A stretch of DNA of 32,480 nucleotides from Gemmatimonadaceae bacterium (lineage in GTDB: Bacteria > Gemmatimonadota > Gemmatimonadetes > Gemmatimonadales > Gemmatimonadaceae): contig JAICOJ010000030.1 in the NCBI GenBank assembly GCA_025930755.1, positions 1 through 32,480 of the forward strand. Reading direction: 5' to 3'. The position numbers and the translations under genes are program-made. Below the pieces are notes generated by a model. That model was not told where the DNA came from. It was given only the letters and a program-made list of their open reading frames with translations, and did not search any database. Positions 1 through 32,480 of the stretch are shown piece after piece; position 1 is the first letter of the stretch; the number at the start of each line of letters is the position of its first letter.

Positions 1-1
1 C

Positions 2-304
2 ATCCTGCAGCAGTCCGGCTTCGAGATCGTCGGGGAGGCTGAGACGGGCGTTCAGGCCGTCGAGAAGTACAAGCAGCTGCGACCCGATCTCGTAACGATG
101 GACATCGTGATGCCGGACATGGGCGGGATCGATGCGGTGCGTGAGATCACGAAGCTCGACCCCAACGCGAAGGTTCTCATGTGCAGCGCCATGGGGCAGC
201 AGGCGCTCGTGGTCGAAGCGATTCAAGCTGGCGCGAAGGATTTCGTCGTGAAGCCCTTTCAGCCGAGTCGAGTGCTGGAAGCGGTACAAAGAGTTCTTGG
301 ATAA
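2..304 (+). CDS. cheY: CheY-type response regulator receiver (5' truncated)
   Basis: The 3' portion of a single-domain receiver; the first residues lie outside the window, and 100 codons plus a TAA stop are visible. The phospho-acceptor Asp is in the strand reading VTMDIVMPDMGG (Asp codon 101-103). The signalling Ser is in VLMCSAMG, where the family has Thr or Ser, and the conserved Lys is in DFVVKPF near the C-terminus. Nothing follows the receiver fold, so this is a stand-alone CheY-like protein rather than a DNA-binding regulator. It lies 134 bases upstream of cheA and is the obvious phosphotransfer partner of that kinase, with CheC as a candidate phosphatase. The fold is certain; calling it the output CheY of this pathway is inference from position. 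Confidence 0.9.
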   Translation: MLQQSGFEIVGEAETGVQAVEKYKQLRPDLVTMDIVMPDMGGIDAVREITKLDPNAKVLMCSAMGQQALVVEAIQAGAKDFVVKPFQPSRVLEAVQRVLG

Positions 305-305
305 G

Positions 306-432
306 AGGGGTCAGGAGTCAGGAGTCAGGAGTCAGGGGGGTTCAGGGTTGAGGAGCCAGGGTTTGCGTGAGCGTACTCCTCGAACCTTCACCCTGACACC
401 CCCTGATTCCTGACTCCTGACTCCTGACCCCT
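306..432. repeat. Long inverted repeat built of 7-base units between cheY and cheA
   Basis: The left arm (306-340) is made of about four tandem copies of TCAGGAG bounded by G runs. The right arm (398-432) is its reverse complement with 33 of 35 positions matching. A weaker inner inverted match (341-355 against 376-397) extends the stem. The whole could form a hairpin of 35 or more base pairs in DNA or RNA. No T tract follows, so it is not a classical terminator, but it separates the cheY and cheA transcription units and ends 6 bases before the cheA start codon. No clear ribosome-binding site is present there. Confidence 0.85.
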
Positions 433-438
433 ACGCGC

Positions 439-2346
439 ATGGACCTCACCCGCTACGCCGACCTCTTCCCCACCGAGAGCCGAGAGCACCTTTCGGCGAT
501 CAACCACCTGCTGCTGGAGCTGGAGCGCGACCCAACGGCTGCGGAGCCGTTGAGCGCGATCTTCCGCGCCGTCCACACGGTGAAGGGGATGAGCGCGACG
601 ATGGGGTACGAGGCGGTTGCGACACTGACGCACGAGCTCGAAACCGTGCTCGACTCCGTGCGACGCGGGGAGCGGAAGATCACGCCGACGGTCATGGACG
701 CCCTGTTCGAGGCGGCCGATGTGCTCGAGACGTCGGTGGAGCAGGCGGTCCGCGGACAGGATGCGACCGCGGACGCCGCGCCGGTGGTCGAGCGCCTGCG
801 CGCGATGGGCCGCATGAGCGGGGAATTCCCCGCGGTGACCAGCATTCCTTCCAGCGCTTCTCCAGCGCCTGCAGCGCCTCCAGTGCCTGCAGCGCCTGCA
901 GCGCCTGCAGCGCCTTCGCAGCTCCTCATCCGCATCCGGCTCGCGGCCAACGTTCCGCTGCGCGGTGTGCGCGCCTTCGTGGTGGTGAGGCGCGCCGAAT
1001 CGTTAGGGCGTGTGGTGGAGGTCGTCCCTCCGGTGGAGGCCCTCCAGGCGGAGCAGTTCGAGCGTGAGTTCGCCATCCGTCTCGAGACCGAGATGCCGCC
1101 CGGCGACGTTGCAACCGCGCTCCGTGCGGCCGGCGATGTCGATCGCGTCGACATCGACGATCTCAAGGCGCGCGCGGCAGCGCAGGCCGCGGAATCGGGA
1201 CGCGCGCGCTCGTCGCGGAACGTCCGCATCGATCTTCGACGGCTCGATGCGCTGATGAACCTCATCGGCGAGCTCGTGATCACCCGCGGCCGCCTCGTTC
1301 AGCTCGCGATTACCCGCGATGATCCCGCGCTCACCGAGGCGGTCACCGAGGCGTCGCGGCTCGTGTCCGATTTGCAGGATCAGATCATGGCCAGCCGCAT
1401 GGTGCCGGTGTGGCAGGTCTTCGACCGCTTCCCGCGACTCGTGCGCGATTCGGCGCGTTCCCTCGGCAAGCAGATCGAGTTCACGATCGAAGGGAAGGAG
1501 ATCGAGCTCGACCGCTCCATGCTCGACGAGATCGGCGATCCCGTCGTTCACCTGCTGCGCAACGCGATCGACCACGGATTCGAGTCGGCCACGGAGCGGG
1601 TGGCGGCGGGGAAGCCGCCGACGGGGCGGCTCGTGTTGTCCGCGGCGCGCGAGCGCTCGTCGATCACCATACGCGTGAGCGATGACGGCCGGGGGATCGA
1701 TCGGGATCGCGTGCTCGCCAAGGCACGGCACCTTGGCCTCGTCGACACGGGACGCACCGAGCTCAGCGATGACGACCTCATTCGCCTCATTTCGCGGCCG
1801 GGCTTCTCGACTGCCGAGCGCGTCACGGACATCTCGGGCAGGGGCGTCGGCATCGACGTCGTGCACGCCCGTATCCGCTCCCTGGGCGGCTCGGTGGAGA
1901 TTCGCTCCATTCCCGGGAAGGGAACGACGGTGACGCTCAGGCTGCCGCTCACGCTGGCGATTCTGCGCGCGCTGCTCGTTCGCGTCGATGGCGACACGTT
2001 CGCGGTGCCGATGACGCACGTGAACGAGACGGTGGAGCTCGAGGGTGCCGCGCTCAAATCGGTGAAGGGGCACGAAGTGCTCATGCTCCGGGACGACGTT
2101 CTTCCGCTGGTGCGCTTCCGCTCGCTGCTTGGCCTCGCCGCCGACGGCGCGCGGATGCCGCAGGTGATCGTGCTCGAAGTCGGCGAGCGTCGGGCAGGAC
2201 TCGTCGTCGACGAGCTGGCGGGACAGCAGGACATCGTGGTGAAGCAGTTCGACGCCGTTCGAAATGCAGCCGCGCTGTTCAGCGGCGCGACGATCCTGGG
2301 CGATGGGGCGCCCGCGCTGATCGTGGACGTGGGCAGCCTTCTGTAG
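439..2346 (+). CDS. cheA: Chemotaxis histidine kinase CheA
   Basis: A 635-residue CheA, the autophosphorylating kinase of a chemosensory array that passes phosphate to CheY and CheB. Domains in order: Hpt (P1), residues 1-125, with phospho-accepting His46 in RAVHTVKG; an Ala/Pro linker, about 137-160; a P2-like domain, about 160-243; the P3 dimerisation helices, about 258-340, with MASRMVP; the HATPase P4 with N box LLRNAIDHGFE (372-382), G1 box DDGRGI (415-420) and the GFSTAERVTDISGRGVG region (455-471); and a CheW-like P5, about 505-635. All catalytic boxes look intact and the length is normal for the family. The start at 439 gives a complete Hpt helix, although the base sequence before it, the right arm of a hairpin, has no evident ribosome-binding site. 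cheC follows 10 bases downstream. Confidence 0.97.
   Translation: MDLTRYADLFPTESREHLSAINHLLLELERDPTAAEPLSAIFRAVHTVKGMSATMGYEAVATLTHELETVLDSVRRGERKITPTVMDALFEAADVLETSVEQAVRGQDATADAAPVVERLRAMGRMSGEFPAVTSIPSSASPAPAAPPVPAAPAAPAAPSQLLIRIRLAANVPLRGVRAFVVVRRAESLGRVVEVVPPVEALQAEQFEREFAIRLETEMPPGDVATALRAAGDVDRVDIDDLKARAAAQAAESGRARSSRNVRIDLRRLDALMNLIGELVITRGRLVQLAITRDDPALTEAVTEASRLVSDLQDQIMASRMVPVWQVFDRFPRLVRDSARSLGKQIEFTIEGKEIELDRSMLDEIGDPVVHLLRNAIDHGFESATERVAAGKPPTGRLVLSAARERSSITIRVSDDGRGIDRDRVLAKARHLGLVDTGRTELSDDDLIRLISRPGFSTAERVTDISGRGVGIDVVHARIRSLGGSVEIRSIPGKGTTVTLRLPLTLAILRALLVRVDGDTFAVPMTHVNETVELEGAALKSVKGHEVLMLRDDVLPLVRFRSLLGLAADGARMPQVIVLEVGERRAGLVVDELAGQQDIVVKQFDAVRNAAALFSGATILGDGAPALIVDVGSLL
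862..917 (+). repeat. 9-base tandem repeat encoding the CheA P1-P2 linker
   Basis: Imperfect tandem copies of the unit GCGCCTGCA (with CCTCCA variants) encode a run of Ala-Ala-Pro in the linker between Hpt and the P2-like domain. The 9-base length keeps frame, so copy number could vary without breaking the kinase. A very similar unit, GCGCCTCCA, recurs in cheW at about 15280-15350. Confidence 0.75.
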
Positions 2347-2356
2347 AGGAGAGGGA

Positions 2357-2977
2357 ATGAACGACATCAAGGAGTTGAAGGCCGTCCAGCTCGATGCGCT
2401 GCGCGAGGTCGCCAACATCGGCGCCGGGCATGCGGCGACCGCGCTTTCGCAAATGACCGGAAGCACGATCATGATCAGCGTGCCGACGATCAACATCGCC
2501 TCGCTCGAGGATGTGCCGACGCAGATCAGCGAGCCGGAGGAACCGATCGCCGCGGTGCTCATGCACATGGTGGGCGACCTGACCGGCCGCACGCTGCTCG
2601 TCTTCCCGCGGCCGACGGCAATGCGGCTGGCCGAGCTGATGCTGCGACGGCCGGCCGGCTCCTCGACGGAGATGGGGCCGCTCGAGCAGTCGGCGATCAA
2701 GGAGGCGGGCAACATTCTCAGCGGCGCCTACATGAACGCGCTCAGCGAGTTCATGGGGCTCATGCTGCTGCCGTCCCCGCCCAGCCTCGCCGTCGACATG
2801 TCCTCGGCGATCCTGTCGACGGCGTTCCTGCAGTTCGGAACCGATCGCGATCATGTGTTCTACGTCGAAAGCCAGTTTTTCCTCCAGGAGCAGAACGAGC
2901 ACCTCCGCGGCTTCTTCCTCCTGCTGCCCGACCTCGCGTCGCTGCAAGCCATCCTTCGCGCGGTACGACTGGCCTGA
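2357..2977 (+). CDS. cheC: CheY-P phosphatase CheC
   Basis: A 206-residue CheC. It removes phosphate from CheY-P and in the known systems partners with CheD. Both signature D/S-x3-E-x2-N active sites are present: Asp13/Glu17/Asn20 in LDALREVANIGAG and Ser112/Glu116/Asn119 in QSAIKEAGNILSG, the same pseudo-symmetric layout as Thermotoga CheC. A good ribosome-binding site (AGGAGAGGG, 2347-2355) precedes the ATG. The presence of cheD about 10.5 kb downstream in the same operon fits a CheC-CheD feedback pair. The protein lacks the FliM/FliY switch-binding tail. Identity is firm. Confidence 0.95.
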   Translation: MNDIKELKAVQLDALREVANIGAGHAATALSQMTGSTIMISVPTINIASLEDVPTQISEPEEPIAAVLMHMVGDLTGRTLLVFPRPTAMRLAELMLRRPAGSSTEMGPLEQSAIKEAGNILSGAYMNALSEFMGLMLLPSPPSLAVDMSSAILSTAFLQFGTDRDHVFYVESQFFLQEQNEHLRGFFLLLPDLASLQAILRAVRLA

Positions 2978-2980
2978 TAC

Positions 2981-5686
2981 ATGACCCCCGTCCTCACATC
3001 CGAGCGCGACCGCGAGGTCCTGCGCTCGTTTGCTCGACGGATCGATCCGTCGGATGCGGGGGCGCATAACAACCTCGGGGTTCTCTATTTCAACAAGGGA
3101 CTCTACGAGGAAGCGGTGACCGCGTTCACGCGCGCGCTCGAGCTCGACTCGAAGATGCAGGTGGCGCAGCGCAACCTCGAGATCGCGTACTTCAACACCG
3201 GCTACTACGATCGTCGCGTCTCCGAGCTGACGGAGCGACTGCGCCAGCGGCCCGACGACCGCGACGCGCGCTGGGAGCTCGGGCGCGCATACGCGTCCCT
3301 CGGCAACGTGACCGAGGCGGTGCGCGAGTTCAGCGCGCTCCTGCTGCACCACCCCGAGGATCTCGGCGCGATCGTGCAGCTCGGGCTGGCCGAGAAGGCC
3401 AGCGGAGATCTCGAGAAGGCGCAGCAGTGGTTCGAGCGCGCGCTCGCGCTCGACCCCAACAGCTCCGTGGTGAACTTCTACCTCGGCGAGGTCATCTACA
3501 ACCGCGGCCTCAACGAGGAGGCGCTCGCGGCGCTGAAGCGCGCGCTCGAGCTCAATCCCGACAATCCCGACGCGCACTACCTCATGGGATTCGTCCTCGG
3601 GGACATGGGCCGCCACGAGGATGCCCGCGCCGCGCAGAAAAAGGCGATCGCGCTGAATCCCACCCTGTCGCGCGCCCAGGCGAACCTCTCGCTGGAGCGC
3701 TACAAGGACGCACGCTACGAGTCGCTGTTGCCCGACCAGCGCCGCCGCGCGGCGGAACGGCTCGAGGTCGCGGAAGAGAAGACGCTCGCGCACTTCAACC
3801 TCGGGCTCGCGTTCCGTCAGAAGGCGTACTACGCCGAGGCATTGCGGGAGTATCGCATCGCCCTCGAGCGGGGCGAGGACCGCCTCCTCGTCATGCAGGC
3901 CATGGCCGAGGTGCACCTTCTCCGGAAGGACACCAATGCCGCGTACGAGCTGTACGAGCAGCTGGTCGCCGAGCAACCGGGCAGCCCCAAGCTCTGGGCC
4001 GAGCGCGGTGTCGCGTTGCACCAGGAAGGGCGGTACGCCGACGCGGCGAAGAGCTATCGAACGGCCCTCGAGGCGGATCCGCGCTACGCGATCGCGCACA
4101 ACAATCTGGGCGTCGCGCTGTATCACGGCGGCCAGACCGAGGAGGCGATCGACGCCTTCCGCGCCGCACTCGGGATCGAAGCCGCCTTCACCAAGGCGTG
4201 GCTGAACCTCGCGCTCCTGCTCTTCAAGGGAAAGCGGCTGCAACTGTCACTCGAGGCGTATCGCCAGGTGCTCGCCGTGGAGCCCGAGCAGCCGGTCGCC
4301 TGGAATGGCATCGGTCTCGTGCTGGCCGAGCTCAAGAAGTACGAGGACGCGCGCAACGCGTTCGGGCGCGCGATCCAGGCGCGCCCCGACTACGCCGAAG
4401 CGCACTATAACCTCAGCTTCGCGCTCTCCAACCTCGGCGACTTCGAGGGCGCGTTGCGAGAGACGAAGCGCGCGCTGGAGATCGACCCGTATTACGTCGC
4501 GCAGAAGTTCGAGCTGGCGATCGATCTCGAGTACGAGGATCCCGATCTCTCGATCGTTCCCGACCTCGGCGGCGAGAAGCGACAGGACGAAAGCGTCGAG
4601 GAGTTCGCGTTCGATGCGCGTGTCCTGGACTCGCTCTTCACGTCGCTGAAGCCTGCGCCGGCGGAGACGACCGCCCCCGGAGAAGCAAATCCGTACGCGA
4701 TGGCCGTCGATTACCTCACCAAGGGGCTGCTCGAGCGTGCGTCCGCGGAGATCAGCCGCGCGATGACCCGCGGTGGAGACCGCAGCGAAGGGCTCGCCCT
4801 GCTCGGCGATGTTTTCACACGCCAGGGCCTGTTCGGGGAAGCGCTCGAGCGCTACCGCGAAGCGCGGGCCCACAATGGTCATGTGCCGACGCGGGCGCTG
4901 CTGGGCGAGACGCGCGCGCTCCTCGTGCTCGGCCGAGCTGCCGAGGCGCGCGTCGTCGCCGAGGAGCTGCTCGCGGTCGATGGAACGAGCGTGGAGGGGC
5001 TGCTGCTCGCCGCGTCGGCGCGCGCGGACGAGGGTGACCCGGCCGGCGCGCTGGAGCATCTCGACAAGGCACGCCGTCTCGCGCCGGCACGCCCGGATGT
5101 CCTGCAGAAGATCGGCGACGTCGCGCGCGCGGTGGGAGACGTCGAAGGGGCGATCGCGGCCTATCGTGACGCCATCGATCTCGATCGTGATTTCGCCGTG
5201 GTGCGATTCGAGCTGGCGCGGCTCGTCGCCGAGCGCGGGCAGGCGAAGGAGGCGGAGGAGCATTTGCTCGCGGCGCTCGAGGCCGTCCCCACATACGTGG
5301 AGGCGACGCTCGAGCTCGCCGCCGTGCGCCGGAACTTCGGCCGCGCGAAGGAAGCGCTCACCCCGCTGGTCGATCTGCTGAAGCGCGACCCCTACAACCT
5401 CGATGCTCTGCTCGCCCTCGGTGAGACCCTGCTCACGCTGGAGCGGCGGAGCGATGCACGCACGGCCTTCGAGCGGATCGTGCGGTTCGATCCCGATCAC
5501 GCGGGCGCGCTGTATTACCAGGGCGTGCTCCTCGCCGAACAGCACCGGTATCGCGACGCGATCGCGAAGTGGCACCGCGTGGTGGACGTCGAGCCCGCCA
5601 GCGAATTCGCGCGCCGCGCCCGGCGCGATGCGCGTACCGCGGCTGACCTGCAGCGGATCTTCCGCTCGCGTGAGGAGGTCGCCTAG
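2981..5686 (+). CDS. Large two-block TPR protein
   Basis: A 901-residue protein made almost wholly of tetratricopeptide repeats. The first block, about residues 25-510, has typical units such as AHNNLGVLYFNKGLYEEAV and AHYNLSFALSNLGDFEGAL. A non-repeat acidic linker, about 515-568, follows (with PDLSIVPDLGGEK), then a second block from about 570 to 895. There is no signal peptide or membrane segment, so it should be cytoplasmic. TPR arrays form protein-binding superhelices, and its place between cheC and a PATAN-TPR gene suggests a scaffold or adaptor for this signalling complex. No enzymatic domain is visible. The start is 3 bases after the cheC stop, which argues for coupled translation. 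The specific partner is unknown. Confidence 0.9.
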   Translation: MTPVLTSERDREVLRSFARRIDPSDAGAHNNLGVLYFNKGLYEEAVTAFTRALELDSKMQVAQRNLEIAYFNTGYYDRRVSELTERLRQRPDDRDARWELGRAYASLGNVTEAVREFSALLLHHPEDLGAIVQLGLAEKASGDLEKAQQWFERALALDPNSSVVNFYLGEVIYNRGLNEEALAALKRALELNPDNPDAHYLMGFVLGDMGRHEDARAAQKKAIALNPTLSRAQANLSLERYKDARYESLLPDQRRRAAERLEVAEEKTLAHFNLGLAFRQKAYYAEALREYRIALERGEDRLLVMQAMAEVHLLRKDTNAAYELYEQLVAEQPGSPKLWAERGVALHQEGRYADAAKSYRTALEADPRYAIAHNNLGVALYHGGQTEEAIDAFRAALGIEAAFTKAWLNLALLLFKGKRLQLSLEAYRQVLAVEPEQPVAWNGIGLVLAELKKYEDARNAFGRAIQARPDYAEAHYNLSFALSNLGDFEGALRETKRALEIDPYYVAQKFELAIDLEYEDPDLSIVPDLGGEKRQDESVEEFAFDARVLDSLFTSLKPAPAETTAPGEANPYAMAVDYLTKGLLERASAEISRAMTRGGDRSEGLALLGDVFTRQGLFGEALERYREARAHNGHVPTRALLGETRALLVLGRAAEARVVAEELLAVDGTSVEGLLLAASARADEGDPAGALEHLDKARRLAPARPDVLQKIGDVARAVGDVEGAIAAYRDAIDLDRDFAVVRFELARLVAERGQAKEAEEHLLAALEAVPTYVEATLELAAVRRNFGRAKEALTPLVDLLKRDPYNLDALLALGETLLTLERRSDARTAFERIVRFDPDHAGALYYQGVLLAEQHRYRDAIAKWHRVVDVEPASEFARRARRDARTAADLQRIFRSREEVA

Positions 5687-5688
5687 CG

Positions 5689-6834
5689 ATGCCGATCGAA
5701 GGACCGCTGCGCGAGCTTGGCATCCACGACGTCTTCCAGCTACTCGACCTGAGCCGGAAGACGGGCGCGTTGAGCGTCGTCTCGGCGCTGCGCGACAACC
5801 AGGGTACCGTCTTCTTCGACGGGGGCGCCGTCGTGTTCGCGTCCATTCGCAGCAATCCGCACCGCCTGGGCGACATGCTCGTGCGAGCGGGGAAGATCAC
5901 GGAGGCCGATCTCGATCGGGCGCGCGCGCAGCAGCAGAAGGGCGACGTGCGGCGGCTGGGCGAGATTCTGCTGGAGATCGGGGCCGTGACGCCGAAGGAG
6001 CTCGAGCGGCACGTGCGCCTGCACATCGAAGAGGTGGTCTTCGAGCTGATGTCGTGGCGCGAGGGGTACTTCTCGTTCGAGGAACGCCCGATCTCCGATG
6101 CGCCCAGTGAAGCGTCGGTGCGCATCTCGACCGAATCGCTTCTCATGGAAGGCGCGCGCCGAATCGACGAGTGGTCGCGCATCGAGGGGAAGGTGCCGCA
6201 CGTCGGCGTGGTGCCGGTGCTCGCGCCCTTGCGCGCGGACCACCCATCACTCCTCGACCTCCTGCCCAACGAGTGGGAAGTGCTGGCGGAAATCGATGGG
6301 GCCAAGGACCTGCGCGAGATCGCGCTGCGCCTGGGCCAGAGCGATTTCGACATCGCCAAGATCGTCTACGGGATGGTCACCACCGGCGTCATCGAGCTGC
6401 GCGACCCGCGGCTGGTGACGCCCCGTCACGTCGGCGCGCCGGAGGATGCCCGGCCTCACGTCGAGCGTGCGCGCACCTTGCTCGAGTCGGGCAACGTCGA
6501 GGGGGCGCTCGCGGCGGCGCGTCAGGCGATCTCGGCCGACCCGCAGATGGCCGAGGCGCGGGTCGCCATGGCTCGTGCGCTCAACAAGGCGGGTCGCCTC
6601 AACGATGCGGCCGAGGAGCTCCGGAGAGCGCTGCAGCTCGATCCGCTTCACCCCGACACGCACGTCGAGATGGGTTACTGCGCGGCTGCGCGCGGTGACC
6701 TCGGCGAAGCGATGGCGGCGTGGGAACGCTATCTCCGCATGCTACCGAACAGTGGCGACGCCGCTCGGGTGCGCGAGGCATTGGCGAGCGCATCTGCGCT
6801 CCATGGATTGTTGACGGGGCGCGCGCATGGCTGA
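5689..6834 (+). CDS. PATAN (DUF4388)-TPR protein, copy 1
   Basis: A 381-residue cytoplasmic protein. The N-terminal 100 residues match the DUF4388/PATAN fold: opening MPIEGPLRELGIHDVFQLL, then KTGALSV and a GTVFFDGGAVVFA hairpin. A helical LGDMLVRAGKITEADLD segment resembles the GspE/MshE N-terminal fold, and a winged-helix-like middle lies around residues 195-250. About 265-365 are TPR units. PATAN proteins are known in cyanobacterial and myxobacterial response-regulator contexts, where they mediate protein contacts controlling motility and polarity. It begins 2 bases after the preceding TPR gene and overlaps the next by 8. A paralogue sits at 11068-12687; the two frame the Roadblock-GTPase-AAA+ block. 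The exact role is inference. Confidence 0.88.
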   Translation: MPIEGPLRELGIHDVFQLLDLSRKTGALSVVSALRDNQGTVFFDGGAVVFASIRSNPHRLGDMLVRAGKITEADLDRARAQQQKGDVRRLGEILLEIGAVTPKELERHVRLHIEEVVFELMSWREGYFSFEERPISDAPSEASVRISTESLLMEGARRIDEWSRIEGKVPHVGVVPVLAPLRADHPSLLDLLPNEWEVLAEIDGAKDLREIALRLGQSDFDIAKIVYGMVTTGVIELRDPRLVTPRHVGAPEDARPHVERARTLLESGNVEGALAAARQAISADPQMAEARVAMARALNKAGRLNDAAEELRRALQLDPLHPDTHVEMGYCAAARGDLGEAMAAWERYLRMLPNSGDAARVREALASASALHGLLTGRAHG

Positions 6835-7696
6835 CGACATTCGCCGCCTGAGCGAAGCACTGGCCCGCGATCCCGCGAGCCCCGTTTACCTGCAGCTCGG
6901 TGAAGCGCTGCGGAAGACCGGGCAGCTCGATCTCGCGCTCAAGGTCGCGGTGCGCGGCCTCGAGCGGCACCCGCACGACGCCGACTCGCATGACCTCCTC
7001 GCCCGCATCGCCGTCGACCGGGGGGAGCTCGAGCGCGCCTTCGACGAGTGGGACATGGTCCGTCGGATAGCGCCCGCGCACCTCGGCGCCCGCAAGGGGA
7101 TGGGCTACGTCCTGTTCAAGCAGGGACGGTACGTCGAAGCGCAGGCGTACCTGAGCGAGGCCCATGAGCTCGACGGCGAAGACGAGACGGTCGCGACGGC
7201 GCTCGCAATGGTGAGGGTGAAACTGCGGGAAGCGGGGGCACAGGCTCCTCAGGGTCCTCAGGGTCCTCGACAGGTGCACCCCGAGGACACTGAGGACACT
7301 GCGGACCCCGCAGACCGTGACGACCCTGAGCACCTCAGGCTCTTCGACCAGATCAACGAAGGCGGCGAGCACACGGCGCTGCTGCTCGACGCCACCGGGC
7401 TCGTCATGGCGGGGACGTACGTGACGCAGGACGGCCGGGACGTCGCGCAGGAAGTGGGTGCCGAGCTCAGCGGCGTCAGCGATGAAGCGCGGCGGGCGAT
7501 GCGACATCTCGAGCTCGGTGACTGGTCGTCGCTCACCGTGGAAACCGACGCGGCGGTGGTCGCCATGGCGCCGATGCGCGATGACGCCCTGCTGCTCGTG
7601 GCGGCCACGAAGGCCATGCCGCTCGGGCTCGTGCATCGCGTTCTGGACCGATGCGTCGAGCGGGCCGGCGCCTGGCTGACGAAGGGGGGCGGGTGA
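6827..7696 (+). CDS. TPR-Roadblock/LC7 fusion protein
   Basis: A 289-residue protein. Residues 1-125 hold TPR-like helices (VYLQLGEALRKTGQLDLALK and similar), 130-167 are a low-complexity hydrophilic linker, and about 168-285 form a Roadblock/LC7 domain (HTALLLDATGLVMAGTYV start, AVVAMAPMRDDALLLVAA strand pair). Roadblock proteins such as MglB act as homodimeric regulators, including GTPase-activating proteins, of MglA-type GTPases, and one is encoded four genes downstream. The linker is encoded by an inverted pair of 9-base repeats (7245-7306) and reads GPQGPQ followed by EDTEDT. The gene overlaps both neighbours, by 8 bases upstream and by GTGA downstream. The domain call is confident; being the GAP is inference. 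Confidence 0.87.
   Translation: MADDIRRLSEALARDPASPVYLQLGEALRKTGQLDLALKVAVRGLERHPHDADSHDLLARIAVDRGELERAFDEWDMVRRIAPAHLGARKGMGYVLFKQGRYVEAQAYLSEAHELDGEDETVATALAMVRVKLREAGAQAPQGPQGPRQVHPEDTEDTADPADRDDPEHLRLFDQINEGGEHTALLLDATGLVMAGTYVTQDGRDVAQEVGAELSGVSDEARRAMRHLELGDWSSLTVETDAAVVAMAPMRDDALLLVAATKAMPLGLVHRVLDRCVERAGAWLTKGGG
7245..7306. repeat. Inverted repeat of 9-base units inside the TPR-Roadblock gene
   Basis: The left arm (7245-7269) is built from the unit CAGGGTCCT. The right arm (7282-7306) is its reverse complement at 21 of 25 positions, with a 12-base loop. It lies wholly within the interdomain linker and keeps frame. The same unit makes the larger palindrome at 18128-18247. Confidence 0.8.
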
Positions 7697-8043
7697 AGAC
7701 CAACCTCACGCCCATCATTTCGGCCCTCACCCGCCAGCGCGGAGTGCGCGGCAGCCTGCTCGTCGATGAGACGGACGGTGTCATCATCGACGCGACGCTG
7801 CACGTCGGCATGAAGGGACCCGCCTTCGCTGCTCTCGCCGCGTCGCTCTATCGCAAAGCGCGGTTGTCGGCTGATGCGGCCGGACTCGGCGGCGTCACAT
7901 TCCTGCGGCTGCGGGCCACCGAAGGACACGTCTGTGCCGCCGGAAAGAACGAGATGGTGCTCGTCATCGTCGCCGACGCGCGCGCGAACATCGGTCTCAT
8001 CCGGATGGAGATGCTCAAGGCGCTGGAGCGGCTCGTCATATGA
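7693..8043 (+). CDS. Roadblock/LC7 domain protein (MglB-like)
   Basis: A compact 116-residue single Roadblock/LC7 domain: a long N-terminal helix (NLTPIISALTRQRGVRGSLL), VDETDGVIIDATLHVG, the central helix around PAFAALAASLYRKAR, and a C-terminal helix (IGLIRMEMLKALERL). The start is set at GTG 7693 rather than the ATG at 7651: a G-rich AAGGGGGG site lies just upstream, GTG overlaps the preceding TGA as GTGA, and the extra upstream residues are an arginine-rich shadow of the preceding gene. The next gene overlaps by ATGA. It is the minimal Roadblock protein of the cluster and a reasonable candidate for an MglB-type partner of the GTPase at 8543. Function is inferred from family and neighbours. 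Confidence 0.88.
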   Translation: MKTNLTPIISALTRQRGVRGSLLVDETDGVIIDATLHVGMKGPAFAALAASLYRKARLSADAAGLGGVTFLRLRATEGHVCAAGKNEMVLVIVADARANIGLIRMEMLKALERLVI

Positions 8044-8537
8044 TCAGCGTCGCCGAGCCCTGGGTCGAGGCGCCGTTGAAGCGCTTCGTCGACGATTCGC
8101 GCGTCACGTTCGCGCTGCTCATCTACCCGAGCGGGCAGGTACTCGGACAGAGCGGGTTCTCGCGTGCGGTGGATGTGATGTCGGCAGCGGCGCTCGCGGC
8201 CGGCATCTACGCGACGGTCCGCGAGCTCGGTCGCACGCTCGACGGAAGGGGCTTTCGCGACGTGTTTCACGCCGGCGCGAAGCGCCGGCTCTACCTGGCG
8301 GAGGCGGCCACGCCGCGCGGGACGTGCCTCTTCCTCACGGTGTTCGATGAGCAGAGCTCGCTCGGGCTCGTCCAACTATACTTCGAGGAGCTGCGTACCA
8401 GCCTCGCGCAGATGAAGGTGCAGGTCCCCGATGCCGCCCCCATGCTCGACGAGAACTTCGAGGTCGAGCTGAATCGCAATCTCGCCATGCTGTTCGGGCG
8501 CGCGCCCGGACGCCGCAGCATCACTCCCACGTCCTGA
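8040..8537 (+). CDS. Roadblock/LC7-like protein with C-terminal extension
   Basis: A 165-residue cytoplasmic protein. Residues 1-125 resemble a Roadblock/LC7 fold (FALLIYPSGQVLGQSGF; SAAALAAGIYATVRELG; LYLAEAATPRGTCLFLTVF; LGLVQLYFEELRTSL). A tail of about 35 residues ends in ENFEVELNRNLAMLFGRAPG. It overlaps the previous gene by ATGA and is followed after 5 bases by the MglA-type GTPase. The Roadblock call is weaker than for its two neighbours, but three such genes in a row beside a GTPase make it likely. The conserved tail could be the docking part that differs between the three. Confidence 0.8.
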   Translation: MISVAEPWVEAPLKRFVDDSRVTFALLIYPSGQVLGQSGFSRAVDVMSAAALAAGIYATVRELGRTLDGRGFRDVFHAGAKRRLYLAEAATPRGTCLFLTVFDEQSSLGLVQLYFEELRTSLAQMKVQVPDAAPMLDENFEVELNRNLAMLFGRAPGRRSITPTS

Positions 8538-8542
8538 CCGTC

Positions 8543-9151
8543 GTGTCTCTCGTCAACTACGCGTCCCGCGAGATCACGTGCAAGATCGTCTACTACGGCC
8601 CCGGGCGGTCGGGGAAGACGACGAACTTGCATTACGTGTACGGGCAGGTGCCTGACGAGCGGAAGGGGAAGATGGTGTCGCTCGCCACGCAAACCGATCG
8701 CACCCTGTTCTTCGACTTCCTTCCGCTCGATCTCGGCACGATTTCCGGATTCACGACCCGGTTGCAGCTCTACACGGTCCCCGGCCAGGTCTATTACCAG
8801 GCGACGCGAAAGCTCGTGTTACAGGGCGCCGATGGGGTGGTGTTCGTGGCCGACAGCCAGTCGCGTCAGCTCGAGGAAAACATCGAAAGCCTCCAGGACC
8901 TGCACGCGAACCTCGGCAATCAAGGCATGGACCCACGCACCGTCCCGCTCGTGCTGCAATACAACAAGCAGGACTTGCCGCGTGACATGATCATGTCCGT
9001 GGACGATCTCGATGAAGTGCTCAACTTTCGCGGCGTCCCGCGTTTTGCCGCCGACGCGCTGCACGGGATTGGAGTGTTCGAGACGCTGCGCGGCATCGCC
9101 GAGCTCGTGCTCAAGCGGCTGGCATCGCCGGCCGAGGCGGGGAGCAGGTAG
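8543..9151 (+). CDS. mglA: MglA-type Ras-like small GTPase
   Basis: A 202-residue bacterial small GTPase that closely follows Myxococcus MglA, the switch controlling front-rear polarity. The P-loop is GPGRSGKTT (19-27); TDRTLFFDFLP carries Arg53, the intrinsic arginine finger position known in MglA; the MglA-diagnostic TVPGQ (78-82) replaces the Ras DxxG; the base-recognition motif is NKQD (141-144). The start is GTG 8543, giving the family N-terminus SLVNYASREITCKIVYYGPG. Three Roadblock proteins immediately upstream supply possible regulators. In Myxococcus the GTP form binds effectors such as motility proteins and is coupled to the Frz chemosensory pathway; here chemosensory genes share its operon, so a similar link is likely. 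Confidence 0.94.
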   Translation: MSLVNYASREITCKIVYYGPGRSGKTTNLHYVYGQVPDERKGKMVSLATQTDRTLFFDFLPLDLGTISGFTTRLQLYTVPGQVYYQATRKLVLQGADGVVFVADSQSRQLEENIESLQDLHANLGNQGMDPRTVPLVLQYNKQDLPRDMIMSVDDLDEVLNFRGVPRFAADALHGIGVFETLRGIAELVLKRLASPAEAGSR

Positions 9152-9154
9152 CGC

Positions 9155-11068
9155 ATGGCGCTCGACGTCCGCTCTCGCTTCGACACCTTCGTCGTCGGCG
9201 CGGCCAATCGTCTGGCCGTGTCGGCGGCCCGTGCGGTGGCGCAGTCGCCAGGCGCGGCGTACAACCCGCTGTTCATCTACGCGGCGTCGGGCCTCGGCAA
9301 GACGCACTTGCTCTCCGCCATCGGGCAGCTCGCGAAGCAGCTCCAGCCCGATCTGCAGGTGGAGTACATCACCACCGACGAGCTCGTCGAGCATCTGCAC
9401 CAGGCGGTGACCCGCGGGGAAACGGAAGCGTTCCGTCAGCGGTTCGCCGAGCTCGACGTACTGCTGCTGGACGACGTGCAATTCCTCACCGGCCGGCAGG
9501 AGACGCAGAGCGAGCTCCTTCGCCTGTTCAACGTGCTCCAGCGCAGCGGGAAGCAGATCGTGCTCACGAGTGATCGGCCGCCGGCCGAGATCGCCGATCT
9601 CGACGACCGGTTGATGACGCGCTTCTCGGGAGGGCTGCTCGTCGACATGGGCGCTCCCGACTACGAGACGCGCGTCGCGATCCTCCGCCGCCGGTGCGAT
9701 GAGCGCGACGTGACCTTCCCGCCCGGGGTCGTCGAGGAGGTAGCGCGGGTCGTCTTCGCGAACGTGCGCGAGATGCACGGCGCGATCAATCGACTGATCG
9801 CGTTTCAGACGCTCGGGGAAGGCGACGTGACCGTCGAGAGCATCCAGGGGCTCCTCGGCGACCGTGGGAATGGCAGCGGGCCACAGCGTCTGGCGCCCAA
9901 GAGCGGTGAGTACGAGAGCTTCCTCTCCGGTCTCGCGGTCGCCGTCGCGCAGCACGTCGATGCGCGCCGCGTGAAGCTCGTCGAGTCGACCGCAGAGTGG
10001 CGAACGCAGGGCTACCGCACCGCCGCGCTCGAGCGCGCGCTGCAAAGCTCCGACACCGCCGATCCCGACGCGCTGCTCAAGGAGTTCGAGCAGAAGGTTG
10101 CGCGGCTCCGCGCCCTGGAGCAGGAGATCGTTGCGCTCGACCCGACTCAGCGCGGCTCCGTGCAATTCCTCGATCCGGAGGCCATCGACGAGCTCGAGCG
10201 GCTCGCGGACACGCTGCGCGCGGAGTCGGCGCCGCCACCGCCGCCGGACTCGTCGCTCGTACGCGCGGAGTTCGAAGTCGGTCCGTCGAACCAGCTCGCG
10301 GTGCACGCGGCCGACGCGATCGTCGAGGAGCCGGGCCGCCGCTACAACCCGCTGGTCGTCCACGGCGGGCCCGGCGTCGGCAAGACCCACCTGCTCCACG
10401 CGATCGGGAACGAGCTCGCTGCCGCCAGCGGCGGAGCCATGACCGTCGCGTGCGTGAGCGCCAGCGATTTCGTGAATGAGCTGATCGCGGCGCTGCAGGA
10501 CAGCGCGATCGAGACCTGGCGGGGGCGGTACCGCCGCGTCGACGCGCTCCTCATCGATCAAATCGAAATGTTTGCGGGCACCGAGCGCACACAGGACGAG
10601 TTCTTTCACCTCTTCAATGCCCTGATGGAAACGGGGAAGCAGGTGGTCCTCACATCCTCGCGCGCCCCCCGCACCCTCACCGAGATGGACGAGCGGCTGC
10701 GGTCGCGCTTCGAGGGCGGGCTCGTGGTGGAGATTCAGCCACCGGACCGGCTGCTTCGCGAGAAGCTCATCGCCCGCGCGCTCGCCGCCGCCGGGGTCGA
10801 GCCGTCCTCCGACGTGCTTCATGCCGCGGCCGGTCTCGAGATGCCGACCGCCCGCGACGTGCTCCGTGTCGGCGAGCGCCTCGCCGAGATCGCGACGAAG
10901 GCCAACGGACGCCTCACGAGCGCCGACGTCTCGCGCGTGACGTCGGTTCGTCGCTCGACGCCGGTGCATCGCGCCACGCCGTCGGGGGACACGCACTTCG
11001 GGGACCGCGAGAAGACGGTGTGGGACTGGCCCGACCTGTCCGGGCGCATCATTGAGGATCTCCGCTGA
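9155..11068 (+). CDS. Tandem DnaA/Hda-type AAA+ ATPase lacking a DNA-binding domain
   Basis: A 637-residue protein with two DnaA-family AAA+ modules. Module 1 (about 8-235) has Walker A ASGLGKTH (Lys49), Walker B VLLLDDVQFLTG (Asp106/Asp107), sensor-1 VLTSDRPP and arginine-finger helix LMTRF. A helical spacer, about 250-360, has a Pro run at its end. Module 2 (about 366-600) has Walker A GGPGVGKTH (Lys410), Walker B LLIDQIEMFAG with Gln469 in place of the second acid, VLTSSRAP in place of the usual SSDRPP, and LRSRFEGG. There is no DnaA domain IV helix-turn-helix, so it is not the replication initiator; Hda also lacks that domain. Module 2 may bind but not hydrolyse ATP. It starts 3 bases after mglA and shares one base with the next gene. 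Its job in signalling is unknown. Confidence 0.88.
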   Translation: MALDVRSRFDTFVVGAANRLAVSAARAVAQSPGAAYNPLFIYAASGLGKTHLLSAIGQLAKQLQPDLQVEYITTDELVEHLHQAVTRGETEAFRQRFAELDVLLLDDVQFLTGRQETQSELLRLFNVLQRSGKQIVLTSDRPPAEIADLDDRLMTRFSGGLLVDMGAPDYETRVAILRRRCDERDVTFPPGVVEEVARVVFANVREMHGAINRLIAFQTLGEGDVTVESIQGLLGDRGNGSGPQRLAPKSGEYESFLSGLAVAVAQHVDARRVKLVESTAEWRTQGYRTAALERALQSSDTADPDALLKEFEQKVARLRALEQEIVALDPTQRGSVQFLDPEAIDELERLADTLRAESAPPPPPDSSLVRAEFEVGPSNQLAVHAADAIVEEPGRRYNPLVVHGGPGVGKTHLLHAIGNELAAASGGAMTVACVSASDFVNELIAALQDSAIETWRGRYRRVDALLIDQIEMFAGTERTQDEFFHLFNALMETGKQVVLTSSRAPRTLTEMDERLRSRFEGGLVVEIQPPDRLLREKLIARALAAAGVEPSSDVLHAAAGLEMPTARDVLRVGERLAEIATKANGRLTSADVSRVTSVRRSTPVHRATPSGDTHFGDREKTVWDWPDLSGRIIEDLR

Positions 11069-12687
11069 TGGCGATCAAGGGGAGTCTCCGCGAAGCCAGC
11101 CTTCCGGACGTGCTTCAGCTGCTCGCGATGGGGCAGAAGACGGGATGCCTGAGCGTGGCCGATCGAAGCAGCTTCGGCACCGTGTACTTCTCGCGCGGAC
11201 GCATTTCGTACGCGTCGATCGTGAATCGTCGCGATCGCCTCGGTGACATCCTCGTCAAGAACGGGCTCATCACCCAGCAGGAGCTCGACTCGGCGATTCA
11301 GGCGCAGACGCGGCAGCGCGACAAGCGACTCGGGGAGATCCTCATCGAGCAGAAGATCCTCACGCGCGAGGAGCTGCACCGGTACATCCGGCTGCAGATC
11401 GAAGAGGCGGTGTATTTCCTCTTCACCTGGACGCAGGGCACGTTCAGCTTCGAGGCGGACGTGCTGCCTGACGAGCGTGACTTTCTGGTCTCGATCAACC
11501 CGGAGTCGCTGCTCCTCGAGGGCGCGCGGCGCGTCGACGAGTGGAGCCTCATCGAGAAGAAGATTCCGAGCTTCGACATCATCTTCGAGCTCGATCGCAC
11601 CAAGCTCGCCGGCAGCGATGCCGAGCTCACGATGGAGCAGGAGCAGCTCGTTCCGCTCGTCGATGGGCGGCGCGACGTCGCCGCCCTCGTCGATGAGTCG
11701 GGCCTCGGCGAGTTCGAGGTGGGCAAGGCCTTGTACGGCCTCGCGACCGCTGGCTTCCTGCATCGCATCGGGAAGTCGAAGGCTTCGGACGCCGTGGTGC
11801 GCGAGGCGCGGGTCGAGGAGCACCGCAACCTGGGCATCGCGTTCTACAAGACGGGCATGTACGAGGAAGCGACGCGGGAGTTCCGCCGCGTCGCCGAGCT
11901 CCGCCCGAACGACGGGCAGGCACTCTTCTTCATGGCGCTCGTCCACCTGCGTAACGAGCGGCTGCCGCAGGCCGAGGAGTCGTTGCGGGAGGCGGCGAGC
12001 CAGCCGAACGCCCCGGCGGCGGTCTTCCACAATCTCGCTTTCGTACTGGAGCGCACGGGTCGCCTCGACGACGCGCAGATCGCGCTCGAGGAAGCGGTCA
12101 CTCGGGGAGGCGGCTCGGACCCGCGGGTGCAGATTGCGCTCGGCATCGTGGCCCTGCGGCGCGGCCAGCTCGACGCCGGCGACGCCCTGCTCGCGGCGGC
12201 GCGCCCGTTGTTCGGCAAGCGCAAACCAACGGCGCCCTGGTTCCACTACGCCGCGTTGGCCGCGGCCCTCGGCGGCGACTTCGGTCGCGCGGCCGCGCTG
12301 GTCGACGAGGCGCTTACGGTGCACCCGCACGTCGCCGCGCTGCACAACCTCAAGGCGACGTTGCTGGAGCGTGCGGGCAAGTATCGTCAGGCGATCGAGG
12401 CGGCGGAAGCCGGGCTTGGCAATGACAGCTCGCTGCCCCACCTGCACAAGAACCTCGGTGACTGCCACTATCGCGCCGGGCAGTACGATCGCGCCCTTGA
12501 GGCATACGAGCGGGCCGCACGGCTCGCTCCGGGCCAGGGGCACGACGTGTGGTTCAAGATGGGCAACATTCGGTATCGCACGCACGAGCGGGAAGCGGCA
12601 CTCGAGTGCTGGGAGAAGGCGCTCGAGCTCGATCCCGAGAACGCGCTCATCCGCACGAATCTCGACCTCGTCCGGACGGTGATGTGA
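11068..12687 (+). CDS. PATAN (DUF4388)-TPR protein, copy 2
   Basis: A 539-residue paralogue of the protein at 5689-6834. It shares the opening (MAIKGSLREASLPDVLQLL), KTGCLSV, GTVYFSRGRISYASI, the RLGDILVKNGLITQQELD helical segment and the SLLLEGARRVDEWS stretch around residues 150-165. The C-terminal 285 residues are TPR units (for example HRNLGIAFYKTGMYEEATRE and LHKNLGDCHYRAGQYDRALE), more than in copy 1. It is cytoplasmic with no membrane segment. The ATG shares one base with the stop of the AAA+ gene. Copies 1 and 2 probably arose by duplication around the Roadblock-GTPase-AAA+ block, and could give two sets of protein contacts to one complex. Confidence 0.88.
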   Translation: MAIKGSLREASLPDVLQLLAMGQKTGCLSVADRSSFGTVYFSRGRISYASIVNRRDRLGDILVKNGLITQQELDSAIQAQTRQRDKRLGEILIEQKILTREELHRYIRLQIEEAVYFLFTWTQGTFSFEADVLPDERDFLVSINPESLLLEGARRVDEWSLIEKKIPSFDIIFELDRTKLAGSDAELTMEQEQLVPLVDGRRDVAALVDESGLGEFEVGKALYGLATAGFLHRIGKSKASDAVVREARVEEHRNLGIAFYKTGMYEEATREFRRVAELRPNDGQALFFMALVHLRNERLPQAEESLREAASQPNAPAAVFHNLAFVLERTGRLDDAQIALEEAVTRGGGSDPRVQIALGIVALRRGQLDAGDALLAAARPLFGKRKPTAPWFHYAALAAALGGDFGRAAALVDEALTVHPHVAALHNLKATLLERAGKYRQAIEAAEAGLGNDSSLPHLHKNLGDCHYRAGQYDRALEAYERAARLAPGQGHDVWFKMGNIRYRTHEREAALECWEKALELDPENALIRTNLDLVRTVM

Positions 12688-13508
12688 GCGTCCAGCAGCA
12701 GCCCGCCGACGCGGAGTTCGCCGCGCTCACCGAGAAGATCTCGCGGGAGCGCGGCTTCGGCTGCGCGAGCTACAAGGAAAAGTGTCTGCGGCGCCGCATC
12801 GCGGTGCGGATGCGCGCTCGCGGCGTGCACACGTATCGCGACTACGCGAAGATCCTCGATGGCGATGCGCGAGAGTACGAGCTGCTGCTCGACGCGCTGA
12901 CGATCAACGTCACCAAGCTCTTTCGAAACTGGGAGACGTTCGCCGCCATCGCCGACGACGTGATTCCCGCGCTCTGGCCGGCGCCCGATGAACACGTGCG
13001 GTGCTGGAGCGCCGGGTGCGCGTCGGGAGAGGAGCCGTACTCGATCGCGATCCTCATGCACCGCGAAGCGATGCAGCGCAAGGATGAGAAGGCGCTCTCT
13101 CGTATCACCATCCTCGGGACCGACATCGACCGGCTGAGTCTCAAGGCGGCGGAGCGAGGCGCCTTCGGCGAGGATGCGTTCGCCGACACCCCGCCGGCCA
13201 TTCGGCGTCGCTACTTCACGCCGAGGCCACCGCACTCGGTGGATCCCCGGGTGAAGGCGATGGTGCAATTCGAGCGACGTGATCTGCTGCACGAGCCGAC
13301 CCCGTCGGGCGGGCTCGATCTCATCACCTGTCGCAACGTCATCATTTACTTCGACCGCGTCTCGCAGGAGCTGCTCTTCCAGCGGTTCTTCGACGCGCTC
13401 GTTCCGGGCGGATTCCTCGTGCTCGGCAAGGTGGAGACGCTCCTCGGTCCCACCCGGAACCTGTTCGTGCCGGTCAATCCGCGCGAACGCGTCTTCCGCA
13501 AGCCATGA
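12684..13508 (+). CDS. cheR: Chemoreceptor glutamate methyltransferase CheR
   Basis: A 274-residue SAM-dependent O-methyltransferase that methylates receptor glutamates. The N-terminal helical domain contains YKEKCLRRRIAVRMRARG and LTINVTKLFRN, in place of the usual TxFFR. The SAM-binding motif is CWSAGCASGEEPYSIA (107-122); GTDIDRLSLKAAERGAF and DLITCRNVIIYFD complete the fold. I place the start at GTG 12684, which overlaps the preceding TGA (GTGA). The ATG at 12549 would add 45 residues that merely shadow the upstream TPR gene. There is no TPR tail, unlike some CheR. The next gene overlaps by ATGA. Presence of cheR and cheB implies an adapting receptor encoded elsewhere. Confidence 0.95.
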   Translation: MSVQQQPADAEFAALTEKISRERGFGCASYKEKCLRRRIAVRMRARGVHTYRDYAKILDGDAREYELLLDALTINVTKLFRNWETFAAIADDVIPALWPAPDEHVRCWSAGCASGEEPYSIAILMHREAMQRKDEKALSRITILGTDIDRLSLKAAERGAFGEDAFADTPPAIRRRYFTPRPPHSVDPRVKAMVQFERRDLLHEPTPSGGLDLITCRNVIIYFDRVSQELLFQRFFDALVPGGFLVLGKVETLLGPTRNLFVPVNPRERVFRKP

Positions 13509-13996
13509 GCGCGCCGACCGAGATTCGCGTGAAGGTCGCCGACTTCGCGGTGGCGAACGGGGGCACGCTCCTCGTCACGGTCGGCCTGGGGTCATGCGTG
13601 GCGATCGCCCTCCACGATCCGGACGCGCGCATCGGCGGGCTCGCGCACGTGCTGCTGCCGAGCACCGGCATGTCGCAGGACCGGTCCAATCGCGCCAAGT
13701 TTCCGTCGACGGCGGTACCGCTTCTCTGCGAGCGCATGCAGGCGTTAGGTGCGCGTCCGGGCCGACTGCGCGCGAAGATCGTCGGTGGCGCAAGCATGTT
13801 TACCTCGCTTCTTTCGGCGACTGGTCTCCAGATCGGGGAGCGCAACGTCGTCGCGACGCGTGCCGCGCTCGAGCACGCGGGCATTCCGATCGTCGGGCAG
13901 GAAGTTGGCGGCGACTACGGCCGCAGCGTGTACTTCGACGTGCGGGATGGTCGTCTCACCGTGAAGTCGCTGAAGGCCGGGCATGTCATCCTCTAG
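13505..13996 (+). CDS. cheD: Chemoreceptor glutamine deamidase CheD
   Basis: A 163-residue CheD, which deamidates receptor glutamines and in Bacillus and Thermotoga binds and stimulates CheC. Catalytic residues are in the expected spacing: Thr25 and Cys31 in VTVGLGSCVAIAL and His48 in GGLAHVLLPS. The region FPSTAVPLL matches the conserved substrate-site stretch, and KIVGGASMF is typical of the family. It overlaps cheR by ATGA and cheB by 14 bases. Together with cheC in the same operon it supports the three-branch (methylation, deamidation, CheC/CheD) adaptation scheme. Identity is firm. Confidence 0.95.
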   Translation: MSAPTEIRVKVADFAVANGGTLLVTVGLGSCVAIALHDPDARIGGLAHVLLPSTGMSQDRSNRAKFPSTAVPLLCERMQALGARPGRLRAKIVGGASMFTSLLSATGLQIGERNVVATRAALEHAGIPIVGQEVGGDYGRSVYFDVRDGRLTVKSLKAGHVIL

Positions 13997-15065
13997 GCTG
14001 CCCACCGTCCTCGTCGTGGACGACAGCGCATTCATGCGCAAGCTCGTCTCGGAGATGATCGATGCCTCCGGGGAGTTCCGCGTGATTGGCACGGCGCGCA
14101 ACGGCCTCGAAGCGCTGAAGAAGATCCATGCCCTGGATCCCGATCTGGTGACGCTGGACATCGAGATGCCTGAGCTCGATGGCATCGGAGCGCTCGGATA
14201 CATCATGAGCGAGATGCCGCGGCCCGTCATCATGCTGAGCGGCGCGGCATCGGAGTCTGGGCGCGATCCGGCGATTCGCGCCCTCGAGCTCGGGGCGGTG
14301 GACTTCGTCAAGAAACCGGGCGGACCGATCTCACTGGATCTCGATCGTGTCCGCGACCGGTTGCTCGACGCGCTCCGCGCTTCCCGTGAAGTGAACCTGC
14401 GCGGGATGCCCATGCTGGCACGGCGGCCCGAGCCGGCGATGGCTGGACGCGCGATCGCCGGCGGCGGCTCGTGGGCGACGCGCGCCGTGGCGATCGCCGC
14501 GTCCACCGGGGGGCCGCGCGCACTGGCCGACCTCATTCCCGCGCTTCGCCCCGACCTCGATGCGGCCGTGCTCATCGTGCAGCACATGCCGGCGGGCTTT
14601 ACCAAGAGCCTGGCCGACCGGCTCGACCTTCACTCGCGCCTCAGCGTGGCCGAGGCATGCGATGGCGAGCGCGTCGTGCACAACCGGGTGTATCTCGCCC
14701 CGGGTGGACAGCACATGCGCGTGCGCGTGCAGGGCGGCATGCCGGTAATCTCGCTCGACAGCTCGCCCCCGGTCTGGGGAGTTCGCCCCTCGGCGGATCC
14801 ATTGTTCAAGTCCGTCGCCGACGTGTTCGGCGCGGCGGCGATTGGCGTCGTGCTCACGGGGATGGGCCGCGATGGCGCGGAAGGGATGCGCGCCATTCAC
14901 GAAGCGGGCGGCCTCGGGGTCGCTCAGGACAAGGCGACGTCGATCATCTATGGAATGCCGCACGCAGCGCTCCTGGCTGGAGGCATCGACCAGGTGCTAC
15001 CACTTCAGGCCATTGCCGGTGCGGTGAGCGATTTGTTGACCGTCCGGGGAAGCGGGGTAATGTGA
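13983..15065 (+). CDS. cheB: Chemotaxis protein-glutamate methylesterase CheB
   Basis: A 360-residue two-domain CheB. The receiver, about 5-125, has Asp59 as phospho-acceptor in LVTLDIEMPELDG. A linker precedes the methylesterase domain, about 165-350, with Ser174 in IAASTGG, His201 in VQHMPAGF and Asp297 in TGMGRDGAEGM as the catalytic triad. The length and layout are normal for the family. The ATG at 13983 lies inside the cheD 3' end. CheA~P would activate it to remove methyl groups (or deamidate) on receptors, opposing CheR. Confidence 0.96.
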   Translation: MSSSRLPTVLVVDDSAFMRKLVSEMIDASGEFRVIGTARNGLEALKKIHALDPDLVTLDIEMPELDGIGALGYIMSEMPRPVIMLSGAASESGRDPAIRALELGAVDFVKKPGGPISLDLDRVRDRLLDALRASREVNLRGMPMLARRPEPAMAGRAIAGGGSWATRAVAIAASTGGPRALADLIPALRPDLDAAVLIVQHMPAGFTKSLADRLDLHSRLSVAEACDGERVVHNRVYLAPGGQHMRVRVQGGMPVISLDSSPPVWGVRPSADPLFKSVADVFGAAAIGVVLTGMGRDGAEGMRAIHEAGGLGVAQDKATSIIYGMPHAALLAGGIDQVLPLQAIAGAVSDLLTVRGSGVM

Positions 15066-15166
15066 CGCGCGCTCTTCGTGAACTGTCCGTTCAGACAGAG
15101 GCGCTAGAGGCGCTGGACGTAACCTCTGTGGGGCTCGTCGAGCTCCAATTGAGTACCCAACGATGA
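15062..15166 (+). CDS. Possible 34-codon coupling ORF between cheB and cheW
   Basis: A GTG-initiated frame of 34 codons fills the cheB-cheW gap exactly. Its GTG overlaps the cheB stop as GTGA, and its TGA overlaps the cheW ATG as ATGA, the same junctions used between real genes of this operon. It would encode a short peptide starting VTRALRELSVQTEALEAL with no recognisable domain. Its EALEALD part is encoded by an inverted copy of the 9-base unit that also fills the cheW linker, so it may be a by-product of a repeat. It could serve mainly to carry ribosomes to cheW. Evidence is only the geometry of the overlaps. Confidence 0.4.
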   Translation: MTRALRELSVQTEALEALDVTSVGLVELQLSTQR

Positions 15167-15350
15167 CGAGGAAGAAGAAGCCGGCTCGATCGCAGGCCTC
15201 ACGCCGCGCGCCTCGCAAGCGGGGCGCGACGGCTGCGCGCACGAGTGAGGTCCCGGTGTCAGCGCCCACCGCGCCTTCAGCGCTTTCAGCGCCTCCAGCG
15301 CCTCCAGCGCCTCCAGCGCCTCCAGCGCCTCCAGCGCCTTCAGCAGCTCC
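15097..15350. repeat. 9-base unit array in cheW with an inverted partial copy upstream
   Basis: About five to six tandem units of GCGCCTCCA (with TTCA variants) occupy roughly 15280-15350 and encode Ala-Pro-Pro repeats. At 15097-15117 the reverse complement of about two units is present (GAGGCGCTAGAGGCGCTGGA). The facing copies bracket the cheW start region, the same arrangement seen at three other places in the window though with a longer loop. Confidence 0.6.
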
Positions 15351-15855
15351 TCTGCAACTCGAGGAGCCGGCCGGCCCTCCGCGACGTCCACTGCGCGAAG
15401 CGATCGCCGCGCGTGAGGGGCTGTCGGACACGCTGGTCTTCCGCATCGGCGAGGAGCGGTTCGCGATCGACCTCGCGGCCGTGGAGGAGGCCATCGAGCT
15501 CCCCTCGGTTCACCATCTCCCCGAAATGCCCGACCACCTGTTAGGCGTGTTCGAGCTGCGCCAGCGCCTCGTTCCGATCTACTCGCCCGAGCGCGTGCTC
15601 CGCGTCGCCCTCGGACGCGATGCCTCGGCGGTGCTCGTCCTGCGCGCCAGCGAGAAGCGCCTGGGCCTCGCCGTCGACGACGTCGAGGACGTCCTCACGA
15701 TCGATGGCGCCGCGGTTCGACGCGCACCCATTCCCGACAACGATGACAACGTGCTCCTCGGGGTCATTCGTCGCGGTGTCGATCTTCTCGCCCTCATCGA
15801 CGCCGAGTCGCTGGCGCTCGCGTGTCTGGCGGATCAGCTCACGGAGGCAGTATGA
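15163..15855 (+). CDS. cheW: CheW coupling protein with basic, Ala/Pro-rich N-terminal tail
   Basis: A 230-residue protein. The CheW fold occupies about residues 88-225 (TLVFRIGEERFAIDLAAVEEAIE; LGVFELRQRLVPIYSPERVL; LGLAVDDVEDVLTI), linking CheA to receptors. It is preceded by an unusual 85-residue tail. Residues 1-28 have 11 Lys/Arg and no acid (starting MTRKKKPARSQASRRAPRKR), followed by an Ala-Pro-Pro linker encoded by the 9-base array. Normal CheW has about 150 residues and no such tail. A histone-like basic tail could bind DNA, as reported for the N-terminal tail of the Frz receptor FrzCD in Myxococcus; this is analogy only. It overlaps the next cheW by ATGA. Confidence 0.9.
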   Translation: MTRKKKPARSQASRRAPRKRGATAARTSEVPVSAPTAPSALSAPPAPPAPPAPPAPPAPSAAPLQLEEPAGPPRRPLREAIAAREGLSDTLVFRIGEERFAIDLAAVEEAIELPSVHHLPEMPDHLLGVFELRQRLVPIYSPERVLRVALGRDASAVLVLRASEKRLGLAVDDVEDVLTIDGAAVRRAPIPDNDDNVLLGVIRRGVDLLALIDAESLALACLADQLTEAV

Positions 15856-16331
15856 CCGCGGTCGCACAGCAGCTCGTCACCTTCCGGCTCGGCGATGACT
15901 TGTTCGCCGCCGACATCTACTCGGTGGAGCGCGTGCTCCGCTACCAGCCGCCCACGCCGATCCCGAACGTGCCGGACTGGGTGGACGGCGTCATCGAATA
16001 TCGCGGACGCATCATTCCCGTCATCGATCTGCGTCTTCGATTCGGCCTCGCGCGGATCGAGCCGCGGCCGGAGTCGCGCATTCTCGTTTTCGCGGTGGGG
16101 AACGAGTGGATTGGCGCCATCGTCGACGCGGTGCTGGAAGTCGCGAGCCCGACGTCGGAGCAGCTGGCGCCGCCGCCCCCGCTCTTTCGCGGACTGTCCG
16201 CGGAGTTTCTGCGCGGCGTGGTGCGCCGCGACGACCGCCTCATCGTGTTCCTGGAAGTGACCAAGCTGCTCACGACCGACGAGCGGCTGGTGCTCGAGCG
16301 CGCCGCGGATGGAGCGACGCACGATGCCTGA
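15852..16331 (+). CDS. cheW: CheW coupling protein, second copy
   Basis: A 159-residue CheW of usual size: QLVTFRLGDDLFAADIYSVERVLRY, then WVDGVIEYRGRIIPVIDLRLRFGL, an ILVFAVGNEWIGAIVDAVLEV strand pair, and a C-terminal FLRGVVRRDDRLIVFLEVTKLL. I use ATG 15852, overlapping the previous stop as ATGA; the in-frame ATG at 15822 would add ten residues (SGGSAHGG) that shadow the upstream gene. It lacks the basic tail of its neighbour, so the operon provides one plain and one tailed adaptor for CheA. The following TPR gene overlaps by 8 bases. Confidence 0.94.
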   Translation: MTAVAQQLVTFRLGDDLFAADIYSVERVLRYQPPTPIPNVPDWVDGVIEYRGRIIPVIDLRLRFGLARIEPRPESRILVFAVGNEWIGAIVDAVLEVASPTSEQLAPPPPLFRGLSAEFLRGVVRRDDRLIVFLEVTKLLTTDERLVLERAADGATHDA

Positions 16332-17223
16332 CGGCGGGGCTGGTGATCTGCGGTCCCGCTTTGCGGCGATCGACGCTCGCCTCGATGCCTCAGCGACTCC
16401 CGCCGAGCGGGAGGCGCTGAAGGGCGACATCGTCTCGCTGTTCAAGCAGGTGGAAGCGCAGATCGCCGAGCTCTCGGCGCTCAAGGAGGACGTGAAACGT
16501 CTCGTCGAAAAGTGGAAGACGGCGCACGCGGCGGCGGCGCCGGTGAGCGCCACCTCGACCTCACCGGGGGCCGCGCCGCAGTTCGCTCCCGAGCGTCCCA
16601 AGCCGATGGCCGACCACCTCGGTGCGTCGACCTTCATCGAAAAGGGGTGGAGTCTCATCTCGCTCGGCGAATACGACGGCGCCGAGAAGGCGCTGACGCG
16701 CGCCCTGCAGCTCGCGCCCGATGATCCGCAGTCGGAATCGCTGCTCGGGTGGGCGCAGATGCTCCAGGAGAAATACGACGACGCGCTGATGAATTTCCAG
16801 AAGGTCCTGATGCGCGAGCCGGCCAATGCGCTGGCGCGCATCAACGTCGGCTACATCTGCCTCAAGAAGCGCATCTTCGGCGAAGCGATCGAGCACCTGT
16901 CGAAAGCCATCCGCCTCGACAATGACCGGAAGGCGACGCTCTACGCGCACTTTTACCTCGGCCTGGTGTATCTGGAGCGCGAGATGTACGAAGATGCGCA
17001 GACGTTCTTCAAGAAGACGCTGCAAATCGGCCCGAATCTCATTGAAGCGTACTTCGAGCTCGGCCGCTCGCTCTGGTTCGATGGGCAGAAGGAGGAAGCG
17101 ATGGAAGCGTGGCGGAACGGGCATCGCACGAACAAGTTCAATCCATGGGGCAAGCGCTGCGGAGAGATGCTGAAGCACGTCGAGGGTGGAGGCTCGCTCT
17201 CGCGGTCGCGCGCGATGGCCTGA
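16324..17223 (+). CDS. TPR protein with N-terminal coiled coil
   Basis: A 299-residue cytoplasmic protein. Residues about 25-65 form a predicted amphipathic helix or coiled coil (LKGDIVSLFKQVEAQIAELS), then an Ala/Pro/Ser linker, then five or so TPR units from about 100 to 270 (LGASTFIEKGWSLISLGEYD, YAHFYLGLVYLEREMYEDAQ). The start at ATG 16324 is preferred over ATG 16309 because GGAG at 16311-16314 is 9 bases upstream. It is the last clearly cytoplasmic member of the chemosensory run and may bind the CheW/CheA complex. The peptidase gene begins inside its 3' end. Confidence 0.88.
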   Translation: MPDGGAGDLRSRFAAIDARLDASATPAEREALKGDIVSLFKQVEAQIAELSALKEDVKRLVEKWKTAHAAAAPVSATSTSPGAAPQFAPERPKPMADHLGASTFIEKGWSLISLGEYDGAEKALTRALQLAPDDPQSESLLGWAQMLQEKYDDALMNFQKVLMREPANALARINVGYICLKKRIFGEAIEHLSKAIRLDNDRKATLYAHFYLGLVYLEREMYEDAQTFFKKTLQIGPNLIEAYFELGRSLWFDGQKEEAMEAWRNGHRTNKFNPWGKRCGEMLKHVEGGGSLSRSRAMA

Positions 17224-18206
17224 TCGCGGCCGTATTCCTCACCTCATCGCTGCTCGCGCAGCCCAACGCGCCGCACCGTCTGGTCCGGGACCGGTTCACG
17301 GTCCTCGGATTTCCCAGTGACAATCAGCTCATGCGCTCCCTGCTCGACGCGGCGGCGGAGCGTGACAGTTTTCCCTGGCTCCCGCGCCCTCGCGCTCGCG
17401 TCGTCATCGCGGTGGCGCCTGACGAGCGGCGCTTTCGCGAGTGGATCGGTCCGGCGGCCCCCGAGTGGGGGGCGGCGATCGCGTTCCCCGCGCAGCGCAC
17501 GATCATCATGCAGGGGCGCACCGCCGGGTCCGACGCCGGCGATCCGCTGGTGGTGCTGCGCCACGAGCTGGCGCACCTCGCGCTCGACGAGGCGTTAGGC
17601 GGCCTTCCGCCTCGCTGGTTTCATGAGGGATACGCGAGTGTGGCCGCCGGCGAGTGGGGCCGGGAGGAGGTCCTCGCCACGAGTGTCGCGCTCCTCGTGC
17701 GTGGCATGCCCACGCTCGATTCCCTCGACGCCACCTTCGGCGCCGGCGCCTCGCGGGCCGACGCGGCGTACGCCCTCGCGCACCGCGCCGTCGCGGAGCT
17801 CGCGGCGCTGGATCCGGAGCGCGGGCTCACGCTCTTCTTTCAATACTGGCGCGAGACGCGCTCGCTGGAGGTGTCGATTCGTCGCGCGTTCGGCGTGACG
17901 CAGGCCCAGTTCGAGGAGCGGTGGCGACAGCGCACGCGGCGTCAGTACGGCGCCCTCGCCATCGTTGCTGATCTCTCGCTCGCCGCCGCGATCCTCATGG
18001 TCGTCGTAGTGCCGCTCTACATGGCGCGTCGCCGCCGCGATCGCCGCCGTCTCGAGGCGATGCGAGCCGCCGATGCCGCCGCGGAGCGTGCGGCGAGAGA
18101 GAGTGCGCTGGCGGCGCTGCTTGGAGAGGGTCCTCAGGGTCCTCAGGGTCCTCAAGGTCCCCAAGGTCCTCACAATTCGAGCGACGATGATGCTCGCGCA
18201 CTCTGA
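17145..18206 (+). CDS. Membrane-anchored HEXXH metallopeptidase (peptidase MA-like)
   Basis: About 353 residues. An arginine-rich start and a hydrophobic stretch (GLIAAVFLTSSLLAQPNAP, about 25-43) look like a signal peptide. The catalytic motif is HELAH (140-144) with Glu161 in WFHEGYASV as the third zinc ligand, typical of gluzincins of the peptidase MA-like group. A transmembrane helix spans about 270-293 (LAIVADLSLAAAILMVVVVP), followed by RRRRDRRR and a cytoplasmic tail ending in Gly-Pro-Gln repeats. The protease domain would face the periplasm. The start is uncertain: GTG 17109 or ATG 17145 both lie well inside the preceding gene, and no standard start occurs from there until 17331, which would delete the signal. 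Substrate unknown. Confidence 0.8.
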   Translation: MGQALRRDAEARRGWRLALAVARDGLIAAVFLTSSLLAQPNAPHRLVRDRFTVLGFPSDNQLMRSLLDAAAERDSFPWLPRPRARVVIAVAPDERRFREWIGPAAPEWGAAIAFPAQRTIIMQGRTAGSDAGDPLVVLRHELAHLALDEALGGLPPRWFHEGYASVAAGEWGREEVLATSVALLVRGMPTLDSLDATFGAGASRADAAYALAHRAVAELAALDPERGLTLFFQYWRETRSLEVSIRRAFGVTQAQFEERWRQRTRRQYGALAIVADLSLAAAILMVVVVPLYMARRRRDRRRLEAMRAADAAAERAARESALAALLGEGPQGPQGPQGPQGPHNSSDDDARAL

Positions 18207-18247
18207 GGACATCGAGGACCCTGAGGACCCTGAAGACCCTGAAGACC
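18128..18247. repeat. Long inverted repeat of 9-base units at the operon end
   Basis: The left arm (18128-18171) contains five units of GGTCCTCAG and encodes the Gly-Pro-Gln tail of the peptidase. The right arm (18204-18247) matches its reverse complement at 38 of 44 positions and contains the gene's TGA stop. The 32-base loop lies between. The stem could form in the mRNA and protect or end the long transcript, but there is no proper T tract after it. Confidence 0.85.
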
Positions 18248-18259
18248 TAAGTAACTTTC

Positions 18260-18288
18260 TTGACACCCTTTAGGAGCCCGGGTACACT
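18260..18288 (+). promoter_or_regulatory. Near-consensus sigma-70 promoter
   Basis: TTGACA (18260-18265) and TACACT (18283-18288) are separated by exactly 17 bases. Transcription would start near 18295-18297, right at the ATG of the small membrane-protein gene (18297). It could also supply the tRNA-Val 240 bases downstream. This is a sequence prediction only. Confidence 0.65.
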
Positions 18289-18296
18289 AAACCCCT

Positions 18297-18467
18297 ATGC
18301 CCAATTCGGAAACGCGGCCGCGAAGGCGCGCGGCACTATGGTGGGGTGCCGCGCTTCTCGCGCTTGGCATCGGGTACGCGGATCTCGCCCGCGGAGGAAT
18401 AACTCTGGCACCCGTGATGCTTGTGCTCGGGTATTGCGTACTCGTTCCCCTGGCGATTCTGAAATAA
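18297..18467 (+). CDS. Small two-helix membrane protein (56 aa)
   Basis: A 56-residue protein not recognised by name. It begins MPNSETRPRRR, then has a hydrophobic segment at about 12-29 (ALWWGAALLALGIGYADLA), a short ARGG turn and a second at about 34-55 (TLAPVMLVLGYCVLVPLAIL), ending in Lys. The basic N-terminus predicts both ends in the cytoplasm, a helical hairpin. A strong promoter ends 8 bases before the ATG and no ribosome-binding site lies at a usable distance (TAGGAG is about 20 bases away), so the mRNA may be leaderless. It sits alone between the signalling operon and tRNA-Val. The composition is clearly protein-like, but the function is unknown. Confidence 0.68.
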   Translation: MPNSETRPRRRAALWWGAALLALGIGYADLARGGITLAPVMLVLGYCVLVPLAILK

Positions 18468-18492
18468 GCGGGTCGCGCGCGGCGTCCCATCT

Positions 18493-18510
18493 GGCGGGCT
18501 CGAGCCCGCC
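18493..18510. terminator. Perfect GC palindrome after the small membrane-protein gene
   Basis: GGCGGGCTCGAGCCCGCC is an 18-base perfect palindrome 26 bases after the small gene's stop and 22 before tRNA-Val. It can fold into a tight hairpin. No T run follows, so termination is possible but unproven; it could instead be a processing or regulatory site. Confidence 0.35.
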
Positions 18511-18531
18511 TGGCACGGCGGTCGCGCGTTC

Positions 18532-18605
18532 GGGCGAATAGCTCAGTTGGTTAGAGCGCCTGCCTTACACGCAGGATGTCGGGGGTTCGAGTCCCTCTTC
18601 GCCCA
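18532..18605 (+). tRNA. tRNA-Val (anticodon TAC)
   Basis: A full cloverleaf: acceptor GGGCGAA pairs with TTCGCCC, followed by discriminator A; D arm GCTC...GAGC; anticodon stem CCTGC/GCAGG enclosing CTTACAC with anticodon TAC; variable loop ATGTC; T arm GGGGG-TTCGAGT-CCCTC. The length is 74 bases. The 3' CCA is not encoded (TGC follows). TAC reads GTA and, when modified, other valine codons. Confidence 0.97.
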
Positions 18606-18679
18606 TGCCCGCGGGTCGTCCGCGGACCCTCGTGCGGCAAACCGTGTAGTAGAGAGCTAACGTATTGGAGGTTATGACC

Positions 18680-20392
18680 GTGAAGCCATTGGTTCGTGGG
18701 GCGACGACTTTGATCGGCATCGTCGCGGCGCTTGGCGCGACCGAGGTGTCGACGCTCGAGGCGCAGCGCCGTCCGGTAGCGCCTCCGCCCGATGCCCCTC
18801 GTTTTCCCGTGTTACCGCTCAAGTCCGCGGACAAGAAGGTCGGCGTTCAGGCGGCCGACGCCATCCGCGCGCGCTTGTCGTCGGCGTATCGCATCCGCGA
18901 TATGTACGTCATTCCGCGAGCCGATGTCGAGGCGATTCTTCAGGGCTCCGGGTTCCCGCCCGACGAAGCGCCCGATCCGATCACCGCGCGCCTGCTCGCC
19001 GCACAGCTTCGCGGGGACGAGTACCTCGAAGGCAGCGTCACGCGCACGCCAGCCGGCTATCGGCTGGACACGCGTCTGGTCCTCACGCGCGACAACTCAA
19101 TGGTGCAGCCGCTTCCGGCCGCCGAGGCTCCGAAGGTCGAGGACGCCGCACGGGCAGTGGTTGCGTCGATCCAGGAAGCGCGCAAGCAGCTCGACGATGT
19201 ACGTGCATGCGAGAACGCCATGCGCGAGAACAACGTCGCCGGCGCTCTCACCGCGGCCCGCACCGCGATTGCCGAGTTTCCACAGGCGACCTTGGCCCGC
19301 GTCTGCATGGCGCGTGCGCTGACGGTGCAGAAGGCGCCGCCCGATTCGATCATTCCCGTGCTCGAAGCCGTCCTCGCCGTCGACTCGATGAGCCGGCCGG
19401 CGCTGGAGCAGCTCGGTCTCGCCTACAAGGCGGCCAATCAGGTCGACAAGTCGGTGCAGACGTGGGGCCGACTCATTCGGTACTACCCGAACGATCCGAA
19501 GCTCGTGTCGGAGGTCGTGAACGAGATCGCCGCCAGCGGTCGTCCCGAGATCGCGAGGCCGATCATCGAGCAGGCGGTGGAGCAGAACCCCGGTGATCCC
19601 GCGCTCACGCGTCTCCTCTTCCTCATCCAGCTGGCGTCGAAGGATTGGAAGGGTGCTGCGAAGACCGGCGAGGATCTCGTTCGCGTGGACACCGCGTCCG
19701 CCGATACGACCTTCTTCGTCCGCCTCGCGGTCGCGTACGACTCGGACAGTCAGCCGCAGAAGGCGGCGGAGACGCTCGCGCGCGGCGTGGCCAAGTTCCC
19801 CAACAACGCGGGACTCTGGTCGACCTACAGCCAGATGCTGCGCAGCTCCGGCCAGTTGCAGCAGGCGCTGACGGCGATCGACCGCGCCATCAGCATCGAC
19901 CCGAAGGTGGAGCACGGCTGGTTCCGGCGGGCGCAGGTGCTCGTGGAGCTCGGTCAGACCGACAGCGCCTTCGCGTCGGCGAAGCGCGCGGTGGAGTCCG
20001 GGGAAGACAAGAACCTCGTCGGCCAGCTGATGCTCGTCGAGGCGAACAAGAAGTTCCGCGCCGCGCGCGCCTCGCAGCAGCGCACGGACTATCAGGAAGC
20101 GGTGCGCCTCCTGTCGCAGGCTGACTCGATCGCGCCGAATCCGACGATCAGCTTCCTGCTCGGGGCCTCGGCGTTCAGCGTCGGCGATCAGGCCGCGCGC
20201 GAGAACCAGAAGGCGAAGAGCTGCGAGCTCGCACAGCTCGCGGAGGACTCCTTCACGACGGCGATGATCCATCTGCCGAAGGGAGCGCAGGTGCAGGCGG
20301 AGGCGTCGACGCAGCTGCTCAACGCGATTCCGCAGTACACGCGCGCGGTCGAAGGACAGAAGAAGAATTATTGCAAGGGCAGCCGCGGGTAG
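18680..20392 (+). CDS. Exported TPR protein with TolB/FlgO-like N-terminal domain
   Basis: About 570 residues. It opens with a signal peptide (MKPLVRGATTLIGIVAALG..., likely cleaved after an Ala near LEAQ). A domain of roughly 110 residues follows (RFPVLPLKSADKKVGVQAAD; DMYVIPRADVEAIL; DEYLEGSVTRTPAGYRLDTR), reminiscent of TolB-N/FlgO-type periplasmic folds, then a long set of TPR units up to about residue 540. The start was chosen at GTG 18680 because GGAGG (18667-18671) lies 8 bases before it; ATG 18674 is only 2 bases from that site and TTG 18665 overlaps it. The gene ends at a strong terminator. Likely periplasmic; partner unknown. Confidence 0.83.
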   Translation: MKPLVRGATTLIGIVAALGATEVSTLEAQRRPVAPPPDAPRFPVLPLKSADKKVGVQAADAIRARLSSAYRIRDMYVIPRADVEAILQGSGFPPDEAPDPITARLLAAQLRGDEYLEGSVTRTPAGYRLDTRLVLTRDNSMVQPLPAAEAPKVEDAARAVVASIQEARKQLDDVRACENAMRENNVAGALTAARTAIAEFPQATLARVCMARALTVQKAPPDSIIPVLEAVLAVDSMSRPALEQLGLAYKAANQVDKSVQTWGRLIRYYPNDPKLVSEVVNEIAASGRPEIARPIIEQAVEQNPGDPALTRLLFLIQLASKDWKGAAKTGEDLVRVDTASADTTFFVRLAVAYDSDSQPQKAAETLARGVAKFPNNAGLWSTYSQMLRSSGQLQQALTAIDRAISIDPKVEHGWFRRAQVLVELGQTDSAFASAKRAVESGEDKNLVGQLMLVEANKKFRAARASQQRTDYQEAVRLLSQADSIAPNPTISFLLGASAFSVGDQAARENQKAKSCELAQLAEDSFTTAMIHLPKGAQVQAEASTQLLNAIPQYTRAVEGQKKNYCKGSRG

Positions 20393-20414
20393 CGGAGGCA
20401 CGACGGTTGGTGCG

Positions 20415-20457
20415 AGGCGGCCCGCCACCATCACGGTGTCGGGCCGCCTTCGTTTTT
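20415..20457 (+). terminator. Rho-independent terminator
   Basis: A 10-bp perfect stem, AGGCGGCCCG (20415-20424) with CGGGCCGCCT (20440-20449), can be extended inward by CACC/GGTG. It is followed by TCG and five T (20453-20457). It ends the TPR gene on the + strand and abuts the stop of the convergent lipid kinase gene. Confidence 0.9.
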
Positions 20458-21361
20458 ACTCCGGCTCCTCCTCGGGCAAGTGCGGAAGGTGAATCCGAAG
20501 GTCCTTGGGTCGGGCGCGATAGCTCAACGTCGTCGCCTCGGACGATTCCCCATCGACGTTCACCGTCACCGGTCCCTCCGCCGCAATCGTGACCGACGGC
20601 AGCTGGACGTATCGCACGCGAGCCTCGCCGAGATGATCGCCCTTCTTGATCCGCATGAGCAGCTTCGCGAAGTCGCCACGCGGCATCGCCTCGATGATGC
20701 ACAGGTCGATCAAGCCGTCCGTGACGAGCGCGCGTGGCGTGATGCGCGTGCCACCGCCCGTACTGCGCGCGTTTCCGACGGCGAAGATCAGGAACTCACA
20801 GTCGAGATCGAGACCCGGGCCGGTGATGCGCGCCCGGCGCGGTTGCAGGTCGGCGAGCTTCCGAACGCCGGTAATCGCATACGCGAGCGGACCGAGCTGC
20901 TCCTTGGCCTCGGTCGGCGTTTCCGCCGTCGCTTCGGCCGCCACCCCTCCACTGGACACATTCAGAAACCGTCGCCCGTTCAGTTCCGCGGTGTCGATCG
21001 TGCGGGGAGGACGACGCAGCACGACATCCATCGCGTGATCGGCGTCCTCGGGAATGCCGACCTGACGGGCGAAGTCGTTCGCCGTGCCGAGCGGGACAAT
21101 GCCCAGCGGGACGTCGCTGCCGTCGAGTCCGTTCAGCACCTCGTTGATGGTGCCGTCGCCACCCACGGCGATGACCGCATCGACGCCCCGCGCGGCGCCA
21201 TCGCGCGCGAAGCGAATCCCATCCCCTTTCTCCCAGGTCACACGGGGATCGACGGAATGCCCTTTCTCGCGAACCCACGACACCAGATGGCGCAGCGCGT
21301 CGTTGTCGGCGCGTTGGCCGTGCATGATGAGCATGAGCTCTTTTCGCGTGGTGCGGGGCAT
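20456..21361 (-). CDS. yegS: YegS-type lipid (diacylglycerol-kinase-like) kinase
   Basis: A 301-residue member of the DAGK catalytic family, which phosphorylates a lipid with ATP (YegS acts on phosphatidylglycerol in vitro). It tracks E. coli YegS closely: RVTWEKGDGIRFARDGAARG, the nucleotide loop AVGGDGTINEVLNGL, GIVPLGTANDFARQVGIP, LNVSSGGVAAEATAETP, VGNARSTGGGTRITPRALVTDGLIDL and a C-terminal TVNVDGESS. The start at 21361 (MPRTTRKELMLIMHGQRADN) matches the YegS N-terminus. The open frame extends 88 more codons to 21625, but that part overlaps rsmH and is low-quality sequence. It is the only gene on the - strand, divergent from the dcw cluster and convergent with the exported TPR gene. Confidence 0.92.
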   Translation of the reverse strand: MPRTTRKELMLIMHGQRADNDALRHLVSWVREKGHSVDPRVTWEKGDGIRFARDGAARGVDAVIAVGGDGTINEVLNGLDGSDVPLGIVPLGTANDFARQVGIPEDADHAMDVVLRRPPRTIDTAELNGRRFLNVSSGGVAAEATAETPTEAKEQLGPLAYAITGVRKLADLQPRRARITGPGLDLDCEFLIFAVGNARSTGGGTRITPRALVTDGLIDLCIIEAMPRGDFAKLLMRIKKGDHLGEARVRYVQLPSVTIAAEGPVTVNVDGESSEATTLSYRARPKDLRIHLPHLPEEEPE

Positions 21362-21430
21362 GCTGGTCGCGAGTGCAAGCAAGCACCAAGCCGCTGTGTT
21401 TTTCCTGGTGCCGATTGTGATCTGCATAGC

Positions 21431-21460
21431 TTGACCACGCGCTCCATGCGCCGCTAGAAT
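21431..21460 (+). promoter_or_regulatory. Predicted sigma-70 promoter for the dcw cluster
   Basis: TTGACC (21431-21436) and TAGAAT (21455-21460) are spaced by 18 bases. The -10 overlaps the first possible rsmH start (ATG 21459), so a transcript from here would begin near 21467, close to an in-frame TTG at 21468. It lies in the 97-base divergent gap between yegS and rsmH. Confidence 0.45.
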
Positions 21461-22409
21461 GACCGCGTTGCGAACGAACGAGTCGCGGTGGGCGAGCGCA
21501 TACCACGCGCCGGTTCTCGCCACGGAGGTCGCCGACCTCCTGCGTGGATGTGCGCACGTGCTCGACGGAACGCTTGGCGGAGGTGGACACGCGCTGTTGC
21601 TGCTCGAGCAAGGCGCGCGCGTCACCGCGCTCGATCGGGATCCGGAGGCGATCGCCGCGGCGCGGGCCCGTTTGCACGAGTATCAAGAGTCCTCCCGCTT
21701 TCGCGCTCTCCTCGGCAACTACGCCGACCTCGACGCAGTCCCTGAGCTCGGCTCCGCTCGCTTCGACGGCATTCTGCTCGACCTTGGCGTCTCCTCGCAT
21801 CAACTCGATGATCCGCGCCGCGGCTTCTCGTTTCGGGAAGGCGCCCCCCTCGACATGCGCATGGGCGACGATGCACCGCTCACCGCTGCCGATTGGCTCA
21901 ACGCGACCCCCGAGCTGGAGCTGCTGCGCGTCTTTCGTGAATACGGGGACGAGCGCCGGGCGGCGCGGCTCGCGCGCGAGGTGGTGCGCCGGCGCGCGAC
22001 CCGTCCCTTCGTCATCAGTGATGACCTCGTGGGGGCCATTCGCGGCGCGCTGGGACCCCGCTCCGGCCCGCCGGATTTCGCCCGCCTCTTTCAGGCCGTG
22101 CGCATCGAGATCAACGACGAGCTGGGGGGGTTGGCGTACGCGCTTCCCGCGTTGCGCGATCGCCTTGAGCCGGGCGGAATCATGGCCGTGATCGCCTACC
22201 ACTCGGGGGAGGATCGCATCGTGAAGGGCGCGTTCCGCGACTGGAGCACCGACTGTGTTTGCCCGCCCCGGCAGCCCATGTGCACCTGTCGAGGGCGCGC
22301 CCTGGGAGCGCTGGTGACCCGGCGGTCGATCACGGCCACGCCCGCCGAGGTCGCGGCAAACCCCCGGGCGAGATCGGCGAGACTGCGCGCATGGCGAAGC
22401 GCAGAGTAG
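21459..22409 (+). CDS. rsmH: 16S rRNA (cytosine-1402-N4)-methyltransferase RsmH
   Basis: A 316-residue RsmH (MraW), which methylates C1402 of 16S rRNA and is a standard first or second gene of dcw clusters. Signature parts: AYHAPVLATEVADLL, the SAM loop DGTLGGGGHALLLL, DGILLDLGVSSHQLDDPRRGFSF followed by APLDMRMG, EINDELGGL, and AYHSGEDRIVKGAF (usually FHSLEDRIVK, so Leu is Gly here). ATG 21459 overlaps a predicted -10 box; TTG 21468 would still leave the conserved HAPVL region intact, so the true start may be three codons later. No mraZ precedes it. ftsL overlaps its end by 19 bases. Confidence 0.94.
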   Translation: MTALRTNESRWASAYHAPVLATEVADLLRGCAHVLDGTLGGGGHALLLLEQGARVTALDRDPEAIAAARARLHEYQESSRFRALLGNYADLDAVPELGSARFDGILLDLGVSSHQLDDPRRGFSFREGAPLDMRMGDDAPLTAADWLNATPELELLRVFREYGDERRAARLAREVVRRRATRPFVISDDLVGAIRGALGPRSGPPDFARLFQAVRIEINDELGGLAYALPALRDRLEPGGIMAVIAYHSGEDRIVKGAFRDWSTDCVCPPRQPMCTCRGRALGALVTRRSITATPAEVAANPRARSARLRAWRSAE

Positions 22410-22696
22410 CGCTCCGCGGCCGCTCGCTGGTCGCGCTCGGGCTCCTCGGTTTCGTTCTGATCGCCACAGGCGTCATCTGGCGTAGGGCCGCGGGGATCTC
22501 GCAGGCGGCGGACCTGCGTGCACTCGAGCAGCAGGCCGTCCAGCTCGAGGCGCAGCAGGCACGACTCGAGAACGAGATCCGCGAGGCCTCGAGCCGTTCG
22601 ACGCTTGCACCTGTCGCCGAGCGGAGGCTCGGGATGCGAGTCCCGAGTGATACGCAGGTCGTGATCCTTCCGCGCTCCCCCCGCTCCGGCACGTAG
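22391..22696 (+). CDS. ftsL: Cell division protein FtsL-like
   Basis: A 101-residue bitopic protein: a basic N-terminus (MAKRRVALRGR), one transmembrane helix at about 12-30 (SLVALGLLGFVLIATGVIW), then a charged heptad-type helix (LRALEQQAVQLEAQQARLEN) in the periplasm, ending with LGMRVPSDTQVVIL, a typical FtsL C-terminal stretch. FtsL pairs with FtsB/DivIC and helps activate FtsW-FtsI. Sequence alone is poorly conserved in this family, but size, topology and position between rsmH and ftsI make the call strong. The start at 22391 lies within the rsmH end; the upstream extension of the frame is shadow. ftsI follows with no gap. Confidence 0.88.
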   Translation: MAKRRVALRGRSLVALGLLGFVLIATGVIWRRAAGISQAADLRALEQQAVQLEAQQARLENEIREASSRSTLAPVAERRLGMRVPSDTQVVILPRSPRSGT

Positions 22697-24676
22697 ATGC
22701 CCCGCCTCACTCGCTCGCAGGTCGTTCAGGGCGCGCTCGGCGCGTTCGCCGCGCTGCTCGTCATCCGCGCCGCGCAGGTTCAGCTCTGGGAAGGACGCGC
22801 CTGGGCCGCGCGCGCCCACAAGCAGCACTACGGCGCGAAAGCGATCCCCGCGCCTCGCGGCGCACTCCTCGATGCCCGCGGCGTTCCCCTCGCGCAGAGT
22901 CGCGAGCTGGTCAAGCTCTCCATTGCGCCGCAGGAAGTGCGCGACCGCCGCCTCCTCGGCAAATCACTCCGCAAGCTCGGCGTGCCCCCGGTGTGGATCG
23001 CCCGCGCGACCGACGCCAAGCGCAAATGGGTCGTGCTGCCGGGACGCTACCTCCCGGTGGACGCCTCGGACGTGACCGCCATGCGCGGCGTGTACACCGA
23101 GGTCGCGATCGACCGGGTCTACGCGCACGGGGAAGCGATGCGTCGCGTCGTGGGGCGCGTCGGTGCCGACGATCAGCCGATCGACGGGCTCGAGCTCGCG
23201 CTCGACTCCTTGCTGCGCGGTCAGGAAGGCACGCTGCTCGTCGCGCGCGATGCTCGCGGGCGACGCGCGAGCTCGTCCGGCGAGTCGGGACGCGCGCCCG
23301 TGGAGGGGCACCAGGTCGTGTTGACGCTGAGCCGCGAGCTTCAGGACATCGCCGAGCGCGCCCTCCGCGATGCGGTGCACCGCATGGGCGCGGCGGGTGG
23401 TGACGTCGTCATTCTCGACCCCCACACCGGAGAGCTGCGGGCGCTCGCGAGTCATCGCACCGACGGCTCGTTCTCCGGCGTGCCCGCACTGAGTGTACCC
23501 TTCGAGCCCGGCTCGACGCTCAAGCCGTTCTTCGCGGCGGCACTCCTCGCGACCGGCCGGGCCACGCCTGACGAGCGCATCGACACGGAAAACGGGGTCT
23601 ACACCCTCGAGGGCCGCACGATCACCGACGTCCACGCCGAAGCGTCGATGACACTCACGGACGTGATCCGATACTCGAGCAACATCGGCATCGCGAAGTT
23701 CACGTCTCGCCTTGCGCCGCGCGAGCAGTACGAGGTGCTGCGCGATCTCGGATTCGGGACACCGACCGGCGTCCCGTTCCCCTCCGAGGCCGGCGGGACG
23801 TTGATGATGCCTGACGAGTGGACACGGATGTCACCCGCCTCGCTCGCGATGGGATACGAGATCGCGGTCACCCCGGTCCAGCTGGCCACCGCGTACGCGG
23901 CCATCGCGAATGGCGGCGAGCTGCTCGAGCCGACGATCGTACGGGAGATTCGCGATCCTGACGGCGGCATTCGCTTCCGCCACGAGCGGCGCGTCGTCCG
24001 GCGCGTGATGAGCGCGGAGATTGCCGGGACGATCCGCAGCATGCTCGTCGGCGCGGTCGAGGAAGGAACGGGCGGCGGGGCCGGACTCGGCAGCTTCTCG
24101 GTGGCGGGCAAGACCGGCACCGCACGCGTGGCGCGCGGCGGCCGGTACGCCGCGAGCGAGTATACGGCGTCGTTCGTCGGCTTCTTCCCGGCCGATGAGC
24201 CACAGTACGTGGTGCTGGTCAAGATCGACCGGCCCACCGGGGCGTACTATGGCGGCCAGACCGCTGCGCCGGTGACGCGCGCCGTGCTCGAGGCCGCGAT
24301 CGCTGCCCGCGACGCCGCGCTCGATCGACGCGCGCTCGCGTCCCGAGAGTCGCTGGAAGCGCTCGCCAGGGCAGGCCCGCATGCGGAGGACCTTGGCGAG
24401 GCTGCCCGCGTGGTCGAAGAGCAGATCCCGCGACACGTCGTCGACCTGCCGCTTGCACGCACCGCTCGCGCGGGTGCGCTCCGGGCAGAGGGGAAGTCGC
24501 CCCGCGCCGTGCCTAACGTCCGCGGGATGCAGCTTCGCGAAGCGGTCCGGACGCTGCATCGCGCGGGCTTTCGCGTGCAGCTGGGCGCCGCGACGGGCGC
24601 GGCATCCGCGACGTGGCCCAATGCCGGCGCCATGCTTCGTGAGGGGTCGCTCGTCAGGCTCGTGAGCGATCGGTGA
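22697..24676 (+). CDS. ftsI: Division transpeptidase FtsI (PBP3-type) with PASTA domain
   Basis: A 659-residue class B penicillin-binding protein that crosslinks septal peptidoglycan. There is an N-terminal membrane anchor (about 8-30), a PBP dimer domain (IPAPRGALLDARGVPLAQS at about 50), and a transpeptidase domain with catalytic Ser273 in PGSTLKPF, SSN at 327-329 and KTG at 472-474. A C-terminal extension, about 505-595, leads to one PASTA-like module (VPNVRGMQLREAVRTLHRAG, about 602-655). PASTA domains occur in Gram-positive PBP2x and some other phyla and bind muropeptide or other wall parts; they are absent from E. coli FtsI. It starts immediately after the ftsL stop. Confidence 0.94.
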   Translation: MPRLTRSQVVQGALGAFAALLVIRAAQVQLWEGRAWAARAHKQHYGAKAIPAPRGALLDARGVPLAQSRELVKLSIAPQEVRDRRLLGKSLRKLGVPPVWIARATDAKRKWVVLPGRYLPVDASDVTAMRGVYTEVAIDRVYAHGEAMRRVVGRVGADDQPIDGLELALDSLLRGQEGTLLVARDARGRRASSSGESGRAPVEGHQVVLTLSRELQDIAERALRDAVHRMGAAGGDVVILDPHTGELRALASHRTDGSFSGVPALSVPFEPGSTLKPFFAAALLATGRATPDERIDTENGVYTLEGRTITDVHAEASMTLTDVIRYSSNIGIAKFTSRLAPREQYEVLRDLGFGTPTGVPFPSEAGGTLMMPDEWTRMSPASLAMGYEIAVTPVQLATAYAAIANGGELLEPTIVREIRDPDGGIRFRHERRVVRRVMSAEIAGTIRSMLVGAVEEGTGGGAGLGSFSVAGKTGTARVARGGRYAASEYTASFVGFFPADEPQYVVLVKIDRPTGAYYGGQTAAPVTRAVLEAAIAARDAALDRRALASRESLEALARAGPHAEDLGEAARVVEEQIPRHVVDLPLARTARAGALRAEGKSPRAVPNVRGMQLREAVRTLHRAGFRVQLGAATGAASATWPNAGAMLREGSLVRLVSDR

Positions 24677-26190
24677 TGTCGGTTGCCGGCGCCGAGGGCG
24701 TCGAGGCCACGGCGCTCGCCCCAATCGTCGAGGCGCTGCGGCGCGCCGAGCTGCTACTGTCCGTCGAAGGCACTCTGCCGCCCACTGTGACGGACATCGT
24801 CGACGACTCGCGCACCGTGCGCCCCGGCGCGCTGTTCGTGGCCGTGCGCGGCACGGAGCGCGATGGACACGACTATCTCGCGCACGCGCAGCAGCGCGGC
24901 GCCACCGCCGCCGTGGTCGAGGACGCGGCCCGCGCACCACTCCCGGCGATCGTGGTCCGCGACGGGCGTCGCGCCGCGGCATTCGCCGCCGCCGCCTTTT
25001 TCGGCGACCCCTCGAGCCGCATTCGTGCGATTGCCGTGACGGGTACGAACGGAAAGACGACGACCGTCGGAATGCTCCGCCACCTCCTCGACGAGCCGGG
25101 TGCCCCGAGCGCATCGATCGGAACCATCGGCGTGCTGGTCGGCAGCGCTGGCGTTCCGCTCGAAGGGGGGGCGGGGCTCACAACGCCCGGACCCATCGAG
25201 CTGCAGCGGGTTCTGCGGACACTCAGCGGCCGGGGGGTGCGCACCGTCGCCATGGAGGTGTCGTCCCATTCCCTGGAGCAGCGCCGCATCGAAGGCATGC
25301 GCTTCGAGACCGCGGTCTTCACCAACCTGACGCGCGATCATCTCGACTATCATGGGACCATGGAGCTGTACTTCGACGCCAAGGCGCGCCTCATCTCACA
25401 CCTGTCGGCGAACGGCGTCGCGGTCGTGAATGCCGACGATGTTGCGTGGACCGCGTTGCCAGCCGCGCCGCGCCGCCTGCGCTTCGGCTCGCGAGGTCAG
25501 GGCGCCGAAGTCTGGGCGGATGACGTGCGGTACACGCCCCGCGGGAGCGCGTGGACGCTCGTCGTCGAGCCGTCGAAGGTGACTGGCCGCACCGCTCAGC
25601 GCGCGCAGGTCACGCTGCCGTTGATCGGGGACTTCAACGTCATGAATGCCCTCGGCGCGGCGGCAGCGGCTATCGCGACGGGCCTGTCGGTGGATGAAGT
25701 GGCGCGGCGCCTCGCCACGCTCCCACAGGTTCCCGGCCGGTTGGAGATCGTCCTCGAGCATCCAACCGTGCTGCGCGACTACGCGCACACGCCGGATGCG
25801 CTCGAGCGCGCCTTGCACGCCGTGCGGCCGTTCGTGCAGGGTCGGCTCACCGTGGTCTTCGGGTGCGGCGGCGATCGGGATCGCGGCAAGCGACCCGTCA
25901 TGGGCGGAATCGCCGAGCGTCTGGCGGATCTCGTGATCCTCACCAGTGACAACCCGCGCACGGAGGACCCGGAAAGCATTCTCGACGAAATCGAGACCGG
26001 AATGCAGAAAAGGCACGAGCGCATCGAGGATCGCCGCGAGGCGATTGCGCGCGCGCTCGCGAGCGCATCACCGAAGGACGTGATCCTGTTGGCGGGGAAG
26101 GGGCACGAAACGTATCAGATTCGCGGGACGGCTCGCTTGCCGTTCGATGAGCGCGAGATCGTGCGCGAGCTCGCCGGATCGCCGACGTGA
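24676..26190 (+). CDS. murE: UDP-MurNAc-tripeptide ligase MurE (meso-DAP type)
   Basis: About 504 residues. It adds the third amino acid to UDP-MurNAc-L-Ala-D-Glu. The ATP loop is VTGTNGKTTTVG; TTPGPIELQRVL, EVSSHSLEQRRI and TNLTRDHLDYHGTMELYFDAKARL (with the lysine that is carbamylated in the family) are present. The specificity motif is DNPR (SDNPRTEDPESI), which marks meso-diaminopimelate rather than lysine; AGKGHETYQ is near the end. Two starts are possible: GTG 24673 (GTGA overlap with ftsI) and ATG 24676 (one-base overlap); they differ by one residue. murF overlaps by GTGA. Confidence 0.95.
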   Translation: MSVAGAEGVEATALAPIVEALRRAELLLSVEGTLPPTVTDIVDDSRTVRPGALFVAVRGTERDGHDYLAHAQQRGATAAVVEDAARAPLPAIVVRDGRRAAAFAAAAFFGDPSSRIRAIAVTGTNGKTTTVGMLRHLLDEPGAPSASIGTIGVLVGSAGVPLEGGAGLTTPGPIELQRVLRTLSGRGVRTVAMEVSSHSLEQRRIEGMRFETAVFTNLTRDHLDYHGTMELYFDAKARLISHLSANGVAVVNADDVAWTALPAAPRRLRFGSRGQGAEVWADDVRYTPRGSAWTLVVEPSKVTGRTAQRAQVTLPLIGDFNVMNALGAAAAAIATGLSVDEVARRLATLPQVPGRLEIVLEHPTVLRDYAHTPDALERALHAVRPFVQGRLTVVFGCGGDRDRGKRPVMGGIAERLADLVILTSDNPRTEDPESILDEIETGMQKRHERIEDRREAIARALASASPKDVILLAGKGHETYQIRGTARLPFDEREIVRELAGSPT

Positions 26191-27566
26191 CCGCGTCGTT
26201 CTGGACGCTCGACCGCGTCGCCGCCGCCATGGCGGACGCGTTTCCCGCCCAGCACGCGCGGACCCAGTGGCCCCGCGGCGCGACGACGCTCCGTGGCGTG
26301 TCGACCGACACGCGAAACATCACGGCGGGCGATCTGTTCGTCGCCCTCGCCGGCGAGCGCTTCGACGCGCATGATTTTCTCTCCGAGGCGGTCGCGAAAG
26401 GTGCATCAGCGCTCGTCGTCTCGCGGCCGGAGCGGACTGGCGGGCTCGGTGTCCCGATCTTCGCGGTTCCCGATACCACGGTGGCGCTCGGCGCTCTCGC
26501 CCGCTTTCGACGGCGCGCATGGGGGAAGCCGCTCGCGGCGATCACGGGCACCAACGGCAAGACGAGCACGAAGGATCTCACCCGGGCCGCGCTCGGTGCC
26601 GCGCTGGACGTGCACGCGACGACCGGGAACCTGAACAACCGCATCGGCGTCCCGCTCACGCTGCTCGCGCTGCGCGATGAGGCAGACATCGCCGTCTGTG
26701 AGATGGGGATGAGCATCCCAGGCGAGATCGCCGCACTGCGCGCGATCGCCGAGCCGGACATCGCCGTCGTGACGTCGGTGGCCGAGGGTCATCTCGAGGG
26801 GCTGGGGAGCGTCGAGGGCGTGATGCGGGAAAAGGTCTCGATCTTCGACGGTGTGGGGGTCGGGGTCGTCCCCGCCGCGCAGCCCGAGATCGCCGCAGCG
26901 GCGAAAGGCCGCGCGCGCCGGCTGGTCGTCGCGGGTCTCGAGTCCGGCGATCTTCACGCCGACGAGTGGACCGTCGAGGAGGATGGTCTCGGTCGCCTCA
27001 CCGTACGGGGCGTCACGGTTCGGCCCCCTCTTCGTGGTTTCCACAACCTCCGCAATACCATGCTCGCGCTCGCCGTCGCGCAGGAGTGCGGTGTGTCGCT
27101 CGAGCAGGCTGCTGAGGGTATCGCCGCGATGCCGGTTCCGTCGATGCGTCTCGCCTGGGAGAAGCTCGGCAGCGCGACATTGATCAACGACGCGTACAAC
27201 GCCAATCCCGGATCGATGCGCGCCGCACTCGAGCTGCTGGATTCAGTCGGGGGCGGCCGCCAACGGGTCGCGGTGCTGGGAGGAATGCGCGAGCTGGGCG
27301 CCCACGCCGACCGGCTGCACGCGGAGATTGCCGATCGGGCCCTTCAGTCGTCCATCGAAGTCGTGGCCGGCGTGGGGGAGATGGGCGACGCGTTGCGTCG
27401 CGCGGGACGGGACGATGCGCGGGTGGTGGCCGCGCCGGACATCGAGGAGCTGTGGCAGTCGCTGGCGCCACGACTCTCACGCGATGCGGTGATCCTCCTC
27501 AAGGCGTCGCGGGGCGTGCGGCTCGAACGACTCGTCCCTCATCTCACGGCCTGGGCCAACGGCTAG
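26187..27566 (+). CDS. murF: UDP-MurNAc-tripeptide-D-Ala-D-Ala ligase MurF
   Basis: A 459-residue Mur ligase that adds D-Ala-D-Ala. Features: GVSTDTRNITAGDLFVALAG in the N-terminal domain, ATP loop ITGTNGKTSTKDL, NLNNRIGVPLTLL and EMGMSIPGEIAAL (both MurF signatures), NPGSMRAALELL, and VLGGMRELGAHADRLH in the C-terminal domain. The start is GTG 26187, overlapping the murE stop; an ATG start would be far inside. mraY begins on the last base of its TAG. Identity is firm. Confidence 0.95.
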   Translation: MTASFWTLDRVAAAMADAFPAQHARTQWPRGATTLRGVSTDTRNITAGDLFVALAGERFDAHDFLSEAVAKGASALVVSRPERTGGLGVPIFAVPDTTVALGALARFRRRAWGKPLAAITGTNGKTSTKDLTRAALGAALDVHATTGNLNNRIGVPLTLLALRDEADIAVCEMGMSIPGEIAALRAIAEPDIAVVTSVAEGHLEGLGSVEGVMREKVSIFDGVGVGVVPAAQPEIAAAAKGRARRLVVAGLESGDLHADEWTVEEDGLGRLTVRGVTVRPPLRGFHNLRNTMLALAVAQECGVSLEQAAEGIAAMPVPSMRLAWEKLGSATLINDAYNANPGSMRAALELLDSVGGGRQRVAVLGGMRELGAHADRLHAEIADRALQSSIEVVAGVGEMGDALRRAGRDDARVVAAPDIEELWQSLAPRLSRDAVILLKASRGVRLERLVPHLTAWANG

Positions 27567-28699
27567 TGCTCTACCATTTCCTCACCCCGCTCACCGAATA
27601 CTGGGGCGCGCTGCGCCTCTTCAATTACATCACCTTCCGCGCGGCAGGCGCGGTGGTGACGGCGATCGTGATGGCGTTTCTGGTCGGACCGCCGATCATT
27701 CGCCGGCTGCGCGGGATGCAGATTCATCAGGTCATCCGCGAGGGCACCCCCGATTCACACCAGGAGAAGAAGAGCACGCCCACGATGGGCGGTCTGATCA
27801 TTCTTCTCGCCGCCATCGTGCCGACGATCCTCTGGGCGCGGCTGACCAATCGCTACGTGTGGCTGGCGCTCTTCGTCACGGCGTGGATGGGCGGGATCGG
27901 GTTCCTCGATGATTACCTCAAGCTCAAGCAGAAGCGGGAAGGGAAAAAGAACGAGGGACTGGTCGAGCGGTACAAGCTCATCGGGCAGCTCTCGCTCGGC
28001 GCCATTCTGGGTGTGTATCTCTGGCTGTTTCCGCTCTCGACACTCCCCGGGGCCTCCACGACGCTCCCGTTCTACAAGTACATCCTGATCGTGCCCTGGT
28101 TCGCGTGGATGTACGTCCCCTTCGTGGCGTTCATCCTGACGGGAACGAGCAACGCCGTGAATCTCACCGACGGGCTCGACGGGCTCGCCTCCGGGCTCGT
28201 CGCGATCGCTGCCGGGACGTTCGCGCTCTTCGCGTATCTCATCGGCCGAATCGATGCCAGCCAGTACCTCGGGATCTACTACCTGCGCGGCGCAGGGGAG
28301 CTCACCGTCTTTTGCGTGGCGCTCTTCGGGGCGTGCGTCGGGTTCCTCTGGTACAACGCCAAGCCGGCGCAGGTCTTCATGGGCGACACGGGCGCGCTCG
28401 CCCTGGGCGGCGCGCTCGGCGCCGTCGCAATCCTTCTCAAGTCGGAGTTTCTGCTGCTCCTCATCGGCGGCGTGTTCGTGGCGGAGACCTTGTCGGTGAT
28501 CGTGCAGCGCTCCGTGTTCAAGTATCGGAAGCGCCGCCATGGGGTCGAGTATGCGCGACAGCATCGCGTATTTCTCCGAGCGCCGCTGCACCATCACTTC
28601 GAGATGCTGGGATGGCCGGAGACGCAGGTGGTCGTGCGGTTCTGGATCCTCGGCATCTTTTGCGCGTTCATCGCCCTGAGCACGCTGAAGCTGCGATGA
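27566..28699 (+). CDS. mraY: Phospho-MurNAc-pentapeptide translocase MraY
   Basis: A 377-residue integral membrane enzyme that moves phospho-MurNAc-pentapeptide to undecaprenyl phosphate, making lipid I. Motifs: KKSTPTMGGL, FLDDYLKLKQ, TSNAVNLTDGLDGLASGL, NAKPAQVFMGDTGALALGG and the C-terminal APLHHHFEMLGWPE, all with their active-site acids and histidines. About ten hydrophobic helices are visible. I use GTG 27566 (VLYHFLTPLTEYW), which matches the family N-terminus and shares one base with the murF stop; the frame remains open to 27452 only as a shadow of murF. murD overlaps by ATGA. Confidence 0.96.
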   Translation: MLYHFLTPLTEYWGALRLFNYITFRAAGAVVTAIVMAFLVGPPIIRRLRGMQIHQVIREGTPDSHQEKKSTPTMGGLIILLAAIVPTILWARLTNRYVWLALFVTAWMGGIGFLDDYLKLKQKREGKKNEGLVERYKLIGQLSLGAILGVYLWLFPLSTLPGASTTLPFYKYILIVPWFAWMYVPFVAFILTGTSNAVNLTDGLDGLASGLVAIAAGTFALFAYLIGRIDASQYLGIYYLRGAGELTVFCVALFGACVGFLWYNAKPAQVFMGDTGALALGGALGAVAILLKSEFLLLLIGGVFVAETLSVIVQRSVFKYRKRRHGVEYARQHRVFLRAPLHHHFEMLGWPETQVVVRFWILGIFCAFIALSTLKLR

Positions 28700-30078
28700 T
28701 CACGCTGCCGGAGAAGTGGCGAAGCGGGGAGATCGCGATCATCGGGCTCGGGAAGAGTGGTGTGGCCGCCGCCCGGCTGTTGAGGCGCGAAGGCCTGCGC
28801 GTGTACGCGTCCGACTCGGCGTCGTCGGATGGCGTGCGCGAAGGGGCGAAAGCGCTCCGCGCCGAAGGAGCCGATGCCGACATCGGATCGCACGACCTCG
28901 AGCGCATCTCACGTGCCTCACTCGTGGTGGCCAGTCCGGGTGTGCCGCCCGATGCGAGCGCGCTCGAGCGCGCCCATGAGGCGCGGGTGCCCGTCGTCAG
29001 CGAGATCGAGATCGCGCTCCGCGCACTCCCGGAAGCGAAGGTCATTGCCGTCACCGGTACGAATGGGAAGACGACCACGACGGCGCTCGTCGGACACCTG
29101 CTGCGCGCGATCGGCCTGGATGCGATCGACGCCGGCAATATTGGAACGCCCCTCGCCGCCGTTGCGATGGAGCGTAAGCCTCCGCGGTGGATCGCGCTCG
29201 AGCTCTCGTCGTTTCAGCTGCACGACACGCCTGGCATTGCGCCGACGGTCGGGGTACTGACGAACCTCGCGCCCGACCATCTCGACCGCTACGCGACCGT
29301 CGAGGAGTATTACGCCGACAAGAAGCTCCTCTTTCGCAACGCGAAGACGATCTCCCGATGGGTGGTGAACGGGGACGATCGCGCGGCGATCGACCTCGCG
29401 CGCGAGGCGGTCGGCACGCACAAGCACTTCTCGCTCCGGCAGCCCGATGCGGATGCCACGTACGACCGCGAGAACGACATGCTGGTCGTGGGCGGGTCGC
29501 CCCTGCTCCCGCGCCGAGAGCTGAACCTGTTCGGCGATCACAACGTGGCCAATGCGCTGGCGGCCTCGCTCGCCGTGATGATCGCGGACAAGGGAAACGC
29601 GACGCCGGAAGCGCGCGCGCGGATCGGCGATGGACTGCGAACGTTCCATGCGCTCAAGCATCGGCTCGAGATTGCCGGGGAATCGAATGGCGTCATGTGG
29701 ATCAATGACTCGAAGGCCACCAACGTCAGCTCGACCCTCGTCGCGATTCAGGGGATGACTCGCCCCACGATCCTCCTGCTCGGAGGCCGTCACAAAGGCG
29801 AGCCGTATCGCGCGCTGGTCGAGCCGCTGCGACGGAACGGCAAGGCGGTGGTGGCGTACGGTGAGGCGGCACCGATCATCGAGCAGGACCTTCGCGGTGT
29901 CGTTCCGCTGGAGCGACTCGGATCCGATTTCGATGAAGTGATCGCGCGGGCGCGGGCACTCGCGTCACCCGGCGACGTCGTGCTGTTGTCACCGGCGTGC
30001 TCGAGCTACGACATGTTCAAGAATTACGAGGAGCGCGGCGCGACGTTCAAGCGCCTCGCGGTTGGAGGGAGACAATAA
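28696..30078 (+). CDS. murD: UDP-MurNAc-L-alanine:D-glutamate ligase MurD
   Basis: A 460-residue Mur ligase. The N-terminal Rossmann-like domain has IIGLGKSGVAAARLL; the ATP loop is VTGTNGKTTTTALVG; NIGTPL, ELSSFQLHDT and TNLAPDHLDRYATVEEYYADK (with the carbamylated-Lys position) identify MurD rather than MurE/F. NDSKATNVSSTLVAIQ and SPACSSYDMFKNYEERG are C-terminal MurD motifs. The start at ATG 28696 overlaps the mraY stop (ATGA); longer readings of this frame shadow mraY. ftsW follows one base after the TAA. Confidence 0.95.
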   Translation: MITLPEKWRSGEIAIIGLGKSGVAAARLLRREGLRVYASDSASSDGVREGAKALRAEGADADIGSHDLERISRASLVVASPGVPPDASALERAHEARVPVVSEIEIALRALPEAKVIAVTGTNGKTTTTALVGHLLRAIGLDAIDAGNIGTPLAAVAMERKPPRWIALELSSFQLHDTPGIAPTVGVLTNLAPDHLDRYATVEEYYADKKLLFRNAKTISRWVVNGDDRAAIDLAREAVGTHKHFSLRQPDADATYDRENDMLVVGGSPLLPRRELNLFGDHNVANALAASLAVMIADKGNATPEARARIGDGLRTFHALKHRLEIAGESNGVMWINDSKATNVSSTLVAIQGMTRPTILLLGGRHKGEPYRALVEPLRRNGKAVVAYGEAAPIIEQDLRGVVPLERLGSDFDEVIARARALASPGDVVLLSPACSSYDMFKNYEERGATFKRLAVGGRQ

Positions 30079-30079
30079 A

Positions 30080-31267
30080 ATGGGAGCGGTTGCGATCGCC
30101 CACGAGCGCACGCGTTGGCGGATGAGCGTGGAGGCCCGGGCACTGGTGCTCGTGACGGCGGTTCTGGTGGCGTTCGGGCTGGTGGTGCTGTACAGCTCGA
30201 GCGCCGTACTCGCGATCCAGGAGGGCCACTCCAGCGCGCACTATCTCGTGCGACAGCTCATCGGCGCCCTCGCGGGCTGCGTCATTTTCGCCGTCGCCGC
30301 CAAGATCGACGCGGAGAAGTGGCGCACCTGGGCGTGGCCGCTCATGGGACTCAGCATCCTGCTGCTCGTCGTGCTCATTCTGCCGTTCACGGGCGCGATC
30401 GCGCCGCGACTCAACGGCTCGCGCCGGTGGCTGACGCTGGGCTTGACGGTGCAACCCTCCGAGCTCGCGAAGCTGGCGGTCGTCGTCTGGACGGCCATGC
30501 TCGTGGTGAAAAAGGGCGACAAGATGCGTCGCCTCACCAAAGGCCTGCTGCCATTCCTTCTCGTCGTCGGCGTGCTCGATCTGCTGGTCATCCTCGAGCC
30601 CGATCTCTCCATGGCCATGACGTTCACCGTGCTCATGGGAATCGTCCTGTTCGCGGGAGGCGTGCGCATCGGGCATTTCGTCGTGCTCGGTGTCCTCGCG
30701 ATTCCGATCCTGTGGCGTGAGATGGAACGCGTCCAGTACGCACTGCTCCGCCTGACGAGCTTTCTCGATCCCGGCGCCGCCCCCGCGGAAGCCCACTATC
30801 AGCTCCGGCAGTCGCTCATCGCGGTTGGGTCGGGCCGTCTCTTCGGAGTCGGCTATGGCGAGGGCCGACAACAGACGGGCTTCCTGCCGTATCCCTTCAA
30901 CGACTTCATTGCGAGCAACGTCGGCGAGGAGTGGGGCTTCCTTGGGCTGGTGGTGCTCGTCGCCGGCTTCACGCTCTACGGCGTGCTCGGATTTCGCATC
31001 GCGACCATGGCACGGACGAAGTTCCAACAGCTGCTCGCGCTCGGGCTCACCGCTACGACGGTGCTCACGGCGTACCTCCATATCGGCGTGGTCATCGGGC
31101 TGCTGCCGACGACCGGCCTGACGCTGCCGTTCTTCAGTTACGGTCGCTCGAACCTCCTCCTGTCGTTCCTCATCACGGGAATTCTCGTCAACATCGCCAG
31201 TCGGCACGAGCGCGTCGTCGGCGCGACGGCGAGCGATCCGGTGACGCTCGCGCACGCGCGCGCATGA
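30080..31267 (+). CDS. ftsW: Septal peptidoglycan polymerase FtsW
   Basis: A 395-residue SEDS-family glycosyltransferase that polymerises lipid II at the septum with FtsI. About ten transmembrane helices are visible. Family motifs include LVVLYSSSAV in helix 1, NGSRRWLTLG then VQPSELAKLAVVVW, LEPDLSMAMTF (with the SEDS acidic loop), YQLRQSLIAVGSG, FLPYPFNDFIASNVGEEWGF and GLLPTTGLTLPFFSYGRSNLL. ATG 30080 has a good ribosome-binding site (GGAGGGAG, 30064-30071). The six-residue-longer start at 30062 would lie before that site. murG overlaps by ATGA. Confidence 0.95.
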   Translation: MGAVAIAHERTRWRMSVEARALVLVTAVLVAFGLVVLYSSSAVLAIQEGHSSAHYLVRQLIGALAGCVIFAVAAKIDAEKWRTWAWPLMGLSILLLVVLILPFTGAIAPRLNGSRRWLTLGLTVQPSELAKLAVVVWTAMLVVKKGDKMRRLTKGLLPFLLVVGVLDLLVILEPDLSMAMTFTVLMGIVLFAGGVRIGHFVVLGVLAIPILWREMERVQYALLRLTSFLDPGAAPAEAHYQLRQSLIAVGSGRLFGVGYGEGRQQTGFLPYPFNDFIASNVGEEWGFLGLVVLVAGFTLYGVLGFRIATMARTKFQQLLALGLTATTVLTAYLHIGVVIGLLPTTGLTLPFFSYGRSNLLLSFLITGILVNIASRHERVVGATASDPVTLAHARA

Positions 31268-32370
31268 GGATTCTGTTCGCGGGCGGCGGGACCGGCGGGC
31301 ACCTCTACCCGGGACTCGCGATCGCTCGCGCGGTGCAACGGCTCGACCCTGACGCGCGCCCCTACTTCGTGGGGGCGCGTCGTGGCATCGAGCGGGATGT
31401 GCTGCCCGCGTCCGGATTCCCGCACCGGTTGCTCGATCTCCATCCGCTCTATCGCAGTCGCCCCTGGCAGAACTGGCGCACGCTCGTCGGATTCGCCAGC
31501 GCATGGCGCGAGATCGGGGCGCTGGCGCGCGAGGAACGGCCCGCGGTCATCGTTGGCACCGGGGGCTACGCAGCCGCCGCCACCTGCGCGTGGGGCGCGG
31601 CGCATGGAGTCGCGGTGGCTCTGCAGGAGCAGAATTCCTTCGCCGGGATCACCGCCCGCCTCATCGCGCGCGTCGCGCGCGAGATCTACCTCGGGTACGG
31701 CGAGGCAGCGCGCTCCCTGAGCCCTCGTCGCGGCGCATGGATGGAGGAGACGGGAAATCCCATCGAGCCGCCGCCGACTCCACGACCCCCGCGTGACACC
31801 GCGCGGCGCGCGTGGGACTTTCCCGCGTCCGCGCGCGTGTTGCTCATCACCGGTGGCAGCCAGGGAGCGCGCATGCTCAATGAAGTCGTCGGCGCGTGGA
31901 TCGCCGGCGGCCTGCCCAACGGCCTGCACGTCATCTGGGCGACGGGAAAGGCAGCGTTCCACGACTACGCGAAGCTCGAGTCATCGCGTGTGCGCGTTCG
32001 TCCGTATCTCTCCCCCATCGCCGACGCATATGCCGCCAGTGATGTCGCGGTCACCCGCGCGGGGGCGTTGACACTGGCGGAGCTCTGTGCGTGGGGCATT
32101 CCGGGCATTCTCGTCCCGCTGCCGACCGCTGCCGCGGATCACCAGACCGCGAACGCGCGCGCGCTCGTCGGCTCCGGTGCCGCCCGTGAGCTCCCGCAGC
32201 GTGAGTTGAACGTCGAGCGTCTCGATCGCGAGGTGCGTTCGCTGGTAGGTGACGCCGCGCGGCTCGAGGCGATGACGCGGGCGGCGCTCGCGCGCGGCCG
32301 TCCCGAGGCCGCGGAGACGATCGCCAGCCGCGTGCTTGCCCTCGCTCGTAGCTCGTCGGCGCGCGCCTGA
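31264..32370 (+). CDS. murG: Lipid II synthase MurG
   Basis: A 368-residue GT28 glycosyltransferase that adds GlcNAc to lipid I at the inner face of the membrane. The glycine-rich start is ILFAGGGTGGHLYPGLAIA; VGTGGYAAAATCAWGAA, ALQEQNSFAGITARLIA, ITGGSQGARMLNEVV, and VTRAGALTLAELCAWGIPGILVPLPTA with DHQTANARAL are MurG signatures, including the donor-binding Glu. A Pro-rich stretch (PPPTPRPPRD) links the two lobes. It overlaps ftsW by ATGA. It is the last gene seen; murC, which often follows, would have to lie beyond the window end. Confidence 0.95.
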   Translation: MRILFAGGGTGGHLYPGLAIARAVQRLDPDARPYFVGARRGIERDVLPASGFPHRLLDLHPLYRSRPWQNWRTLVGFASAWREIGALAREERPAVIVGTGGYAAAATCAWGAAHGVAVALQEQNSFAGITARLIARVAREIYLGYGEAARSLSPRRGAWMEETGNPIEPPPTPRPPRDTARRAWDFPASARVLLITGGSQGARMLNEVVGAWIAGGLPNGLHVIWATGKAAFHDYAKLESSRVRVRPYLSPIADAYAASDVAVTRAGALTLAELCAWGIPGILVPLPTAAADHQTANARALVGSGAARELPQRELNVERLDREVRSLVGDAARLEAMTRAALARGRPEAAETIASRVLALARSSSARA

Positions 32371-32480
32371 CCGGGTATCTTGCGGCGGCTCAGTTGATGG
32401 ACGGAGGATCGGCGGACAACGGGTTCCTTTTTTTTTACCGCAGAGGACGCGGTGGGCGCGGGGGACCTCCGGCTGCAGAA
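32371..32480. other. Noncoding tail with a nine-T run
   Basis: After murG there are 110 bases with no convincing gene. A run of nine T (32428-32436) follows only a weak possible stem (GGATC...GGTTCC), so termination is doubtful. The part from ACCGCAGAGGACGCGG onward is purine-rich and may be the start of a dispersed repeat or a new transcription unit cut by the window end. Confidence 0.4.

Follow-up and report, generated by a model that had tools for sequence, protein, structure and literature searches.

What is a protein with two copies of the ATPase domain of DnaA doing in an operon for chemosensory signalling? The known roles of DnaA-type ATPases are in replication (DnaA, Hda and DnaC/DnaI) and in transposition (IstB). 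Within the window, meaning the whole 32,480-nucleotide stretch of DNA from a Gemmatimonadaceae bacterium analysed here, a tight run of genes specifies, in this order, CheA, CheC, a 901-aa TPR protein, PATAN1, three roadblock proteins, MglA, the protein in question, PATAN2, CheR, CheD and CheB, with CheW following 97 bp beyond CheB (Table 1). 'DD' is the name used here for that protein, the product of an ORF which starts 3 bp past mglA and shares 1 bp with the ORF that follows. Genes for an MglA GTPase, roadblock proteins and PATAN proteins stand together in this one cluster, and both PATAN1 and PATAN2 contain an MshEN insert of c-di-GMP type that scores above the NCBI cut-off. The answer argued for below, at a probability of roughly one half, is that DD would be an ATP-dependent adaptor or switch of this MglA–roadblock–PATAN–Che system, most likely one controlling type IV pili.

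The three consecutive roadblock/LC7 proteins directly before mglA (6827–8537) exceed the usual complement at that place, which is a single mglB or an mglB/mglC pair. On the far side of the che genes there are in nearly all relatives TPR, peptidase-MA-like and TPR genes (16309–24676 here), leading into mraW and a penicillin-binding-protein gene of a dcw-like cluster.

Table 1. Positions in the window of the DD gene, its parts and its operon neighbours
Feature	Coordinates	Strand	Evidence or remark
CheA and CheC	439..2977	+	
901-aa all-TPR protein and PATAN1 (DUF4388-MshEN-TPR)	2981..6834	+	
Three roadblock/LC7 proteins (TPR-Robl, Robl, Robl)	6827..8537	+	PF03259
MglA-type small GTPase	8543..9151	+	PF00025; orthologous MglA at the same place in most loci
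DD gene: double DnaA-domain-III AAA+ protein, 637 aa	9155..11068	+	
Module 1, complete DnaA domain III, aa 4-236	9164..9862	+	PF00308, residue census; ATP site near-invariant
Module 1 Walker A GLGKTH, aa 46-51	9290..9307	+	Residue census; Lys in 59/59 homologues
Module 1 Walker B DD, aa 106-107	9470..9475	+	Residue census; 59/59 and 58/59
Module 1 box-VII arginine finger R156	9620..9622	+	Residue census; 53/59
Helical spacer domain, aa ~250-358	9902..10228	+	DD-family-specific
Module 2, second DnaA domain III, aa ~371-596	10265..10942	+	PF00308
Module 2 Walker B D468-Q469	10556..10561	+	Residue census; Gln private to source genus
Module 2 arginine finger R518	10706..10708	+	Residue census; 50/52, retained where the P-loop is gone
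Conserved C-terminal tail, aa 613-637	10991..11065	+	Contains EKTVWDWPDLSGRIIEDLR; W625 in 59/59
PATAN2: DUF4388/PATAN with MshEN insert and TPRs	11068..12687	+	Invariant neighbour, probable DD partner
MshEN (c-di-GMP-type) insert of PATAN2, aa 57-108	11236..11391	+	NF053729, 52.0 bits against a cut-off of 38
CheR, CheD, CheB, CheW	12549..15855	+	

That DD is built of DnaA domains is clear from a Pfam profile search, in which PF00308 (Bac_DnaA) matches twice with a summed 368.7 bits against a gathering score of 23 (E 4.5e-111), the separate modules reaching 197.4 and 178 bits. No match to domain IV (PF08299) was returned by the same search, the C-terminus of DD being a short tail, and none to domain I, with domain III already starting at residue 4. 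An initial sequence-only reading of two DnaA modules joined by a helical spacer and lacking domain IV is borne out by this, as are the residues that it had picked out, DD106/107 versus DQ468/469 in Walker B and TSDR versus TSSR at sensor 1 in modules 1 and 2 respectively. An AlphaFold2 model has a pLDDT of 89.5 and a pTM of 0.53, so the mutual placement of the modules is not given by it. Its top PDB match is domain III of Bacillus subtilis DnaA (8bv3; rmsd 1.5 A over 233 columns, 42% identity), and the TM score of 0.95 on that target speaks for the DnaA domain-III fold. The spacer has weak matches only in Pfam, most commonly to the ABC-transporter C-terminal domain, and no significant relative in the PDB (best E 0.023).

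Is DD then a DnaA? The organism has its own, encoded by a separate gene on a different contig (C87), and in a tree that took in 38 DnaA sequences, this one among them, module 1 and module 2 each form a clade of their own (support 1.0 and 0.90) apart from DnaA. As these clades lie apart from one another as well as from DnaA, the modules were acquired long ago and are no recent duplicate of the local dnaA. DD shares with DnaA (PF00308; 8bv3, 2hcb) the domain-III AAA+ fold, Walker A and B, sensor 1, the box-VII arginines and ~42% identity, and in module 1 also the sensor-2 Arg; it differs in having two copies per chain, no domain I or IV, a family-specific spacer and tail, and a place in a signalling operon. 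Its score with NCBIfam TIGR00362, 490.9 bits against a cut-off of 343.9, exceeds that cut-off because two domain-III copies are summed, the better of the two partial matches covering positions 104–338 of 437. Automatic annotation may on that account misname DD as DnaA. The lack of domains I and IV, together with the separate clades, rules out that DD is the replication initiator.

Kinship with Hda, which had been part of the sequence-only reading, is not supported. With the Hda profile (TIGR03420) DD reaches 160.8 bits, below the cut-off of 194.8 even with both copies summed; a clamp-binding-like motif (Q..[LMI].[FLY]) is found nowhere in DD. Hda/HdaA likewise has an AAA+ domain of DnaA type and no domain IV; unlike it, DD is closer to DnaA, double, free of that motif and set in another gene context. 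DnaC, DnaI and IstB, of the same AAA+ branch, have other machines and not origins as their targets; DD matches them weakly in sequence and differs in architecture and context. In short, DD has the DnaA AAA+ domain and qualifies neither as a DnaA initiator nor as an Hda.

A link to the replication machinery had nonetheless been envisaged, and in its developed form DD would link the replication cycle with motility signalling: its DnaA-like modules would bind to DnaA, DnaB or single-stranded DNA, and so report on initiation or titrate it. In DnaA the box-VII arginines mediate oligomerization, and since both modules keep them together with the domain-III fold, DD could conceivably enter mixed oligomers with DnaA; module 2 moreover retains the DnaA-like ERxQ(E/D)E helix (R in 47 of 52). 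Against such coupling stand the missing domain IV, and with it a DNA-binding domain, the missing domain I and clamp-binding-like motif, the distance in the tree from all 38 DnaA sequences including the organism's own, the loss of the modules in lineages where spacer and tail persist (see below), and a neighbourhood that holds no replication gene. It is judged quite improbable, and nothing found supports a replication role for DD. One argument of the same tendency was dropped, namely that loss in module 1 of a basic DnaA residue, which we take to be R245 of E. coli, proves against single-stranded DNA binding, B. subtilis DnaA having Gln at that position.

What the two ATP sites may do was approached through a residue census of 59 homologues for module 1, 52 of them with module 2; arginine-finger and sensor-2 residues were assigned by what we take to be their E. 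coli DnaA counterparts. In module 1, where most of the ATP site is near-invariant (Table 1), the sensor-2 Arg is present in 54 of 59. Module 2 is looser: the Lys of Walker A (GVGKTH, aa 407–412, in DD) is kept in 43 of 52, the second Walker B acid is D in 42, G in eight and Gln in two, and the sensor-1 Asp is variable over the family (25/52). Gln469 occurs solely in the source genus, in two sequences, and, confined as it is, does not define the DD family. In the seven loci of family f5 the whole module 2 ATP site is gone and the arginine finger is kept in all seven. This supports one putative working ATP site (module 1) with module 2 as its partner. The earlier proposal of one catalytic and one regulatory site thus survives in its general form and loses its argument from Gln; its actual basis is the near-invariant module 1 site and the f5 module 2 that lacks a P-loop and keeps its finger.

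Comparison with a congener gives DD a dN/dS of 0.055 (module 1 0.037, spacer 0.072, module 2 0.064), and both DnaA modules are under strong purifying selection. Across the order, orthologues are ~43–56% identical over most or all of their length. That breadth and the low dN/dS make it evident that DD is not a chance ORF.

How widely is it found? All relatives among the matches listed in a search with a module-1-plus-spacer profile are from Gemmatimonadota. Of the 60 nearest genomes many carry full-length or partial DD, as do about half of a sample of 200 from across the phylum; what else matched was mostly DnaA itself. A spacer-plus-tail profile, which does match in distant Gemmatimonadota, found nothing in 80 genomes of Latescibacterota (the phylum of L069), 132 of Zixibacteriota (that of L065) or 16 single genomes outside Gemmatimonadota; an empty result of this kind is by itself weak evidence of absence. 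Homologues lie consistently in che/mglA or PATAN neighbourhoods, as a place in signalling would have it, and not mostly elsewhere: PATAN2 is directly 3' of DD in 52 of 52 loci (two of them from the same organism), and mglA directly 5' in 40 of the 51 testable.

On these counts, 52/52 against 40/51, PATAN2 is by linkage the closest functional partner of DD, ahead of MglA, with the proviso that such adjacency, taken alone, could equally reflect joint regulation or binding. Linkage has a bearing on the idea that DD acts directly on the nucleotide cycle of MglA, as an AAA+ GAP or a GEF-like co-factor. The frequent position of mglA just before DD would fit; however, the operon already has three proteins with the roadblock fold, the fold known from GAPs of MglB type, and in family f5 the DD–PATAN2 pair stands behind ileS-lspA-rluD-like genes without adjoining MglA or Che genes (L140, L149), so that PATAN2 and not MglA is kept beside DD. 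Direct action on MglA is for these reasons thought very unlikely.

More can be read from what lineages have discarded. The DnaA modules were lost several times among DD homologues, in a series that begins with two modules, continues with one-module forms in families f9 and f6 and genus g18 (L134–L137, L050, L150, L167, L168) and with spacer and tail only in two genomes (L051, L052), and ends in mini-ORFs of 66–95 aa that comprise the first spacer helix and the tail (genera g5, g7 and g31; L161–L165) and sit between mglA or cheC and PATAN2. Mini-ORFs of this size are easy to miss in annotation. A tail of the kind EKxVWxWP...EE is present at every stage, and the tail is the piece of DD kept most often, outlasting the DnaA modules. 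A separate case is L138, where an apparent deletion runs from the end of the DD spacer into the TPR part of PATAN2 and module 2, tail and PATAN domain have gone together. A further 'tail only' match (G216:C253) was set aside: it is the terminal part of one more gene of this kind, lying at a second contig edge, and not a new protein. The tail, the reductive series and the MshEN insert of PATAN2 are all additions to the sequence-only reading.

Does this series mean that the modules are a degenerating scaffold, with only the tail and first spacer helix mattering, as a small regulator of PATAN2? Repeated loss of the modules with retention of the tail, and the f5 module 2 bereft of its ATP site, would be in keeping with that. 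Decay would not give a near-invariant module 1 site in most families or a dN/dS of 0.037, and is disfavoured on that ground; we regard it as rather unlikely. That lineages with one module or none exist does mean that an ATP switch can be dispensed with. What PATAN2 lacks in the mini clade is exactly its MshEN insert, the NF053729 match being gone and the PATAN match contiguous, and because DD body and insert were lost by the same clade a functional tie between the two is pointed to; as the mini-DD clade is monophyletic, the co-loss counts as about one event.

For DD as an ATP-dependent adaptor or switch, the following steps can be proposed, with less assurance than the reading itself. The tail of DD would dock on the PATAN2 encoded next door. 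Module 1 would bind ATP in a site to which module 2 contributes its arginine finger, either from the same chain or from the next one in a DnaA-like row, and the ATP state would set an open or an assembled form of DD. The spacer and modules may pass that state to PATAN2, at its MshEN (c-di-GMP) part, or take it from there, and PATAN2 would relay the signal to the pilus motor in the way known from other PATAN regulators. DD itself would not act on DNA. Both its ATPase activity and its interaction with PATAN2 are predicted here from sequence.

Type IV pili are favoured as the output since PilT is present in the source genome (TIGR01420, 491 bits against a cut-off of 319) and FliG (PF01706) has no match there, since PATAN domains bind PilB in cyanobacteria (PMC10519157), and since MglA acts on pili in Myxococcus via the TPR protein SgmX, the two recruiting PilB (PMC11580455). 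PilT, near-universal across Gemmatimonadota, does not single out the DD operon. FliG is present in two genomes with full DD (G063, G094); among genomes with reduced DD it occurs in five of eight, and among those with DnaA modules in two of ~14, numbers too small to interpret.

Might DD act on the motor itself, loading or remodelling the PilB/PilT hexamer as DnaC/DnaI-type relatives do DnaB, with PATAN2 and MglA as targeting factors? Helicase loaders are among the DnaA-clade AAA+ proteins, DD weakly matches DnaI and IstB, PilT-family ATPases are present, and the binding of PilB by PATAN domains and its recruitment by MglA/SgmX, both just cited, would suit. Such loading is doubtful nevertheless, as the operon has no pil gene, a contact of DD with PilB lacks direct evidence, and lineages without modules still carry PilT-family ATPases.

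Comparison with known systems helps to define what is new. The MglA–SgmX–FrzS–SopA polarity network of Myxococcus xanthus likewise has MglA, roadblock and long TPR proteins and a che-type pathway; no DnaA-type protein is described for it in PMC11580455, and the DD operon differs in its PATAN-MshEN-TPR proteins and CheC/CheD. The Synechocystis regulators PixG, PilG and TaxP2 resemble PATAN2 in being PATAN proteins of type IV pilus control (PMC10519157), and linkage of PATAN genes to MglA/MglB has been described (PMC4316618). PATAN2 differs from all these in having MshEN inside PATAN, a TPR output and a constant DnaA-derived neighbour. No literature linking a DnaA-type protein with MglA, PATAN or DUF4388 was found in a search of mainly open-access papers. 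What is new, the MglA/MglB–PATAN linkage being known, is the presence of a DnaA-type AAA+ protein within an MglA/PATAN/Che system.

A broader proposal is put forward tentatively, as a possibility still well short of the main reading: early in the history of Gemmatimonadota, chemosensory and MglA control of type IV pili may have taken in an ATPase of the DnaA clade, to serve there as ATP-gated assembly switch or motor loader and tied to c-di-GMP through the MshEN of its PATAN partner. If the reading of DD is true, a protein of the DnaA family would serve cell polarity or motility, not DNA, extending the working range of the fold, and there would be a natural experiment on the DnaA ATP switch without DNA. 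DD is a direct handle on the route from MglA/Che systems to the pilus motor. The operon probably steers surface movement by pili, and in it an ancient replication module seems to have found a second use, that of a switch within a signalling complex.

Follow-up and report, generated by a model that had tools for sequence, protein, structure and literature searches.

A short gene for a 56-aa membrane hairpin protein is present in the window (the whole 32,480-nt stretch of a Gemmatimonadaceae contig analysed here), close behind a sigma70-type promoter and ahead of the gene for tRNA-Val(UAC), and comparison across relatives establishes the gene, its conserved promoter geometry and its linkage to the tRNA. 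From this arrangement we infer the site of the transcript start, the co-transcription of the ORF with the tRNA and their separation by RNase P. As a whole, we consider it probable that the sigma70-type promoter drives a leaderless mRNA/tRNA-Val transcript from which RNase P would release the tRNA. The features of the locus are as follows:

17109..18206, + strand: Peptidase_MA_2 protein with a C-terminal membrane segment, a separate gene upstream (similar protein in 106 of 156 loci)
18260..18265, + strand: -35 element TTGACA (TTGAC conserved at the same place in relatives)
18283..18288, + strand: -10 element TACACT (TANNNT conserved in relatives)
18297, + strand: A of the ATG, where transcription is predicted to start (anywhere from 18295 to 18297 being possible), judging from the -10 spacing and the pyrimidines before the ATG
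18297..18467, + strand: 56-aa membrane hairpin protein, DUF3098-like (homologues, dN/dS, AlphaFold2)
18493..18510, + strand: palindrome GGCGGGCTCGAGCCCGCC in the gap between ORF and tRNA, missing from this gap in the genus mate L005
18532..18605, + strand: tRNA-Val(TAC), presumed to be the second product of the ORF transcript (beside the ORF on the same strand in 125 of 156 loci)
18665..20392, + strand: TPR protein, a separate gene downstream (similar protein in 87 of 156 loci)

On one side the gene is flanked by a chemotaxis-type cluster (window 11068-16328: DUF4388, CheR, CheD, CheB and two CheW proteins), on the other by a cell-wall/division cluster (window 21459-31267: RsmH, a penicillin-binding protein and FtsW/RodA).

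Conservation of the short gene

Judged by its conservation, the short ORF, whose stop codon is at 18465-18467, is a real gene. In a search of 99 genomes, strong matches (E<=4.3e-14) were found in 54 of 58 same-family relatives, the exceptions G009, G039, G051 and G057 having a weak match only, and 39 of 40 same-order relatives were matched at E<=1.8e-4, with G084 lacking a match. A profile retrieved 138 of 149 genomes of the class and 118 of 121 phylum-wide, including all six of the sister class f11; part of these matches are to a paralogue, and the profile misses distant members, so that absences at the class level are not proof. Sixteen of the 56 positions are invariant in 28 aligned family proteins, and the median dN/dS is 0.18 (246 usable of 300 pairs), the nearest pair having a dN of 0.034 and a dS of 0.57. 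A chance ORF was rejected on the matches in relatives and the dN/dS value, and the conservation and low dN/dS together place the frame under purifying selection at the protein level. The earlier note had set a lack of conservation of the frame as one result that would count against it; the frame proved to be under such selection phylum-wide.

Promoter geometry and predicted transcription start

In the window, TTGACA and TACACT are separated by a 17-nt spacer and match the consensus hexamers at 10 of 12 positions (4 of 6 for the -10 element alone), and 8 nt (AAACCCCT) lie between TACACT and the ATG at 18297. This was the only sigma70-like site in 3.2 kb (shuffled sequences would give 0.2), and the same 3.2 kb yielded no terminator-like site or T-run terminator. 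Going by the promoter spacing, the ORF would have a leader of 0-2 nt. An AGGAG at about 18273 was considered as a ribosome-binding site and rejected: it sits within the promoter spacer, so it cannot serve as one on a transcript from this promoter.

We gathered 156 distinct loci by protein similarity, eight of them (L034-L041) deliberately included paralogue loci, and defined a strict pattern consisting of TTGAC, 16-18 nt, TANNNT, 5-11 nt and the ORF start codon. The pattern was found at the ORF start in 111 of the 156 loci (97 of 125 with tRNA-Val and 14 of 31 without), a count which, like the other locus counts given here, is inflated by relatedness among the genomes. Over all 29,802 start-like triplets of the same loci the geometry occurs 118 times, only seven of these beyond the 111, and it is therefore more than chance. 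Among named Gemmatimonadota-like loci, 61 of 71 have the promoter geometry. The spacer is 17 nt in 100 of the 111 strict loci, and the gap from the -10 element to the start is 8 or 9 nt in 74.

As expected of leaderless mRNAs, which begin with AUG or GUG and lack a Shine-Dalgarno (SD) motif, the start codons of the strict loci are ATG (103) or GTG (8) and never TTG, and an SD-like tetramer precedes the start in only three of the 111. A pyrimidine occupies position -1 in 83% and position -2 in 85%, the start base is A in 93%, and, of the 108 loci whose gap is at least 6 nt, 58 are free of purines from the sixth base after the -10 element up to the start; pyrimidines before the start, together with A at the start, favour initiation at that A itself. 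The earlier note had described a TTGACA-17 bp-TACACT promoter ahead of a 56-codon ORF without a usable ribosome-binding site, and both points are borne out in the window. Its leaderless reading is supported by the conserved spacing, the absence of SD motifs and the Y-Y-ATG context.

Twenty-eight of the 125 tRNA-Val loci fail the strict pattern, and some of these keep a degenerate form at the same place (a degenerate -10 or -35 box in L024, L025, L066 and L099); other failures of the pattern are the paralogues and L050 and L077, which have no clear promoter. We would like to note that the match counted at L092 is probably spurious: its TTGACT-TAAATT promoter recurs in three loci of that class (L093, L095 and L096), where a leader follows it. 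Leaders are visible at the sister-class loci L093-L096.

Within the window's genome, the leaderless pattern with full TTGACA was found at 7 sites compared to 0 in a reversed control, and the TTGAC form at 16 sites compared to 1. The six other full-TTGACA sites (L177-L182) head ORFs of 73-380 codons. Given these further sites of leaderless type, leaderless genes seem to be in wider use in the window's organism. Some of the ORFs of L177-L182 look by eye like MarR-, TetR- and MerR-like regulators.

Linkage to tRNA-Val

A search for the protein beside tRNA-Val in related genomes, which the earlier note had proposed as a check, gave a positive result. The tRNA-Val(TAC) gene adjoins the short gene in all 30 of the first loci. 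Of the 156 loci, 125 have tRNA-Val(UAC) downstream on the same strand, as do 73 of 80 named loci; the latter are not an independent set, since most are these genomes again, listed under their public names (Gemmatimonadaceae and Gemmatimonadetes MAGs). The tRNA is missing from 31 of 156 loci, or from 23 of 148 when the paralogue loci are set aside. A Peptidase_MA-like neighbour is found upstream in 11 of these 31, which indicates that they hold the same gene and that the tRNA was lost or moved. In the window's genome, one Val(UAC) tRNA was seen, the other Val tRNAs being CAC and GAC, among the best-matching places only.

The distance from the stop codon to the tRNA ranges from -10 to 195 nt across the 125 loci, with a median of 32, and does not exceed 25 nt in 55 of them. 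Where the distance is -10 (L101, L159, L162 and L165), the TAG stop codon is formed by nucleotides 8-10 of the tRNA-Val. At about 3137-3195 of L248, the ORF continues into a tRNA-Val without its 5' half, probably through a metagenome assembly fault. Unusual RNA structure of the ORF-tRNA transcript was considered and rejected (z -0.63).

The two genes are adjacent on the same strand and no second promoter is evident between them, the arrangement that characterizes dicistronic mRNA-tRNA transcripts, and we infer that one sigma70-type promoter very probably serves both the ORF and tRNA-Val, giving two products.

Alternative explanations

The tRNA could instead have a weak or unusual promoter of its own within the ORF or the gap, the two genes then being neighbours rather than parts of one transcript. 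Gaps of up to 195 nt in some loci would leave room for such a promoter, and our promoter test covered the sigma70 type only. However, 93 loci combine the strict promoter with a tRNA that does not overlap the ORF, and one of them has a further strict promoter between the ATG and the tRNA; the best internal promoter score averaged 6.83, not above the 7.02 of shuffled sequences and compared to 8.99 for the leaderless promoter. As 55 of the 125 gaps are also no longer than 25 nt, we regard a separate tRNA promoter as unlikely. A promoter serving the single-copy tRNA-Val, with the ORF an accidental or hardly translated leader, would agree with the tRNA being the shared neighbour and the sole Val(UAC) gene seen, and with the lack of an SD motif at the ORF. 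This is very improbable in view of the selection acting on the protein, with its 16 invariant residues, and of the 14 tRNA-less loci that keep both promoter and ORF.

It is likewise improbable, to about the same degree as a separate tRNA promoter, that a longer transcript, such as one reading through from the Peptidase_MA gene, is the main message for the ORF, which would then be translated independently of SD motifs without being leaderless. A Peptidase_MA-like gene does lie upstream in 106 of 156 loci, 91 bp away in the window, and no terminator with a T run was found, but the promoter stands at a fixed spacing from the ATG in 111 of 156 loci and a strong hairpin (z -7.1) separates the Peptidase_MA gene from the ORF in the window. 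This hairpin (18127-18248) is formed by a run of a 9-nt repeat (AGGGTCCTC) and its inverted copy, with 51-nt arms, and sits at the end of the Peptidase_MA gene, where the protein tail reads GPQGPQGPQ. A similar hairpin (z -5.2), formed from a different repeat, occurs in the genus mate L005, and folding of nine other loci yielded no strong hairpin (z 0.69 to -1.14). Being present in the window and L005 and not in these nine, the strong hairpin is therefore a genus-level feature at most.

The protein and its paralogue

Two clear hydrophobic helices had been described in the earlier note; the second is indeed strong (mean KD 2.48, residues 37-55), while the first is weaker. AlphaFold2 places helices at residues 8-31 and 38-55 with low confidence (pLDDT 65). 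To judge from the two helices, the arginine-rich N-terminus and the lysine at the C-terminus, both ends of the protein would be in the cytoplasm.

The same note had called the product unknown. This holds in that Pfam, NCBIfam and PHROGs give no family match above cut-off for the window protein and solved structures no useful match (best E 0.72), but the note missed a broad family distantly like DUF3098 (PF11297, Pfam cut-off 25 bits). No match of the window protein itself to DUF3098 is listed at E<=1. Among diverse homologues, 22 of 44 match DUF3098 at E<=0.1, and the distant homologues L078, L252, L253 and L254 score 25.7, 25.6, 25.1 and 25.0 bits, with most others below the cut-off. By sequence, the window protein is thus DUF3098-like and is not filed as DUF3098. 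SecG is also a two-helix membrane protein, and when the window protein was compared with Pfam and NCBIfam at E<=1, no SecG family came up.

By Pfam, L034 and L038 encode TMEM260-like (PF11028) proteins whose N-terminal part is a paralogous hairpin, and the same layout was seen by eye in L035, L036 and L037. In L040 (Pfam) and L039 (by eye), the hairpin is a separate ORF just before a TMEM260-like protein, and no TMEM260-like neighbour was found at the L041 locus. The Zixibacteria loci L297 and L300 carry the same fusion of hairpin and TMEM260-like protein (Pfam). Going by these sequences, the role of a small partner of a membrane enzyme would fit. The fusion of the paralogue to TMEM260-like transferases also suggests a scaffold role for the window protein, which is the weakest step of our reading and one that we consider rather unlikely.

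Occurrence beyond Gemmatimonadota

A scan of named genomes also retrieved matches in Zixibacteria, one Fermentibacteria genome and one TA06 genome. Among these matches, a tRNA-Val(TAC) gene is present at L253, L254, L260, L261 and L262, followed by tRNA-Asp in four of them, and is not present at L251, L252, L255 and L256. Of 80 genomes sampled from the phylum to which L253 belongs, 68 have the protein. We read 34 loci in this phylum, six of them from genomes already named, and the first downstream feature was tRNA-Val in 18 and tRNA-Asp in two. A TTGAC promoter is often visible in this phylum, with a leader estimated by eye at about 20-30 nt. Given these leadered loci, leaderlessness looks like a Gemmatimonadetes trait added to an older operon, a presumed direction of change. 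The leadered relatives in the sister class and Zixibacteria would allow the origin of leaderlessness to be traced.

Proposed mechanism and implications

In the leaderless reading that we favour, the housekeeping (sigma70-type) promoter would start the transcript at the ATG or at most 2 bases away, and ribosomes would load straight onto the 5' AUG of the message. The same transcript would continue into tRNA-Val(UAC), and an RNase P cut at the 5' end of the tRNA would both free the tRNA and define the 3' end of a minimal mRNA. The loci that lack the tRNA or fail the strict pattern, and the leaders in the sister class and Zixibacteria, speak against this reading. The protein would most likely reside in the inner membrane with both ends cytoplasmic, paired, as the small partner, with some other membrane protein.

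More tentatively, and with slightly more doubt than belief, we propose that a microprotein of the DUF3098 kind became tied to tRNA-Val(UAC) before several phyla split, that the Gemmatimonadetes message is nearly without untranslated ends (the promoter setting the 5' AUG and RNase P the 3' end), and that a stop codon within the tRNA couples membrane-protein output to tRNA-Val supply. In the four genomes in which U8-A9-G10 of the tRNA doubles as the stop codon, a given RNA molecule would yield either a properly ended protein message or a tRNA, not both. The locus would be a clean system for studying competition between mRNA translation and tRNA maturation on one transcript. It also provides a case of probable leaderless translation that has been tested by evolution across a phylum, and points to a conserved, unstudied membrane protein.

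Comparison with known systems

Our literature search found no account of this ORF/tRNA-Val operon, subscription papers being mostly beyond its reach, and nothing on Gemmatimonas start sites or, as a topic, on mRNA-tRNA co-transcription; DUF3098 was found as a table row in one paper. Precedents, as far as the available portions of the sources go, exist for each element: leaderless small genes, mRNAs running into tRNAs, and secG leuU. Similar to the window protein, DUF3098 proteins are small two-helix proteins, and the window protein differs in itself lacking a match to the profile. The TMEM260-like transferases of Gemmatimonadota and Zixibacteria have the paralogous hairpin as an N-terminal extension outside the Pfam region, whereas the window protein has no transferase domain.

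Leaderless small-protein genes are described for mycobacteria in the accessible part of PMC4633059. Similar to those, the gene described here has a 5' end that would fall at the start codon and a short product of a kind often left unannotated; unlike what that part describes, the geometry here is conserved across another phylum, and a tRNA is linked to the gene. In Salmonella, per the available text of PMC3879156, the yifK mRNA runs into argX-hisR-leuT-proM, and these tRNAs have a strong promoter of their own. For E. coli, an mRNA-tRNA transcript of secG leuU is named in a title among the references of PMC3985628. In both, going by these partial sources, a membrane-protein message continues into a downstream tRNA, as is proposed here. 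Unlike yifK as described there, no separate tRNA promoter is evident at our locus, and unlike both yifK and secG leuU, the mRNA here would be leaderless and its stop codon may fall inside the tRNA.
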